A stretch of DNA of 64,000 bases from Carnobacterium iners (GTDB lineage: Bacteria > Bacillota > Bacilli > Lactobacillales > Carnobacteriaceae), in assembly GCF_900177385.1 (NCBI RefSeq), contig NZ_FXBJ01000002.1, positions 1,616,001-1,680,000 of the forward strand, read 5' to 3'. The position numbers were made by a program, and so were the translations under genes. The notes under the pieces are model-generated. The model had not been told where the DNA came from. It saw only the letters and a program-made list of their open reading frames with translations, and ran no database searches. Position 1 is the stretch's first letter. Each line of letters starts with the position of its first letter. Positions 1-64,000 of this stretch are shown one piece after another.

Positions 1-213
1 AATGGACTTGGAGAATTGAGAGTACAAGCCTTATGTTATACAGTTGGAGCATTTTTGAAATTTCCAATAGCATGGGTTTTAGTGCATTATCTAGATTCTT
101 GGATAGGTATAATTATAGCTAATATTATTGCAATGGGGTTATATAGTATTATTCAACCATTTTGGTTAAATAGAATATTAAAAAATAAAATTGGAGGTCA
201 AAATAATGTTTGA
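1..213 (+). CDS. Polysaccharide flippase, C-terminal end (partial)
   Basis: The reading frame is open from base 1, so only the last 70 residues are in the window. They hold two hydrophobic segments separated by a short loop and end in a basic tail. This fits the last helices of a Wzx/MATE-like flippase that moves lipid-linked sugar repeats across the membrane. The next genes make UDP-FucNAc, which supports a glycan role, but the family call rests mainly on context. The gene overlaps the start of capE by 8 bp, so the two are translationally coupled. Confidence 0.6.
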   Translation, partial: NGLGELRVQALCYTVGAFLKFPIAWVLVHYLDSWIGIIIANIIAMGLYSIIQPFWLNRILKNKIGGQNNV

Positions 214-1252
214 AGATAAAATATTATTAATAACAGGTGGTACAGGTTCTTTTGGAAATGCTGTATTAAAGAAATTTTTAGATAGTGATATTAAAGAAAT
301 ACGTATTTTTTCAAGAGATGAAAAAAAACAAGATGATATGCGTAAAAAGTATAATAATCCTAAAATTAAATTTTTTATTGGTGATGTAAGAGACCCGAAT
401 AGTATACGTAATGTAATGTATAACGTTGATTTTGTATTTCATTCTGCCGCATTGAAACAAGTTCCTTCTTGTGAGTTTTTTCCAATGGAAGCAGTGAAAA
501 CGAATGTGATTGGAACAGACAATGTTCTTAATGCAGCAATTGAAGCAGGAGTCGAAAAAGTTATTTGTTTATCTACAGACAAAGCAGCGTATCCCATCAA
601 CGCGATGGGAACTTCTAAAGCAATGATGGAAAAAGTTTTCGTTGCTAAGTCACGAAATGTTAGTCCAGACCAAACATTAATATGTGGGACTAGATATGGT
701 AACGTGATGGCTTCCAGAGGAAGTGTAATTCCGCTGTTTATTGAACAAATAAAAGCAGGGAATCCATTAACAGTTACTGAATCAAGTATGACTCGATTTA
801 TGATGAGTTTAGAAGAAGCGGTAGATTTAGTTGTTTTCGCATTTCATAACGCTAAACAAGGTGATATCATGGTTCAAAAGGCACCTGCAAGTACAATCGA
901 TACGTTAATAAAAGCGTTGCAAAAAATATTTGATACGAATGTACCTGTTGAAGTTATTGGAATTAGACATGGGGAAAAGATGTATGAATCACTATTAACT
1001 AAAGAAGAAGCTGCGCACTCCATTGATATGGGAGGATTTTATAGAGTTCCTTCAGATAAAAGGGATTTAAATTATGGCAAATTCTTTGAAGAAGGAAATA
1101 TTAACGCTGTGCATATCAATGAATACAACTCTGAAAACACAGAACAGCTTACAGTTGAACAATTAGTAGAAAAATTATTAAAATTAGATGAAATACAAGA
1201 CGCATTAATCGGCTGGGGGTCTCCATATGCAAATATTGGTAACCGGATCTAA
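206..1252 (+). CDS. capE: UDP-N-acetylglucosamine 4,6-dehydratase/5-epimerase
   Basis: First enzyme of UDP-N-acetyl-L-fucosamine synthesis: it dehydrates and epimerises UDP-GlcNAc. I start it at the ATG at 206 (MFEDKILLITGG) because GGAGG lies 9 bases upstream; an in-frame TTG at 191 lies upstream of that RBS. The protein is 348 residues, normal for CapE/FnlA. It has the Rossmann motif TGGTGSFG near residues 9-16 and the STDKAAYPINAMGTSK segment, where Met replaces the usual SDR tyrosine, as is typical of this branch. It overlaps capF by 26 bp, consistent with one operon. Confidence 0.9.
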   Translation: MFEDKILLITGGTGSFGNAVLKKFLDSDIKEIRIFSRDEKKQDDMRKKYNNPKIKFFIGDVRDPNSIRNVMYNVDFVFHSAALKQVPSCEFFPMEAVKTNVIGTDNVLNAAIEAGVEKVICLSTDKAAYPINAMGTSKAMMEKVFVAKSRNVSPDQTLICGTRYGNVMASRGSVIPLFIEQIKAGNPLTVTESSMTRFMMSLEEAVDLVVFAFHNAKQGDIMVQKAPASTIDTLIKALQKIFDTNVPVEVIGIRHGEKMYESLLTKEEAAHSIDMGGFYRVPSDKRDLNYGKFFEEGNINAVHINEYNSENTEQLTVEQLVEKLLKLDEIQDALIGWGSPYANIGNRI

Positions 1253-2336
1253 TGGATTTGTAGGGAAAAATCTAATTGCTGAATTGAATAATCAAGGCTA
1301 CAAAGATATAATAGAATTTGATAGAAACACGGATAAAAACTTATTAGAAGAATTTACCAAAAAATGTGATTTTGTTTTCCATTTAGCTGGGGTAAATCGT
1401 CCAAAAAATGAAAAAGAATTTATGCAAGGTAATTTTGGATTTACTTCTGATTTATTACAAATGCTCAAAAAAAATAATAACAAAGCTCCGGTACTTATTA
1501 CTTCATCTATCCAAGCTGAAAAAGATAATCCATATGGGATAAGTAAACGTGCTGGTGAAGAGTTATTGATTAATTATGAAAAAGAAACAGGAGCTAAGGT
1601 ATTTGTTTACCGTTTAGCGAATTTATTTGGAAAATGGAGTCAACCCAATTACAATACAGTAGTAGCTACTTTTTGCCATAACACTGCTAGGGATATCGAT
1701 ATTCATGTAAACGACCCAGAAGCTAAGTTAACTCTATGTTATATTGATGATGTAATAAAAGAGTTTATATTAGCTCTAGAAAATAAAACTCAAGTAAGTG
1801 GGGATTTTTATAGAGTACCCATAGAGTATGAGACTACTCTGGGTAAGGTAGCATCTTTAATTAAAAGCTTTAAAGAGAGTCGTTCTAATTCAATCGTTCC
1901 AAATATGGGAAACGAACTAACTAAAAAATTGTATAGTACTTATTTAAGCTTTTTACCAGAAAATAATTTCTCTTATGATTTAAAAATGAATGTTGATCAA
2001 AGAGGATCTTTTACAGAATTCATAAAAACCCCCGATAGAGGTCAAGTTTCAATTAATATTTCTAAACCTGGAATTACTAAAGGAAACCATTGGCACCATA
2101 CAAAAAACGAAAAATTTTTAGTCGTAAGTGGAGAAGGTCAAATACGCTTCAGGAAGCTTCACTCTGATGAGATTATTAAATATAATGTTACTGGAGAAAA
2201 ATTACAAGTAGTAGATATACCGGTAGGCTATACGCATTCAATTGTAAATATTGGAAATACTGAATTAGTTACTGTAATGTGGGTAAATGAAATTTTTGAT
2301 CAAAATGATCCTGATACTTATTATGTGGAGGTATAA
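1227..2336 (+). CDS. capF: UDP-2-acetamido-2,6-dideoxy-hexulose reductase (CapF type)
   Basis: Second UDP-FucNAc enzyme. The 369 residues contain an N-terminal SDR domain (GSNGFVGKNL near residue 8; YGISKRAGEELL carrying the Tyr-x3-Lys pair) and a C-terminal cupin domain from about residue 250 with HHTKNEKFLVVSGEGQ and a later HS histidine. This two-domain build is the signature of CapF/FnlB, which acts on the CapE product. It starts inside the capE end and is followed one base later by capG. Confidence 0.9.
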   Translation: MQILVTGSNGFVGKNLIAELNNQGYKDIIEFDRNTDKNLLEEFTKKCDFVFHLAGVNRPKNEKEFMQGNFGFTSDLLQMLKKNNNKAPVLITSSIQAEKDNPYGISKRAGEELLINYEKETGAKVFVYRLANLFGKWSQPNYNTVVATFCHNTARDIDIHVNDPEAKLTLCYIDDVIKEFILALENKTQVSGDFYRVPIEYETTLGKVASLIKSFKESRSNSIVPNMGNELTKKLYSTYLSFLPENNFSYDLKMNVDQRGSFTEFIKTPDRGQVSINISKPGITKGNHWHHTKNEKFLVVSGEGQIRFRKLHSDEIIKYNVTGEKLQVVDIPVGYTHSIVNIGNTELVTVMWVNEIFDQNDPDTYYVEV

Positions 2337-2337
2337 G

Positions 2338-3462
2338 ATGAAAAAATTAAAAGTAATGACTGTTGTAGGAACAAGACCTGAAATTATTCGTTTATCAGCT
2401 GTTATAAATAAATTAGAAGAATCAGAAGCTATTGAGCATGTATTGGTCCATACTGGCCAAAATTATGACTATGAATTAAATGAAGTGTTTTTTGAGGACT
2501 TTCATTTAAGGAAACCAGATTATTTTTTAAATGCGGCAACTGGAACGGCAACAGAAACGATTGGAAATATTTTGATTAAAATTGATCCAGTCATGGAAGA
2601 AGTGAAACCAGACGCATTTTTAATTTTAGGAGATACAAATAGTTGCTTATGTGCAATAGCAGCTAAAAGAAGGCAAATTCCTATTTTTCATATGGAAGCG
2701 GGAAATCGGTGCTTTGATCAACGTGTTCCTGAAGAAACGAATCGTAAAATTGTAGATCATACGGCAGATATTAACTTGACTTATAGCGATATTGCTAGAG
2801 AGTATTTACTGGCAGAAGGGTTACCTGCCGATCGAATAATAAAAACAGGGAGTCCAATGTTTGAAGTGTTAAACTCTAAAAAAGAAGATATTAAAAAATC
2901 AACTATATTAGAAAAATTAAATTTAAAAAAAAATGAATATTTTGTTGTCTCAGCACATCGTGAAGAAAATATAAATTCAGAAGAAAACTTTACAGATTTA
3001 GTCGAAACACTAAACACAATTGCAGATAAATACAAATTACCAATTATTGTTAGTACACATCCTAGAACAAAAAAAATGATAGAAGAAAAAAACATACTAT
3101 TCAATCAGCATATAAAATTAATGAAACCACTTGGCTTTGATGATTATAATAAACTCCAATTAACTGCTAAAGCTGTTTTAAGTGATAGTGGTACTATAAG
3201 TGAAGAGTCATCGATACTTAATTTTCCGGCGTTGAATATAAGGCAAACTCACGAAAGGCCAGAGGCTATGGAAGAAGCATCTGTGATGATGGTTGGACTG
3301 GAGAAAAAAAGGATTTTACAAGGCTTAGAAATATTAGAGGGAAATAAAGGAGACACATTCAGAGAGGTCTCAGACTATAGTATGCCTAATGTTTCGGATA
3401 AAATACTAAGAATAATAATATCTTACACAGACTATGTGAACAGAGTAGTTTGGGGTAAGTAG
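2338..3462 (+). CDS. capG: UDP-GlcNAc 2-epimerase family enzyme (CapG/FnlC type)
   Basis: Third step to UDP-L-FucNAc, a C2 epimerisation. I start at ATG 2338 (MKKLKVMTVVGTRPE), with GGAGG at 2327-2331; the frame is open further upstream but that would overlap capF by about 50 bp. The 374 residues show the epimerase-2 motifs GTRPE, HTGQNYD, GDTNS, HMEAGNRCFDQRVPEE and SDSGTISEE. Gene order capE-capF-capG is the same as in Staphylococcus aureus type 5/8 capsule, so the exported glycan probably contains FucNAc. Confidence 0.9.
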   Translation: MKKLKVMTVVGTRPEIIRLSAVINKLEESEAIEHVLVHTGQNYDYELNEVFFEDFHLRKPDYFLNAATGTATETIGNILIKIDPVMEEVKPDAFLILGDTNSCLCAIAAKRRQIPIFHMEAGNRCFDQRVPEETNRKIVDHTADINLTYSDIAREYLLAEGLPADRIIKTGSPMFEVLNSKKEDIKKSTILEKLNLKKNEYFVVSAHREENINSEENFTDLVETLNTIADKYKLPIIVSTHPRTKKMIEEKNILFNQHIKLMKPLGFDDYNKLQLTAKAVLSDSGTISEESSILNFPALNIRQTHERPEAMEEASVMMVGLEKKRILQGLEILEGNKGDTFREVSDYSMPNVSDKILRIIISYTDYVNRVVWGK

Positions 3463-3463
3463 A

Positions 3464-3756
3464 ATGAATAAATGGCTTTTGATGTGGCCGCGGAATATGG
3501 TGGAGTATTGTCAATATTAAGACATATATCTGTGGGTGCAGACACATTTGCCTATTCGAATAACTATGATAGGATTTCAAATACTAGATGGAGTGATATT
3601 TTCGATGAATTTATAGACACCATCTTTTTAGGTAAAGAGGGTAAAGACCTAGGTTATACTATTATCTTCAAGTTTATCCAAATATTTAATAAAAACTACC
3701 AGTTTTTTCTAATATTAGTTGATATATTTTTCACTACTTTATTAAAACCTGAATAA
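3464..3756 (+). pseudogene. Glycosyltransferase N-terminus, broken
   Basis: Right after capG, where a FucNAc transferase is expected, the frame beginning at 3472 reads AFDVAAEYGGVLSIL, resembling the N-terminus of CapL/WbuB-type GT4 transferases. A better start (MNK) at 3464 is in another frame, so a frameshift near 3472 is likely. Homology seems to fade after about 30 residues and the frame stops at 3756 inside the end of an IS1380 remnant. I read this as a glycosyltransferase cut short by insertion and deletion; the residues after the first 30 are not recognisable. Confidence 0.45.
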
Positions 3757-4003
3757 TTCATAGATTTCTTCAAAAGCTACTTAATGTGTATTGTAGCGCT
3801 ATTTTTTATTTGATTTTCTTCCACTCTTTGGGTGTGAAAAAAGAACCCCAATCTGTTATGGTTAAAGCGGCCAAAATAAACCATGAAAGTGGTTCTCTCA
3901 ATGGCTACATTACACGAAAATCACTTGCTTTTCAATTCTAAAATATCCATTTCAAACAATGGAGGAAATCTTTCAACTGATTCTGGATTAATATTGGCTA
4001 AAC
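3748..4003 (+). mobile_element. IS1380-family element, left-end remnant
   Basis: Begins with the terminal repeat CCTGAATAATTCATA, matching the ends of the intact IS1380-like copy at 41623-43301. At 3901 it encodes the first ~36 transposase residues (MATLHENHLLF, then GGNLSTDSGLIL), the same start as the intact copies. The frame is cut near 4003, where IS4-type sequence begins. Confidence 0.75.
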
Positions 4004-4162
4004 CATTTATTAAAAGCAGAATTTGTTTTATACTTATCCATGATTTTGGTCCTTTTTATTAGTCTTGGATGAGTCATCTAAGTTCAGTATAAAGGACTTT
4101 TTGTCTAATAGAATAATATAAATGAATTTACGAAACATTATATGTTTCATGTAACACTAGTG
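4004..4162 (-). mobile_element. IS4-family element, 5' remnant
   Basis: Carries, on the minus strand, the first ~13 codons of the same IS4-like transposase found at 29774 and 35477, then the upstream non-coding end and the terminal repeat ending in CACTAGTG at 4162. The rest of the IS is missing. It is fused to the IS1380 remnant, so two insertions plus a deletion shaped this gap in the glycan locus. Confidence 0.8.
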
Positions 4163-4412
4163 ATAGTCGCAGTTATAGCATTTTGGAAGTCAAAAATATG
4201 CCACTCAATCAAGCCACTATTATAACGCATTAATTATTGCGCTAATTACTAATCCATTAACGTGAGTCAATCCAAGTGCTATGAAAGTTGTTCAATACTA
4301 TTCGATATTTTTGATGTTATTGGTGCCTAAAATAATAAGTTTATTTAAGAAAAATGAAAAACTATTGGTTTATCTAGTTGTGATAGGTTTATTAATGATA
4401 ATGTTGCTATAG
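4163..4412 (+). pseudogene. EpsG/Wzy-like polymerase, C-terminal remnant
   Basis: A short frame at 4281-4412 (44 codons) encodes two hydrophobic stretches around PKIISLFKKNEK, which resembles the end of EpsG-type polysaccharide polymerases. The bases from 4163 give further pieces in other frames. It abuts the IS4 remnant, so the polymerase gene seems to have been largely deleted. Family assignment is tentative. Confidence 0.4.
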
Positions 4413-4453
4413 AGCAACCCACAATACATGTTTTTTAGGAGAAGTGATAATTT

Positions 4454-5584
4454 ATGACTAGAAAAAAAATTTTACAAGTTACTTCATGTTTTAAGTATGG
4501 CGGAACTGAGGCATATATAATGAACAACTATAGAGAAATCGATAGAAATAATTATAATTTTGACTTTTGGATATTTAAGGAAGAAGAATCACCATATGAA
4601 GAAGAAATTAATCGTTTAGGAGGAAAAATATATCATGGTGAATTGCCTGAATTTAATAGGATAGTGCCTTTTATTAGATCGCTTGTCCTGCATATAAAGA
4701 GTAATGGTCCATATGAAGCTATCCATTCTCATATAAATATAATGAATGGTTGGGTTATGTTAGCTGCTTTTATAGGTGGTATTAGTATAAGAATTTCCCA
4801 TTCTCATTCGAATTCAGGGAAATATACTGATAATATAATTAAAAAGTTATATTACAAAATATTAGAGTATATGATAAAAGTATTTAGTAACAAGAAACTA
4901 GCGTGTAGTTTAGAGGCAGGCAATTATCTATATGGAGAAAAATATTTCAGATTGTACGGTGAAGTTGTAAAAAATGGAATAGAACTTAATGAATATATTA
5001 ATAACTATTCTGATAATATATCTAAATTAAGAAATGAATATTTAATACCAGAGAATCATATAGTAGTAGGTAATATTACAAGATTTGATGAGAATAAAAA
5101 TCAAGAATATATAATCAAAATATTTAAAGAATTAAAGAAAATAGAGCCAAACATAACATTAATATTAGGTGGGAGTGATGGAGGGCAATTAGCTTATGTG
5201 AAAGAAAAGTCGCGTAAACTGAATTTAGATAAGAGTATCAGATTTATCGGGACGAGAAATGATGTTAATGACTGGTTGCATATAATGGATGCCTACTTAT
5301 TTCCCTCTTTTCATGAGGGGTTAGGTATCGCAATATTGGAAGCACAAGCTTCAGGACTAAAGTGCTTTGTTTCAACAGGAATTCCAAAAGAGGTAGACTT
5401 AGGTATAGGTCTGGTAGATTTTTTGGACTTAGGGAAAAATCCTAAATATTGGGCTAAACACATTTTAAATAATTTGATAAATAATGATGTACATTCAGAA
5501 CTCATTTCCACTACTTTTGATGCTAATGGATATTCTATTGCATCCTCTATTCTTAGAATCCAAGAAATATATAAAGGAGAATAA
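4454..5584 (+). CDS. Glycosyltransferase family 4 (EpsF-like)
   Basis: A 376-residue GT-B fold enzyme that probably adds a sugar to the lipid-linked repeat at the cytoplasmic membrane face. The N-terminus MTRKKILQVTSCFKYGGTEAYI has the usual GG loop; the second domain has NITRFDENKN and the nucleotide-sugar site FPSFHEGLGIAILEAQASG (E-x7-E type) near residues 280-300. AGGAGA lies 13 bases before the ATG. It is followed 3 bp later by another glycosyltransferase. The sugar it transfers cannot be read from the sequence. Confidence 0.85.
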   Translation: MTRKKILQVTSCFKYGGTEAYIMNNYREIDRNNYNFDFWIFKEEESPYEEEINRLGGKIYHGELPEFNRIVPFIRSLVLHIKSNGPYEAIHSHINIMNGWVMLAAFIGGISIRISHSHSNSGKYTDNIIKKLYYKILEYMIKVFSNKKLACSLEAGNYLYGEKYFRLYGEVVKNGIELNEYINNYSDNISKLRNEYLIPENHIVVGNITRFDENKNQEYIIKIFKELKKIEPNITLILGGSDGGQLAYVKEKSRKLNLDKSIRFIGTRNDVNDWLHIMDAYLFPSFHEGLGIAILEAQASGLKCFVSTGIPKEVDLGIGLVDFLDLGKNPKYWAKHILNNLINNDVHSELISTTFDANGYSIASSILRIQEIYKGE

Positions 5585-5587
5585 AAG

Positions 5588-6748
5588 ATGAAAAAGACTG
5601 TCCATTACTTCTGTTTTGGTGTTGATGATCATACAAAGCAAAATTTATACTATTTCCCTTCGGCCCAACCTAAAATACAGTATATAATTGATACCCTAAA
5701 GAATAATGAATATATGGTAAATATGGTATCATCATGTTCAATAAAAAACAACGGTTTCTTTAAATCGAAAATATATAAAGTTGATAATAATGAAAAACAT
5801 GTATTTTTTTCATCCTTCAAGACACCACTTAAAGTCTTAAATAAAATATCAATATTTATGACGTTTGTACAATTTATTTTTTATATGCTTTTTTGCGTTA
5901 AAAAAAATGATATTGTGTTAATCTATCATTCTCTTTATTATATAAGACCGATGGAATTGCTAAAAAAACTTAAAAAGGTAAGATATATACTAGAAGTAGA
6001 AGAGTTGTACTCATTCTTGGATGATAACACTGAAGTTTTTATGGATCAAGAAATTGAGTTTATTAATTATGGCTCAGCATATCTATTAGTTAACGACTTA
6101 ATAGATGAAAAAATATCTAGAAGAGAAAAAAAAGCTGTAATATCTTACGGAAATTACAGTGTTCCACCTAAAATTTCATGTCGGAATTTTGAATACCATG
6201 ACTATATTAATGTGGTATATGCAGGGGTCATCGAAAATAGAAGGAAGGCAGCTTTTATAGCAATTGAATCTGCAAAACATCTAAATGAAAAATATTGTAT
6301 TCATATTCTTGGTTTCGGTGAAAAGAGTGATATAATCAATTTAAAAAAAAGAATCAATGAAATTAACAAAGAATTATCAGAAGAGCGGATTATATTCCAC
6401 GGAACAAAGTCTGGTGATGAATATTCTTGTTTTTTACAATCATGTGATGTTGCTCTTAGTACACACTCATATGATAAGAAAGATTTACCAGCTGCGGATT
6501 ATTCTTTTCCTTCTAAAATAATAACTTATATGGCAAATGGATTAAAAGTAGTATCGTCTGATGTTCGAAGCGTAAGATATTCGAAAATAGGTAGAAATAT
6601 TACTTTTTATGAAAAAAATACTCCCGAAGATATCGCAAAATCAATTGAATCATTAGAATATGTTTCTCAAGTCGACTCAAGAGAAAAGATAAATGAACTA
6701 GATAAACAATTCAAGAAAAACTTGAAAAATCTAATTGATGAATTTTAA
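5588..6748 (+). CDS. Putative glycosyltransferase
   Basis: This 386-residue protein has a hydrophobic stretch near residues 95-115 and a C-terminal half that looks like a GT-B donor domain: VVYAGVIENRRKAAF, FHGTKSGDEY, CDVALSTHSYD and FPSKIITYMANGLKVVSSD. This is typical of divergent GT4 enzymes in exopolysaccharide clusters. It is coupled to the gene before it (3-bp gap, AAAGGAGA RBS) and is the last gene of the cluster before IS66 debris. Confidence 0.75.
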   Translation: MKKTVHYFCFGVDDHTKQNLYYFPSAQPKIQYIIDTLKNNEYMVNMVSSCSIKNNGFFKSKIYKVDNNEKHVFFSSFKTPLKVLNKISIFMTFVQFIFYMLFCVKKNDIVLIYHSLYYIRPMELLKKLKKVRYILEVEELYSFLDDNTEVFMDQEIEFINYGSAYLLVNDLIDEKISRREKKAVISYGNYSVPPKISCRNFEYHDYINVVYAGVIENRRKAAFIAIESAKHLNEKYCIHILGFGEKSDIINLKKRINEINKELSEERIIFHGTKSGDEYSCFLQSCDVALSTHSYDKKDLPAADYSFPSKIITYMANGLKVVSSDVRSVRYSKIGRNITFYEKNTPEDIAKSIESLEYVSQVDSREKINELDKQFKKNLKNLIDEF

Positions 6749-6816
6749 AAAGGTAATGTAGGTTTATATTGGTAAAGTGCTATTTGCTCAGAGGCATCTT
6801 TGCTGCTTTGGTAAAG

Positions 6817-7647
6817 CTACATATAGGACTTTGAGGTAGCCGGTTTATTTGGCTCTTTTAAAACCTGCATCGTCGTTTCATCTACATGAATAACTCGTGA
6901 TTGCAGTAACTGCTTATGTAACAAGTCATATATAGGCTTTAACCATAGGTTAGAAGCTGTGATAACCCAATTTTCCATAGTGGCACGACTCAGTACGATC
7001 CCATAATTTTCCCATTCTTTTTCTTGACGATAAAAGGGGATACTCAATTCAAATTTTTGATGCATTAGCCAGGCTACTGAACTTGCAGAAGCTAAACTTC
7101 TAGGGATAACCGGTGCAGGTGTTGGAGCTTTTACAATAGCGTCTGCACCATCTTTCTTACAAGTTGGACACTCATAAGCATAACGCACAATTTTTCTCAC
7201 CTTCAGGTGAGCAGGAATAAATTCAATTTCTTGTCGAACTTCTTCTTTTCCAATAATGTTTAATTCTGTATTGCACCATTCACAATGGCATTCTTCTTCA
7301 TGTAATAGACAATTAACGTTGACGACTGGAAGTTCTTTTATCATTTTTTCTTTTTATCCAATTGTCCGTCTTTTTACTTTAAAGTCTTCTAAGTGATTGA
7401 TTTCAGGTGCTTTTTTATCTTGGTCGATTTCTGCCTCATTAAATAGGTTTAAATCTTCGTCCGTAAATAAGCTCAGTTGGTTTTCAACAGGTGGGATCAT
7501 TTTAGACTTCTCACTAGAACGACCAAATAACTTTTGAGTAAGTAGCTGCACTTGTTCGGTTAATAATGCTAACTGTTCGGTTAACTGTCTATTTTGCTCA
7601 TTTGCTAACTCTAGTTTTTTGATCAAGATTTGTTCTAATTCAGTCAT
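6817..7647 (-). pseudogene. IS66 transposase TnpC, truncated with stop
   Basis: The N-terminus (residues 1-97) has a leucine/glutamine-rich coiled coil followed by KLFGRSSEKS, the IS66 TnpC start. An in-frame TAA at 7354-7356 interrupts it; the same frame continues with CHCEWCNTEL (zinc fold), ECPTCKKDGAD and RATMENWVI, and ends at VHVDETTMQVL, near the first catalytic Asp, before a stop at 6817. Half of the DDE domain is missing, so it is inactive. Confidence 0.85.
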
Positions 7648-7754
7648 TTTTCACACCTACCTTTTCTTCAATTTGATACTCTTATTATACCAGAAATCGC
7701 ATGCGAAAAACAGATAAAATCGTTGGTTTGACAACGATTTTATCTGTTTTTAAA

Positions 7755-7908
7755 TTAATTGAAATACCCAGGTTTCACTTTCTTTATTGCTTTTGGTTGA
7801 TCCATTTTCAATCCTTCTAAAAGCCATCCCATCAATTTGTCGACGCATATCTGTTTTTCCACAAATAATAAATACGTTCTTTACCTTGGTAAGATCAATG
7901 ACTTTCAT
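7755..7908 (-). pseudogene. IS66 TnpB remnant with internal deletion
   Basis: From ATG 7908 the minus strand reads TKVKNVFIICGKTDMRRQIDG, the TnpB start. It then jumps, with a frame change, to WLLEGLKMDQPKAIKKVKPG and a stop at 7755, which is the TnpB C-terminus. The central ~70 residues are gone. Its start overlaps the end of the upstream tnpA gene, as usual for IS66. Confidence 0.75.
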
Positions 7909-8101
7909 GAGTACTCAATTCCGATAGAATAATTCGCAGAAACTCCGCTTTAATTTCTTCGTATAAGAACAGTTCTGTTCGGGAGAACTTAACACCAGTG
8001 ACTAACGTAGAAGGAGAAGCCTTCGGCTTATAGAGCTGATTTGTTGGAGCTTTTGAATCATTGGCTAATACCACTGGGACAATAGCTTGTTTTGCTTTCA
8101 T
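7895..8101 (-). CDS. IS66 accessory protein TnpA-like
   Basis: A 68-residue protein that overlaps tnpB (ATGA-type overlap) and begins 6 bases after AGGAGG. Position and the C-terminal pattern (IKAEFLRIILSELS) fit the C-terminal part of IS66 TnpA. It is shorter than usual for the family (about 100 residues), so it is probably truncated or a short variant. Confidence 0.6.
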   Translation of the reverse strand: MKAKQAIVPVVLANDSKAPTNQLYKPKASPSTLVTGVKFSRTELFLYEEIKAEFLRIILSELSTHESH

Positions 8102-8107
8102 TAATAA

Positions 8108-8188
8108 AACCTCCTGTAAAACTTGAATTGGTTTAATTTTTACAGGAGGTTGTGTATTTTGAAAGATACCTTTCTATTAGGCGCTTAC
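8108..8188 (-). mobile_element. IS66 right end with RBS-sequestering hairpin
   Basis: A 14-bp perfect inverted repeat (arms 8108-8121 and 8138-8151) contains the AGGAGG of tnpA in one arm, so read-through RNA would hide the ribosome site, a known IS self-protection device. The element ends at GTAAGCGCC (read on the minus strand, 8188-8180), the IS66-type terminus. Confidence 0.65.
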
Positions 8189-8252
8189 GGTTTAAATTTA
8201 TTTTTATGTAGGGGTACAATTGATAGGTTACAAAAAAAGAATAAAAAAAAGA

Positions 8253-9258
8253 GACATCCTGTATAATTAAGTTACCACACCAAATCAGGAGGATGTCCCT
8301 ATGTCAATTATAACAGAAGAAATGCGTGTAAGAAAGAAAATATGATTACTCCATTAAATATGGGGTTTCGAAAGCAGCTAGAAGATACAACACGAATCTT
8401 CAATTTATTTATCGGCATTTAAAAAAGTACGATGGTTCAGTTAAAAGCTTAGCCTTAATTTCAAGGAGACCTAAGTCTCCTTATCCCAATCGACATACGG
8501 TTGAAGAAATGAAGTTGATTAAAAAGAAATATAAGCATTTTGCTCATGAGGGGCTAGCAGAAGTGTACGCCCAATTAATGAAAGAGGGTTATTTAAGAAG
8601 TTTTAACGGCATGAAACGTATGATTAGAAAGTATATTAAGAAAAAAGAAGCTTCAAAGCGAAAATGGAAAAAGAATAATCAGGGACCAAAATAAGAAAAA
8701 ACCTATCCAGGCGAACTTGTCCAAGTAGATATAAAATATGTCCCTAAAGAAACCATTAGGTTTGACAGCAAAGGCATTAGCTACTATCAAATTACCGCAA
8801 TCGATACGTATAGTTCTAAAAGAGTACTAGAAATAGTGGATGAAAAAAGTGCAACAAATACAGCACTTTTTGCTGAAAAACTTGAAGAAAAGATGGGTTT
8901 TAAAATAGAGTGTATTCAAACAGATAACGGTTCTGAATTTATGTTGGTACATCCTAACTCAAAGGGAAAGACTATTTTCCAACTAGTTTTAGACGCTTTT
9001 TCTATTCATCATACCCACACAAGACCTTATTCTCCTTGGTAAAATGGTATCGTTGAACGATCTCATCGGATAGATGGAGACCGTTTTTATAGTAGACATT
9101 TATTTAAGTCGAAGGAAGAGTTGATTAAAAAACATAGTCGTTACGCTAACTGCTATAATAGTATCGCTAAACAAAAATATAACTTTAAGTCGCCAAATCA
9201 AGTAGTAGAGAGTTATTTTAAACAACTAGCTGAGAACGCTGTAGGATATCTAGAATAA
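8253..9258 (+). pseudogene. Integrase-core (IS481/IS3-like) transposase, decayed
   Basis: From ATG 8301 the frame shifts near 8345, then runs in one frame to 9258 with stops at 8692-8694 and 9040-9042. Recognisable parts are an HTH region (GVSKAARRYNTN), VQVDIKYV (first Asp), QTDNGSEF (second Asp) and NGIVERSHR (Glu), so the DDE triad is present. The RBS is buried in an inverted repeat, GACATCCT (8253-8260) with AGGATGTC (8290-8297). Three lesions make it inactive. Exact IS ends were not identified. Confidence 0.8.
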
Positions 9259-9269
9259 GTTGTTAAAAA

Positions 9270-9371
9270 GATTTGACATAGAGCCCCCGTAAGGAGCAGC
9301 CCACCTTTATAGTCCGCATTTTGATGCGGTGATCACTAATAGGGTAAGCTCCTTACGCTCTATGTTAAATC
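9270..9371. repeat. Nested long imperfect palindrome
   Basis: Outer arms GATTTGACATAGAGC (9270-9284) and 9357-9371 pair with one mismatch; the next arms CGTAAGGAGC (9288-9297) and GCTCCTTACG (9348-9357) are perfect; an inner hairpin CCGCAT-TTTG-ATGCGG lies at 9314-9329, with partial pairing between. It sits between the transposase pseudogene and the RADAR genes and codes for nothing visible. It could be an IS terminus, a structured RNA or a recombination site. Confidence 0.7.
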
Positions 9372-9452
9372 GTGAATCATATTTGAGCTGAGTTCATTTA
9401 TAATTTAATTTGCAGGATTCTAACTTTGTAACAAATGATTGTGTTTTCTAGA

Positions 9453-9477
9453 CGCTTACGGTTTAAATTTATTTTTA
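9453..9477. repeat. 25-bp direct repeat of IS66 end plus flank
   Basis: These 25 bp are identical to 8182-8206. Both copies consist of the IS66-type terminus CGCTTAC followed by the same flanking bases. This suggests that a second IS66 end once lay here and that the 1.27 kb between was duplicated or inserted by IS activity. Confidence 0.7.
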
Positions 9478-9488
9478 AGTAGAGCATT

Positions 9489-9510
9489 AACATTGAGAAT
9501 GTTATATAAT
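9489..9510 (+). promoter_or_regulatory. Candidate rdrA promoter with palindromic operator
   Basis: TATAAT at 9505-9510 is preceded directly by the inverted repeat AACATT-GAG-AATGTT (9489-9503). No good -35 is seen at 17 bp, so the promoter may be weak or activator/repressor dependent. It is the only clear -10 between the IS debris and rdrA. Confidence 0.4.
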
Positions 9511-9565
9511 AGAAATGGTGAATACGTTGTTACAATAAAATATCTTATATTACAAAGGGGACTTT

Positions 9566-9607
9566 ATGAAATATTGGCATCAATACACTAACTTGATGAC
9601 TAGATAA
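9566..9607 (+). CDS. 13-residue upstream ORF (possible leader peptide)
   Basis: ATG 9566 follows AAAGGGG by four bases and encodes MKYWHQYTNLMTR, ending at 9607, two bases before the rdrA ribosome site. Its position would let translation of the short ORF affect rdrA. No stem or attenuator is obvious, so it may be chance. Confidence 0.3.
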   Translation: MKYWHQYTNLMTR

Positions 9608-9620
9608 GATGGAGGAAATA

Positions 9621-12260
9621 ATGAATAAAATTAATTGGATGGCGGCAAGGACAGAAGTTACATTAACTGCAAAAGAGTATAGCTATAAAAAATCGAATTA
9701 TTTATTTCACATTAGTATTGAAAGGATTTTAGAACTTTGTGACCAATATAAGATAAACGCTAAAGATTCTAATAGATCTATTAGTATTGTAGGTGAAAGA
9801 GGTAGTGGGAAAACTTCTGTAGTAAAAACGGTAAGTCAAATATTAAAAGCTAAAGATTATTTTGTTTTTGATATTGTAGATCCAGGAGTTTTTTCTGGGA
9901 CTATAAGTTTGTTAGAATTATTAATAAGTAACATTTATTTATATATTAATAAAAATAGTAAAGCAAATAATTATTCTAATCTATTTGGACACTCAAATAG
10001 TAGAGAAATTTTAGAATTTAAAATGATTGAAGAAATTGAAGGTATTATGGATACTTTGGCAAATTTCAGAATCGATAAAAGTGTATTTTCTAATGAAAAT
10101 ACAAGCATGGAAGTATTAAATGATATCAATAATCGAGTATCGTTTAATAAAAATCTTTCAAAGTTAATTAATGATCTTAAGGTATATACAGGTAAAGAAA
10201 ATATTGTATTATGTATTGATGACTTAGATTTGGTTGATAACAAAGATACTTATAATATGCTAGAAGATATTAGAAAATATTTACTGAAAGATATTACCGT
10301 CATTGTTTCATACAGGGATGTCCAGTTGTTGGATGCAGTCGTCCAAAAAAATTTGAACGAAAATAAAGAGCTGAAAAATGAAGGTTTTATAGATAGTAAT
10401 GATATTTATAATCAGTCAACGAAGTATATTGAAAAACTTCTACCGCTCTCATCAAGAGTTTATTTACAAAAAACAAATGAAGTATGGAGTCAAAAAAATT
10501 CAGATGTTTTATATGCACTTTTAAATTTCGAAAAATTAAATTCTGAAAAATTAAATTACGAAAAAGAATTTGTGGAAAAATATGCAGAAGATGAAAAAAC
10601 AATGAATTTTTTAAAGGGAGCTACTGTAAAAGAATGGTTGATCTTTGCTATTTTTAAAAAAACAAGAATTAACATTACGCCAGTTGACGCAAAAGAAGAA
10701 ATGATTGTGGGATTACCGGATAATATGAGGGGACTTTTACAATTAATTGAAATTGTTCATGAGAGACTTGTGATGCCGAAAAATAATGATGAAAAATACC
10801 TGGAAATAATTAGAAATAATTTAAAAATATATAAAGAATACTATTACGATTTTATCTCTGAAAAACTGCCAACTGATGAAATGAAAATCATCAAAAAATG
10901 GGAAGGATCACCCGTAGAGAGTAAGAATTACAATATTTACCAAGCACTTTTTCATGAAATTAAAAAATCGGTAGTAAGTGCTAACAAAGAAATGAAGTCA
11001 TTTGGAAATATGGATCAGTTATTGAATATTAACTTAGTTTCCAATGAGAATGTCACAATTGGTGATGTTTATGAAATCTTAGAGAGATATAAAATGACAA
11101 ATGCAGATGACCCAGAGGCTGTATTCTTTGTTTACGTTATCAAGGTTATTTATAGTATTGAACTATTGCGCTTATATATTAATGGAAATATTAAAAAAGA
11201 AAATAGTATAGATTCTTATTTAAATTTGCTTAATAATAAGATAACTCCGGATGGTTTAATTTATGTAGAAGAATCAGATAACATAATTAAGTATAACAAA
11301 CAGTTCATTGAGAAGATTAATTTGAATATGGACGAATTTTCCAATAGGAGCATATTGATATTAGATACTTTGATAAAAAAATTAATGTATACAACATTTA
11401 CTGCGAAAGGTAATAATAGTCAAAATATCCGATTTAAATTGAATAACACTAAGGAAGCGGAGAATAAAAGTAATGGTAATTTCATTCAAACAAAAAATAT
11501 TACGTATGCATATAGATCTTACTACAGTAAAAATATTAAAGAAATAACTTTGTCAAAAAACTACTCCTATTATTTTGATTTGCTAACATATCTCACTAAA
11601 AGAAATTATATAGAAGATAGTTTTGAAGATAAAAATTATATATATTATTCAATGTTCGATATGGATAAATTACTTCGTGTTAATTTTGGTGGAGCAAATC
11701 CTAACTACACACTATATTCTGTAATAGATCAAATAAAGAATCTATTTGTTTTTTCAAATACAGAAAAAGGCTTTACCTATTTGTATGAAAATTTTGAAAA
11801 CAAAGAAAATAAAAATATATTTAGAGAATATACAAAAGAAGAATGGAATTCACTTGACTTACTACTAAAAAATAGGCAAGAATTAGTAGAAAATTTTGAA
11901 GAAATAAAAAGAGCTGATGTAGAAAACAATGAAAAATTATTTAAAAAATATAAAGAATTAGAAAGTGATTTATACTCAATTAATAAACATACAGAATCGC
12001 AATCACTAGCAATTGAAATAACTAATTTTAAAAAGAATATAACATCAAATATTGTGTTAATTCCTACTAGTAAAAAAGGGCTAAGAGATGCAATAAAAGA
12101 TGTCTTAAAAAAAGAAAACGATAAATTAAATAAAACTGAACTCAATGAACTCAATAATATGGTTATTAGGGCGAAGTTAAGGGGTCCATTAAATAAACAA
12201 GATAGAGAGCAATTTATAAATATCTTGGATGCAAAAAACATTAGATATGAATTAAAATAG
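9621..12260 (+). CDS. rdrA: RADAR system ATPase RdrA (KAP-like P-loop NTPase)
   Basis: Start chosen at ATG 9621, with GGAGG at 9611-9615 (an in-frame ATG at 9609 overlaps that site). The 879 residues carry Walker A GERGSGKT at 58-65 and Walker B VLCIDD at 196-201, the pattern of KAP-type STAND NTPases, followed by a long, lysine- and asparagine-rich helical region. Known RdrA proteins are of this size and are always next to the large deaminase RdrB, as here (15-bp gap). In described RADAR systems (E. coli, Citrobacter, Streptococcus suis) RdrA and RdrB form a giant complex that edits adenosine nucleotides or RNA on phage infection. Base composition is very AT-rich. I infer the name from architecture plus partner; the paired order is strong support. 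Confidence 0.87.
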   Translation: MNKINWMAARTEVTLTAKEYSYKKSNYLFHISIERILELCDQYKINAKDSNRSISIVGERGSGKTSVVKTVSQILKAKDYFVFDIVDPGVFSGTISLLELLISNIYLYINKNSKANNYSNLFGHSNSREILEFKMIEEIEGIMDTLANFRIDKSVFSNENTSMEVLNDINNRVSFNKNLSKLINDLKVYTGKENIVLCIDDLDLVDNKDTYNMLEDIRKYLLKDITVIVSYRDVQLLDAVVQKNLNENKELKNEGFIDSNDIYNQSTKYIEKLLPLSSRVYLQKTNEVWSQKNSDVLYALLNFEKLNSEKLNYEKEFVEKYAEDEKTMNFLKGATVKEWLIFAIFKKTRINITPVDAKEEMIVGLPDNMRGLLQLIEIVHERLVMPKNNDEKYLEIIRNNLKIYKEYYYDFISEKLPTDEMKIIKKWEGSPVESKNYNIYQALFHEIKKSVVSANKEMKSFGNMDQLLNINLVSNENVTIGDVYEILERYKMTNADDPEAVFFVYVIKVIYSIELLRLYINGNIKKENSIDSYLNLLNNKITPDGLIYVEESDNIIKYNKQFIEKINLNMDEFSNRSILILDTLIKKLMYTTFTAKGNNSQNIRFKLNNTKEAENKSNGNFIQTKNITYAYRSYYSKNIKEITLSKNYSYYFDLLTYLTKRNYIEDSFEDKNYIYYSMFDMDKLLRVNFGGANPNYTLYSVIDQIKNLFVFSNTEKGFTYLYENFENKENKNIFREYTKEEWNSLDLLLKNRQELVENFEEIKRADVENNEKLFKKYKELESDLYSINKHTESQSLAIEITNFKKNITSNIVLIPTSKKGLRDAIKDVLKKENDKLNKTELNELNNMVIRAKLRGPLNKQDREQFINILDAKNIRYELK

Positions 12261-12275
12261 AAAGGTTTCTAAAAG

Positions 12276-14834
12276 ATGATAAATGCAGATAGATTGATGC
12301 GAATTATGTATAAAGAACTAGATTTCAACTTATTTGCTTTAAATAAATTGGATACAGAAAATAAATCAGTTGCAGAAAATGGTATGAAACAATTTTCTAT
12401 GTTTGATTTAAAGAATGATCAGTTTATAAAGATTTTGAAAAATAAATATTTAGAAGTTTACCCTGATAATTATAATATGGATGAAGTAAATATTATTATT
12501 GAAGAACAGAAACAAAATATTCAAAATAAGTTTGGACAAACAAATACACTATTCTTATTTCCCTTTTATGCAGAAAAACTATTTAAATTTGTTAATTCTC
12601 ATATTAGAGTTGATTTTAATGATATTTTAGAATGGGATGGATTTATAAATAAAGTAGATGGAAATATTTTTATTGCAGCGTTTTTAGCATCAAATAATAT
12701 TAACTCAAATGCTTATCAACCAGATGAAATTATTTCTCATACAAATAACCGTCTTTACAAGATACTGGATAAAGGCGTTGCTGAAAATCACATGCATTTA
12801 AAAGCTTCAGGGTACACGTCTGATTTAAATTGGGTAACATTATTAGGTCATAAGATATTTGATACAGAGGCACTAACCAAGTTTGTTAGTAATGAAAATA
12901 ATTTTGGGAAATTGAAGACTAGCGGGAAAAAAAATGAGGATATCATTTTATACATTCAAAAAATCAAATTGGTTAGAATCTATTTAATGCAGTTCATAGA
13001 TGTTTATAAATCTGATAATAAGTATTTTTTAGAAGAAAAGAAGAAAGAATATACTGACTATTGCATTAGTGAAAAAGAAATGTATCGAATGCTAGTTGTT
13101 AATACTAGTGTAGAATTAGAAGTATTTCGCGAGAAAATTCAAAAAGTAGAACGAATTCGACGACATAATTTTAGGATAAATACAGCAGATATTAAGCAAA
13201 GTTATTTGATAGAACGTAAATTTTTAACTGAGTTATTTACAATCCTCTTGAATAACGAATTTACAAGATTCTTCATGTACCTATTTAACTTTTATCTGGC
13301 AGGATTAAACCTTATAAAGTTTGAATTTGTTCAAGACAATATTGGTATGGGTTTTGGTAAGTTTAAGGAGAAAGAAAGTGTCAAAGAAGGTTTTTTAAAT
13401 AACAACTTGTTGATTTATGAAAGTGTATTTGATAAATATTATAAAGAAGGTAATATAAAAAAAATCGAAATTCGCATCGCTCCAAAAAGTAAAAAAGACT
13501 TAATAAAATTAATCGATACACTAAATAAAACCAATGAAAAATATTATAGAAAATATAAGGCAAAAAATGAAGCTATTTCAAAAATTGAATATGGGATTAT
13601 CATTCATTACATAAAAAATAGTGATTCACTAAATAATGGAGATAATATATCAATGTGGAGAAACAAGAAAATGCGCGTATCTCTTGATAGAGAATCAAAG
13701 AAAACTTCTAGTTTTTTTAGTCTATCAGCGGCAAGCCATCTTTATAAAATAAAAATTATTGGAATCGATGCTGCAAATGTAGAGTTAAGATGCAGACCAG
13801 AGGTTTTCGGCCCCGTGTTCCGAAAACATAGATTAGAAAGTAAAAAAAGTAATAACTTGAATTTTACCTATCATGTAGGAGAAGAATTCAATACGATCTG
13901 CAATGGTCTCCGGGCAATTGATGAAGTAGTAGAGTTCTTGAATTTTCGAAGAAATGATAGATTGGGTCACGCGTTAGCGCTAGGAATGGAAATAAAAACT
14001 TATTTTACTAAAAAGCGAAATTTTTTGACATCTACTTTACAAGATTATGTAGATGATATTATTTGGATGTATTATCTTGTCGCATCGGAAAATTCTGTTG
14101 ATTATCACAGCAATATGTTACTTTATTTAGCAGAAGAATTTGAAAAATATTCCAAAAAATTATTTTGCAATACAAAATTATGTTTTGAATTTTCTATGTA
14201 CGATTATATGTGTGCATATCAATTGCGTGGCGATAATCCTAGCGAATATAAGGTATCTGAAGTATTTGAATGTAGAAAAATGATGATATACGAGAATATA
14301 ATGAAAAAACCAAATAAAAAATATCAATTGAATAGTGATAATAAAAAACACCAAGAGGCTTTTATGAATAAAAAAGCACAAAAATTGTATTATTTATATC
14401 ATAATAATCTACTTTTACGTCAACAAGGGCAACAAACTGAAATATTCGAAGTTCAGTCGTATTATATAGAAGCAGTAGAATTAGCACAAAATTTATTACA
14501 AAAGAAAATATATGAAAAAGGAATAAGTGTTGAAGTTAATCCATCTTCTAATCGCAAAATTTCATCGATCACAAAATTTATTGATTTACCAGCTTTTGGA
14601 ATTAACCGTGTAGGACTAAAGAAAGAATCTTTAAAAGATTTAGACTATCATATACCTGTAAGTATTAATACAGATGATAGCAGCATCTTTCAAACCAATT
14701 TAAATAATGAATATTCGATGTTAGCGGCGGCATTATTCAGATATGGTTTTGCAAATGAAGATGTTTATCAGTATATAGAATATTTAAGGAAATCTTCTTT
14801 AGAGCAATCATTTATTAGAGAAGTACCTTTTTAA
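12276..14834 (+). CDS. rdrB: RADAR system adenosine deaminase RdrB
   Basis: An 852-residue protein containing a split adenosine deaminase domain. The zinc pair is H172-M-H174 (NHMHLKA); HVGEE at 533-537 supplies the His and catalytic Glu of the ADA HAGE motif; RLGHA puts the next His at 565; NTDD at 798-801 supplies the metal Asp and its partner. All ADA catalytic residues are therefore kept, unlike ordinary ADA (about 350 residues), because large inserts separate the motifs, as in RdrB. Weak RBS AAAGG; spacing to rdrA suggests one transcript. Expected role: ATP/dATP or RNA adenosine deamination to inosine during phage attack, together with RdrA. Confidence 0.9.
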   Translation: MINADRLMRIMYKELDFNLFALNKLDTENKSVAENGMKQFSMFDLKNDQFIKILKNKYLEVYPDNYNMDEVNIIIEEQKQNIQNKFGQTNTLFLFPFYAEKLFKFVNSHIRVDFNDILEWDGFINKVDGNIFIAAFLASNNINSNAYQPDEIISHTNNRLYKILDKGVAENHMHLKASGYTSDLNWVTLLGHKIFDTEALTKFVSNENNFGKLKTSGKKNEDIILYIQKIKLVRIYLMQFIDVYKSDNKYFLEEKKKEYTDYCISEKEMYRMLVVNTSVELEVFREKIQKVERIRRHNFRINTADIKQSYLIERKFLTELFTILLNNEFTRFFMYLFNFYLAGLNLIKFEFVQDNIGMGFGKFKEKESVKEGFLNNNLLIYESVFDKYYKEGNIKKIEIRIAPKSKKDLIKLIDTLNKTNEKYYRKYKAKNEAISKIEYGIIIHYIKNSDSLNNGDNISMWRNKKMRVSLDRESKKTSSFFSLSAASHLYKIKIIGIDAANVELRCRPEVFGPVFRKHRLESKKSNNLNFTYHVGEEFNTICNGLRAIDEVVEFLNFRRNDRLGHALALGMEIKTYFTKKRNFLTSTLQDYVDDIIWMYYLVASENSVDYHSNMLLYLAEEFEKYSKKLFCNTKLCFEFSMYDYMCAYQLRGDNPSEYKVSEVFECRKMMIYENIMKKPNKKYQLNSDNKKHQEAFMNKKAQKLYYLYHNNLLLRQQGQQTEIFEVQSYYIEAVELAQNLLQKKIYEKGISVEVNPSSNRKISSITKFIDLPAFGINRVGLKKESLKDLDYHIPVSINTDDSSIFQTNLNNEYSMLAAALFRYGFANEDVYQYIEYLRKSSLEQSFIREVPF

Positions 14835-14945
14835 CACCACTTTACAAGTTTTTATGTCCTTTAGGATATGAAAATACAAATAACTACAAAACTCTTGTAT
14901 GATTAGTTTGAGATGAAAACCAACAAAAGAAAAGGAGTCGTTTAA

Positions 14946-16095
14946 TTTGCTGTTAGTAGAGATAATCGAAAAGGTTTAGTTAGTGGACTCATTTTTTCAA
15001 GTTTAGCGGTATTTAATTGTTTTAATATAGCTATTCGTATGAATACGTTACTAGTAGATTTTTTGTTGCTTTTATTAACCTTAGCTGCTATTTCTGGAAT
15101 CTATGTTTACCGAGACAACTTCAAGGAAGCCAGTTTTCATACGGCATTTATTTTATCTGTTCTAGGAATTGTAAAGAATAGTGGCGTGTTTTTTGTTTTA
15201 TTAGCGCTAGCGTTTTATCTGTTTATCGCCATAAAAAATATGGCTTTAGAGTCCAAACATTAGTGCTTGTATTAGGAACAGTCGCGTCTTCTTTTTTATT
15301 GGATACTTTATGGGGTAGACATGTGAAAACGACCTTTGTTGAGATGACATCTAAACAAAGGCCAGTCTTTCGTCTTATCAAGAGATTTTTTCAAGTAAGT
15401 CTTCAGACATTATTGATGAGGTTACATCAGCCTTTGTAAAGACCATTCTTAGGCTAGATACGTTGTCGACACAAGGTATTTTATTGATTTAGGTGTTATT
15501 TATTGGAGCGATGCTGTTTATTCGTTTTGACTTTAAACGCAAAAGCAAGTTGATGGCTATCTTTATCGTTTTAGATAGTACGATTGTGTTGTATTGTGTC
15601 GGGATTTTATTGATGTTTTTTTCTATGCCGACAGATGAAGCGCTTGTTTTAGCTGGTTTTGAACGCTATGCATCTAGTATGGTCATTTTTGGCCTTGGCG
15701 TGGACACATTGGATATGGCCGTCGAGATGGATAGACTTTTCTATGAGCAGTCCTTAGAAGCTCGTACGTATAAGTTATTTAAAAGTATCAAGCATAAAAA
15801 AGCTTATCAAACGTCAACGATGTTGCTTTTCTTTGTTTCAATCGGTTTATTGTTGTCCGAAAACAATGGAATGATTTATACAGCGAATGAGTATCAAACG
15901 ACTATTCCTTATCAGGTGAAGCAGGTTACAGGCGATAATATGCGTCTAAACGAAAAGCGTTACTTGATTGTTTCTAGTGATAAAGAGGATGTTGACAACT
16001 ACCTTGTTTCATTTGTTGGGAAATACTTTTTCTATAGCCCGACTGTTGATGCAAGAGAGTTTTTTACGATGGACGATGATCACTTTACTTTCTAA
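14946..16095 (+). pseudogene. Multi-pass membrane protein, frameshifted
   Basis: The frame from 14946 (no start codon; AAAGGAG at 14933-14939) encodes several hydrophobic segments up to a stop near 15263, continues in another frame (LVLGTVASSFLLDTLWG), shifts again near 15390 and meets a TAG near 15490 before resuming at 15493-16095. The joined product would be about 380 residues with six or more membrane spans and a C-terminal extracytoplasmic part. FERYASSMVIFGLG resembles segments of cell-envelope glycan membrane enzymes (GT-C or polymerase-like), but this is only a guess. Several lesions make it a pseudogene. Confidence 0.6.
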
Positions 16096-16235
16096 GCTCT
16101 AACTAAAAAATTAATCGGGGTAAATCTTAAATCTAGTATGTGTTCAACAACCGATTTACTAAAAGGTATCTAGTATTAGCTAATTCTAGTTGAAATTAAC
16201 TAAATCAAGATGGATTGATTTAGTTATTTACCGAG

Positions 16236-16265
16236 CCGTTTCTCACTTAGAGAAGCGGTTTTTTG
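16236..16265 (+). terminator. Rho-independent terminator
   Basis: Stem CCGTTTCTC / GAGAAGCGG with a 5-base loop followed by TTTTTT. It closes the membrane-protein pseudogene unit and insulates the following importer operon. Confidence 0.8.
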
Positions 16266-16370
16266 TTGTCCAAATATTTACAAATCTTCTCCCTCATTTA
16301 CAAAGACTTAACAAGAAGTTGGTCTGAAAATCACATCCACTTGGTAAGATTTGGGTGTTGAAAGAAAACA

Positions 16371-16387
16371 ACCTTTATAAAAAAGGT
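16371..16387 (+). promoter_or_regulatory. Inverted repeat before the importer operon
   Basis: ACCTTT-ATAAA-AAAGGT lies 45 bp before the first gene of the operon. It could be a repressor site. A clean -35/-10 pair is not visible. Confidence 0.3.
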
Positions 16388-16431
16388 ATATCTTTTGATA
16401 ATTTCTACATACAACTGAGGAGGAATAAAAA

Positions 16432-17538
16432 ATGAATCATTTAAAAAAAGGATTAGTATCAACTTTATTAGCTGGAGTCTTGCTAGCCGGTTGTGGCGCA
16501 AAAGGCGAAGCAGTCCAACCAACACAGGTTGACTTAAATGCGTTGACGACACAAGAAATTGAAACGAAAGCCAAAGAAGAAGGCAAAATCCAATCGGTCG
16601 GCATGCCAGACACCTGGGCGAACTGGGGTGAAACATGGGCTGAAATTGAAAAGAAGCATGGACTTACTCAAGCCGATACCGATATGAGTTCGGCTGAAGA
16701 AATAGCGTTATTCGAAGCTGAAAAAGAAAATGCTACCAAAGATATTGGTGATGTAGGTCAATCGTTTGGACCGATTGCAGAAGATAAAGGCGTCACTCTT
16801 CCTTACAAGACGTCTTATTGGGATGAGATTCCGGCTTGGGCAAAAGACGATGATGGCGATTGGATTGTGGGGTATACGGGGACAATTTCTTTTATCACCA
16901 ATACGAATGCGGTAAAAGAAGCACCAACGTCATTTGCTGATATTTTAAAAGGCGACTACAAAGTGAGCATAGGAGATGTTAATGCTGCGACTCAAGCACA
17001 AAATGGCGTTTTGGCAGCAGCGATTGCGAATGGTGGCGATGAAACCAATCTTGAACCAGGGATAGCTTTTTTTGCAGAACTTGCTAGTCAAGGAAGATTG
17101 GATATGGGCGACACCGATTTAGCTCGTTTAGAGGCTGGAGAAATTGAAGTCGGAATTTATTGGGACTTTAATGCCTTAAACTATGCTGACTCGATTGAAG
17201 CTAGTAACCCGGATGCAGCTTTTTTGGTTACCATTCCACAAGATGGCACCGTTCAAAGCGGGTATGCAACAATTATTAATGCTTATGCACCACATCCTCA
17301 TGCTGCAGCGCTAGCAAGGGAATACATTTTATCGGATGAAGGCCAAATCAATTTGGCAAAAGGCTATGCTCGTCCTATTCGTGAATCCGTTAAATTACCA
17401 GCCGATGTACAAGAAAAATTGATTGTTACTGATCAATACGGTGCAGCTCAATCCATTAAAGACACCACTGCTTGGGATAAAGCAGCAGCTACATTAGGAC
17501 AAACGTGGCAAGAAGACGTCTTAACAAAGGTCAAGTAA
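16432..17538 (+). CDS. ABC importer substrate-binding lipoprotein
   Basis: A 368-residue lipoprotein: basic N-terminus, hydrophobic stretch and lipobox LLAGC with Cys21, so it should be lipid-anchored outside the membrane. The rest looks like a type-2 periplasmic-binding fold (SBP_bac_6/8-like, iron/2-aminoethylphosphonate group): YKTSYWDEIPAW, GYTGTISFITNTNAV, GIYWDFNALNY. RBS GAGGAGG is 8 bases before ATG. It heads a five-gene operon with a phosphatase-superfamily enzyme, two permeases and an ATPase, suggesting a phosphorus-containing ligand; the ligand itself is not determined. Confidence 0.8.
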   Translation: MNHLKKGLVSTLLAGVLLAGCGAKGEAVQPTQVDLNALTTQEIETKAKEEGKIQSVGMPDTWANWGETWAEIEKKHGLTQADTDMSSAEEIALFEAEKENATKDIGDVGQSFGPIAEDKGVTLPYKTSYWDEIPAWAKDDDGDWIVGYTGTISFITNTNAVKEAPTSFADILKGDYKVSIGDVNAATQAQNGVLAAAIANGGDETNLEPGIAFFAELASQGRLDMGDTDLARLEAGEIEVGIYWDFNALNYADSIEASNPDAAFLVTIPQDGTVQSGYATIINAYAPHPHAAALAREYILSDEGQINLAKGYARPIRESVKLPADVQEKLIVTDQYGAAQSIKDTTAWDKAAATLGQTWQEDVLTKVK

Positions 17539-17564
17539 GTAGCTAAGGAGAGAAGGTAAGTCTT

Positions 17565-18374
17565 ATGAATAAAGTAATCTTAGTTGTTTTGGATGGTTTA
17601 AACGCTAAAACAGCGCACACCTATATGGGTTTTTTGGAACATTTAATCGAAAACAACCAGTGTGCAGCTTATCGTATGAACGCCGAACTACCGGCACAAT
17701 CTCGACCGCTCTATGAAGTTATCCAGACAGGCGTGCCTAGTTACTTGAACGGCATTGTTTCTAATGGAACCGTTCGACGCTCGAAAGAAACCAGTGTGTT
17801 TCAACTAGCTAAGGCTGCCGGTTTAAAAACCGGGGCAGCTAGTTACCATTGGGTGAGCGAGTTGTACAATAAAGCGCCTTTTAACCCAATGACGGATCGC
17901 ATCCAATTGGATACGGATCAAGCGATTGAAAATGGTCTCTTTTATTATGAAGATCACTATCCGGATAGTCACTTGATAGCGGATGGGGCTTATTTAATCA
18001 ATGAGAAACAAACCGATTATATTTTGATTCACTCAATGAATATTGATGACATCGGCCATAAGTTTGGCTCACAAAGTAAAGAGTACGTTCAAGCAGCAGT
18101 CAGAATGGATGCACTCTTAGCTAATTATCTGATGGATTGGTTAAAGAAAGGCTACCAAGTTGTGGTAACGGCCGATCATGGCATGAATGAGTATTGTACA
18201 CATAACGGTGTAACAGAGGAAGAGCGACAAGTTCCGTTGTATATTTTTTCAGATAAAGTAACGGTTGGCGATTGCCGCGAAACACTTGTGCCACAACTGC
18301 AACTAGCACCTTTATTGTGTTATTTGTTGGCGATTGAAAAAAGTGCGGCGATGCAAGACTTGACGTTTATCTAA
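17565..18374 (+). CDS. Alkaline phosphatase superfamily phosphodiesterase/hydrolase
   Basis: A 269-residue protein with the superfamily metal motifs: VILVVLDGLNAKTAHTYM (Asp and likely nucleophile Thr), SMNIDDIGHKFG (Asp, His) and VTADHGMNEYCTHNG (Asp-His and His). It belongs to the NPP/phosphonoacetate-hydrolase-like group. No signal peptide, so it acts in the cytoplasm on what the transporter imports. RBS AAGGAG. Neighbouring transporter and PHP phosphoesterase suggest use of an organophosphate or phosphonate. Confidence 0.75.
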   Translation: MNKVILVVLDGLNAKTAHTYMGFLEHLIENNQCAAYRMNAELPAQSRPLYEVIQTGVPSYLNGIVSNGTVRRSKETSVFQLAKAAGLKTGAASYHWVSELYNKAPFNPMTDRIQLDTDQAIENGLFYYEDHYPDSHLIADGAYLINEKQTDYILIHSMNIDDIGHKFGSQSKEYVQAAVRMDALLANYLMDWLKKGYQVVVTADHGMNEYCTHNGVTEEERQVPLYIFSDKVTVGDCRETLVPQLQLAPLLCYLLAIEKSAAMQDLTFI

Positions 18375-18388
18375 GGGAGGATAAGGTA

Positions 18389-19237
18389 GTGACCACTAAA
18401 AAAAGACATTGGCGCTATGGCGTTTTCTTGTTGCCATTTATGGTATTAATTGTTTTATTTGAAATTTTCCCTTTAGTGAGTATTCTAATCACGAGTGTTT
18501 CACCTATTGGGACAAGCGGGATGACATTCGAGCACTTTATTAGCATTTTTAAAAGCGACTATTACCGGATGTCCATTTTTAATAGCCTGATGATTGCGGT
18601 CTGGTCTTCTGTGATTGGTTTATCGGTTGCTGTTTTAGGGGCTTATGCTATTCATCACGCAACGCCTAAAGTTAAACGGTTTTTTATCAATTTGATCAAT
18701 ATGGCTTCAAATTTTCAAGGTATTCAGTTAGCCTTTGCGTTTATTATTTTACTAGGTAATGCAGGGGTATTGGTATTGATCGGGCAACAAATGGGGATTG
18801 GGTTTCTAGCAAATTTTGATGTCTATTCCAGTACTGGTATTTTGCTGACTTTTATTTATTTCCAAATTCCTTTAGCTACGTTGTTATTGTATCCGTCTTT
18901 TGATGCTATTCGTCAAGAATACAAGGAAGCAGCCATGCTGTTAAATGCCTCTACCCTTAGTTTTTGGTTACGTGTTGGTATTCCCATTATTTTACCAAGT
19001 CTATTCGGTACTTTTTCAGTCCTTTTTTCAAATGCATTAGCGGCATATGCGACACCTTATGCTTTAATGGGCAACAATTATGCTCTCTTACCGATTCGGA
19101 TTTCAGCCATGTTCACGGGAGACATTGTGCAACAAGTTGAGTTAGGCAGTGCCTTATCGGTGATTTTGTTGTTGCTAATGAGCGTGATGACCATTATTAG
19201 TACAACCGTATTGAAAAAAATGAGAAAGGAAGGATGA
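18389..19237 (+). CDS. ABC importer permease 1
   Basis: A 282-residue inner-membrane protein with about six helices and the EAA-like loop QEYKEAAMLLNASTLSFWLRVGIPIILPSL that contacts the ATPase. GTG start with GGGAGG 8 bases upstream. It ends 1 bp before the second permease, so both are probably made together as a heterodimeric pore. Confidence 0.85.
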   Translation: MTTKKRHWRYGVFLLPFMVLIVLFEIFPLVSILITSVSPIGTSGMTFEHFISIFKSDYYRMSIFNSLMIAVWSSVIGLSVAVLGAYAIHHATPKVKRFFINLINMASNFQGIQLAFAFIILLGNAGVLVLIGQQMGIGFLANFDVYSSTGILLTFIYFQIPLATLLLYPSFDAIRQEYKEAAMLLNASTLSFWLRVGIPIILPSLFGTFSVLFSNALAAYATPYALMGNNYALLPIRISAMFTGDIVQQVELGSALSVILLLLMSVMTIISTTVLKKMRKEG

Positions 19238-19238
19238 C

Positions 19239-20108
19239 ATGCAGAAAAAACACCCTTGGTTTAGCAACATCATTCTTTTTAGCCTTTCCTTTATTTTAGT
19301 TTTGCCTTTGATTGGAACACTGTTGAATTCCTTTTTTAGAGATTTTACGAGTATCATTCCTAAAGGCTTTACTTTTTCTTTTTATACGCAATTGTTTACT
19401 GGCGACAATCAGCTGTTACCTGTATTGCTACGAACCCTGATCATTGCACTTGTGCCAACCATTCTTTTACTCGTTCTGTTGCTATTAGCGATGTATGCTA
19501 TACAAGTGTATTTTCCGAAATTAGACAAGTACTTAGACGTTTTGTCAAAAATTCCTTATGGGATCCAAGGTGTCATTTTAGCAGTTAGTATTCTTTCGCT
19601 TTATACAAGTGGTGGTGGCATTTTATCTAACCGGATTTTACTGTTGATTTGTGCCTATAGTATTGTTATCTTGCCTTTTATGTATCAAGGCATCAAGAAT
19701 GCGTTATTGACCATTGAAGTGCTGCCTATTTTGGAAGCTGCTGAAATTTTAGGTGCTAATAAGGTTTATGCGTATTTTACTATTGTAGTGCCAAGCATGA
19801 TGAAAGGCTTGTTTGCAACGATGTTGTTATCTACTGGGATTCTATTTGGTGATTTTGTCTTAGTTAATATTCTAGCAGGCAGCTATTATAAAACGATGGG
19901 TATTTACTTAAATGAAATAAGAGGCACCTCTGGTCATGCAGCCAGTGCCGTATCGGTTATCATGTTTTTAGTGATGCTGGTGTTGTCTTTTGGTGTCAAT
20001 CAACTGAATAAAGAGCCTAAACTTAAAGGAAAAAAACAAATAAAAGCCGTTAAAACAAAACAGCTAATAGAAAAGGAGCGAGTTGGAAATGAGTTACATC
20101 GAGTTTAA
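19239..20108 (+). CDS. ABC importer permease 2
   Basis: A 289-residue membrane protein with six helices; the coupling loop is LEAAEILGANKVYAYFTIVVPSMMKG. It has a long basic cytoplasmic tail (many Lys) which overlaps the ATPase gene by 20 bp. Partner of the preceding permease. Confidence 0.85.
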   Translation: MQKKHPWFSNIILFSLSFILVLPLIGTLLNSFFRDFTSIIPKGFTFSFYTQLFTGDNQLLPVLLRTLIIALVPTILLLVLLLLAMYAIQVYFPKLDKYLDVLSKIPYGIQGVILAVSILSLYTSGGGILSNRILLLICAYSIVILPFMYQGIKNALLTIEVLPILEAAEILGANKVYAYFTIVVPSMMKGLFATMLLSTGILFGDFVLVNILAGSYYKTMGIYLNEIRGTSGHAASAVSVIMFLVMLVLSFGVNQLNKEPKLKGKKQIKAVKTKQLIEKERVGNELHRV

Positions 20109-21099
20109 AAACATTCAAAAATCGTATGATGGAGAAACGATGATTTTAAAAGACTTATCTCTGTCTGTTGAAGAAGGACACCTCGTTACCTTGCTTGGTC
20201 CATCTGGTTGTGGCAAGTCGACGCTGCTACGTTCATTAGCTGGTTTTGAAAGACTGGATAGTGGCACCATTACAATCAATGGCAAAGATGTCACCAATTT
20301 GCCACCGGGTAAGCGTGAGATTGGGATGGTTTTTCAACAATACTCTTTATTTCCTAATATGACAGTTGAAGAAAATATTGCGTTTGGTTTGAAAATGCAA
20401 AAGCAAGATAAAACAATCATCAAAGAAAAAGTTGCTCAAATGATTGCTATTGTTAATTTAAGCGGCAAAGAAAAAAAGTACCCTAAAGAATTATCGGGTG
20501 GGCAAAAACAGCGAGTAGCCTTAGCTCGTGCGATTGTTAATGAGCCTAAAGTATTGTTATTAGATGAACCGCTATCGGCTATTGATGCTCAATTGCGTAA
20601 AAGTTTGCAAAAGCAAATTCAGCGGATTCAAAAAGAACTAAACATCACGACCATTTTTGTGACCCACGACCAAGATGAAGCGATGATTTTATCAGATGTA
20701 GTCCACGTAATGAATGATGGCAAAGTTGAACAGTCAGGTAAACCCACTGACGTTTACACGCACCCAAAAACCCATTTCGTCGCTTCTTTTATGGGCAACT
20801 ACAATATTTTAAAGCCCGAACAGTTTCAACAATTTTCAAGGCAACGCATCGGTGCTAGCATTGCGATACGCCCTGAAGTCATTGATTCATCACGCTTACC
20901 ATTTGAACCGGATGAAGAACGCTACACTCTCCAAGGGAAAATAGTTGATCAGTCAACTAGTGGCAATATTTTAAGTTATTACGTTGATTGTGCGGGTATA
21001 AAATTGCGAGTAGATGAATTGTATCGTTCGTTTAACTTATTTAAAATTGGCGAGGACGTTCATCTGAGTTTTGAAAAACGCAATTGCCTTGAGGTTTGA
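20089..21099 (+). CDS. ABC importer ATP-binding protein
   Basis: Start at ATG 20089 (MSYIEFKNIQKSYDG), AAAGGAG 10 bases upstream. Walker A GPSGCGKST, Q-loop, signature LSGGQKQRVALARA, Walker B VLLLDEP and the H-loop THDQDEA are all present, with a C-terminal TOBE-like domain of about 100 residues, as in the PotA/FbpC/PhnT group. It drives the two permeases. Confidence 0.92.
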   Translation: MSYIEFKNIQKSYDGETMILKDLSLSVEEGHLVTLLGPSGCGKSTLLRSLAGFERLDSGTITINGKDVTNLPPGKREIGMVFQQYSLFPNMTVEENIAFGLKMQKQDKTIIKEKVAQMIAIVNLSGKEKKYPKELSGGQKQRVALARAIVNEPKVLLLDEPLSAIDAQLRKSLQKQIQRIQKELNITTIFVTHDQDEAMILSDVVHVMNDGKVEQSGKPTDVYTHPKTHFVASFMGNYNILKPEQFQQFSRQRIGASIAIRPEVIDSSRLPFEPDEERYTLQGKIVDQSTSGNILSYYVDCAGIKLRVDELYRSFNLFKIGEDVHLSFEKRNCLEV

Positions 21100-21117
21100 A
21101 GGAGAATCGAGTAGAGT

Positions 21118-21149
21118 AGACAGTAAGAAGGGCTGACTGTCTATTTTTT
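21118..21149 (+). terminator. Terminator or attenuator between ATPase and PHP gene
   Basis: AGACAGT and ACTGTCT form a stem followed by ATTTTTTG. It lies inside the apparent operon, so expression of the PHP gene may be lower or separately controlled. Confidence 0.65.
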
Positions 21150-21183
21150 GAGGGTTTAAATGAGAAGTGGAGGAGATGCAATA

Positions 21184-21984
21184 ATGACTCGTTATGATCA
21201 ACACATGCACACGTTTTTTTCATCTGATTCATCTGAAAAATTTGAAAATTATTTAAAGCAAACACCTGGATTAGTGGTAACGACCGAGCACTTAGACTTT
21301 AATGATCATTATATGGGTGGGGAAGATACCATCTTAGATTATGAAAAGTACAGCGTAACAATCGACCAACTAAATGAAAAACACGGTAATCGTATCCGTA
21401 AAGGCATTGAGATTGGCTACACGAAGGAGTCTTATGATCAAATTCAAGACTATCTAAAAGGCAAGGAGTTTGATGTGCAATTATTGAGTGTCCATCAAAA
21501 TGGCGAGTACGATTTCTTACAACCGATTGTTAAAGAAAAAAATGTAGAAGATGTGATGAACGAATACTTTCCTCTATTACTAGAAGCAGCAACAAATTTT
21601 CCAACCGCCAATGTCTTGACTCACTTTGATTATGGCATTCGCTTATTTGATGTTTCTGTAGAGGAATTACAGGGCCATGAATCCATATTGAAACAAGTTT
21701 TGCAAAAAGTAATCGATAAACAAATGGCATTCGAGTTGAATACGCGAAGCATGTACCAATACGGCAATGTAGCACTCTATGAGCAAATGATTGAATGGTA
21801 TGTGGCATTAGGTGGGAAACTGTTCTCGCTAGGCTCAGATGCCCATTCGATTGATTATTACGCCTATCATTTTGATGATGCGATTGCCTTGTTAGAAAAA
21901 AATAGCGTTTCATCGGTTACGATTTTTGAAAAGCAACAATCAACACAATTGCCCTTGAGCGAGATGAAAAAAAACGTTAAATAG
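21184..21984 (+). CDS. PHP-domain phosphoesterase (histidinol-phosphatase-like)
   Basis: Start at ATG 21184 with GGAGGAG 8 bases before. The 266 residues show PHP metal motifs: YDQHMHTFFSSDS (H7-x-H9), TTEHLDF, EIGYT, LSVHQNGEY, LTHFDYG and LGSDAHSID. Family members hydrolyse phosphate monoesters such as histidinol phosphate; no his genes are near, so the substrate is more likely a product of the imported compound. Confidence 0.8.
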   Translation: MTRYDQHMHTFFSSDSSEKFENYLKQTPGLVVTTEHLDFNDHYMGGEDTILDYEKYSVTIDQLNEKHGNRIRKGIEIGYTKESYDQIQDYLKGKEFDVQLLSVHQNGEYDFLQPIVKEKNVEDVMNEYFPLLLEAATNFPTANVLTHFDYGIRLFDVSVEELQGHESILKQVLQKVIDKQMAFELNTRSMYQYGNVALYEQMIEWYVALGGKLFSLGSDAHSIDYYAYHFDDAIALLEKNSVSSVTIFEKQQSTQLPLSEMKKNVK

Positions 21985-21996
21985 AGCAGGTTGAGA

Positions 21997-22024
21997 AAGT
22001 CTTCAGACAGTTGAAGACTTTTTT
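21997..22024 (+). terminator. Rho-independent terminator
   Basis: AAGTCTTCA / TGAAGACTT stem followed by TTTTGG, just after the PHP gene. Confidence 0.85.
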
Positions 22025-22044
22025 GGTGTTTTCGTATTTTTGGT

Positions 22045-23080
22045 GCCGGAAAACGGACGAGTCTGGAACGTTTTTTGTTTTACTTGTCCGATATACGCCA
22101 GTTTGTGCCGAGTTAGAGGAGAATGGAGCTTCACTCGGCATTTTTCAAGGTGTAGTGGACAAGTTGGGTTTTTTATGGTGACGACTTGGCTAAAATTAGA
22201 GTTTTATCCAATCAGATTACTTTAGATGTTGAAGTAATTTTAAAGATTTTGGGTAGTTTTGTTTTTTGATGCTGGATTGGACAAGTTGGGTGTTTTGTAT
22301 TGACGACTCGGCTAAAATTAGAGTTTTATCCAATCAGATTACTTTAGATGTTGAAGTAATCTTAAAGATTTTGGGTAGTGGATAGTTTTTTTAAAGTAAT
22401 TTTGTTTTTTGATGCTGAATTGGACAAGACTGGAACATATTTTGCTCCACTTGTCCAAGATACGCTAGTTTGTGCCGAGTTAGAGGAGAACTGAGCTTAA
22501 CTCGGCAGTTTTCACGATGCAGTGGACGAGTTTAGTGTTTTATGATGTTGACTCGGCTAAAAATAGAGTTTATCCGATCAGATTACTTTAGATGTTGAAG
22601 TAATCTTAAAGATTTTGGGTAGTTGATAGTTTTTTTAAAGTAGTTTTATTTTTTTATTGCTAGATTGGACAAGACTGGAACATATTTTGCTCCACTTGTC
22701 CAAGATACGCTAGTTTGTGCCGAGTTAGAGGAGAACTGAGCTTAACTCGGCAGTTTTCATGGTGTAGTGGACAAGTTGGGTATTTTGTAGTGACGACTTG
22801 GCTAAAAATAGTTTTTATCCGATCAGATTACTTTAGATGTTGAAGTAATCTTAAAGATTTTGGGTAGTTGATAGTTTTTTTAAAGTAGTTTTATTTTTTT
22901 GATGCTAGATTGGACAAGACTGGAACGTTTTTATCTTTACTTGTCCAAGATACACTAGTTTGTGCCGAGTTGGATGAAAACCAATCTTCACTCGGCGGTT
23001 TTTACGATATAGTGGACGAGTTTAGTGTTTTGTAATGTTGACTTGGCTGATAATGGGTTTTGTTAGATCGAATTACTTTC
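22045..23080. repeat. 245-bp tandem repeat array A (about 4 units)
   Basis: GGAC of the motif GGACAAGACTGGAAC recurs at 22422, 22667 and 22912, exactly 245 bp apart; an earlier unit at 22055 is 122 bp out because a half unit is inserted. Each unit carries an inner palindrome GCCGAGTT ... ACTCGGC, a CTTGTCC/GGACAAG pair, and GATTACTTTAGATG. Short frames inside are repeat artefacts. No gene is visible. The same family occurs at 27450-28106 and 49801-50420. Confidence 0.9.
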
Positions 23081-23084
23081 GTGG

Positions 23085-23333
23085 ATGCATTCTTTAATCG
23101 TTTTTAGCAATAAATGTGAGTTAAAGAAAATAACCCTCACAAGTTCAACGGTTCATGTTATCAAAAAGCAGCGAATCAAGCGAGTTTTGAAAAAAATAGT
23201 TGCTAAGACTACACCAATATTAACTTCTGAAGAAGTAGAACAATACGCTCAAGTACTTAAACCCTACACACATGCAGATGAAAAAACAAAAAAATTGCAT
23301 ATTGAAACGATTAAAGTAAAATTAAGTCGTTAA
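23085..23333 (+). CDS. Hypothetical protein or gene fragment
   Basis: An 82-residue frame immediately after the repeat array and just before a terminator. It is basic (VIKKQRIKRVLKKIVAK) and ends in a charged helix. No RBS before the ATG, and no recognised family. It may be the tail of a larger gene whose front was lost at the array boundary. Confidence 0.35.
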   Translation: MHSLIVFSNKCELKKITLTSSTVHVIKKQRIKRVLKKIVAKTTPILTSEEVEQYAQVLKPYTHADEKTKKLHIETIKVKLSR

Positions 23334-23350
23334 GGATTTTAACTATGAGA

Positions 23351-23378
23351 AAGACTTCAATAAATTGAAGTCTTTTTT
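23351..23378 (+). terminator. Rho-independent terminator
   Basis: AAGACTTCAA / TTGAAGTCTT stem followed by a T run. It closes the 82-residue frame. Confidence 0.8.
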
Positions 23379-23452
23379 GGTACATGGCAGTTAGAACAAG
23401 CGAATACCGACTAGTTGAGCTTGTTTTCTAGTTCACTTGTCTAAACTAAAGC

Positions 23453-23499
23453 AAAAACTTCCCAGTCGATGATTTTATTTCATCGACTGGGAAGTTTTT
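23453..23499. terminator. Perfect palindrome, bidirectional terminator
   Basis: Arms of 20 bp (ending in GTCGATGA and TCATCGAC) around a TTTTATT loop, with A and T runs at the outer ends. It separates the array region from the convergent malate genes. Confidence 0.75.
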
Positions 23500-23583
23500 A
23501 GTTTGAAACAGACCAGTTACCTATTTTTCATAACAAACTTGGCCATAATTAGTTTTTTAGGCAATCTTTTTGTACAAAAAAAC

Positions 23584-23614
23584 AGGTGTCAGTGAGCCTT
23601 TATCACTGACACCT
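23584..23614 (-). terminator. Terminator of the malic enzyme gene
   Basis: AGGTGTCAGTGA / TCACTGACACCT stem; on the minus strand it is followed by a run of T. It ends the malate operon. Confidence 0.85.
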
Positions 23615-23652
23615 TTAAAGCTCTGAGAGATAGTCCTAAGTAGAAGAGACCG

Positions 23653-24825
23653 CTAGATTCGATTGACCCCAGACTTTATTGCCGCTGCTTTTACAGCTTC
23701 AGTAACAGCTGGACAGACTCTTGGGTCTAAGGCATCAGGAATCACGTAGTCAGCCTTCAATTCATCCGTAGAGACAAGAGCAGCAATCGCATTAGAAGCA
23801 GCGACTTTCATGGCTTCATTGATATCAGAAGCTCGGACATTCAATGCTCCTTTGAATACACCAGGAAATGCCAAGACGTTATTAACTTGATTAGGGAAAT
23901 CACTGCGCCCAGTTCCAATAACACCTACACCAGCTTCTATAGCTAAATCTGGCATAATCTCTGGTACAGGATTAGCCATCGCAAAGACAACTGGATCGGG
24001 ATTCATCATCTGAATCATTTCACTTGTTAGGATGTTAGCTGCAGAAACGCCAACAAAAATATCAGCATCCGTTAAAGCTGCAGTCAGGTCACCGTGTTGA
24101 TTGGTTAAGTTGGTTACCGTCGTCATGTGTTGTTGTTCAGTATTCAAATTAGGTGTATTGCTAGTTAAGATGCCACTTTTGTCGGTCAAGATTAAATTTT
24201 TCACTCCGAAGTTTAACAAGTGTTTTGCGACAGCAATACCAGCAGAACCGGCACCATTAACAACGACTTTGCTCGTTTCAAAAGTTTTGTTTAGCAGTTT
24301 TAAAGCGTTAATCAATCCTGCTACCACAACAATGGCTGTCCCATGTTGATCATCGTGAAAAACAGGAATATCTAGTGAAGCTTTCAATCGGCGTTCAACT
24401 TCAAAACATTCTGGCGCAGCAATGTCTTCTAGATTGATGCCGCCAAAACTGCCACTGATCTGTTCAATAGTCTGAACAATCGTATCGCAATCCTTGGCTT
24501 TAATCAAAATTGGAAAAGCATCCACATCGGCGAATTCTTTAAACAAAATGCACTTGCCTTCCATCACTGGCATCGCAGCTGCTGGACCGATGCCTCCTAA
24601 ACCAAGGACTGCCGTTCCGTTGGTAATAACGGCTACTAGATTATTTTTACGCGTCAAATCGTAAGCTTTATCAGGTTCTTTTTCAATAGCTAAGCAAGCT
24701 TCAGCCACTCCAGGAGTATAAGCCAAAGCTAAATCTTCACGAGTGTTGATCGGAACGCGACTGATCACTTCAATTTTCCCGTTCCATTCGTAGTGTTTGT
24801 CTAGTGCTTCTTTTTTATTGTCCAT
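23653..24825 (-). CDS. NAD(P)-dependent malic enzyme
   Basis: Oxidative decarboxylation of malate to pyruvate and CO2 in the cytoplasm. The 390 residues have [14 protein letters not shown] (malate site), [31 protein letters not shown]-like [17 protein letters not shown] (metal Asp/Glu), [11 protein letters not shown] and the Rossmann motif [13 protein letters not shown]. This is the short bacterial form (MaeA/MaeE/MalS-like). RBS GGGGAT is 6 bases before ATG. It lies 12 bp downstream of the dehydrogenase gene, hence one operon. Confidence 0.92.
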
Positions 24826-24837
24826 TATAAATCCCCT

Positions 24838-25944
24838 TTACTCTTCAAATGAGAAGCGGTAATCTGTTAAGCCGGCATCATCACGAATCGCAATCAGTTC
24901 TTTTTGAACCGGTTTATTAACTGGTAAACCCGTTTTTTTGCGTTCTTGCCAAATTAAATACTCTTTTTCGCCAGCGGTATAAATGCGTTCTGCACCAGGA
25001 GCTTTTTCAGCGGCTCTTAGTTCACGCATAATGTCACCAGTTGTTTTCTTAAAGCTTTCTAGTCCCATAAAGGCTTCTGTATCAATTGCAATGAAGAAGT
25101 GTCCTAAATGGAATTTTGTTTTCTCGCCTTGTTCTCCGATACCGGATAACATACTCAAAAAATTTCCTTGTTGCAATGCAGAAGAAAGGACTTCAACGAT
25201 GGTAGCATAACCATAGCCTTTATACCCTGAAAGTTCTTCGCCAATGCCACCTAATGGAGCTAAAGCAGCTTGACCCGATTGCAGCGCTTTTAAAATTTCT
25301 GGTGAATCAGTCATAGCTGAACCGTCATTGGCAACAACTGTTCCAGCAGGTGTATCTTTGCCTTCACGTTCAAACAGTTCGATTCGTCCTCGTTGGATAA
25401 TGGAAGTAGCGCAGTCTAGTGAAAATGGGAAAGCTTCATCTGTTGGGAAACTAACCGTTAATGGATTTGTGCCTAATTTATTTTGGACACTAAATGTCGG
25501 AGCAATAGAAGGGCGCGCATTTGTTCCGGTCATGCCAATGCACCCAGCTTCAGCAGCCATATCAGTATAATAGCCAGCAATTCCATAATGGGTAGAATTA
25601 CGCACCGCAACCATGCCCATTCCGAATTCTTTAGCTTTATTAATCGCCATTTGCATAGAGCGATGCGCGATAACTTGACCCATTCCATCATGTCCGTCAA
25701 TAACCGCTGTCGTAGCTGTTTCTCGTACAACTTCAAATTCGGTTACCGGGCTTTGAATACCTGCTTTAATTCGGTCGATGTAAATGGGTTTGAAGCGATT
25801 AACCCCATGGCTCTCGATGCCTTTTTTATCGGATTGCAATAAAACATCCGTACAAATTTTAGCATCTGCTTCAGGTACCCCATAAGCCATAAAGGCTTTC
25901 TCTACAAACTCAGTCAAAAAATCCCATTCTATAAAACTACTCAT
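24838..25944 (-). CDS. Malate/L-lactate (Ldh2 family) dehydrogenase
   Basis: A 368-residue member of the Ldh2/YlbC/AllD family, NAD(P)-dependent oxidoreductases acting on 2-hydroxyacids. Motifs: SDKKGIESHGVNRF (catalytic His), HDGMGQV, RNSTHYGIAGYYT, GTNPLTVSFP and GGIGEELSGYKGYG. GAGGAGG is 6 bases before ATG. Together with the malic enzyme it could interconvert malate, oxaloacetate and pyruvate; the precise substrate is not fixed by sequence. Confidence 0.85.
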   Translation of the reverse strand: MSSFIEWDFLTEFVEKAFMAYGVPEADAKICTDVLLQSDKKGIESHGVNRFKPIYIDRIKAGIQSPVTEFEVVRETATTAVIDGHDGMGQVIAHRSMQMAINKAKEFGMGMVAVRNSTHYGIAGYYTDMAAEAGCIGMTGTNARPSIAPTFSVQNKLGTNPLTVSFPTDEAFPFSLDCATSIIQRGRIELFEREGKDTPAGTVVANDGSAMTDSPEILKALQSGQAALAPLGGIGEELSGYKGYGYATIVEVLSSALQQGNFLSMLSGIGEQGEKTKFHLGHFFIAIDTEAFMGLESFKKTTGDIMRELRAAEKAPGAERIYTAGEKEYLIWQERKKTGLPVNKPVQKELIAIRDDAGLTDYRFSFEE

Positions 25945-25993
25945 CGTAACTTCCTCCTCAAAAATGATTTTTGTGAAAAAGCAAACAATTCAA

Positions 25994-26042
25994 AGTAAGC
26001 GCTTACTCCGTCGCATATAGTTTAGCACATAACAGTTGTCAA
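25994..26042 (-). promoter_or_regulatory. Malate operon promoter with cre-like operator
   Basis: On the minus strand TTGACA (26042-26037) and TATATG (26019-26014) are 17 bp apart. Directly downstream lies the perfect palindrome AGTAAGCGCTTACT (25994-26007), near the start point. It matches much of the catabolite-response consensus, so repression by CcpA or a local regulator is likely. Confidence 0.75.
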
Positions 26043-26059
26043 CTCAATTTAAGTTAGAA

Positions 26060-26640
26060 GAAGAAAGTCATGATTATGTCTTGAATTTGAGCAGACTAGA
26101 CAATTTTTAGGAAAATAGAGCCAAACTTGTCTTTCTTTTAGTAAATACTGCCAACATTAGCCAATGTTTAACCTCACTGGTCATATTGCTAATGGAACTA
26201 GCCAAGTTGAAGAAAAAACCTTAGCAACTCATCCATTTCTTACACAACTGCGACCAGTTCACTGCTTTTCTTTACTAACTGGGTCGTTGAACAAATTAGG
26301 TCTAAAAAACATTTATTTAGGAATAGTGTCTAGCTATAAAAATAATACTTGAAATTATGTGTTTGAGCTGTAATAGTTAAGTGAGTCAATAGATGATAGT
26401 CGCTGGACTAATTACTTTCGCTTTTTATAATAAGCTCATTAGAATGGAGAACAACGGTGTACAGAAAGGCACGGAAATTACCTCAACCGACTATAAAAAA
26501 TAGTGAAGATGAACAGGTATGATTGCTTGTTATTGATTGGACATAAGAGAGAGCACTTAGACAAAATGATAAGAGACTTCTGCTACTAACTAACCTTACC
26601 TAGCTAGAGCAAATAAAATACAATAAAAGGAGTAAAAATA
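26060..26640. other. Intergenic region without a supported gene
   Basis: Between the divergent malate operon promoter and the SEC-C gene. A 62-residue frame at 26164 lacks an RBS and low-complexity logic of a protein. Isolated GGACA/CTTGTC motifs related to the nearby repeat arrays occur. I see no RNA gene or clear terminator. Confidence 0.5.
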
Positions 26641-27345
26641 ATGAAGAGAATTGTAAAATACGCTAATGCTTTGGCTCGCTTATATGGAGTCGTACAGTTT
26701 GAAAAAGTTGTTGAGATTTATAATAGTCAAAATAAAACAAAATGGACGTTGGAAAAAGCAAAAATAGCAATCCAAGCCGATAAAGAAGCATTAGAAAAGG
26801 ATTTTATTTATCTGCATAGAGATTGGATTGTCCATGAGACTGTTTTAGAAGAAGATACTTTTGATGAATTAGTCGTAAACCAACAGTCGAAACCTTTTTA
26901 TATTCCTGAACAGGATGAATTATTAAAGCGCACTAATGAGTTTTACGAGGAGGAGACTAAAGAGTATCTGAATTTAAAAGAATACATAACGACTAAAGTT
27001 GTCGAGGGTGATTCTTTTATAGCTGAAATGATAAGTGATGATATCCGTGGACATTGTCTATACGGCTTTTCACTGGATTATGCGTTAAGAGAATTCAACT
27101 TTAGAGAGGTAAGATTTAAGAGTAAAGAGCAAATGGATAAAGTTGCCCAGTTGATTATAGAATTGGCAAACCATACTCGAATAAGAGAAAATAATGGTTT
27201 TACACCGGCTGAATTACATGAGCAAATGATAAAATCAGAATCATCACTATCTGATAAACCTGTTATTAAAAAAGTAGGACGCAATGATCCCTGTCCATGT
27301 GGGAGCGGTAAAAAATATAAGAAATGTTGTCTTAACAAAGTATAA
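26641..27345 (+). CDS. SEC-C zinc-binding motif protein
   Basis: The 234 residues end with [21 protein letters not shown], the SEC-C zinc motif seen at the end of SecA and in many stand-alone proteins. The rest is acidic and helical ([18 protein letters not shown] at the start) and not otherwise recognised. RBS AAAAGGAG 8 bases before ATG. No obvious partner next to it; function unknown. Confidence 0.75.
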
Positions 27346-27449
27346 AATCGTTAAAAGAACAGAAGATAGATTAAATAGAATACCAGATGAGACTTATAAA
27401 AAATCGCATATGTAAAAAGATAGTCAAAGATGTTTTAGAATATGATTAC

Positions 27450-28106
27450 CTATTTGATGCTGAAACGGACGAGTTTAAAGTGTTTTTGGCTTCACTTGTC
27501 TAAGATAGACTAGAATGTGCCGAATTGGAAAGGATTTGGCCTTCATTCGGCAGTTTTCTTACTGGATTGGACAAGTTGAGTGTTTTATAGTGTTGACTTG
27601 GCTGTAAACAGAATTTGTTAGAGCGAATTACTTTAGATAATAAAGTAATTAGGAAACTTTGAGCAGTTGAAGGTCCTTTTGTGTATTATTACTTGTTTGA
27701 TGCTGGAACGAACGAGTTTGGAGTGTTTTTGGCTTCACTTGTCTAAAATAGGCTAGATTGTTCCGAGTTCGATTAAAACTGACCTTCACTCGGCAGTTTT
27801 TATATTGGAGTGGACAAGTTTAGTATTTTATAATGTTGACTTGGCTGTAAATAGATTTTTTAGAGCAAATTACTTTAAATAATAAAGTAATTAGGAAAAA
27901 TTTTGAGTAGTCAAAGGTTTTTTAGGATATTATTGTTTGTTTGATGCTGGAACGGACGAGTTTGGAGTATTTTTGCCTTCACTTGTCTAAGATAGGCTGG
28001 TTTGCGCCGAGTTGGAGAGGAGCCGACCTTCACTCGGCAGTTTTTGTTTATGAGTGGACAAGTTTAGTATTTTATAATGTTGACTTGGCTGTAAATAGAT
28101 TTTTTA
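27450..28106. repeat. 240-247-bp tandem repeat array B, left of the island
   Basis: Three units, with the CGGACGAG/CGAACGAG anchor at 27465, 27711 and 27951 (about 247 and 240 bp apart). Each contains a GCCGA(A/G)TT ... (A/T)CGGC palindrome, TTGACTTGGCTGTAAA and GCGAATTACTTTAGATAATAA. The last unit stops after GTAAATAGATTTTTTA at 28106, and the bases expected next reappear at 49801. A 62-residue frame at 27941 is a repeat artefact. Confidence 0.88.
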
Positions 28107-28175
28107 TATTTTTTAAAGATATGTTTTAGGGAGCAGTTGAGAGTATGGTGTAGCAGCGTTTCTAGGGGGTGACCA

Positions 28176-28229
28176 ACAACCAAAAGTCTGAGTACAAACA
28201 ACCAAAAGTCTGAGTACAAACAACCAAAC
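28176..28229 (+). repeat. Iterons of a Rep_3 theta origin
   Basis: Two exact 22-bp repeats (28176-28197 and 28198-28219, unit beginning ACAACCAAAAGTCTG) and the first ~10 bases of a third. They sit just before repB, where such initiators bind. Rep_3 origins normally have three to five iterons, so this origin may have lost its left part at the island junction. Confidence 0.9.
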
Positions 28230-28276
28230 ATTATTGTTGTTGTTGATTGTGCTGCTTTTATTGTATAGTATTAGAT

Positions 28277-29008
28277 ATGGAAGTGCTTTATTTGGCTAAA
28301 ATTAAAGTTAGATACAGAAATGATTTAAACCTTATCCCTATGAGGAATTTTGAAGCTAAAGAAATGGATTTGTTTTTCTCTATTTGTGCAAAGATGAAAG
28401 ATCAAGGAACAGCAAAAGTCCGGTTTGATTTTGAGCAATTAAGAGAATTAAGCGCTTATAAACCTACTTCTTTAGATAGATTTTCTGATAGTCTAGAGAG
28501 TGTATATGACAAGATGATGCATTTAAGTTATCGGACAGAAACAGAGGACGAAATTGAAAGATTTGCTTTATTTACAGGTTTTAAAATTAGCAAAAAAGAA
28601 CAATACGTTGAAATTTCAGTTAATCCTGATTTAGAACATTTAATTAATCGTTTAACTAAAGAATTTACAAAATTTGAATTAGAAGAGTTTACCGAAATTC
28701 GTTCAAGCTATGCAAAAACCATGTACAGACTTCTTAAACAATTCAAATCAACAGGTTTTTATAAAGTTAAAATAGAAGAATTTAGAACGATACTTGATAT
28801 CCCCGAAAGTTACAAGATGGGCAACATTGATCAAAGAGTTCTTAAGCCAATAAAAGATGAATTAGCTCCTTATTTTGATGATTTAAAAATTATCAAACAT
28901 AAAGCAAGAAAAGAAAATAAAATAGCTGTAATTGAATTTCGTTTCAAAGAAAAGAAATCTAATAAAAATTTTGTACCTTTACACAATTGGTTAGAAGAAT
29001 CGAATTAA
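28277..29008 (+). CDS. repB: Rep_3-family plasmid replication initiator
   Basis: The protein (about 243 residues from ATG 28277; TTG 28292 is an alternative) starts the theta replication of the plasmid by binding the iterons just upstream. It has the two winged-helix layout: KIKVRYRNDLNLIPMRNFEAKEMDLFFSICAKMKD, then FTKFELEEFTEIRSSYAKTMYRLLKQFKSTGFYKV and FRTILDIPESYKMGNIDQRVLKPIKDEL. The start is uncertain because no strong RBS is seen before either codon. It appears full length. Confidence 0.9.
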   Translation: MEVLYLAKIKVRYRNDLNLIPMRNFEAKEMDLFFSICAKMKDQGTAKVRFDFEQLRELSAYKPTSLDRFSDSLESVYDKMMHLSYRTETEDEIERFALFTGFKISKKEQYVEISVNPDLEHLINRLTKEFTKFELEEFTEIRSSYAKTMYRLLKQFKSTGFYKVKIEEFRTILDIPESYKMGNIDQRVLKPIKDELAPYFDDLKIIKHKARKENKIAVIEFRFKEKKSNKNFVPLHNWLEESN

Positions 29009-29033
29009 GTAAAATTATAGGAGATTATTTATT

Positions 29034-29522
29034 ATGGCAACTATTTCAGTAAAAAAATTATCTGAAGAGCTTGGTATATCCAAACAAGCCGTTCATAAAA
29101 GAATCGAACAATTACCTGACCGCTTTCAACCTAAAAAGGTTGACGGGGTTTACGAGTTGACGGCTGAAACTGCTGATGCGATAAGGAAAAATAAAAAGGC
29201 GTCAACCAGCGTCAATCAAATCAAGGTTGACGCAGTTGACGAGGTTGACGCACTAAAAATGCAGATAAATGAATTAAAAGAAGAGAAGAAAAGACTCTAC
29301 GGGCAACTTGATCAATTTCAACTTTTACTCGACCAGCAACAACAATTAACCCTACAATCGAACCAACAAATACAACAATTACAACTTTCTATTACAACTC
29401 AATCAGAAGAGAATACGAGCAAAAAAGACAATATTGTTTCTAGCTCTGCAATGGAAGAACAGACTGAAAAAGAGCCACCACAAGGAAAAAAAAGGTTCTT
29501 TAGTCGTTTATTTAACCGATAA
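29034..29522 (+). CDS. Plasmid replication accessory protein (DUF536 type)
   Basis: A 162-residue protein with an N-terminal MerR-like/HTH segment (SVKKLSEELGISKQAVHKRI), a middle section rich in KVDAVDEVDA, a long Gln-rich coiled coil and the basic C-terminus KKRFFSRLFNR. This arrangement is seen in proteins encoded after Rep_3 initiators on lactic-acid bacterial plasmids and thought to help replication or copy control. RBS AGGAGA 11 bases upstream. Confidence 0.8.
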   Translation: MATISVKKLSEELGISKQAVHKRIEQLPDRFQPKKVDGVYELTAETADAIRKNKKASTSVNQIKVDAVDEVDALKMQINELKEEKKRLYGQLDQFQLLLDQQQQLTLQSNQQIQQLQLSITTQSEENTSKKDNIVSSSAMEEQTEKEPPQGKKRFFSRLFNR

Positions 29523-29577
29523 TAATAGTCGATTAGGTCACATTTCGAAACGTAATCGTGTATTGAAGACAGACATA

Positions 29578-29636
29578 AAAAAAGAACCCTTTGGGTAAAG
29601 GGTTCGGGATACACGATTTTATCTAATTTAGTGTAT
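29578..29636 (+). repeat. dif-like module site a
   Basis: First hairpin GAACCCTTT-GGGT-AAAGGGTTC (29584-29605), then the 28-bp site 29609-29636 with left arm ATACACGATTT, centre TATCTA, right arm ATTTAGTGTAT. It lies 55 bp after the replication genes, ending the rep cassette. Arms are inverted repeats of each other, 11-6-11 as in Xer recombination sites. Confidence 0.75.
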
Positions 29637-29651
29637 TTATATATATAATTT

Positions 29652-31037
29652 CACTAGTGTTGCATGAAACATTATGTGTTTCACAAATTTGTTTATATTA
29701 TTCCAATATGCAAAAAAGTCCTTTATACTGAACTCAGATGACTCATCCAAGACCAATAAAAAGGACCTAACACATGGATAAGTATAAAACAAATTCTGCT
29801 TTTAATAAATGGTTTTCTTCCATTAAGCTAAATCTTTTACCAAGCTCTATTCAAAAAAAGATTGTTGACTTTGATAAATACCATAAGAAACTTAGTTTCT
29901 TCCAAGCTCTTCAACTTTTTCTTCATGGAATCAATGACGAAAAAGAAAGTCTTAGAGAGATGGATGCGGCTTTTGTTTCGAAAGAACTTCAAAAAGAAAT
30001 GGGTATGACTAGTATCAGTTATTCTCAGCTCTCTAGAACTCTCTCAAAAATAGATTCAGAGATTCTTTTAGCCATTTTTAGTCAGCTAGTTAGTCAGGCT
30101 AAAAATAAAAGGCCCGTAACGAAACGAAATAGTCTCTACCTAATTGATTCTTCGACGTTTTCACTTAACCAAAACCTTTATCAATGGGCTGATTTTCGTA
30201 AAACAAAATCAGGAGTTAAGCTTCACTTAAAACTTTGCTTTATGGATAATGAACATCTTTACCCAGATGAATTCACACTGACTAACGCCGTCGAGCACGA
30301 TACAAATCAGTTAGAAGTATTGGTTAATCAACCTGAAGCGACTTATGTGTTTGATCGCGGTTACCTTGATTTTGAACGATTAGATACGATGCACTCGCAG
30401 GGCTACTTCTTTGTGACAAGAATCAAAAAGAATACAAAAGTTCATGTTTTAGAACCATTAGTAGCTTCCAAGAGTGAGTCCGTTATCAGCGACCAAATGG
30501 TCGCATTAGGTGCTCAGAACCATCTAACGTCCAGATTTCGTTTAGTAACCGTTCAAGACAAAAAGGGGAAAACTCTCCAGTTTATTACCAATCGTTTTGA
30601 CTGCTCCTCTACTGACATTGCAGAAATGTACAAAGCACGTTGGCAAATAGAGCTGTTCTTCAAGCATATTAAACAACATATGACGATTAAAAAGTTTTTT
30701 TCGAGAAGTGAAAAAGGGGTTGTCAATCAGCTGATTTTAGCCATGATTGCCAGTTTATTAACCTATTTGATTAAGTTAAAAACAAAAAGTAAACAGTCTG
30801 TTTTCCAAATCAAACGATTTTTTCGTTATCTGTTATTTCAACCGGCAGAAGAATGGTTTAATCTTTTGATACCGACTTAGACCCTTAAAGAAAGGGTGTC
30901 CGTTGGTAATGGAATCAGTTGAATAAGCAAAATTTTCTGGAAATAGTCATCTTTTGCGTAAGCACTCCCTTTTTTTGCCTTTTTTCAGAAAAACAAGAAA
31001 TGAGGTCAAATTAAGCTATGTTTATGCAACACTAGTG
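29652..31037 (+). mobile_element. IS4-family insertion sequence, copy 1
   Basis: 1386 bp bounded by inverted repeats CACTAGTGTTGCAT(G/A)AA. A 9-bp target duplication ATATAATTT flanks it (29643-29651 and 31038-31046), so it is an independent, recent insertion. A second copy in the opposite orientation lies at 35320-36705 and a remnant at 4004-4162. Confidence 0.95.
29774..30880 (+). CDS. IS4-family transposase
   Basis: 368 residues, full length. The DDE motifs are visible: YLIDSSTFSL (D), YVFDRGYLDFERLD (D) and the Y-x2-R-x3-E-x6-K signature in YKARWQIELFFKHIKQH. Differs from the second copy at only two residues (Ser/Pro near 39, Lys/Thr near 145). Probably active. Confidence 0.93.
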   Translation: MDKYKTNSAFNKWFSSIKLNLLPSSIQKKIVDFDKYHKKLSFFQALQLFLHGINDEKESLREMDAAFVSKELQKEMGMTSISYSQLSRTLSKIDSEILLAIFSQLVSQAKNKRPVTKRNSLYLIDSSTFSLNQNLYQWADFRKTKSGVKLHLKLCFMDNEHLYPDEFTLTNAVEHDTNQLEVLVNQPEATYVFDRGYLDFERLDTMHSQGYFFVTRIKKNTKVHVLEPLVASKSESVISDQMVALGAQNHLTSRFRLVTVQDKKGKTLQFITNRFDCSSTDIAEMYKARWQIELFFKHIKQHMTIKKFFSRSEKGVVNQLILAMIASLLTYLIKLKTKSKQSVFQIKRFFRYLLFQPAEEWFNLLIPT

Positions 31038-31058
31038 ATATAATTTATAATTTCAAGC

Positions 31059-31139
31059 TTATTTTTCATTTTTTTGTTTGTTTTTTGTTACAGCTATAAT
31101 AATCATAAGAAAACAAAAAATTGTTAACCCCACACCCAC
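31059..31139 (-). CDS. 26-residue hydrophobic peptide
   Basis: GTG start with AAGGAGG 8 bases upstream; sequence MGVGLTIFCFLMIIIAVTKNKQKNEK has one membrane span and a charged C-terminus. This matches the size and layout of plasmid type-I (Fst/holin-like) toxins. No antisense RNA can be shown from sequence alone. Confidence 0.45.
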   Translation of the reverse strand: MGVGLTIFCFLMIIIAVTKNKQKNEK

Positions 31140-31169
31140 TAAAAAAACCTCCTTATTTTATGTGACTGC

Positions 31170-31262
31170 TCAATTATAAGCTAAATACAATATTATAGGA
31201 GTACATATAAGTAAAATAAGAAGTACTACTAAAGCTATTAATATTTTATTTTTTTTTTTCAT
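31170..31262 (-). CDS. 30-residue hydrophobic peptide
   Basis: ATG 31262 with GAAAGG 8 bases upstream gives a basic MKKKNK start, a 20-residue hydrophobic span and a short tail. It lies 30 bp ahead of the 26-residue peptide on the same strand, and the two may be co-expressed. Function unknown; a small membrane toxin or partner peptide is possible. Confidence 0.4.
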   Translation of the reverse strand: MKKKNKILIALVVLLILLICTPIILYLAYN

Positions 31263-31392
31263 ATTAGCACCTTTCTTTTCCGTCATTTTATGGAAATAAC
31301 TTTCTATTTTCTTTATATGGCATATAAATCATTTGCACTTTACATAATTTCATGTTGAGGTCACTTTATAAATTAATTTTACTTATTACTGT

Positions 31393-31731
31393 TTACTGTC
31401 TCCCAGAAGATGACATCTTCCAATTTCTAATTCTAAAAACAACTCCATGGTTAACTTCTGATCCAAGAATACCACTTAATGTAGCTACCATAGTTGAAGC
31501 TACTGCCAAACCAACACCAGGAACCATGGCAGCAATTGCTGTTGCTAATCCAGCACCTAAAACTGTTCCTGCTCCATAGTAAACTTTTAAAAATCCTTTA
31601 CTTAAATAAATATCCCAAGAACCTTTACCTTTTTTTACAACTTTTGTTACTCCTGCAGACATTAAAGAAATACCTGGCGAAGATTGCTGCGGTTCTAAAT
31701 CATAACCCATAAAATTGAAAAGTTCGAACAT
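31393..31731 (-). CDS. Bacteriocin-like hydrophobic protein or fragment
   Basis: A 112-residue frame whose last ~85 residues read SAGVTKVVKKGKGSW, then a long Gly/Ala/Val stretch (GAGTVLGAGLATAIAAMVPG) and a basic end. The composition resembles mature pore-forming bacteriocins. There is no good RBS before the ATG and the frame is open upstream to about 31850, so it may be the C-terminal part of a broken precursor. Identity uncertain. Confidence 0.4.
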   Translation of the reverse strand: MFELFNFMGYDLEPQQSSPGISLMSAGVTKVVKKGKGSWDIYLSKGFLKVYYGAGTVLGAGLATAIAAMVPGVGLAVASTMVATLSGILGSEVNHGVVFRIRNWKMSSSGRQ

Positions 31732-31822
31732 CTGAGAATCTGTTATGATAATTTCGATATTTGTATAAATGCAATAAAAATAAGGTTTAAAAAACCATTT
31801 GAAAGTATTTAATGTAATTTGT

Positions 31823-31874
31823 AAAAAAGAGCTTAGTAGCAGTCATTAGATTGTTGTTATAGCTCTTTTTTTTT
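31823..31874. terminator. Bidirectional terminator-like hairpin
   Basis: AAAAAAGAGCT and AGCTCTTTTTT arms separated by a 28-base loop, with T runs outside in both directions. It lies between the minus-strand bacteriocin-like frame and the SOS promoter. Confidence 0.5.
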
Positions 31875-31916
31875 ATGATTATAACTATAAATCTATGATT
31901 TTCCCACTTTAAAAAA

Positions 31917-31936
31917 CGAACATTTGTTCGTATAAT
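31917..31936 (+). promoter_or_regulatory. LexA (SOS) box overlapping a promoter
   Basis: CGAACATTTGTTCG (31917-31930) is a perfect Gram-positive SOS box (CGAAC-n4-GTTCG) and abuts the -10 TATAAT (31931-31936). It controls the yolD gene and probably the former umuC that followed. Confidence 0.85.
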
Positions 31937-31966
31937 GAACACAAATAGATAAAGTTGGTGGTTTAA

Positions 31967-32389
31967 TTGGATAATAAAACTAATGAAAATAATACTATAA
32001 TTAATCCAATTACTTCTGGTTATGTAGATAGAGGGATGGCAAAGTGGCAAGGATTAATTTTGTCAGAACATAATGAAGTCGTAAACGAAGAAAAGAAAAT
32101 GAGTAAGAAAATAAATATAGAAAAACCTAAACAATCCTTAGAAGAAATTTCAAAAATAATTGACTATTCATATAGACAAAAAGCAGTTGTAACAATTCAA
32201 TTAGATTATTTAATAAATGGAAAATATGATGATGATATTTTAGGTGTAGTTTACGGATATTATGAAAACAATATTTATATTCAATCTATTAATGCCGGTA
32301 TTATATTTTGTGAACTAGACTTAATTCGTAATGTTGGAAAAGTGGATTTATCCATGTCTAACGTAGAATACGAGGGGCGTGTTATTTAG
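31967..32389 (+). CDS. YolD-like protein
   Basis: 140 residues from a TTG start. The segment DRGMAKWQGLILSEHNE is the YolD hallmark, and the C-terminal part (VTIQLDYLINGKYDDDILGVVYGYYENNIYIQS) fits the family. YolD-like genes usually precede or follow Y-family polymerase genes (UvrX/UmuC) on plasmids and share their SOS control. Here a broken umuC lies 2 kb downstream. Biochemical role unknown. Confidence 0.75.
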   Translation: MDNKTNENNTIINPITSGYVDRGMAKWQGLILSEHNEVVNEEKKMSKKINIEKPKQSLEEISKIIDYSYRQKAVVTIQLDYLINGKYDDDILGVVYGYYENNIYIQSINAGIIFCELDLIRNVGKVDLSMSNVEYEGRVI

Positions 32390-32592
32390 AAAAACTAAAA
32401 AATAACGAAAAACCAAAAGACTCTTACGAATGTTGGGATTGGAAAGACACGCTTGAAGCTAACAAAGAAAAGGGGCTTATCCCAGAAAATCGCTTAACAA
32501 AGTGGCTTCAACAGTTAGCCGTATGGTTTAAACAATTGTTAACACGAGAAAAACAATTCGAGCAACGAAGAAATCGAGGATTGTCTCGATAA
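32386..32592 (+). pseudogene. Small basic protein remnant of the SOS cassette
   Basis: An open frame of about 68 codons overlapping the yolD stop, reading EKLKNNEKPKDSYECWDW and ending WFKQLLTREKQFEQRRNRGLSR. It has no start codon in a sensible place. It looks like a small gene from the same cassette that has lost its beginning. Confidence 0.35.
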
Positions 32593-32796
32593 CTGCATTT
32601 AAAAATTACGAGTAACATTAAATTGGATTTCACTATGTAAGAAGAACATCCACTTACATGAACTGTCATGATTAACAATGTTTTTTTCGACATTCTGAAT
32701 TGCAAAAAAGTTTTTCTATGTGAATGAATTTTTTATTGTTAAGAAATAAATTTTATGCTATTGTTCAATTAAACTACATAATAAAGTGGTTTCACA

Positions 32797-33543
32797 GTGA
32801 AAAAGTTTAGAAAAATAATAATAGCATCTGTAACAATAATTTTATTATCAGTAATAGTTCCAGCTATTTTGCCACCTAGAAGTACTGGATTATCAATTTT
32901 ACAAGGAAATATTGCGTATGCAGATAATGATAGCGATGTAATTGAATTAACTGAACATGAGAAAGAAATAATTAATGAGTATGATGATAACGAAATTATT
33001 GACGTGAATAATATGACCGTGGAGCAAAAAGAAGTATTTGAAAATATGATAATTCAAGCAGTTGCAGAAATGGATCTCCCTACTAGTGAAGATGAAGAAT
33101 CTACAACCAATGAAATCATGGATTTTTTTAATTCAGATACAGAATCTTATGGTGATTTAGAAGAAACCACTGAAAATATCATTGAAGAAATTGATAGCAA
33201 TCATGAAACTGTTTTTGATCGTTTTTATGATGGTATTTCTGGTGAAGAGGTTATTGCTGCTAGAAAAATTGTATCTGTTAAAGTATTAGGAACAATTTTA
33301 AATGTTGCCATTTCATTTGTTACAGGTGGGGCAATTAGTTGGTTTATAAGAAAATATGGTTGGTCTGTACTCGTTTCTCAAATCGGAAGTAGAGTTAGTG
33401 CCTCATTCCAGATAAAACGATATCAAGTATTAGCAAAAGGACTTTCTAAATCAGCAGTAGCAATCGCTAATCCAGGATTAACAATTGCTAAATTAATTGA
33501 CAAGAATGATAAAAATAGAAATAATGGATGGATAGACTTTTAA
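32797..33543 (+). CDS. Secreted precursor, possible large bacteriocin
   Basis: 248 residues from GTG. A signal peptide (basic MKKFRK, hydrophobic core, ...NIAYADND cut near residue 43) leads to a very acidic region of about 110 residues (many Glu/Asp), then a basic hydrophobic C-terminal domain of about 90 residues: ILNVAISFVTGGAISWFIRKYGW and AKGLSKSAVAIANPGL. Such signal plus acidic propart plus cationic hydrophobic tail is how closticin-574-type bacteriocins are built. The next gene is a small membrane protein, as immunity genes are. Inference only. Confidence 0.5.
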   Translation: MKKFRKIIIASVTIILLSVIVPAILPPRSTGLSILQGNIAYADNDSDVIELTEHEKEIINEYDDNEIIDVNNMTVEQKEVFENMIIQAVAEMDLPTSEDEESTTNEIMDFFNSDTESYGDLEETTENIIEEIDSNHETVFDRFYDGISGEEVIAARKIVSVKVLGTILNVAISFVTGGAISWFIRKYGWSVLVSQIGSRVSASFQIKRYQVLAKGLSKSAVAIANPGLTIAKLIDKNDKNRNNGWIDF

Positions 33544-33556
33544 AAGGAGCTTTTAA

Positions 33557-33817
33557 ATGGAATTCATTTTAATTTTTTTTGAAGAAATATTATCAGCTGT
33601 TTTAAAGATTAACAATAGAATAATTAAAAATTTTATTTTAATTATTTTATTGTTAATAATGTCCGTATTTGTTTTTTTTATGCTGTATATACTTATTGGG
33701 GCTATATTTTCGACAGTAAGTTTGATTATAAAGATAATCCTATTTGCTATATTTATTCCCTGCATGTATGTAATATATATAATTATTTTAAATGGCTATA
33801 GCGAATGGAAAAATTAA
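33557..33817 (+). CDS. Small membrane protein, possible immunity protein
   Basis: 86 residues with two long hydrophobic helices (residues 24-46 and 50-78), RBS AAAAGGAG 8 bases before ATG, 13 bp after the secreted precursor. Shared transcription and size fit a self-immunity protein. No family recognised. Confidence 0.5.
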   Translation: MEFILIFFEEILSAVLKINNRIIKNFILIILLLIMSVFVFFMLYILIGAIFSTVSLIIKIILFAIFIPCMYVIYIIILNGYSEWKN

Positions 33818-33849
33818 TACCTCTGATGTTTCAATTGCATAGTATACTA

Positions 33850-33882
33850 AAATCCCAACCACATAAATGGTTGGGATTTTTT
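33850..33882 (+). terminator. Rho-independent terminator
   Basis: AAATCCCAACCA / TGGTTGGGATTT stem with a T run, ending the secreted-protein operon. Confidence 0.85.
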
Positions 33883-34204
33883 CTTGGTTGAGACTATGAA
33901 AGAGTAGGGGATAGGAAGTTGCCTCTGTTTCGGAAGGTTACGACGAAAACAATTAAAAAATAGCCGATATACTGGGGGAAACGACAGTATCAAGATAAAT
34001 AAAATAAATAGGTGCAATTGAGGTGGCTAAAGATGGACAAACCTTACTTTATGATTATACTTTTGTAGCCTTTGTTATTGGAGATATGGTTCGGTAACTG
34101 TATTTTAAAATTACCAGTAATATTAAACATAACAACCTTCCCCATTATCCAAAAATAGATTTCACTAAGTAAGAAGAACGCCCAACCTTATAAAATCACG
34201 GTTG
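33883..34204. other. Non-coding stretch with duplicated remnants
   Basis: No intact gene. 34094-34180 repeats, in diverged form, the bases after the first yolD copy at 32585-32655 (GATTTCACTA(T/A)GTAAGAAGAAC in both). This indicates an old duplication of the yolD region. A short frame near 34015-34098 is a remnant of unknown origin. Confidence 0.5.
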
Positions 34205-34344
34205 GGAGAGTAGTCACTTTGTATAACGGATATTATGAAAATAATATTTATATTCAATCTATAAATGCAGGTGTAATTTTTTGTGAATTAGACTTAATTT
34301 GTAATGTAAAAAAAATTAATTTTGAGAAATGGTTTAGCGTATAA
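34205..34344 (+). pseudogene. Second yolD copy, C-terminal remnant
   Basis: Encodes GYYENNIYIQSINAGVIFCELDLI, nearly identical to the end of the yolD gene at 31967, then diverges and stops at 34344. The front is missing. Confidence 0.75.
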
Positions 34345-34370
34345 AATATTCTAAAGAGGGTGTATGAAAG

Positions 34371-34565
34371 ATGATAAAAATGGACTACTCACACCAACCA
34401 AAAAGAGATATTCTTTGTATTGACGTTAATTCTTTTTTTGCTTCAGTAGAATCAGTAAAAAGAGGAATACACCCTTTAGAATCGTATATCGTAGTAATGA
34501 GCAATCAAGAATTAGAAGGCGGATTGGTTTTAGCAAGTGCTCCTAGAGTAAAAAAAGAATCTTGA
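34371..34565 (+). pseudogene. Y-family DNA polymerase (UmuC/UvrX), N-terminal fragment
   Basis: The 64 residues RDILCIDVNSFFASVESVKRGIHPLE carry the first catalytic motif (Asp in CIDVNSFFASVE) of translesion polymerases. Homology ends after LVLASAPRVKK, where the frame runs into dif-like site b and stops in its first hairpin. About 350 residues are missing. RBS GAGGGTG. This is a clear truncation exactly at a module site. Confidence 0.85.
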
Positions 34566-34609
34566 TTTAATAAGATTCTAAATACACTAATTTAAGCATT
34601 TTCATGTAT
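34551..34609 (+). repeat. dif-like module site b
   Basis: Hairpin GAATCTT / AAGATTC (34557-34578) then the 28-bp site 34582-34609 (arms ATACACTAATT and TTTTCATGTAT, centre TAAGCA). It is fused to the truncated umuC and begins the Axe/Txe cassette. Confidence 0.75.
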
Positions 34610-34619
34610 TCATATCGTT

Positions 34620-34648
34620 TTGACGTACTTGAATAAGTACGTTATAAT
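34620..34648 (+). promoter_or_regulatory. Axe/Txe promoter with internal operator
   Basis: TTGACG (34620-34625), 17-bp spacer, TATAAT (34643-34648). The spacer contains ACGTACTT-GAAT-AAGTACGT (34623-34642), a perfect palindrome where the antitoxin complex probably binds for autoregulation. Confidence 0.85.
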
Positions 34649-34675
34649 AAAAGAAACTAAAAGGAGGAATAGTTT

Positions 34676-34930
34676 ATGTCGATCGTAAACCCTAGTCAAG
34701 CTAGAAAAGTCTTTTACCAATTATTGAAAGACGTTAATAAAACTAATGAACCCGTTTATATCTCAGGAAAAAATGAAGAAAGTGAAGCGGTTATGGTCAG
34801 TAAAAAAGACTGGGATGCTATTCAAGAAACCTTGTACCTTCATTCTTATGGAGTAGCTGATGTGATTCACCAGCGTGAACAAGAAAATGAATTTGTTGCA
34901 TTGGAGGATATCGATTGGGATACTCTGTAA
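34676..34930 (+). CDS. Axe/YefM-type antitoxin
   Basis: 84 residues of the Phd/YefM family: N-terminal DNA-binding fold (SIVNPSQARKVFYQLLKDVNKTNEPVYISGKN, then AVMVSKKDWDAIQETLYL) and an acidic C-terminal tail that should wrap the toxin. RBS AAGGAGG. It overlaps the toxin gene by 16 bp. Autorepressor through the palindrome upstream. Confidence 0.92.
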   Translation: MSIVNPSQARKVFYQLLKDVNKTNEPVYISGKNEESEAVMVSKKDWDAIQETLYLHSYGVADVIHQREQENEFVALEDIDWDTL

Positions 34931-35181
34931 AATTAGCAAAATCAACTATGAAAGACCTTAAAAATTTAAAATCTGCTCATTTAGATCAAAAATTTAAAGA
35001 TTTAATGGACGTATTAAAAGAGAATCCGTTTCAAAATCCGCCGCCTTATGAGAAATTAGTTGGTAATTTAAAAGATAAATATTCACGCCGTTTAAACATT
35101 CAACACCGGTTGGTTTATTCGGTAGATAATGACGCAAAAGAAGTCATTATTTGGTCTGCTTGGACGCACTATGAAAGATAG
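34915..35181 (+). CDS. Txe/YoeB-type mRNA interferase toxin
   Basis: 88 residues from a TTG start with GGAGG 8 bases upstream. It has the YoeB family features: PPYEKLVGNLKDKYSRRLNIQHRLVYSV with the catalytic-region Glu and Arg residues, and the C-terminal WTHYER with His and Tyr. Toxin of the pair; ribosome-dependent mRNA cleavage is the family activity. Flanked by dif-like sites b and c. Confidence 0.93.
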   Translation: MGYSVKLAKSTMKDLKNLKSAHLDQKFKDLMDVLKENPFQNPPPYEKLVGNLKDKYSRRLNIQHRLVYSVDNDAKEVIIWSAWTHYER

Positions 35182-35231
35182 AAACTTATTTTTTAAAGTA
35201 AGTTTCTATCTTTTTTGATTAAAATGATGAG

Positions 35232-35287
35232 AAAAAACCTTGTCAAAGTAAGTTCTTCGATACATTATTTTATCTCATTTCATGTAT
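35232..35287 (+). repeat. dif-like module site c
   Basis: Weak first hairpin AACCTT / AAGTT, then the 28-bp site 35260-35287 (arms ATACATTATTT and ATTTCATGTAT, centre TATCTC). It closes the Axe/Txe cassette of 678 bp. Confidence 0.72.
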
Positions 35288-35319
35288 GAAAAAATACTAA
35301 CTTATGTATATGTTATTAT

Positions 35320-36705
35320 CACTAGTGTTGCATAAACATAGCTTAATTTGACCTCATTTCTTGTTTTTCTGAAAAAAGGCAAAAAAAGGGAGTGCTTACG
35401 CAAAAGATGACTATTTCCAGAAAATTTTGCTTATTCAACTGATTCCATTACCAACGGACACCCTTTCTTTAAGGATCTAAGTCGGTATCAAAAGATTAAA
35501 CCATTCTTCTGCCGGTTGAAATAACAGGTAACGAAAAAATCGTTTGATTTGGAAAACAGACTGTTTACTTTTTGTTTTTAACTTAATCAAATAGGTTAAT
35601 AAACTGGCAATCATGGCTAAAATCAGCTGATTGACAACCCCTTTTTCACTTCTCGAAAAAAACTTTTTAATCGTCATATGTTGTTTAATATGCTTGAAGA
35701 ACAGCTCTATTTGCCAACGTGCTTTGTACATTTCTGCAATGTCAGTAGAGGAGCAGTCAAAACGATTGGTAATAAACTGGAGAGTTTTCCCCTTTTTATC
35801 TTGAACGGTTACTAAACGAAATCTGGACGTTAGATGGTTCTGAGCACCTAATGCGACCATTTGGTCGCTGATAACGGACTCACTCTTGGAAGCTACTAAT
35901 GGTTCTAAAACATGAACTTTTGTATTCTTTTTGATTCTTGTCACAAAGAAGTAGCCCTGCGAGTGCATCGTATCTAATCGTTCAAAATCAAGGTAACCGC
36001 GATCAAACACATAAGTCGCTTCAGGTTGATTAACCAATACTTCTAACTGATTTGTATCGTGCTCGACGGCGTTAGTCAGTGTAAATTCATCTGGGTAAAG
36101 ATGTTCATTATCCATAAAGCAGAGTTTTAAGTGAAGCTTAACTCCTGATGTTGTTTTACGAAAATCAGCCCATTGATAAAGGTTTTGGTTAAGTGAAAAC
36201 GTCGAAGAATCAATTAGGTAGAGACTATTTCGTTTCGTTACGGGCCTTTTATTTTTAGCCTGACTAACCAGCTGACTAAAAATGGCTAAAAGAATCTCTG
36301 AATCTATTTTTGAGAGAGTTCTAGAGAGCTGAGAATAACTGATACTAGTCATACCCATTTCTTTTTGAAGTTCTTTCGAAACAAAAGCCGCATCCATCTC
36401 TCTAAGACTTTCTTTTTCGTCATTGATTCCATGAAGAAAAAGTTGAAGAGCTTGGAAGAAACTAAGTTTCTTATGGTATTTATCAAAGTCAACAATCTTT
36501 TTTTGAATAGGGCTTGGTAAAAGATTTAGCTTAATGGAAGAAAACCATTTATTAAAAGCAGAATTTGTTTTATACTTATCCATGTGTTAGGTCCTTTTTA
36601 TTGGTCTTGGATGAGTCATCTGAGTTCAGTATAAAGGACTTTTTTGCATATTGGAATAATATAAACAAATTTGTGAAACACATAATGTTTCATGCAACAC
36701 TAGTG
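35320..36705 (-). mobile_element. IS4-family insertion sequence, copy 2 (inverted)
   Basis: 1386 bp, same ends as copy 1, target duplication TGTTATTAT at 35311-35319 and 36706-36714. Its own duplication shows a separate insertion rather than one arm of a composite transposon. Confidence 0.95.
35477..36583 (-). CDS. IS4-family transposase
   Basis: 368 residues, differing from the transposase at 29774 by two substitutions. The catalytic Asp, Asp and the YKARWQIE-type Y-R-E-K motif are intact, so it is probably active. Confidence 0.93.
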   Translation of the reverse strand: MDKYKTNSAFNKWFSSIKLNLLPSPIQKKIVDFDKYHKKLSFFQALQLFLHGINDEKESLREMDAAFVSKELQKEMGMTSISYSQLSRTLSKIDSEILLAIFSQLVSQAKNKRPVTKRNSLYLIDSSTFSLNQNLYQWADFRKTTSGVKLHLKLCFMDNEHLYPDEFTLTNAVEHDTNQLEVLVNQPEATYVFDRGYLDFERLDTMHSQGYFFVTRIKKNTKVHVLEPLVASKSESVISDQMVALGAQNHLTSRFRLVTVQDKKGKTLQFITNRFDCSSTDIAEMYKARWQIELFFKHIKQHMTIKKFFSRSEKGVVNQLILAMIASLLTYLIKLKTKSKQSVFQIKRFFRYLLFQPAEEWFNLLIPT

Positions 36706-36778
36706 TGTTATTATTATTAAAAAGATAGTAAAAAAGTATTTATTTGCTTTTTAGCTTTAATTTTAAGGAGTTGTTACG

Positions 36779-36973
36779 ATGTTTTTTTCTATTCTTAGCA
36801 TCATAGGAGTATTCTCCATGCCTTTATGGGGCATTATTTTTTGTTTGAACCTAATTTCCATAATCGAAAATATACGATATGATAAATTATATACGAAAAA
36901 TGTTTTTTGGTTTACATTCTCATTTGTACTTATTTTAATTATTTTCACTATCCTTATTCTTTCTAAAAATTAA
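36779..36973 (+). CDS. Small membrane protein
   Basis: 64 residues, two hydrophobic helices separated by ENIRYDKLYTKN, with AAGGAG 7 bases before ATG. It fills the cassette between sites c and d together with the IS4 copy. No family recognised. Confidence 0.55.
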   Translation: MFFSILSIIGVFSMPLWGIIFCLNLISIIENIRYDKLYTKNVFWFTFSFVLILIIFTILILSKN

Positions 36974-37022
36974 TTTTTTGTTTTCTTTATGATTAAATGC
37001 CTTAGATCTACTAATAAAAATA

Positions 37023-37082
37023 AAAAAAAGAACCTTATTTTAGTAAGGTTCGCCATACATGATTCTATCTCATTTCATGTAT
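37023..37082 (+). repeat. dif-like module site d
   Basis: Hairpin GAACCTT / AAGGTTC (37030-37051) preceded by an A run (a terminator when read on the minus strand), then the 28-bp site 37055-37082 with arms ATACATGATTC and ATTTCATGTAT and centre TATCTC. Its 28 bp are identical to site e. Confidence 0.8.
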
Positions 37083-37144
37083 TAAAAAACAATAAATATT
37101 TTTTGATATAGGAATCAAAGTTTGGTTTAACTGATGGGCTCTTT

Positions 37145-37677
37145 CGGATTGAATAAAAATTAATTATAGATACTCCATAAATGTTTTAAGCCATCAATCC
37201 TTTGGGTATTAAACGGATAGCTTATTTCGTTTCCCTTTTCTAAATAACTCCAATCACCAAAGCGTTTTAACGTTTCTCTAGCGGCACCGTAGACATCCAA
37301 GTCTTCTTCTGTAATAAACTGATTTATAAAGTAAATCTTTCCACTTTGTTCAATATCTTTAACCGTAAAAGAAAAATCAAGTGCTAAAGACTGTATTTGC
37401 TCTCTATATTCTTTGAACTCTTGTATATCGCGGGCAGAGATGCTCTTAAAATATATTCTGTATCCTTAAACGGAAGAACCTCAACGGTTCCTTATCTTTC
37501 TTCAATTATCTGTTCTTGCTTTAAAGCTTTAAGAACCATTTTCACTATATCCTTTCCCAAGCTAATCGTTCTATCCTTAGTTCCATTTCTACCCCTTATA
37601 ATAAGGCTATTCTTAGACAAGTCTTTTTTCTTTAAATACCTTACTTCGTCTTTTTCACTATATTTTGATAATCTCAC
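37145..37677 (-). pseudogene. Frameshifted gene of unknown function
   Basis: From 37677 the minus strand reads RLSKYSEKDEVRYLKKKD and GRNGTKDRTISLGKDIVKM to a TAA at 37492. The same frame continues as GTVEVLPFKDTEYI, then a one-base shift near 37445 leads to ISARDIQEFKEYREQI, FGDWSYLEKGNE and QRIDGLKHLWSIYN, ending at 37145. So one stop and one frameshift break a gene of about 180 codons or more whose start may also be missing. No family recognised. Confidence 0.5.
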
Positions 37678-37888
37678 TCCGTTAAAATACCACTATTTTT
37701 TTTAACAAGCCTGTAAATAATTTCATGTGAAAAGTTTGGAAAAGTACTTAAGAGATTATGTGTGTGAACAAGATTTGCAAATCAAAATAGATTTTAACTG
37801 CTATGAAAGCTATATCCAAAGACATTCTTCATGATATAAATCCTTATTGAATTAAACTATTTAGCGTATAATTTATGAAATTTACGTA
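37678..37888. other. Non-coding stretch
   Basis: AT-rich, no ORF with RBS, no hairpin of note. It separates the frameshifted gene from the 37-residue peptide gene. Confidence 0.5.
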
Positions 37889-38002
37889 TCAATTTTTCTT
37901 TTCTTTCCCATCCTCTTTATCGCCTATATAACCTAAAGTTATTGTTAGAATACCCCCTAAAATTCCTATCCCTATTACTATTGAAGCTATATCTAAATCC
38001 AT
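37889..38002 (-). CDS. 37-residue membrane peptide, Fst-like toxin candidate
   Basis: ATG 38002 with a strong AAAAGGAGG upstream. MDLDIASIVIGIGILGGILT is a single membrane span, followed by a charged tail (DKEDGKEKKN). Size, span and tail match type-I plasmid toxins of the Fst/Ldr kind. The antisense RNA partner is not identifiable by eye. Confidence 0.55.
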   Translation of the reverse strand: MDLDIASIVIGIGILGGILTITLGYIGDKEDGKEKKN

Positions 38003-38281
38003 AAAAATTAACCTCCTTTTAAATTTTCACCAAATAATCTATAAGTTCCATAATTAACTTCTTTACTTAAATATAACATATGTCGCATATCAGATTACAT
38101 AAGTCAGATGTAATCTTTATAGTTAATTCATTTGTTTTACGAATACTGTCTTATCTTCAGCATATTTTTCTACGCTTCTAATTTAGTTAGACAAAGTAAT
38201 GGATAGGTTACACTTTACTGGACAAAAAAGATAAGGTCTCTAACATTAGTATCAATAGAAACTAAAAAGGAGATTTTTAAC

Positions 38282-38559
<278 letters not shown>

Positions 38560-38569
<10 letters not shown>

Positions 38570-39408
38570 TTATTAAAAATAATGCCCATCTTTATCCCAT
38601 ATCAGCGATGTGCCTGGTCTTAGAGCTTCCAAGAAGTACCTATTACTATTATTTAGAGAAAGACCTAGAAAGACAATAGGATCCTTGTAATCAGGCTGTT
38701 ATAGACGTTTTTCATAGCAGCCGAAGAAACTATGGAACTAGAAAAATTAAAGTTGAACTTTTAAAAAGAAACATCCTATTATCAAGACGTAGAATTGGGA
38801 GAATCATGAAAGATAATGGATTAGTATCTTCTTATACAATTGCTCAGTTTAAACCACAAAAGACACCCACAAATGAAGCAAAGATCAGTAACCAGTTGAA
38901 CCGCAAATTCAATCAAAATGAGCCATTACGGGTAGTCGTGAGTGACTTAACTTATGTTCGAGTTGATAATCAATGGAACTATGTTTGCTTATTTGCAGAT
39001 TTGTTTAATCGAGAAATTATTGGCTATAGCGCAGGTGGCCGAAAGGATGCTGCTCTAGTTTATCAAGCACTTTCGACCATACCATGTGATTTAACAAAAA
39101 TAAAGTTATTCCATACTGACCGCGGGAATGAATTTGATAATGGTTTGATTGATGATGTTCTTGATGCTTTTTCTATCCAGCGCTCTTTGAGCAATAAAGG
39201 AACCCCTTATGACAATGCGGTAGCAGAAGCGCTATTTAAAGTCTTTGAAACAGAATTTGTTAGAAAGAAAAGCTTTCCAGATTTATTGAGTTTACAATCT
39301 GGTTTAATGGACTGCGTCCATTGGTATAATACCATTCGCATACACGGTACTCTTGGCTATCTAACACCGCATGAATATAAAACTAGACACCTTATAAAAA
39401 CTGTCTAA
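38560..39408 (+). pseudogene. IS3-family OrfB with amber codon
   Basis: The integrase core is otherwise complete: SDLTYVRVDNQWNY (Asp), HTDRGNEF (Asp) and NAVAEALFKVFETE (Glu). An in-frame TAG at 38677-38679, in the HTH_21 region, interrupts it, so only a fragment from about 38806 could be made. The copy is probably inactive. Confidence 0.85.
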
Positions 39409-39426
39409 TAAAGTGTTGCCAATCCA

Positions 39427-39752
39427 GTAATCAAAGCTCATAGCATACAAGAAACGTTATCTTGTATGCTTGGGCGTAGAATTAAGCTGATCTTCTTTAA
39501 ATTAACCACACAAAATATTAAAGGATACTTATATAAAACTAGATTAGGAAACTTATGTTATAAAAGATAAGCAAAGATTTATGAAACATAAGCAAAAATT
39601 GCATATTGCTTTTATCCTTCTTAATAAATTTTAGATTAATTTAAATTTTTTAAACTAATTTATTTTTAATTTTGTGCTGAGCTGCATTATCCTTTTTTAG
39701 ACCTTAGAGGTGGTTTCTTCTCCAGTTTCTCTAATAACGATTTGTATTTACA
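39427..39752. other. Non-coding stretch with one hairpin
   Basis: AGCATACAAG (39442-39451) and CTTGTATGCT form a 10-bp hairpin around a 9-base loop just after the IS3. Otherwise AT-rich with no gene visible. Confidence 0.5.
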
Positions 39753-39977
39753 TTGATATTCTTGTATTTCCTCATTATATTTCAATTGAATATTTTAATC
39801 AATTTTGGCTTAATTATGGTCCCTATTATTATAAAGAGAAATAAAAAAACAAACACACTGTATAAGCTTGTTTACTTCGCGTGTGTTTGTTGTATCTTAA
39901 TTAATATCTATGCGCTCTATTTTACAGTAGGAAATTATCTAGGCTGGGGTACGACTACAGTAGAAATCGTAGATTAA
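39753..39977 (+). CDS. Small hydrophobic frame, doubtful
   Basis: 74 residues from TTG with two hydrophobic segments (IFLYFLIIFQLNILINFGLI; FACVCCILINIYALYF). No RBS is visible. It might be a small membrane protein or a fragment. Confidence 0.3.
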   Translation: MIFLYFLIIFQLNILINFGLIMVPIIIKRNKKTNTLYKLVYFACVCCILINIYALYFTVGNYLGWGTTTVEIVD

Positions 39978-39997
39978 ACGACTACCTATATGATGTT

Positions 39998-40045
39998 TGA
40001 TTAATCAAGATTCTAGATACATACTTTTAAGTGTGTTTTATATAT
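39998..40045 (+). repeat. dif-like module site i, degenerate
   Basis: Reads TTGATTAATCAAGATTCTA then GATACATA, closely following site b (TTGATTTAATAAGATTCTA, AATACACT), but the right arm is eroded and one base too long. It lies just before the DinJ/YafQ promoter, where a module boundary is expected. Confidence 0.4.
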
Positions 40046-40069
40046 ATCGCGTTTACGCATGCTATTGTA

Positions 40070-40098
40070 TTTACAAAGGCATTACATTAGCATATAAT
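40070..40098 (+). promoter_or_regulatory. DinJ/YafQ promoter
   Basis: TTTACA (40070-40075), 17-bp spacer, TATAAT (40093-40098). Confidence 0.75.
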
Positions 40099-40123
40099 AG
40101 AACTAAATAAGGAGGCGATTGAC

Positions 40124-40411
40124 TTGGAAACAAAAGCAAAAAAATCTCTCATACAAGTACGCATGGATGAAACCGTCAAAACTCAGGCTGTAGAGGTTTT
40201 AAATAGCCTAGGAATGGATACCAGTACGGCGATTAACGTTTTCTTCAGACAAGTAATTGCGGAAAATGGATTACCTTTCCAACCAAAAAAAGCCCTATTC
40301 AATAATGAAACACTCGCAGCAATTAAGAAATCCGACGAAGAGGTCAAAAACGGAAAAGGCAAACGCTACACTACTGTTGACGATCTTTTTGAGGATGCTT
40401 TAGGAAACTAA
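40124..40411 (+). CDS. RelB/DinJ-family antitoxin
   Basis: 95 residues from TTG, GGAGG 8 bases upstream. The ribbon-helix-helix start IQVRMDETVKTQAVEVLNSLGMDTSTAINVFFRQV is the RelB/DinJ signature; the acidic C-terminus binds the toxin. It overlaps the toxin start by one base. Confidence 0.92.
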   Translation: METKAKKSLIQVRMDETVKTQAVEVLNSLGMDTSTAINVFFRQVIAENGLPFQPKKALFNNETLAAIKKSDEEVKNGKGKRYTTVDDLFEDALGN

Positions 40412-40707
40412 TGTCTATGTTAGAAATGAAACAGACCACAAAATTTAAAAAAGACCTGAAACGGTTAAAAAAACGCAACTTAAATCTTGAAAAACTTAAA
40501 ACAGCAATGAAAATGATTGTTGAAGAGATCCCTTTGCCCGAAGAAGAATACCGAGCACATCTACTAGAACCAACAAAAGAATACCTCAATTGTTGGGAGT
40601 GTCATATTTCTGGACGAAACAACGATTGGCTCTTAATTTATAAATTCTATCCGGCTGAGAATCTTGTCTCTTTTATCCGAACTGGAACACATTCTGATGT
40701 CTTTTAA
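40411..40707 (+). CDS. YafQ-family mRNA interferase toxin
   Basis: 98 residues, type-II RelE/YafQ superfamily: KQTTKFKKDLKRLKKRN, a central HLLEPTKEYLNCWECHI, NNDWLLIYKF and the terminal RTGTHSDVF with the catalytic His. Paired with the DinJ-like antitoxin. Confidence 0.92.
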   Translation: MSMLEMKQTTKFKKDLKRLKKRNLNLEKLKTAMKMIVEEIPLPEEEYRAHLLEPTKEYLNCWECHISGRNNDWLLIYKFYPAENLVSFIRTGTHSDVF

Positions 40708-40763
40708 TTTTTGAATAATCCAGTTTATTTTCGGATAAAAAACCGAGAATAGAAATCGTACTT

Positions 40764-40810
40764 GCTAAAAAAAGGCTTGAAATGGGTGCATTTCGGCCTT
40801 TTTTTTTAGC
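40764..40810. terminator. Terminator after YafQ
   Basis: GCTAAAAAAAGGC with GCCTTTTTTTTTAGC encloses an inner GAAATG/CATTTC stem. Strong in both directions. Confidence 0.8.
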
Positions 40811-40978
40811 TCAAAACGGACACGTTATGAAGAGGTTTACCGGAGGATTTGGGGAGCGAAACGTCCACCAACAAGGTCGTTTGCGCCACGAATTGACTAA
40901 CAAACATGGAGTTTGCCAAACCCTTAAACCAATCATATTGGTAACAATCGAAAGTATTTTAGGGATAACTGGAATAAT

Positions 40979-41036
40979 AAAAAAACCTTAATTTAATAAG
41001 GTTCTGGATACATGATTCTATCTCATTTCATGTATA
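40979..41036 (+). repeat. dif-like module site e
   Basis: Hairpin AACCTT / AAGGTT (40985-41004) and the 28-bp site 41009-41036, identical to that of site d. It closes the DinJ/YafQ cassette. Confidence 0.8.
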
Positions 41037-41159
41037 GAGGTAACTACTTGAATAATCAGACAACTGCTTATTATAATTATCTAAGCAAAAAGATTACACC
41101 ATTAGAAGTAAGTACATACTTTACTATGAAATTATTTTGAAAAACGTTATCATTTATTT

Positions 41160-41558
41160 TTAGTATCCAACAAACTTATGAGCTCGTGTTAATTTAAGGG
41201 CACGGACTTCTCTTGGTAAGAAACAACCAATTTCATCTTCGTTATACCCAACTTGCAATCTTTTATCGTCTATCATGATTGGGCGACGCAATAACCCAGG
41301 GCTTTCTTGAATTAAAGTAAACAACTCTTTAAGCGGTAATTCTTCCAAATCAATAGTCAACTCTTGAAAAGCCTTGGATCTTGTAGAAATAATTTGGTCT
41401 GTACCATCTTCTGTCATTCGCAAGATAGATTTAATTTCAGAAACATTCAAAGGTTCTGAAAATATATTCTGTGCTTTATAAGGAATATTATTTTCTTCAA
41501 GCCAAGCAAGTGCTTTACGACAAGAAACACAACTGGGTGCTATGTATATTGTAACCAT
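41160..41558 (-). CDS. Spx/ArsC-family regulator
   Basis: 132 residues. The N-terminal thioredoxin-like motif [16 protein letters not shown] has the Cys-x-x-Cys redox switch (Cys10, Cys13), and [20 protein letters not shown] is the Spx-type C-terminus. Spx binds the RNA polymerase alpha subunit and reports disulphide stress. This is an extra, plasmid-borne copy; RBS GGGAG is upstream. Confidence 0.88.
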
Positions 41559-41622
41559 AATTTACACTCTCCCTTTTTAAATTAGATGGATTCAGTTGAG
41601 GAAAATATTAAGATTATTTTTA

Positions 41623-43301
41623 CCTAAATAATTCATAGCTTTTCTAAAAACATTAATCGATGTTAATTTTACAGCGTTTAAACTAATTTGCTTTATCACC
41701 CACTAGGTGATGAAAAAAGAACCCCTTTCTGCTATGGTTATAGCATCACAACCAACCAATAGAAAGGGGTTCTCTTAATGATTACTTTACAAGAAAAAGC
41801 AATGAAATTCAATAACCATTTATATGTCTCTCATACAGGCGGTCGTTTATCGAGTGATTCAGGATTAATTTTAGTTGATGAATTAATGGATACTTTTCAT
41901 TTTGAAGAATTATCAAAAAAACTCATTTCATATAATGAAAATCGTCGCTATTGGAAACACACTAACCATAAAATTTTAAAACAACTAATTCTTCAACTAA
42001 TTGCTGGCTATAAAGCTGATTCGTCTGCGACTATCTTACAATATGACCCAGTATTACAAACTCTATCACAAGAAGAGTGTTTGGCTTCTCAACCGACTAT
42101 CTCTCGGTTTCTTGATCGCATTACAGACCAAACGATTAATGATTTACAAACCTTTAATCAAACATTAATTGACCAAGCGAGATTTGTTCGCAATGATATG
42201 AATATGATTATTGATTTGGATTCTACACACTCTGATACCTTCGGTATTCAGGAACAAACAGATTATAATGCCCACTATCGAACAAACGGTTATCATCCAT
42301 TAGTCGCATTCGATGGATTAACGGGCGATTTTTTAAAAGCTAAACTTCGTTCAGGAAATCAATACACGTCTAAAGGAGTTAAAGAGTTTCTTGAACCGTT
42401 ATTAGATCATTACAATCAAGCAGTCCCTACGACAGATATTTTAGTGCGTGGAGATAGTGGATTTGCAACACCTGATATTTATGAGTTATGCGAAGAATAT
42501 GGGTCAAACTTTGTCATTCGCCTAAAACATAATAATAATTTATACCGATTAGCAGAAGAGTTTGTGTATTACGACGATAATTATCCTTGGAATGAAAAAG
42601 AAGAATACTATTATTCCGTTTCCTATCAAGCAGCGTCTTGGTCTAAACCGCGTAGAGTATGCATTCAATCCATTCGAGAAATGGGTGAATTACTTTTCAA
42701 GCATACGTTTATTGTCACAAATTTTTCAGAAAATATTTCATCAAAACAAGTTTTTAAGACGTATAAAAAGCGTGGTGCTATGGAAAACTACATTAAAGAA
42801 GCAAAAAATGGTTTCTATTTTGATAAGACAGATAGCCCTAAATTTATTGAAAATCATGCACGTATGATGATAAGTGTCCTTGCATACAACCTAATCAATT
42901 TTTTGCGTACAACTTGTTTTGATAAAAATTATAAAGGACTTCAAATTAATACGATTCGTCTTCGCTTATTCAAAGTAGCTGGTAAACTAGTGAGTACTGC
43001 GAGAGAAATGTATCTAAAAATTTCTAGTTCGCATGTTTATCAAGCGGAGTTTTATGCCGTCTTTAATCGAATCCAAAGGATTCGGCATTATATTTAAAAA
43101 CTCCTTAATTTTTTTTAAAAAAACCAATCAAAACCAAGGACCAACTATGGCCAAAATTCGTACTTTCTTAATGAGAAACCAATAAATAAATGAATTAAGT
43201 ACCAAAAAGTAAAACTACTAAACGTTAATTTGAAAAAAATTTGAAAAAAGTGTGTTAATTGATTAAAAACAACAAAAAATTAAAGGTATGAATTATTCAG
43301 G
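41623..43301 (+). mobile_element. IS1380-family insertion sequence, copy 1
   Basis: About 1.68 kb between inverted ends CCTAAATAATTCATA and TATGAATTATTCAGG. A terminal duplication is not clear (TTTA / TTTT). Related remnants lie at 3748 and an additional copy at 43334. Confidence 0.85.
41778..43097 (+). CDS. IS1380-family transposase
   Basis: 439 residues, full length. DDE-type motifs: MIIDLDSTHSDTFG, LVRGDSGFATPDIYELCE and the C-terminal KKRGAMENYIKEAKNGFYFDKTDS. AGGGGTTC region precedes ATG. Probably active. Confidence 0.92.
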   Translation: MITLQEKAMKFNNHLYVSHTGGRLSSDSGLILVDELMDTFHFEELSKKLISYNENRRYWKHTNHKILKQLILQLIAGYKADSSATILQYDPVLQTLSQEECLASQPTISRFLDRITDQTINDLQTFNQTLIDQARFVRNDMNMIIDLDSTHSDTFGIQEQTDYNAHYRTNGYHPLVAFDGLTGDFLKAKLRSGNQYTSKGVKEFLEPLLDHYNQAVPTTDILVRGDSGFATPDIYELCEEYGSNFVIRLKHNNNLYRLAEEFVYYDDNYPWNEKEEYYYSVSYQAASWSKPRRVCIQSIREMGELLFKHTFIVTNFSENISSKQVFKTYKKRGAMENYIKEAKNGFYFDKTDSPKFIENHARMMISVLAYNLINFLRTTCFDKNYKGLQINTIRLRLFKVAGKLVSTAREMYLKISSSHVYQAEFYAVFNRIQRIRHYI

Positions 43302-43333
43302 TTTTAGTTAATAGCTTATAAAATATATAGTAT

Positions 43334-44988
43334 CCTAGATAATTCATAGTTTTATTAGTTTATACTCAAAAACGTTATCTCTTCAATATTTATAAGAATT
43401 TTTGCTTTTCACCCATTTGGTGCATGTAAAAAGAACACCTTTCTGTTATTGTAGATTTGACGAAAAAACAAGACAGAGGTGTTCTATATGTCAAATTTAC
43501 GTGATAATCGACTAAGTTTCAATAAAAATATATAACTTTCTTCAAGAAGTGAAGAATTATCTTCTCATGGTGGATTGATTTTGGTTCGTGAGTTTCTCGA
43601 AAAAATTCAATTTGACGAACTAGTGAAAAGAAATGTTCATTTTGAAGACAATCGGAAATTCTTTGCCCATTCAAAGAATACAACATTTCTTCAGTTATTG
43701 TATCAACTTATTTTAGGGTATAAGGTAGATAGTGCAGCCAATGCCTTACGGCATGATCCAATTTTCAAGCTCATCCTTAATGAAGTTGAAGGGAGTTCGC
43801 AATCGACTATTTCTCGGCTTCTTTCAGAATCAACAGAAAAAAATTTAGATGAACTGAATCAGTTGACACAAGCTTTAGTCAAACTTTTTCATGAATCTCA
43901 AGCCTCACAAGAGGTAGTTTTAGACTTAGATTCTACTCATTCTGATACATTTGGTCACCAAGAATCGACTGATTACAATGCCCACTATGGGACAACTGGT
44001 TACCATCCATTACTTGCCTTTGATGGACTTACAGGTCTTTTTCTTGGAGCTAAGCTTCGTTCCGGAAACCAATACACTTCAAAAGGTGTTGGTCCTTTTG
44101 TCCGTGACTTACTAGATTCCTATAAAAATCGTACGACTGAATTAAACATTCTGATACGTGGAGACAGTGGATTTGCCACACCTGAAATTTATGAACTAGC
44201 AGATGATTACTCCGTTCAGTTTGTCATTCGAGTAAAAGCCAACACGAAGCTCCAATCTATTGCAGAACATCTAATCACCTATGGTGATGATACAAATTGG
44301 GAAGAAACAGAAGTTCAATACTTTAACATTGCTTACCAAGCAAAATCATGGAAAAAGCCTCAACGAGTAGTCATAAAATCAACACGCAAGGGGTTACTTT
44401 TTCGTCATGAATTTGTAACAACCAATCTTTCTACGGTTATTCACAACGACCAAGTATTTGAGATGTACCAAAATCGCGGTACAATGGAAAATTATATTAA
44501 AGAAATCAAATCTGGTTTCTACTTTGATAAAACGGATAGTTCTGCATTTTTGACAAATGCGATTCGAATGACTATTAGTGGAATTGCTTATAACCTTATG
44601 CTTTTAATGAAATACCTAGTCTTTCCAAAAACAGAAAGAAAATCTCTTATTGATACCATTCGTTTTCGATTACTTAAAGTTGCTTCTCGACTGACATACC
44701 ATGCTCATCGAGTTCAAGTCCAGTTCAGTAGTTCGAATGTGTACGATAAAGAATTTGAAACGATTCTTCAAAACTTGAATTTTCTATGATTCAAGTGTCA
44801 AATTGGTTAGTTTAAAAATTGCCTTAAAAAACAAGGGGGTAGTGCGCCTTTTTTTAGCAGAAACAACCTTTTCCCAACTTCCGTTAGGAAGGAATTCAAC
44901 AAATTTGTAAAAAAAGAAGAAAAAGTATCAGCTTCATTGAATATTTTGATGAAAATATTCCTGGATACAATTCTATGAATGATTCAGG
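43334..44988 (+). mobile_element. IS1380-family insertion sequence, copy 2
   Basis: Ends CCTAGATAATTCATA and TATGAATGATTCAGG, about 1655 bp, only 32 bp from copy 1. Sequence is clearly diverged from copy 1, so it is a different IS of the same family. Confidence 0.8.
43488..44789 (+). pseudogene. IS1380-family transposase with early stop
   Basis: ATG 43488 opens the usual N-terminus (MSNLRDNRLSFN), but codon 16 (43533-43535) is TAA. The rest, about 417 codons, is intact with LDLDSTHSDTFG, IRGDSGFATPEIYEL and GTMENYIKEIKSGF. Re-initiation downstream is possible, otherwise inactive. Confidence 0.85.
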
Positions 44989-44992
44989 ACTG

Positions 44993-45050
44993 GAAATAAC
45001 CCTTTGTTTAACAAGGTTCTAGATACACTGTTCTATCCAATTTTATGTAT
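44993..45050 (+). repeat. dif-like module site f
   Basis: Hairpin around AACCC ... AGGTT, then the 28-bp site 45023-45050 (arms ATACACTGTTC and ATTTTATGTAT, centre TATCCA). It opens the RelB/RelE cassette. Confidence 0.7.
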
Positions 45051-45158
45051 CCAGAATTGACTAATTAAAAGCAGTTATACGTTGAAAAAAATACACGTCC
45101 TAATTATTTTTTCTATTATGTGTTACAATGTGTTATAATAGTGAAAAGGAGTGATTAT

Positions 45159-45383
45159 ATGAGTACCATTACCATTCGACTTAACAATGATGAACAAAAA
45201 GCTTTTAACGAGTATGCTAAATTATATAACGTACCTCTATCGACCCTATTTAAAAAAAGCTTAGAAGAAAAAATTGAAGATGAAATGGATATGAAGTTTA
45301 TTGAAGAGTATGAAGCTGACGTTCAAAATGGGGCTATTGAACTGTATGAGCACAATAAAGTAAGAGAAATGCTAGGTTTATAA
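45159..45383 (+). CDS. RelB-like antitoxin (RHH)
   Basis: 74 residues from ATG 45159, with AAAGGAG 8 bases upstream (upstream in-frame ATG 45120 precedes the promoter -10 at 45134-45139). TITIRLNNDEQKAFNEYAKLYNVPLSTLFKKSLEEKIED is a ribbon-helix-helix start typical of Firmicute RelB/DUF6290 antitoxins. Followed 1 bp later by relE. Confidence 0.88.
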   Translation: MSTITIRLNNDEQKAFNEYAKLYNVPLSTLFKKSLEEKIEDEMDMKFIEEYEADVQNGAIELYEHNKVREMLGL

Positions 45384-45384
45384 T

Positions 45385-45651
45385 ATGAATTATCACGTTG
45401 TTTATGAAAAAAAAGCTTTAAAAAGTTTCTCTAAACTAGATAAAGGCCAACAAAAAATGATTCTAGCTTGGATTGAAAAAAATTTAGTAAATACTGAGAA
45501 TCCAAAAATACATGGTAAAGCTTTAAAAGGGAATTTAAAAGAGTATTGGAGATACCGAGTTGGTAATTATAGATTATTAGCGGATATTGATGATCAACAA
45601 ATTAAAATAATTATTTTAAATGTAGGTCATAGAAAAGATATCTATACCTAA
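45385..45651 (+). CDS. RelE-family toxin
   Basis: 88 residues: MNYHVVYEKKALKSFSKLDKGQQKMILAWI, then KALKGNLKEYWRYRVGNYRLLADIDDQQIKIIILNVGHRKDIY, the standard RelE core with conserved Lys/Arg/Tyr. Ribosome-dependent mRNA cleavage is the family activity. Confidence 0.92.
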   Translation: MNYHVVYEKKALKSFSKLDKGQQKMILAWIEKNLVNTENPKIHGKALKGNLKEYWRYRVGNYRLLADIDDQQIKIIILNVGHRKDIYT

Positions 45652-45745
45652 TAATTTCTCTCAAAAGGTATATTTCTACTACACATAACTAGTTGTTAAA
45701 TTTTAAAGACGTTTTTTTGAAAAAATAGTGGCGCAAGAGTCAAAG

Positions 45746-45787
45746 AAAAAGAGCACCCTTTTGAGATAAAAAGGATGCTCTTTTTGG
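45746..45787 (+). terminator. Terminator after RelE
   Basis: GAGCACCCTTTT / AAAAGGATGCTC stem followed by TTTTT. Confidence 0.8.
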
Positions 45788-45833
45788 GCTAAATAAGAAC
45801 GTTTTATAGTTGACCAACAAATAGTTGTTTTTG

Positions 45834-45861
45834 ATACATGATTCTATAACATTTCATGTGT
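45834..45861 (+). repeat. dif-like module site g
   Basis: 28 bp: arms ATACATGATTC and ATTTCATGTGT, centre TATAAC. The usual first hairpin is replaced by the relE terminator about 50 bp upstream. It closes the RelB/RelE cassette. Confidence 0.7.
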
Positions 45862-45865
45862 CGTT

Positions 45866-46273
45866 TTATTTTTTATTTAATAATTTTTCATACTCTTCAA
45901 CGTCATCAAATTCCGTTGCAATTTCTCCTGGATCTTTAGAGGTGTTTTTTGGTTGGAATGGTTTTCCATCGTTAAGCTGGTCTAGAGTAATCTCAAAGGT
46001 ATAGTCTTTGTCTAAAATAATTTCAAATTCTTGTTTTTCACTTTTTACTAAGTAAATATTATCTGATTTTTTTTCAAATGTCCCGCTATCAACTTTTCTA
46101 TTGTCAATTAGCTCAACAAAACTAGAATCATCTGGATAAAAGGCTAAAGAAACGAAATGTCCATCTTCAACGGTCTCGTTTTGATAGCTACCTTCTAGAA
46201 CGGATGCTGTGTCAGGCGAGCAACCTACCAATACTATACTTATCATAAGCAATAAAGAGATTACTATTTTTTT
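45866..46273 (-). CDS. Small lipoprotein
   Basis: GTG 46273 gives MKKIVISLLLMISIVLVGCS, a lipoprotein signal with the lipobox LVGC; the mature part is acidic (about 115 residues) with alternating strands, and no family is recognised. Starting at 46285 would add four residues with no RBS space. It is the only gene in the cassette between sites g and h. Confidence 0.7.
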   Translation of the reverse strand, partial: KKIVISLLLMISIVLVGCSPDTASVLEGSYQNETVEDGHFVSLAFYPDDSSFVELIDNRKVDSGTFEKKSDNIYLVKSEKQEFEIILDKDYTFEITLDQLNDGKPFQPKNTSKDPGEIATEFDDVEEYEKLLNKK

Positions 46274-46336
46274 CACAAAAAGCACTCTTTTATAAATATT
46301 TTTAGTTATTTAATATCATTATAACTTTTTTCCATA

Positions 46337-46394
46337 AAAAAAGAACCCCATTTAATAGGATTCTGGATACACGACTTTATGTCATTTCGTGTAT
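46337..46394 (+). repeat. dif-like module site h
   Basis: Hairpin GAACCCC ... GGATTC (46343-46363) and the 28-bp site 46367-46394 with arms ATACACGACTT and ATTTCGTGTAT, centre TATGTC. Compared with sites d/e, the left-arm T-to-C change is matched by A-to-G in the right arm, keeping the palindrome. Confidence 0.78.
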
Positions 46395-46450
46395 CAAAGT
46401 CTTTAGCTAGCTGAGGTATACTAAGATTAATTATATAAAGGAGGAATAGC

Positions 46451-46624
46451 ATGAAAAAAACAACTACAGCATCTTTTTTTGGATTAATTATGTCTATATT
46501 ACCGATTTTAAAAGGAGAAAGCCTAAGTAGAATACTTATCACTTTTATAGCGGCATCTTTAACTATGTTATTTTGCTTATATATTTATGAAGATGACAAA
46601 AGTAAAAAAAAAAAGGTCAATTAA
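46451..46624 (+). CDS. 57-residue membrane protein
   Basis: ATG with AAAGGAGGAAT upstream. Two hydrophobic stretches (SFFGLIMSILPIL; ILITFIAASLTMLFCLYIY) and a charged tail (EDDKSKKKKVN). No family recognised; strong RBS and position after site h support a real gene. Confidence 0.55.
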   Translation: MKKTTTASFFGLIMSILPILKGESLSRILITFIAASLTMLFCLYIYEDDKSKKKKVN

Positions 46625-46768
46625 AGCTGCTGAAAAGTTCGAATAAGGTCTACCCAAAATAGACAGTTTGCAGGCATTGATTTAATTGAGTTTCCGCTGT
46701 CGTTTATACGTGTCTATTAAATCATTTTACCAAAAATCAATTTCTATCTAAATTCAGGAGCGAAATAC

Positions 46769-46942
46769 ATGAACAAAGCTATTTTTAAACAACCTTTTTT
46801 CTATACTGCTTTAGTCAACTTTATCTTAGCTTTAGCTTTTATCTTCCAAAAAGGATATGTAGCACGTTTAGGTAGTTTTCTCTGTTTTTCAACTTTTATA
46901 GTTAGTTTTTATAAGACTAATAAAGCTGTACGCAAAAAGTGA
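46769..46942 (+). CDS. 57-residue membrane protein
   Basis: ATG with CAGGAG 9 bases upstream. Two hydrophobic segments (FFYTALVNFILALAFIF; LGSFLCFSTFIVSF) and a basic tail (KTNKAVRKK). Its stop overlaps the GTG of the next frame, so they are probably co-translated. Confidence 0.55.
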   Translation: MNKAIFKQPFFYTALVNFILALAFIFQKGYVARLGSFLCFSTFIVSFYKTNKAVRKK

Positions 46943-47227
46943 CCTTGAAAAGTAAAAAACTACATGAGATTGATAAAATTTTCGATAAATTTTTTTCGAG
47001 TTTACCAGACTTAGATCGCTTAGAGATTCGAGAAAGAGAGCGAATTTTTCATGGACATATAGAAAGAAGAGAAGAAAAAGCGAACACTACAAGCTCAGCG
47101 AGAGAGAGGGCTATCTTGATAGAGACTTTGGACCTTCTCTGAAGTTTTAATTGCTTATGCTAAACAAGGTCTTATCACTCTGGTTGCAAGAGATGCAAGG
47201 GTTTCAAAAGATGACACTTCCATTTAA
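46939..47227 (+). pseudogene. Small charged protein, frameshifted
   Basis: GTG 46939 overlaps the preceding gene. The 67 codons (KSKKLHEIDKIFDKFFSSLPD ... RERAILIETLDLL) stop at 47142, but another frame continues with SEVLIAYAKQGLITLVARDA to 47227, so the gene appears frameshifted near 47135. Function unknown. Confidence 0.45.
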
Positions 47228-47329
47228 AAAATTTTTTAATGACTTCTTTTCATACTTATCTCTTGAAGGCGATATCATTTGTGTTACGGTGTTTATGTAG
47301 TAATGAAAAATGAAAAGGAAGTGTTATTT

Positions 47330-47923
47330 TTGTCAATTAATAAGATTTTAGTTGGAACAATAACTTCTCTATTATTAGCTGGTGGCTTTGCAACTACTGC
47401 TTCAGCAAGTGAATATATCGATGCGCCGATTGAGAAAAGTGTCGTGGAGAAGTCGGGCGGAATTCGATTACCTAATGACATGAGAGTTGGGGATAGGTAT
47501 GAAGAGACTATTAACGTAAATGGTGAGGATGTTAATTATACTGTTACTAAGAATGATGAACAATTAGGCGATAGTTCTTCCAATAATTTTTCTACAATGA
47601 GTGCTCTACCTCAAACTGTGCCAGTATCAGGCAGAGCTTCTTTTACAGTGAAGGGTGAAGTTGGGGTTAATACTTTGTCATTTAGATTAAAAACTTATCA
47701 AGGTTTGATTGATTCTGTTAGCAGACCACAATATAATTTCATTGCTTCAGTTGATTTAGATAAATTAACTATAGAAAATAATAGACTTGCTTCATATCGT
47801 ATAGCAACTTCTCTTAGCATTCCTTGGATTGGTGGGCCTTCGACTACTCAAACATTAGAAGGAAGAATAACAAGCCCAGGAGCAAATCAAAATATCAATT
47901 ATTTAGAAATTGAAGTGTATTGA
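47330..47923 (+). CDS. Secreted protein of unknown function
   Basis: TTG 47330 with AAAGGAAG upstream gives a clean signal peptide (SINKILVGTITSLLLAGGFATTASA-S). The mature part, about 170 residues, has low charge and many Ser/Thr and looks beta-rich (SGRASFTVKGEVGVNTLSFRLK). Followed 30 bp later by a small membrane protein, so a toxin/immunity-like pair is possible. No family recognised. Confidence 0.6.
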   Translation: MSINKILVGTITSLLLAGGFATTASASEYIDAPIEKSVVEKSGGIRLPNDMRVGDRYEETINVNGEDVNYTVTKNDEQLGDSSSNNFSTMSALPQTVPVSGRASFTVKGEVGVNTLSFRLKTYQGLIDSVSRPQYNFIASVDLDKLTIENNRLASYRIATSLSIPWIGGPSTTQTLEGRITSPGANQNINYLEIEVY

Positions 47924-47953
47924 TATTAGTAGTATAGAAATGAGGACGTTAGC

Positions 47954-48187
47954 ATGTTAGCAACAGTAGTTTATGATTTTTTGCTCCTAGCAATTCTTTT
48001 AATTCTATTGGTATCAGCATATATCATTAAGGTTAATTCGGTGAAAATGTTGGGAAAAAGTAATAGATTAGAACTGGATCAAATTAAAAGTGGTGTCGTT
48101 ATAGCAAACACAATTTTCTATACGGTTTTAATTGTATTTTTAATGATGATTGCAAGCCCATTTATTATTAGGCTTGTAGCCTTTTAA
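47954..48187 (+). CDS. Small membrane protein, possible immunity partner
   Basis: 77 residues: two membrane helices (FLLLAILLILLVSAYII; TIFYTVLIVFLMMIASPFII) joined by a charged loop. GAGGACGTT region precedes ATG. Co-transcribed with the secreted protein gene; ends before a strong terminator. Confidence 0.55.
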   Translation: MLATVVYDFLLLAILLILLVSAYIIKVNSVKMLGKSNRLELDQIKSGVVIANTIFYTVLIVFLMMIASPFIIRLVAF

Positions 48188-48194
48188 AGTGTAT

Positions 48195-48237
48195 AAAAAA
48201 GAGATGGCTTCTATTTTGATAGACGTCTCTTTTTTTG
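48195..48237 (+). terminator. Rho-independent terminator
   Basis: AAAAAAGAGATGGCTTCTAT / ATAGACGTCTCTTTTTT stem. Confidence 0.85.
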
Positions 48238-48372
48238 TTCAACTACTTTATTTTTAGTATAGCTTTTTTGAATTGTTGCTAATTCACCTTCGCTGGAGTG
48301 TTATAAATTTAAACCAAAAATAAATTATTTTTAAAGTGTTAATGGACTAGGTTTTAAGAAGAAGAGCATAAA

Positions 48373-48465
48373 GAGATTCAGGCGCCTGCCGGTTTTCCGC
48401 TACGCTTCAAAACGTTGACGTGTCAGGCTGTGCCTGACGAATCTCAAAAATAAAACCAGGCGCCT
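48373..48465. repeat. Plasmid palindrome region before mob
   Basis: GAGATTC (48373-48379) pairs with GAATCTC (48439-48445) around an inner GTCAGGC-TGT-GCCTGAC hairpin (48422-48438); AGGCGCCT occurs at 48380-48387 and 48458-48465. Structured DNA near a relaxase gene; part could be an oriT or single-strand origin. Confidence 0.45.
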
Positions 48466-48540
48466 AAAGGTCGAAAAAAGGCCTTTTCTTACCCCGCTTC
48501 AAAAGACTGTTATACCAACGTTTGCAGGAGGTCGAGTATG

Positions 48541-48620
48541 ACATATGTATACACAGGTATTACATTTGTCATACCTAATGTACACATATGTCATACGTTT
48601 TGTACACATTTGTATGACAC
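48541..48620. repeat. Iteron-like cluster upstream of mob
   Basis: Four related motifs: ACATATGTATACAC, ACATTTGTCATAC, TGTACACATATGTCATAC (48579-48596) and TGTACACATTTGTATGACAC (48601-48620). No gene lies here; the frames over it are shadows. Could be a binding array for a plasmid regulator. Confidence 0.5.
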
Positions 48621-48922
48621 TTTTAAGCTGTTTTTTTTCTTGTTTTTTTGTCTCTATTATTATTTTAGAAAAGTCCCATGCCAAAAAGGCAAAGGGGATT
48701 TTTTTGTTTTACACGAAAAAAATAGACGGGAATGCCGTCGTTTTTCGTGCCTGTTCGCGACAATCCTTTTCAGCCCGAAGGCGAAAAAAGGAGTAGAGAG
48801 AATAGACGGTTTTTGCCTCGCATAGCCTGACCAAAATTTATTTTGGTATAAAAGGTTATACCAAATGTTTAGTGGTGCGTTCTTCATGTTATAGTGGGAG
48901 CACTTTATTGAGGAGGGATTTC

Positions 48923-49819
48923 ATGGCTCACGTTCAAAAATTTACAAGAGGAAACCTCAACGGCTTATCCATTCACTTAGACCGTAAAACAGACCACCAT
49001 TCAAACGAAGAAATCGACCCGACAAAAACTTACTTAAATGTTGATCTCTGTCAAAAAGAAGGCGACACCCTTTCTAGACTGAACGACCGATTGAAAGAGG
49101 TTTACTGCATGAAACGAGACGATGTCAAAGTTGGCTGCAATTGGATTGTGACGTTGCCTAAAAATTTAAAAGAACAAAATGAATCCGATCAGCAGGAATT
49201 TTTTGAAAAAACCTATGAGTTTTTGAGTGAACGTTACGGGGGAGAAAAAAATGTTTTGTCCGCTCAAGTTCATTTAGACGAAACCACCCCACACCTGCAT
49301 TTTGTTTTTACGCCCGTTGTTTGGGACGAAAAAAAACAACGTGAAAAAGTATCGGCTAAAGAAGTGTTGAACCGAAATGATTTACAAAAATTTCATGGCG
49401 AGTTAGATACGTTTCTGAAAAAAGAACTGCCGAACATTTATAAAGACGGTATTTTAAACGGCGAAACGATTGAGTTAGATTCCGTCAAAGAGATTAAAAA
49501 ATACGCCAAACAAATTCAAGAGAAAAAAGAGGATTTATCTAAAGAATTAGAGTTGTTTAGTAAACCCAAAAAAGTAGTTGAACAAGTAGAAAAAGCCTCT
49601 AAGAAAAGCTTATTTGGCGATAAAGTGACGCTCCCTTATAGCGAATTTGAAAAATTAAAAACTCTCTCTCTTTCGGGGATCAAATTAAAAACCCAACTAG
49701 ATCAAGTGTCCGAGGCTTCAAAAAAGGACCTGACAGCTTTAAGAAAAGACGTTGACTTGGTAGAGCAAGAAAAAACAGAACTTAAAGGACAGCTTCAGCA
49801 AGCGAATTACTTTAGATAA
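48923..49819 (+). pseudogene. mob: MobV/Pre-type relaxase, C-terminally truncated
   Basis: ATG 48923 with GAGGAGG 7 bases before. The protein has RGNLNGLSIHLDRKTDHHSNEEID, the HLDETTPHLHFVFTPV metal site (H-x-D-E-x-x-P-H-x-H) and a coiled coil. Native coding ends near QLQQA (49798); the last four codons belong to the 245-bp repeat, and the usual C-terminal ~100-200 residues are absent. The relaxase domain is whole, so nicking may remain. Confidence 0.85.
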
Positions 49820-50420
49820 TAAAGTAATCAGGAAAAATTTTGAGTAGTCAAATGTTTTTTAGGATATTATTGTTTGTTTGATGCTGGATTGGACAAGACT
49901 GGAGTGTTTTTGGCTTCACTTGTCTAAAATATGCTAGAATGTTCCGAGTTGAAGAGGAGCTGACCTTCACTCGGCAGTTTTTGTTTATGAGTGAACAAGT
50001 TGAGTGTTTTATAGTGTTGACTTGGCTGTAAACAGAATTTGTTAGAGCGAATTACTTTAGATGTTGAAGTAAACTTAAATATTTTGAGTAGTCAAAGGTT
50101 TTTTAGGATATTATTGTTTGTTTGATGCTGGATTGGACAAAACTCGAGTGTTTTTATCTTTACTTGTCTAAAATATGCTAGAATGTTCCGAGTTAGATGG
50201 AAACAGACATTCACTCGGCAGTTTTCTTACTGGATTGGACAAGTGGAGTGTTTTATAGTGTTTACTTAGCTATAAACAGAATTTGTTAGAGCAAATTACT
50301 TTAAATATTGGAGTAATCTTAACTATTTTGAGCAGTTGATAGTTTTTTAAAGGTATGATTACCTGTCTGACACTTAAACGGGTGATTTTGGAGTATTTTT
50401 GGCTTCACTTGTCTAAAAAA
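49801..50420. repeat. 240-bp repeat array C, right of the island
   Basis: Begins in mid-unit with GCGAATTACTTTAGATAATA and contains about 2.5 units (GGACAA anchors at 49890 and about 50126). Same family as arrays A and B. Homology ends near 50420, just before the rloB terminator. Confidence 0.88.
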
Positions 50421-50442
50421 TACTAAGCTAAATAAAATCAAA

Positions 50443-50470
50443 AAAGCCTTGCTGTAAGCAGCAAGACTTC
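50443..50470 (-). terminator. Terminator of the rloB transcript
   Basis: Minus strand GTCTTGCTG-CTTA-CAGCAAGGC then TTTTTT. Confidence 0.75.
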
Positions 50471-50471
50471 T

Positions 50472-51125
50472 TTATTTATCGATAATCTCTTTTAATTCTT
50501 CAACAAGTTTGTATACTTTAGTGCAGGGATTTCTTTTTGAATAAGTCAGATCAGTATAACGAGTATCTAACTTTTTTGCATTTTTAATTGCTGTATCCAT
50601 ATAAGGTCTTAAAATAGGATAAATACCTGAATCAATTTTGCTATAACCAGAATATCCTTTAGCTTTTAATAGATTATCTAGACTAGCATTATAAGCTTCT
50701 CTAGATAATGCTGATTGTTGAAGAGAAAAATGCAAACAATACCATAACTCAAAAGACTCGTTAGACCAAGCCGTTTTTATATTATGTGCCTCAGCTTTTG
50801 TTATCGCATTATCAAAATGATCATTAGGGAAATCGTCTTTATCAAACACAGCCCAGGTGTGTTCATAGATAATTGGAGCATGTCTTCTAACGTCTTCAAT
50901 CTCTTCTATTACCCGTAAGGTTTCTTTACCTAATCCACAAATATCGATAGTAAATGATTCAACTGAATTTGACTATTTTTTATTTATTTCTTCTTTTAAC
51001 CCGTTAAAATAAAGAACTTCTGTTTTTTCGCCTTCAGTAGCAATTAAATAACTAGAAGGAAGAGGAGCTCTTTTTTCCTTTTTTTTCTTTTTACCAGCTT
51101 GTCTTTTAGATTTCAACGTTTTCAC
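50472..51125 (-). pseudogene. RloB-like Toprim nuclease with one amber codon
   Basis: From GTG 51125 (5 bp after the ATPase stop) the frame runs to 50472, 217 codons, the normal RloB length. The N-terminus SSYLIATEGEKTEVLYFNGL has the Toprim Glu, and WAVFDKDDFPNDHF has the Asp-x-Asp; the C-terminal half includes SNESFELWYCLHF. Codon 51 (50973-50975) is TAG. So a single nonsense change interrupts the gene; re-initiation at ATG 50849 would yield a 125-residue fragment without the Toprim core. Partner of the ATPase upstream. Confidence 0.85.
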
Positions 51126-51129
51126 TACC

Positions 51130-52386
51130 CTATCGTTTCAGATTTGGAATAGATTTATATTTCCCGAGAATATAGTCTCGCCCGTAACTGGCATCTTTTC
51201 TAACTTTTTTAGTATTTCCATTCTCATCCTCAAGAATATAAGAGTCTAATGAATACAAGTCAGATATGCCATTTTCATTTTTATCTGCAAACCAAATTTC
51301 ATCGCGTCTAAAATTATCTTTATCCAAAGTAAAAACATCATGAGTAGTAAAAATTAACTGCGCATTTTGAGGATTACTTTTTTCATCATGAAAGAGTATA
51401 ATATTATACCTTAAAAGAAGTGGATGAAGTTTAGCATCTAATTCATCAATAAATATAGTGCTGCCATTTTTAATTGCTTCACTTATTGATATAAAAAGTG
51501 AAATCATTTTCTTTGTCCCACTAGATTCAGAAGATAAAGGTACCGGAATATGCTTTCCATCATCAATATTTTTATGATAAGTTAAGACTTGGTACTGTTT
51601 ATCTTCGATTGAGCTTTCTTCATTAATAACTGATTGCTCAATCAAACCAAAATCTTCTATTCCTAAATCGATTGCTTTAACAAATTGCTTTAACTCTTCT
51701 TTTCTTTCATTATTTTTTATAATATCTATAATAGGAGAATTTTTTCTTGCAATAAGCATCCGTCTTTCTCTGAAATCCTGACCATAATTCATTATCAGAC
51801 ACTCTTTAAACCATTCGTAGATTATTTTAGCTATGGGGATTTTTAATTTAGATGCAACAGTAATGAAAAGAGTTTTCGTATCCATAAGTTTTGCTAAATT
51901 TTTTGCTTCTTTTAATTGATTATCTAACTCTATAATGTTGCCATTTTCTAAATAAAAAAGAGTTTTAAATTTTTCTTTTTTGGTATTTTTATCTCTAATA
52001 TAGAGATATTCTTCTATTACTTCTTCATTACTAAGTGAAAATCCGTATTGAAAAATATTTTTATCTACAGAAAAAAGTACTTCAAATGAAGAGGGATGTT
52101 CCTTATTTTCAAAACGAAATTTATCAACAGCTAAATTTTGAGAACCATTCATATTTTCATTAGAGAAAGAATAGAGAACAAAATGTTTCATGAAATGGAA
52201 TGCTTTAATAACATTTGATTTTCCGCTAGCATTAGCCCCGAAAATTGAAATTACTTTCAAAATGTTTTCATTATAGCTGTCAATTGCAACGTCACTTTTA
52301 TGTTCTGAGATAGGAGAAGCAATTAAATCTAGCGTAACTTCATTTTTAAAAGATTTAAAATTTTCAAATGTAAATTGGTGTAACAT
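51130..52386 (-). CDS. AAA15/OLD-like ATPase (AbiL-type defence)
   Basis: Start at ATG 52386 with GAGGTG 6 bases upstream; 418 residues. ABC-like ATPase motifs: GANASGKS (50-57), SSESSGTKK signature, STIFIDELDAKLHPLL Walker B and FTTHDVF His switch. This family pairs with RloB in AbiL-type abortive infection and Rlo modules, as seen here. Role in known members: sensing phage and activating the nuclease. Intact, though its partner is interrupted. Confidence 0.85.
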   Translation of the reverse strand: MLHQFTFENFKSFKNEVTLDLIASPISEHKSDVAIDSYNENILKVISIFGANASGKSNVIKAFHFMKHFVLYSFSNENMNGSQNLAVDKFRFENKEHPSSFEVLFSVDKNIFQYGFSLSNEEVIEEYLYIRDKNTKKEKFKTLFYLENGNIIELDNQLKEAKNLAKLMDTKTLFITVASKLKIPIAKIIYEWFKECLIMNYGQDFRERRMLIARKNSPIIDIIKNNERKEELKQFVKAIDLGIEDFGLIEQSVINEESSIEDKQYQVLTYHKNIDDGKHIPVPLSSESSGTKKMISLFISISEAIKNGSTIFIDELDAKLHPLLLRYNIILFHDEKSNPQNAQLIFTTHDVFTLDKDNFRRDEIWFADKNENGISDLYSLDSYILEDENGNTKKVRKDASYGRDYILGKYKSIPNLKR

Positions 52387-52433
52387 ATTTATCACCTCGT
52401 ACAAATAATATCATATTCTTTTTTATTAATCAA

Positions 52434-52456
52434 TTTTTGAGAGAAATTCTCAAAAA
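52434..52456. promoter_or_regulatory. Palindrome between the two divergent defence operons
   Basis: TTTTTGAGA / TCTCAAAAA in the 250-bp gap between the ATPase and TOTE genes. Could be an operator. Confidence 0.35.
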
Positions 52457-52634
52457 ACATGTTTTTATGCTAGTTATTCAAAATTTCTCTTATAAAATAA
52501 GAATAACGGACTAAATAATTAGATTTAATTTTCAAAAAAGAATGAAATGAAAGCGTTTAATGGTAAAATAGAGTTAATGAAGTTCTAGTATAGTATGGTT
52601 ACATGTTTAAATAAATGATAAGTAGGTGAGTGAA

Positions 52635-55519
52635 ATGAACTATGAAGATTTATTGAGAGCGTATAATCAGTTAGAAAAAGAAAACAAACAACTAAAAGAA
52701 CAAGTGATGCAATTTAAAAATAAGTATGAAAAAGAAATAAAAAGAACCAACTATCAGGTTAAAGAAAATGAGATAGAATTAACGGGAAATACCTTAATAA
52801 AAGGTACGAAAAAAATAACTAATGATGGAACCAATTTAAATGTGAATCATCTATTTAATAAATACTCTTCCTCTACTAAAAAAATTGAGTTATATCTGTC
52901 ACTATTTCGTGGAAGAGAAGATAGTTATGCCAGAAGATTTATTCATTCTAAAACAGGTAAGCCTGGTTATGCGCCAGCGAAATTAAAACCGTGGGATTCT
53001 GAAAGTAAAGAATATGCTCCTTTAGACTCACTTGTAATTGAGCAACACTTAAGAGGCGAATTAGTAGCGGGAATTTTTCCGATTTGCCTAGATGATACGT
53101 GCTATTTTTTAGCGATAGATTTAGATGAAGCAGAATGGCAAAGAGATGCCTCTATTTTAAGGGAATTGTGCAAGAATCACGAAGTTCCGATAGCGATTGA
53201 GCGATCGCGTTCTGGTAATGGTGCCCATATTTGGTTTTTCTTTGAGGAGGCCCTTCCAGCAAAAGTAGCTAGAAAAATGGGGACACTACTTATTACAGCA
53301 GCTATGTCATTGAATCACCAAATTGATTTTAACTCTTATGACCGCCTATTTCCAAACCAAGATACGTTACCCAAAGGTGGATTTGGTAATTTAATTGCCT
53401 TGCCGTTACAAAAGAAGGCTAGGATAGATGGAAATAGTGTGTTTATCGATCAAAACTTTCAAGAATACGAAGATCAATGGCAATTCTTAAGTCAAACTAA
53501 AAAAATGACGCGAAAAAATGTAGAACAGACGATTGAAGCCTTAATAAATGAAATAGGTTCGACTTCTATTCTTCCAGTCTTAGATGGCGAAAATAGTCGT
53601 TCAGATAAACAACAGCTAATCTTAGAAAAAAAAGATTTCCCTAAAAAAGTTAATTATATAAAAATGAATCAGCTTTATATTAAAAAAGAAGGCCTTTCTC
53701 AAAAGGCTTTGAGTATGCTAAAACGAATGGCGGCTTTTCAAAATCCTGAATTCTACCAGGCACAAGCAATGAGAAAATCTACTTGGCAGATTCAGCGTAT
53801 GATTTCTTGTAGTGATGAGAATGAAGAGTACTTAGTCTTGCCTCGTGGGTTACAAGAAAAATTTGAAAAGTTATTAAATGAATTAACGGTTTCTTTTGAA
53901 GCAGAGGATAGAGCATTTAAAGGAAATGAATTAGCTGTTTCATTTAAAGGAAAATTAAGATTTGAACAAACAATTGCTGTTGAAAAGATGTTGCTTGAAG
54001 ATACAGGTATCCTGTGTGGAACAACGGCTTTTGGGAAAACAGTAGTTGCTTTAAATATGATTGCTGAACGAAAAGTAAATACACTCATACTTGTAAATAA
54101 GACGAGTTTAGTAGAACAATGGCAGGAAAAAATAAAGGAGTTTCTTACCTTTGAGAACGAAGAAGATAAATTAGTGGGACAGTTAGGTGGAGGCAAAAAA
54201 AGCTGACGAATAAGATAGATATCGCTTTACTTCAGTCGATGTACCGAAAAGAAAAAGTGCATGAAAGTATTTATAACTATGGAATGGTTATCGTCGATGA
54301 GTGCCACCATATTTCAGCATTTAGTTTTGAAAAAGTGCTAAAGCAAGCTAATGCTAAATACGTTTACGGCCTTACTGCTACACCCACTAGAAAAGATGGA
54401 CATGAACCAATTGTTTTCATGCAATGTGGCCCGATAAGGTATAGGGATGATGCCAAAAAGCAAACTAAAAAAAGGCCCTTTGATCATACTGTTATTACGC
54501 AATTTATGCCGTTAAACTCTGAAATTTACCATGGAATGACTTTACAAGAAATCTATCGAAAAATTGCCGAATCTGATGTGCGAAATGAAAAAATTATAGA
54601 GGATATTATTAGTTGTTATAAAGAAGGCAGGAATTCAATTATTTTAACAGAAAGAGTCTCACATGTAGAAGCATTAGAAAACGATTTAATTAAAAACATT
54701 CCCGATGTTATTGCTATAACGGGGGCAATGGGTAAAAAGAAACGAACAGAGAAAATGAAACGAATTAAAGAAGCACCGCTAGACAAACCATTGACAATTA
54801 TTTCTACTGGTAAATATATCGGAGAAGGATTTGATGAACCCCGCTTGGATACCTTGTTTTTAGCTATGCCTATCTCTTTTAAGGGGAGAGTCCAACAGTA
54901 TGCAGGCAGATTACATCGCTTGTATGATGGGAAGTTAGAGGTTAGAATTTACGATTATTGTGATATTCATATACCCGTTTTAGAAAGAATGTATCAAAAA
55001 AGATTATCTAGTTACTCATCTATGGGCTATTTAGTGAAAATAAATGAAAAAGGTATAAATCAAAGAAGTCTTGTTTACACAAGAGACAACTATTTTGACC
55101 AATTTAAGTTGGATGTAAAAAATGCTGAGATAGGAATTATTATTGCAAGTCCAACATTAGTTCAGGAATCTATTAAACGATTTACTAATGAACGATTAAA
55201 TCTTAAAAATGACTCTCTAATTGTATCTGTTGTCACAACAGATTACCATACCTTAAAGAATAAAACGTATCAAGAAAATCAAAAACAATTGATTCAACAA
55301 TTAAAGGCAGACGGTTTGTCAGTAACTTTACAAACGAACGTTCAGCAACAGTGTGTCGTTATTGATTCAAAGATAGTATGGTATGGCAATATAGATATTT
55401 TAGGTAAGAGTAAAGGAGAAAGTAGTTTTATTCGTTTGGAAAGACCCCTTGATTGCAAGAGAAATAAAAGAAATTTTAAAAATAAAGGACTAAATGGGAA
55501 AGAATGGATGGTTAGATAA
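52635..55519 (+). pseudogene. TOTE-type primase-helicase, frameshifted in an A tract
   Basis: Start at ATG 52635 (GGTGAG upstream). N-terminal coiled coil; an archaeo-eukaryotic primase domain with AIDLDEA (Asp162, Asp164) and SGNGAHIW (193-200); then an SF2 helicase: Walker A GTTAFGKT (462-469), and in the second frame VIVDECHHI, LTATPTRKDG and QYAGRLHRL; then a PLD-like tail (VVIDSKIVWYGNIDILG, with the usual His of H-x-K replaced by Gln). The frame breaks at 54193-54199, where seven A stand and eight would restore GGGKKKLTNKID. The arrangement matches TOTE conflict systems. The break may be real, a phase-variable slip or a sequencing error. Confidence 0.87.
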
Positions 55520-57172
55520 ATGAATGCCACAGAATTTATGCAAACGGTAGATAAGCAATTACTGAAGATGAGCAACCAGGATAAATTTGAATGGATGCGT
55601 AGTTATGCAAGAATACAAACGGGAAATCAACGGGAAATTTTTTTAGAATCTTTAAAAACTCCAGTTATAGCTAATCAAGTTATTTCAACAAAAGAAATAG
55701 AAGATTGGTTAGTTAAGGTAGAAGATCAAGAAGTCTATTTCACGTACTTTTACGAAAATAGTTGTGACAATCATTATGAAGATTATACTTATGTGGATGA
55801 TTTTTCTATTATAAAATATTTACTCAAAGCCCTTGAAATAGCTGAAGAGTTATTAAATAAGAGCGATTACCGTAAAGCTGCAGATTTGTATGATTGGCTA
55901 TGTACCGTTCCTTTTTTTGTATATGATACAGAAAAAAAGGAATGGATTGATGATGAACTAGATATGGAAAGATTAGCAGAAAGTCAGATGATACAAATTA
56001 ATATAAGACAAATCGGTATAAATTTACTTTACGCTCACTATCAAGCAACAGTAAAAGAAAAGAGAGCTTCCGTATTGTATCGGTACTTATTATGGGAGAT
56101 GTGCCAAAATATTACGATAGAGGAATTTTTTTCAGTAAGGCCTCAAGAAGTAAATGATAGCGAAGAATTTCTATTAGAATGGATTGACTTTTTGCAGAAA
56201 ACTTCAGGAGACAGAGCAGGAAAGTTATTAACGGAGGCGTATCTTTATCAGGGTGGAATCAAGTTACTATGTGAATCAGCTGAAAAAAATAAAAACCGAC
56301 ATCCTCTTTTATATGAAAAAGCGTGCTTTTATCTTTATGAAGATAAGCAGTTTAGTGAATGTGAGGAAATAGGATTAGAAGCAATAAATAATATAGCTGA
56401 AAGTAGATTAATACGTGCAAAAGTTGCAAATTTAGCGGCGAAAGCTTCTATTAAGTTAGATCATCTAGATAAGATAGAACAATTTTATGAAGTTGCTTTT
56501 TACTCAGAATCTAGTCTTATACATTACCTAAGGCTATTTAAATTATCAGACTATGAAGAAAAAACCGATAAAGCTGCACTATTTACAAAAGATTTACCAG
56601 ATACTTTTTCGAGAAGATATTTTAATGGCAATACTCAATTAAATGAAAATTGGCTTGGTGACGATTCTAAACGATTGCTTCGTTTTTTTAATAAAGAATT
56701 TGATTTTATTTATACTTACTGTGAGGGAGAAAAAAACTACTTAAATTGGAATAATAGTCTCAAAGGGAAAATAGTTCCTCTATTTTTTTTAATTTTAGAT
56801 AAAAATGACGGAACAAGTAAGGCAAAGAAAGCTATTATCAGAAAACTAGTATCAAGGTTAAACTTTCACAGTATTGAAAAAGAGAGAGAAGAGGATTATC
56901 TTGATTTATGGAAAAAAACCATTAAATTAACCCCCGAACAAATAAAGTTTTATCTGGTTTGGTTGAATCAAGAAATAGCTGCTCTTACGGATGTACTTGT
57001 GGGAGGTGGGAATCGAAAACTTTATAGTATAGCTGCTGAATTAATTGTTCTATTAGGTGAAGTATTAGAATCTAACGGTACCCAAGATGGAAAAATTGGA
57101 TTGATAAACTGGTATAAAGAAACTTACTCGAATAAAAGTGCTTTTAAAAATGAGCTAAATAAAATAGGCTAA
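55520..57172 (+). CDS. Helical-repeat protein coupled to the TOTE gene
   Basis: 550 residues, starting immediately after the helicase stop, so co-translated. Nearly all helical by eye, with repeat-like segments (LLKALEIAEELLNKSDYRKAADLYDWL; LIRAKVANLAAKASIKLDHLDKIEQFYEVAFY) resembling TPR/SWIM-associated scaffold proteins. No catalytic motif seen. Likely the dedicated partner or sensor of the TOTE protein; not recognised as a named family. Confidence 0.65.
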   Translation: MNATEFMQTVDKQLLKMSNQDKFEWMRSYARIQTGNQREIFLESLKTPVIANQVISTKEIEDWLVKVEDQEVYFTYFYENSCDNHYEDYTYVDDFSIIKYLLKALEIAEELLNKSDYRKAADLYDWLCTVPFFVYDTEKKEWIDDELDMERLAESQMIQINIRQIGINLLYAHYQATVKEKRASVLYRYLLWEMCQNITIEEFFSVRPQEVNDSEEFLLEWIDFLQKTSGDRAGKLLTEAYLYQGGIKLLCESAEKNKNRHPLLYEKACFYLYEDKQFSECEEIGLEAINNIAESRLIRAKVANLAAKASIKLDHLDKIEQFYEVAFYSESSLIHYLRLFKLSDYEEKTDKAALFTKDLPDTFSRRYFNGNTQLNENWLGDDSKRLLRFFNKEFDFIYTYCEGEKNYLNWNNSLKGKIVPLFFLILDKNDGTSKAKKAIIRKLVSRLNFHSIEKEREEDYLDLWKKTIKLTPEQIKFYLVWLNQEIAALTDVLVGGGNRKLYSIAAELIVLLGEVLESNGTQDGKIGLINWYKETYSNKSAFKNELNKIG

Positions 57173-57490
57173 AGATTTTAGCGATACTTATTTATCTAGC
57201 GAAATAGCCAAGTTTACTATCATCCTTTTTAACTTGTCCGTTTAGTGAGAAAAACAGACAACTTTAGTCTATAGCTACTTCCACTTGGGCAAAACGTAGT
57301 TAAAGTGGCAGAGTGAAGGGCTAAATTTTAGTAACTGGGAGTTTTTTCAGTCAAAGCAGACGAGTTGCGTGTTTCAAATTATAAACTTGTCTATAAATAA
57401 TATTTGCCATCAAATGATTTAGATAAATGAATTTAACTTTAAACTGCGTATTTAACCTATGACAGCAAGTAAGTTAATAGGAGGTACGTG
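57173..57490. other. Gap with degenerate repeat debris
   Basis: No gene. It contains scattered CTTGTCC, GACAAC and AAGTGG...CACTT pieces like a decayed unit of the nearby repeat families. Confidence 0.5.
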
Positions 57491-58384
57491 ATGATTTATA
57501 GCAAAAGGACAAAACCCATCTCACTAGTCATAATGGAGTCGTTAGAACGAAGGACAACTTTGTCAAGAAAACATATTCATTATTTAAATGCATTACAAAA
57601 AGGTTTCGAAGGCGAATTAGCCTTTGACTGCATGACAGAAGAGCTGGGACTGGGCTGCATAGTTATAAATGACTTATTTTTAAAACCAAAAATGTCGAAC
57701 GCTTTTCAAGTGGATACACTAATAGTCATAGGAGAGACTCTATACTTATACGAAATTAAAAATTATAGTGGTGAGTATGATTATGGATCAGAAATGCTTT
57801 TGAAGAAACCTGATTTTGAAATAAGTAATCCACTGATTCAAGTTCAGAGCACTAAAAACAAATTGAAGATATTCTTGAAAGAACTCGGATATGTCTTTGA
57901 AGTAAAGGCTTTCGTAGTTTACGTTCATCCGGAATTCACCTTATTTCATGCACCAGAAGACAAGACAATGATCCTCCCGACTCAGTTAAAAGGCCATTTT
58001 GCTACTTTAAGAAATGAAATGGCAACAATGGAAAAACTCCCTAAAAACTTTATAAAAGATTTTATGATGCATAAAGTTAAACAGCCAGCATTTACTGATG
58101 ATATCCCTAACTATCAGTCTTCTGATCTCAAAAATGGGATGAGATGCGAGGAGTGTGGCGGATTTGAATTGAGTATCTATCGTCAAGCTTATCAGTGTGG
58201 TAATTGTGACTACAAAAACAATCTTAATTCTGTGGTTTTGAGTAGTGTTATAGAGTATAAACAGCTGTTTCCAGCGAACAAATTGTCAACGCTCATTGTC
58301 TATAACTGGTGTAACCAAAAGGTCTCAAAGAAGCGGATCAGGAGAGCTTTGAACACACTTAGTAAAAATGAAAGTCGCGACTAG
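57491..58384 (+). CDS. NERD-domain protein with zinc ribbon
   Basis: ATG 57491, with AGGAGG 7 bases upstream; 297 residues. KGFEGELAFDCMTEEL and QVDTLIVIGETLYLYEIKNYSGEYDY are the NERD (nuclease-related) core with the Asp/Glu-x-Lys pattern; the C-terminal MRCEECGGFELSIYRQAYQCGNCDY is a zinc ribbon. NERD proteins probably process DNA; the position beside TOTE suggests, but does not prove, defence. Confidence 0.75.
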   Translation: MIYSKRTKPISLVIMESLERRTTLSRKHIHYLNALQKGFEGELAFDCMTEELGLGCIVINDLFLKPKMSNAFQVDTLIVIGETLYLYEIKNYSGEYDYGSEMLLKKPDFEISNPLIQVQSTKNKLKIFLKELGYVFEVKAFVVYVHPEFTLFHAPEDKTMILPTQLKGHFATLRNEMATMEKLPKNFIKDFMMHKVKQPAFTDDIPNYQSSDLKNGMRCEECGGFELSIYRQAYQCGNCDYKNNLNSVVLSSVIEYKQLFPANKLSTLIVYNWCNQKVSKKRIRRALNTLSKNESRD

Positions 58385-59350
58385 CGTTTGTATCGGGACT
58401 GCTTGGACAAGTTCACACCCTTTAAGAGCTAACTTGTCTAGATAAAAATAAAAAAGACGAGCGAGCAAAAATTTGGTGAAACTTGTCCAGAACGCAACAA
58501 GAGTAGACAAGTGGACGGTTAATGTCTGAGAACACGACTATATTTCTTATAAACTGGACAAGTTTTTGCCTTTTCGCAGTATAATTGTCCGCGGCTTGGT
58601 ATTCAGTACTGAGTGCAATTAAGGTCGCGAGTAATGTTTGTGTTGGGACTGCTTGGACAAGTTCACACCCTTTAAGAGCTAACTTGTCTAAATAAAAATA
58701 AAAAAAGACGAGTGAGCAAAAATTCGGTGAAACTTGTCCAGAACGCAACGAGAGTAGACAAGTGGACGGTTAATGTCTGAGAAAACGGTTATATTTCTTA
58801 TAAACTGGACAAGTTTTTGCCTTTTCGCACTATAATTGTCCGCGACTTGGTATTCAGTACTGAGTGCAATTAAGGTCGCGAGTAATGTTTGTGTTGGGAC
58901 TGTCTGGACAAGTTCACACCCTCCAAGAGCTAACTTGTCTAAATAAAGATTAAAAAAGACGAGTGAGCAAAAATTTGGTGAAACTTGTTCAGAACGCAAC
59001 GAGAGTAGACAAGTGGACGGCTAATGTCTGAGAAAACGGTTATATTTCTTATAAACTGGACAAGTTTTTGCCTTTTCGCAGTATAATTGTCCGCGGCTTG
59101 GTATTCAGTACTGAGTAAAATTAAGGTCGCGAGTAATGTTTGTGTTGGGACTGCTTGGACAAGTTCACACCCTTTAAGAGCTAACTTGTCTAGATAAAAA
59201 TAAAAAAGACAAGTGAGCAGAAATTTCAGTGAAACTTGTCCAGAACGCAACGAGAGTAGACAAGTAGACGGCTAATGTCTGAGAACACGGCTGTATTTCT
59301 TACAAACTGGACAAATTTTTGCCTTTTCGCAGTATAATCGTTCGCGGCTC
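58385..59350. repeat. 250-bp tandem repeat array D (about 4 units)
   Basis: GGGACTG anchors at 58395, 58645, 58896 and 59147 (250, 251 and 251 bp apart). Units carry TTGGACAAGTTCACACCC, AACTTGTCCAGAACGC and GTATTCAGTACTGAGT. Different from the 245-bp family but rich in the same GGACAAG/CTTGTCC words. The minus-strand ~103-codon frames that recur in each unit are repeat artefacts. Confidence 0.9.
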
Positions 59351-59551
59351 AGTAAAAAAAGATCCGTAAGCGGTGCTTAAAATTAACTCAGAAAGTACCC
59401 ACAAATGAAAAAAAACACTAGTATATTTAAAAAATAAGGGGTATGATTAAGCCGGTGAAGGCTTAATCATTTGGTTAAAATGTAACCGCTTAATAAGGCG
59501 TTAAACCTTTATTATCTACCGAAAGGATAAAAATGAAAAGGAGGTTAGAGA

Positions 59552-59812
59552 ATGAAGGAACTAGAGCAATTTTCAGAGTATTTTAGTGGGTATATAGAAG
59601 GAAAAGAAGTCGTCTTATATTATGCAGATACCCGAGAATTAGCCCATACTTATGAATTTGAAACAGAAGAAGAAGCAAAAAAATTCTACCAACTTTGTTT
59701 AAATGTTGGAGAGATAGTCGAAGAAGTACCTGAAAAAAAGCGAGCATCGGCACACCAGGTTTTTATCAATGAGAGCTTGAAAAACGTTGAGTATAAAGCA
59801 ACTACTTATTAA
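59552..59812 (+). CDS. Hypothetical acidic protein
   Basis: 86 residues, RBS AAAAGGAGG 7 bases before ATG. The acidic alpha/beta sequence (EGKEVVLYYADTRELAHTYEFETEEEAKKFYQL) is not recognised. It may be related to the competence region that follows convergently. Confidence 0.6.
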   Translation: MKELEQFSEYFSGYIEGKEVVLYYADTRELAHTYEFETEEEAKKFYQLCLNVGEIVEEVPEKKRASAHQVFINESLKNVEYKATTY

Positions 59813-59835
59813 TAAAGTTTTACGTAATCAGACTG

Positions 59836-59881
59836 AAAAATCCGAAACCCACTTTTGATAAGTGTGGGATCGGATTTTTTT
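59836..59881. terminator. Bidirectional terminator
   Basis: AAAAATCCGA ... CCCACTT / AAGTGTGGG ... TCGGATTTTTT between two convergent genes. Confidence 0.85.
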
Positions 59882-59900
59882 ATTTTAGAAAAAAAGCGCC

Positions 59901-60830
59901 CTATTTATGAAATCGAAAACGAAAAGGCGGCTTTTTAAAGGTAGACATAATTTCTTCGATAAATGGATTTTCTTCACCTAAAACTTTTGTTAATAACTCT
60001 TGAACTTTAAAATAAACTAAATAGTTCAGAAATTGTTGTAGGGAATGCGGTTCTAAATGGATAGAGGTAGCTGTTTGCAATCTTTTTTGGATGACGTTTA
60101 GCTCTTTTTCTACTGAAGGCAATTCGACTAAATTAAAATCAGCCATTATTCGCTGTTTGAAGAGTTGTTGAAGAGAATAAAGATTAATGACACGGACCAG
60201 CTGATTCTCATAACCTTTTTTTCCAAGGTCAAACGAAAATTCATGCTGGTTTCGAAAATGCAAAAAGGTTAAGTTAGATTGGCTATTTTTTATCGCATGT
60301 ACCACATGATGCAACGCATACCAGCTAACAGGTGCGTTAGTCGGCCCTTTTTCAGGAACATAAGCAATCGTATTGTACACATAAGGACAGCACTTTTGAA
60401 TGCCAATACTGCGTCCAATTAGTTTAACGTAGTGATAAGGTACAAGATTCGCTTCAAAATAACGATTCATAATCTCCGTAGTTGTTTCTTTTGATTTAAG
60501 TGGTTCTTGGTTCAAATAAAAAATTAGGCTATTAAAAGGTGAGGAGGCCAACTTACTAATATCTTTGACGTAAATTACTTGATTGGTGATGACGATATGG
60601 TTGAATTCAATACAGGTATCAGCGATTTCTTGTAGAGCCGTTTGGGTAAAATGAAGCGATTTTTGCTGACCTTTCTGAGTGTATTCATTTATTGATAGGA
60701 GTTGCTCACGTAGCAGTCCATTGTCATGAGCTAATTGCTGATTAACCTGATAATGCGACGAGTGATTAAATTCCTTTTCCCACGTGCTATAAGTATCCAT
60801 CGCTTGAAACTGATCAAAATCTCTTCCCAT
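59901..60830 (-). CDS. ComK-like competence regulator
   Basis: 309 residues. The central block KLIGRSIGIQKCCPYVYNTIAYVPEKGPTNAPVSWYALHHV resembles the ComK core (SxG...PxxI...FPTxSPxxxxCxWI), and the segment around it fits too, but the N- and C-terminal parts are longer than in B. subtilis ComK (192). A helical N-terminus with LAHDNGLLREQLL precedes. ComK is a minor-groove transcription activator of DNA-uptake genes. Next to a sigma factor gene, a competence control role is plausible. Confidence 0.6.
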   Translation of the reverse strand: MGRDFDQFQAMDTYSTWEKEFNHSSHYQVNQQLAHDNGLLREQLLSINEYTQKGQQKSLHFTQTALQEIADTCIEFNHIVITNQVIYVKDISKLASSPFNSLIFYLNQEPLKSKETTTEIMNRYFEANLVPYHYVKLIGRSIGIQKCCPYVYNTIAYVPEKGPTNAPVSWYALHHVVHAIKNSQSNLTFLHFRNQHEFSFDLGKKGYENQLVRVINLYSLQQLFKQRIMADFNLVELPSVEKELNVIQKRLQTATSIHLEPHSLQQFLNYLVYFKVQELLTKVLGEENPFIEEIMSTFKKPPFRFRFHK

Positions 60831-61255
60831 GCATCATTCCTCTTTCCTAATTAGACTAATAGAAAAAATAATAGTACAAGTGTATTGTAACCGATTTCAC
60901 TAAAGAAATCTCACTTTTTAATTGGATGGTAAAATTCTTATTATCTTTTAATCTATTCTTAATTTTTAGGTTCTATATCAAGTAATTGATAGGTGTAAGG
61001 GATAGATTAATTATTTTTTTAGTACATAATTTCTCTAAATATAGTTCGATATCAGTCTTTTTTAGCTCATTAAATAAACTTTTTTAGATGTGCATGTGAA
61101 AAAAATATTAAAATGAAGTTTTTTAAGTACAAACGCAACAAATTGGTTCGTTTATATCAGTTTTAGCTCTCTTTAAGACGTTGTTATAAGAATATAAAAG
61201 CGATTATTCTATGAGTGTACAAGGCCTTGTAACACTTTATAAAGGAATGATTGAG
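60831..61255. other. Long intergenic region between divergent regulators
   Basis: 425 bp, very AT-rich, between the ComK-like and sigma genes. It must hold the promoters of both; I see no strong consensus pair. A-tract rich stretches would suit ComK-type AT-box binding. Confidence 0.4.
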
Positions 61256-61807
61256 ATGGTAAGAAAACTATCTATTGAAAAAGAAACAGCTTTTTTTGAA
61301 TACCATAGCCGGATTGTATTCGGGGTACTAAAAAGAGAAGGCATAAAAAGGACTCATCCAGATTACGATGACTTTGTACAGCAAGGGTTGTTAAAGTTAG
61401 TTGAAGCCTATGAGAGCTTCCCAGAAGATCCGGAAGAAGAAGCGTTTATTTATCCTTTTGGCGGCTTTGCTTTTAAGAAGATTCAATGGCACATTAAAGA
61501 CTTGCGTCGAAAAGAGTATCGTCTGTCGTCAAATGAATTACCTTGGCCTGATCTGATGCAAGAAAATTATCCAGATAGGCAGTCTCAGTTTGAAAATGAG
61601 TGCTTGATAATGGATTTATTTAAAGAAATGCTGGTGTATTTGACAAAGAAAGAACAGCTTTACCTAATAGATGCAGTTATTCATCGCTTAACGGTAACGG
61701 AGATTGCTAAAAAGTATCAAGTCAGTCGTAAGACCATTTATCAGTGGCGTAAAAGCATCATCGTAAAATTAGACCCCTTTCTCGTGCAATTGAAAGCAGC
61801 AAGGTAA
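61256..61807 (+). CDS. ComX/SigH-like alternative sigma factor
   Basis: I use ATG 61256 (MVRKLSIEKE; AAAGGA 9 bases upstream); ATG 61211 and 61247 are in frame. The 183 residues show sigma-70 region 2 (HPDYDDFVQQGLLKLVEAYESF, FGGFAFKKIQWHIKDLRRKEYR) and a region-4 HTH (LTVTEIAKKYQVSRKTIYQWRKSI). It resembles ComX-like sigma factors of lactic acid bacteria. DUF1659 and DUF2922 genes follow, as in enterococcal and related genomes. Confidence 0.75.
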   Translation: MVRKLSIEKETAFFEYHSRIVFGVLKREGIKRTHPDYDDFVQQGLLKLVEAYESFPEDPEEEAFIYPFGGFAFKKIQWHIKDLRRKEYRLSSNELPWPDLMQENYPDRQSQFENECLIMDLFKEMLVYLTKKEQLYLIDAVIHRLTVTEIAKKYQVSRKTIYQWRKSIIVKLDPFLVQLKAAR

Positions 61808-61891
61808 CATATAAAAAAGCTAAAACGTTATTAAGGGTGTAAGCAGTCATGACAAACCTTACAAAAAATAAAACACAGGAGGCTACACATT

Positions 61892-62095
61892 ATGGAAAAA
61901 GAATGGAATAAAGGGTCGATCGCAGTTCACTTCGAGGATGCAGTGAATGAAAAAATTATCAAACGCAACTACTCAGATACAATTCAAGGCGTAACACCTG
62001 TACAAGTTGAAGGATTTACAGCAGCACTAGAAACAATCACGGTCTTACCAGCTTCATACACAGTGGTTGCTGAAGAATACCGCTACACACGCTAA
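61892..62095 (+). CDS. DUF1659 family protein
   Basis: 67 residues, RBS AGGAGG. Pattern NYSDTIQGVTPVQVEGFTAALETIT is that of DUF1659, small proteins of unknown function usually paired with DUF2922 genes, as here. Confidence 0.8.
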   Translation: MEKEWNKGSIAVHFEDAVNEKIIKRNYSDTIQGVTPVQVEGFTAALETITVLPASYTVVAEEYRYTR

Positions 62096-62149
62096 TGTTT
62101 TAAAAGAATCTCTTAAAAACTAACCTAAAAATTAAAGGAGGAAAAAATA

Positions 62150-62371
62150 ATGGCAAAATCACTAGAATTACTATTCAATACAAGTTTAGGCAAGGCGAAA
62201 TCACTGAGTGTGGCAGATCCAATTCTTAACCTAACACCTGAAAATGCGAAGGCAGCAATGGAGTCTATCAGTGCCTTGAAACTGTTCCAAAGTGAGGGCG
62301 TCGACTTGTACGCAACAGTAGTCGGAGCACGTTATACTGAGCGAATAGTAGAAGACATCTTTGAAGCCTAA
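62150..62371 (+). CDS. DUF2922 family protein
   Basis: 73 residues, RBS AAAGGAGG. SLELLFNTSLGKAKSLSVADPILNLTPENAKAAMESI fits DUF2922. Co-transcribed with the DUF1659 gene and, likely, the sigma factor. Role unknown. Confidence 0.82.
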   Translation: MAKSLELLFNTSLGKAKSLSVADPILNLTPENAKAAMESISALKLFQSEGVDLYATVVGARYTERIVEDIFEA

Positions 62372-62393
62372 TTACTAAATGAGTAACAAAAAT

Positions 62394-62426
62394 CTTTGCA
62401 GACTAACAACCTGCAAAGTTTTTTTC
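62394..62426 (+). terminator. Rho-independent terminator
   Basis: CTTTGCAG / CTGCAAAG stem followed by seven T. Confidence 0.88.
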
Positions 62427-62580
62427 ATTTTTTTATACGAGTATCAGTAGTAGAGTTATGATACAATTCTTGCTAGTAGTAGGGATATGTTAGAAGAGTT
62501 TTATTATTTGTTTAAACGAATTGTAAATCAGATTAAAGAAGAGTAAGATAGAGATTAAGAAAAGATGAGGAGGAGATTTT

Positions 62581-63918
62581 TTGACAATCAATACAGATCT
62601 ATTAACACAATTTAAAACGCGATTTGAAGGAAATCGTGAGAACCAAGTAATTAAAGGAGCGATTGCTAAAGTCGGAATCAACACAGCTTCTTTAGATAAC
62701 GACTTACTTAGACGCCATCCTTTTTCTTTTTCACAAGAAACAAAACGTGGTGAAATAACCAACCAAGAATCAAGTGGCCGTTGCTGGATGTTTGCAGCTT
62801 TAAATACCGCTCGTGTTGGCACAATGGATCGCTTAAATGTCGAAACATTTGAATTTTCACAAAACTACACGTTATTCTGGGATAAGCTAGAAAAAACAAA
62901 TTATTTCTTAGATAGTATTTTAGATACGTTAGACGAAGCACAAAATTCAAGAATCGTTGCTCATTTACTAAAAGATCCAGTAGAAGACGGTGGACAATGG
63001 GATATGTTCTCCGGTATTTTAGAAAAGTATGGTGCTGTTCCAAAATCAGTGATGCCAGAAACATTCCATTCTTCACACACAGCGGTTTTAAACAAAGTGT
63101 TAACCGCAAAATTACGTGAATTTGCAAGTGTCTTACGTGAAGGCTATAAAAATGGCGGAACGACAGAAGAATTAGCCGCTAAAAAAGAAGAAATGCTGTA
63201 CTTTATCTACAATGTCTTAGTAAAAGCGCTTGGTGAAATTCCTAAAGAATTTACCTATGATTACCGTGATAAAGACAATAAGTTTCATCGTATTGCACAA
63301 ACAACGCCACAAGAATTCTTCAAAAAATACGTTGGTTGGGACTTAACAAGTTTAGTTAGCTTGTTGAATGCTCCAACTGAAGATAAGCCTTATGGAAAAG
63401 CCTATACAGTCAAGTACTTAGGTACAGTAAAAGAAGGCCAACCAATTCGTTATATCAATACGCCAATTGAAGTCTTAAAAAATGCAGCGATTGACTCAAT
63501 TAAAGCTGGCGAACCTGTTTGGTTTGGTTGTGATGTTGGACAAATGTCTGAACGTAAATCAGGTATTATGGATGAGAATGCTTATCTGTACGACTTAACG
63601 CTTGGTGAAGGTCTAAAAATGACTAAAGCCCAACGCTTAGATTATGGCGAAAGTTTATTAACACATGCAATGGTTTTAGTCGGAGTTAATCTAGATGGTG
63701 ATGGTAAACCGTTAACTTGGAAAGTTGAAAACAGTTGGGGCGATAAGCTTGGTAAAAAAGGCGTCTTCTCAATGAGTGACAAATGGTTTGATGAGTACAC
63801 TTATCAAGTAGCTGTAGATAAAAAATACGTCGCAGATAAGTGGTTAAAAGCCTTAGACGAACCCGTCACTGAATTAGAGCCTTGGGATCCAATGGGCTCA
63901 TTAGCAATGGTAAAATAA
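62581..63918 (+). CDS. pepC: Aminopeptidase C (bleomycin-hydrolase type)
   Basis: 445 residues from TTG 62581 with GAGGAGG 9 bases before. Cysteine-protease triad: QESSGRCWMFAALN (Cys about 69), LLTHAMVLVGV (His) and WKVENSWGDKLG (Asn). Length and sequence are those of PepC, a cytoplasmic hexameric aminopeptidase of lactic acid bacteria that trims peptides taken up from protein breakdown. Single gene unit ended by a long palindrome. Confidence 0.95.
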   Translation: MTINTDLLTQFKTRFEGNRENQVIKGAIAKVGINTASLDNDLLRRHPFSFSQETKRGEITNQESSGRCWMFAALNTARVGTMDRLNVETFEFSQNYTLFWDKLEKTNYFLDSILDTLDEAQNSRIVAHLLKDPVEDGGQWDMFSGILEKYGAVPKSVMPETFHSSHTAVLNKVLTAKLREFASVLREGYKNGGTTEELAAKKEEMLYFIYNVLVKALGEIPKEFTYDYRDKDNKFHRIAQTTPQEFFKKYVGWDLTSLVSLLNAPTEDKPYGKAYTVKYLGTVKEGQPIRYINTPIEVLKNAAIDSIKAGEPVWFGCDVGQMSERKSGIMDENAYLYDLTLGEGLKMTKAQRLDYGESLLTHAMVLVGVNLDGDGKPLTWKVENSWGDKLGKKGVFSMSDKWFDEYTYQVAVDKKYVADKWLKALDEPVTELEPWDPMGSLAMVK

Positions 63919-63920
63919 AT

Positions 63921-63986
63921 ACTTAAACTAATAATCGAAAAGAGAGATAGTATACACTATCTCTCTTTTCGATTATTAGTTTAAGT
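63921..63986. terminator. Exceptionally long perfect palindrome after pepC
   Basis: 31-bp arms (63921-63951 and 63956-63986) match perfectly around a 4-base ATAC centre. It is a bidirectional terminator by position, though the arms are longer than usual for one. Confidence 0.85.
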
Positions 63987-64000
63987 AACATCAGTCTATA

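Follow-up and report, generated by a model that had tools for sequence, protein, structure and literature searches.

The 64,000-nucleotide stretch of Carnobacterium iners DNA analysed here (hereafter the window) almost certainly carries a two-gene RADAR system, consisting of rdrA and rdrB. The translated products are homologous to RdrA and RdrB, respectively, the two genes lie side by side with uninterrupted frames, and no catalytic residue has been lost. The pair is a divergent Gram-positive RADAR in a lactic-acid bacterium, and as such a known defence and not a new type of system. The RdrA/RdrB architecture proposed in a first-pass annotation of this DNA is supported by sequence, profile and structure comparison, which together assign both proteins to RADAR and not to unrelated ATPase or deaminase families. 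Weighing against this identification is the low amino acid identity with the five nearest fetched relatives that have both genes (RdrB: 36-40%; RdrA: 23-28%). RADAR is rare, being found in 270 of about 38,000 genomes according to PMC9994260, and this rare defence is here extended to Carnobacterium. A limited word-combination search of the literature returned no report joining RADAR with lactic acid bacteria or with Carnobacterium.

Both genes, of the 879 and 852 codons first annotated, are uninterrupted on the forward strand and directly adjacent, with 15 bp between them, and together make up 5.2 kb of open frame (Table 1). The originally annotated end of the locus, 14834, is exact. Its start at 9489, on the other hand, was placed 132 bases too early, outside the gene, where reading meets six stops, and has been moved to 9621. 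The first ORF in full spans positions 9609-12260 and encodes 883 amino acids when counted from its earliest ATG. The fifth codon appears to be the better start, because of the GGAGG motif placed 5 nt before this ATG and because residue 1 of the Streptococcus suis RdrA pairs with residue 5 of the 883-aa long form (phmmer against PDB). A short ORF with a good ribosome binding site (RBS), located just ahead of rdrA, is a possible leader peptide, judging from the nucleotide sequence.

Table 1. Features of the rdrA-rdrB locus, its flanks and the defence genes further right (positions in the window).
Feature	Position	Strand	Description
Upstream flank	6758-9262		IS66 pieces and broken IS3/IS150-like element; Pfam DDE_Tnp_IS66
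13-codon ORF	9566-9607	+	AAAGGGGA upstream; stops just ahead of the rdrA RBS (from sequence); candidate leader peptide
Putative RBS of rdrA	9611-9615	+	GGAGG, 5 nt before ATG 9621 (from sequence)
rdrA	9621-12260	+	879-aa AAA+ ATPase; Walker A GERGSGKT, Walker B VLCIDD
Putative RBS of rdrB	12260-12265	+	GAAAGG, overlaps the final base of rdrA (from sequence)
rdrB	12276-14834	+	852-aa adenosine-deaminase-fold protein; H172, H174, H533, E536, H565, D800, D801
Downstream flank	14942-16079	+	Broken gene copy; 81% identity to L117 15018-13867
AbiLi-like ATPase	51130-52404		Single open frame, beside the TOTE-type gene
TOTE-type primase-helicase	52626-54206, 54239-55519		Two neighbouring ORFs

The RdrB protein is recognized by both defence-gene and general profile libraries. 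It matches the PADLOC RdrB model (e-value: 1.1e-23) and the NCBIfam RdrB model NF041744 (e-value: 4.4e-45; aligned residues: 38-844), the latter with a score of 154.5 bits, far under the curated equivalog cut-off of 800 bits, which is an annotation threshold and not a biological feature. Among solved structures it matches the Escherichia coli RdrB 8fnw (e-value: 6.2e-21). The seven deaminase residues named in the first-pass annotation are all at their given positions (Table 1) and are invariant in 37/37 rows of an RdrB alignment, comprising the window and 36 of 80 named loci, hand-picked among those with one long ORF. H172, H174, H533, E536 and H565 pair with E. coli H152, H154, H498, E501 and H530 in alignment, as distinct from geometry, where the E. 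coli numbers and roles are those in PMC9994260. By this residue alignment, the four zinc histidines and the catalytic glutamate are conserved. Furthermore, the predicted structure is good (pLDDT: 86.8; pTM: 0.89) and resembles the RdrB entries 8hr7 and 8fnv over near full length (VIA; Z: 34; 719-721 residues; rmsd: 3.2-3.3), while other deaminases, including Cad1, reach Z values of at most 26.6 over about 280-380 residues, mainly in the deaminase domain, among the 50 matches listed. Foldseek likewise aligned the model to RdrB (TM: 0.72/0.78).

Profile libraries were less informative for RdrA. No RdrA model matched the ATPase in PADLOC-DB 2.0.0 or NCBIfam 20.0, which may contain no such model. 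The best Pfam matches, AAA_16 and AAA_22, each remain under their cut-off. The label "KAP-like" initially given to this protein thus finds no backing in Pfam, but its homologue 8fnu was deposited as a "KAP NTPase domain-containing protein". The latter, the RdrA of S. suis, is the best solved relative (phmmer against PDB; e-value: 1.8e-55), with the three other listed matches having e-values above 1. A 32-row RdrA profile extends over residues 3-899 of the 8fnu chain (e-value: 1.9e-90), while its match to E. coli RdrA covers the ATPase part only (e-value: 5.5e-22). The Walker A and B motifs are present as annotated (Table 1). In the alignment of 32 rows (window and 31 of the 80 named loci, hand-picked among those with one long ORF) the Walker residues G67, D204 and D205 (883-aa numbering) are invariant, as are D207, K276 and R374, and K68 is kept in at least 90% of the rows. 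The predicted RdrA structure is middling (mean pLDDT: 68.3; pTM: 0.62), with pLDDT below 50 at residues 550-656 and in several shorter stretches; a C-terminal helical lobe may be present, the model being helical and the profile alignment extending to residue 899 of 8fnu. Nevertheless, 20 of 21 Foldseek matches below 1e-3 are RdrA chains, 8fnu being the first, and in the VIA comparison the RdrA entries score Z 22-26, against 11.9 for the next protein. The rmsd to 8fnu in this comparison (Z: 26) is 20 over 629 residues, and the domain placement is therefore not reproduced in the model.

A genome scan for rdrB confirmed 268 relatives, and the best 80 of these 268 loci were analysed further. With an iterated profile, RdrA was found at 70/80 of the named loci; nine of the remaining ten have fewer than 800 bases of DNA upstream. 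The tenth, L070 (7000-9644), has an rdrB without its N-terminal part and no upstream rdrA match, while the near-identical L036 carries both genes. Where at least 2300 bases are available upstream, rdrA precedes rdrB in 70 of 71 named loci, and the two are directly adjacent in 64/70 (gap limits: -200 to 360 bases). Distances between RdrA proteins correlate with those between the RdrB proteins (Spearman: 0.715; 59 pairs, loci with split or short genes having been dropped), with none of 999 permutations giving a value as high, although common ancestry of the genomes themselves may contribute to the correlation.

A quick RdrB tree of 84 rows (the window, the 80 named loci, L004, L005 and L086; L088, L089, L097 and L098 omitted) placed the window in an eight-member clade of mostly lactic-acid bacteria (SH-aLRT: 100). 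Its other members are Streptococcus sp. CSL10205-OR2 (L007) and Enterococcus alcedinis (L008), both with rdrA and rdrB, Erysipelothrix urinaevulpis (L009), genome G241 of the same order as the window (L086), a MAG labelled Bacteroidota (L006), which may be misbinned, and Streptococcus sanguinis (L027) and Latilactobacillus fuchuensis (L034), each represented by the last ~290 residues of rdrB at a contig end. In all five clade relatives where the DNA reaches (L006, L007, L008, L009 and L086), rdrA lies upstream of rdrB. RADAR in lactic-acid bacteria is therefore a thinly spread lineage in which this pair does not stand alone. Such an example is rare, with rdrB present in 2/395 sampled genomes of the order, but the pair is not unusual in kind, given the E. 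alcedinis and Streptococcus sp. systems in the same clade. A class-wide search gave matches in 10/398 genomes, which are strong in the genome analysed here, in G533, where two genes match, and in G566. The matches in the other seven genomes are weak (1.1e-5 to 8.2e-4); their open frames measure 316-383 aa, and they resemble ordinary deaminases. The two RdrB-like genes of G533 are located ~24 kb apart on contig C1 (523579-525936 and 550128-552656). It is conceivable, yet unlikely, that the clade constitutes a separate RADAR subtype with a trigger of its own, perhaps a different RdrA-RdrB stoichiometry, a long branch and poor recognition by current defence-gene models.

Several relatives show an rdrA gene in more than one piece. 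In E. alcedinis (L008, 5320-7959), rdrA apparently consists of two ORFs, the first of which, 74 aa long, resembles the RdrA N-terminus by eye; this seems to be a pseudogene or an assembly error. Five Bacteroidota loci belonging to Chryseobacterium, Flavobacterium and Tenacibaculum (L032, L042, L064, L065 and L067) have rdrA in two ORFs with the break at nearly the same place, which we read as separating the AAA+ core from the lid and C-terminal lobe, and with the ATG of the second ORF 2-3 nt past the stop. In L055 the gene is split at another place. The gene is in one piece in the relatives L024, L043, L033 and L051, which suggests more than one origin of the split; sequencing errors are possible.

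Annotation may under-count RADAR in bacteria of this kind, since no RdrA model matched and RdrB fell far below the NCBIfam cut-off, as judged from this one pair. The pair leaves the understanding of RADAR unchanged and would provide a natural Gram-positive test system for it; what makes it valuable is how far it diverges from current models, together with side findings among the relatives, namely the Bacteroidota rdrA splitting and a STING-domain gene beside the rdrB of L056.

The pair is embedded in a region rich in insertion sequences and surface-glycan genes. Polysaccharide biosynthesis and glycosyltransferase genes (Pfam) are located upstream, as well as IS remnants, with positions 6758-7831 sharing 90.7% identity with the IS66 of a Carnobacterium viridans plasmid (Pfam DDE_Tnp_IS66). 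The adjoining broken element, labelled IS3/IS150-like by eye, is flanked by a 34-bp direct repeat (94%; 8178-8211 and 9449-9482) just upstream of rdrA. On the downstream side, the broken gene copy lacks the first ~184 codons, about a third, of a gene which is intact in the sibling genome G073 (L117, ORF 13722-15569) and encodes a 615-aa protein that belongs to no Pfam family and looks by eye like a membrane protein. Four siblings match the window at 79-88% identity from ~16230 rightwards, while positions 1-16225 are unmatched in them, as compared over ~18.5 kb in three and, in the fourth, over the 1.06 kb that remain before its contig ends. Furthermore, rdrB was not found in these four genomes, one of which is 92% complete. 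Comparison with the siblings revealed no clean insertion footprint or precise boundary. The 107 bp following rdrB (14835-14941) have similar counterparts at other places in two sibling genomes but match just once in the own genome; similarity to the siblings and own genome revealed no mobile-element end there. The GC content of the pair is 0.263, as opposed to 0.329 for the window. This low GC, the nature of the flanks and the absence from four sibling genomes suggest that horizontal transfer probably brought the pair into the IS-rich surface-glycan region. Similarity searches led us to reject an origin from a plasmid or phage: seven of 72,556 plasmid records match rdrB, all at below 60% identity, no phage matches, and none of eight pattern matches in a viral-contig scan was confirmed.

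The IS remnants and broken genes on either side also raise the question of whether the pair, while homologous to RADAR, is a decayed or silent passenger. Promoter-like sites would fit such a passenger in that they show no excess, being fewer than expected (25 observed; shuffle mean: 39.8). Against it, both ORFs are open over their 5.2 kb with every catalytic residue retained, both genes are preceded by a plausible RBS, and frames as long as these, at 26% GC, would be expected to be lost soon unless under selection. We consider a decayed passenger distinctly improbable, and a RADAR system with both genes apparently intact remains the preferred reading.

By analogy with known RADAR systems, RdrA would form a heptameric AAA+ ring docked onto a dodecameric RdrB shell. 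When a phage infects the cell, ATP spent by RdrA would serve to license RdrB or to feed it; RdrB would in turn deaminate ATP and dATP to ITP and dITP, and the spoiled nucleotide pool would halt phage replication. In its first report, RADAR was reportedly ascribed an RNA-editing chemistry. The ring-on-shell assembly and the conversion of ATP and dATP into ITP and dITP on phage attack are reported for RADAR in PMC9994260, as is the protection against phage conferred by the E. coli, Citrobacter rodentium and S. suis systems when expressed in E. coli, and on this evidence the earlier RNA-editing model is less likely. A RADAR machine run with another chemistry or trigger in this lineage, such as RNA editing or the use of another nucleotide, would be consistent with the long stem (1.46) that leads to this lineage in the RdrB tree and with the PDB entries for RdrA titled "in RNA-loading state". 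The active-site residues are, however, unchanged, the RADAR of S. suis, which has the closest solved RdrA, gives E. coli protection against T-even phages, and PMC9994260 describes a turnover of ATP into ITP and finds no strong support for RNA editing, making such a departure very unlikely.

Compared with the characterized systems, the pair is closest to that of S. suis SS993, which has the closest solved RdrA in sequence and fold, a Gram-positive host and an RdrA with the same MxKINW N-terminus (907 versus 879 aa). It differs from it in sharing only 24% identity in the structural alignment, a comparison confined to RdrA. With the E. coli system (RdrA 8fnt; RdrB 8fnv/8fnw) it shares the RdrB fold from end to end, every zinc and catalytic residue and the AAA+ part of RdrA, while RdrB identity is 19-20% and the RdrA profile match is limited to the ATPase part. 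The type III CRISPR CARF-adenosine deaminase Cad1, whose deaminase domain also turns ATP into ITP, resembles RdrB in that domain (structural Z up to 26.6). The match is, however, confined to it, whereas over its whole length the protein matches RdrB, and its gene is partnered by rdrA. A housekeeping adenosine deaminase lying next to an unrelated ATPase by chance is next to impossible and was ruled out by the TIGR01430 score, the full-length RdrB fold and the pairing: while A_deaminase is the sole Pfam match of RdrB at e-values up to 1, its whole-length match is to RdrB and not to 350-aa deaminases, its 36 bits do not reach the cut-off of 216.55 of the plain adenosine deaminase model TIGR01430, the ATPase matches RdrA in sequence and fold, and rdrA and rdrB remain paired in 70/71 loci.

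RADAR loci optionally include an rdrC or rdrD gene, Csx27-like or SLATT-type, beside rdrB. As the first-pass annotation had stated, none was recognized near the pair. The region downstream of rdrB (14942-16079; ORF 15493-16095, without a Pfam match) was considered as a third gene of the operon and rejected, its ORFs being the truncated, broken copy of the 615-aa sibling gene. Within the window's clade, inspection by eye revealed no third gene behind rdrB wherever the available DNA extends that far. A 252-aa ORF, a possible accessory gene, is located between rdrA and rdrB in Streptococcus sp. CSL10205-OR2 (L007, 7237-7995) and gave no Pfam or PADLOC match at 0.001. Elsewhere, a small third gene follows rdrB in L020, L021, L035, L037, L038 and L047, which form one cluster, and in L055 and L004. 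When L021, L035, L038, L055 and L004 were scanned, a DUF4231/SLATT-type match was obtained in four of the five (below the cut-off in L004 and L021), L035 giving none. In a Prolixibacteraceae MAG (L056, 10679-11338), a gene located 2 bp after rdrB encodes a 219-aa protein with a prokaryotic STING domain (Pfam PF20300; e-value: 4.3e-12) and an N-terminus that is hydrophobic by eye. The protein also matches an effector model that PADLOC labels as TIR (e-value: 1.3e-6; model positions 149-298 of 310). No cyclase was recognized nearby (three neighbouring ORFs scanned, the others viewed by eye), and a phmmer search of the ORFs from the fetched loci gave no second copy of the gene. An operon joining RADAR with STING would be unexpected, and the two are possibly chance neighbours.

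The first-pass annotation had contrasted the intact pair with damaged defence genes further right in the window. This applies to the TOTE-type primase-helicase, which is in two ORFs, but not to the AbiLi-like ATPase, which is one open frame (Table 1). Plasmid-like DNA is found at 26.5-44.9 kb, the best match being a Carnobacterium plasmid (96.5% over 1.4 kb). A Rep_3 plasmid initiator gene (28247-29522) and a Mob_Pre relaxase gene (48872-49819) are located inside the 2.5-Mb contig, and a plasmid thus seems to have integrated between about 26 and 50 kb. Repeats spaced ~250 bp apart occur between long ORFs at about 22.0-23.4, 27.5-28.1, 49.8-50.4 and 58.4-59.4 kb and are common to the sibling G073 (L117), where they were seen as BLAST matches.
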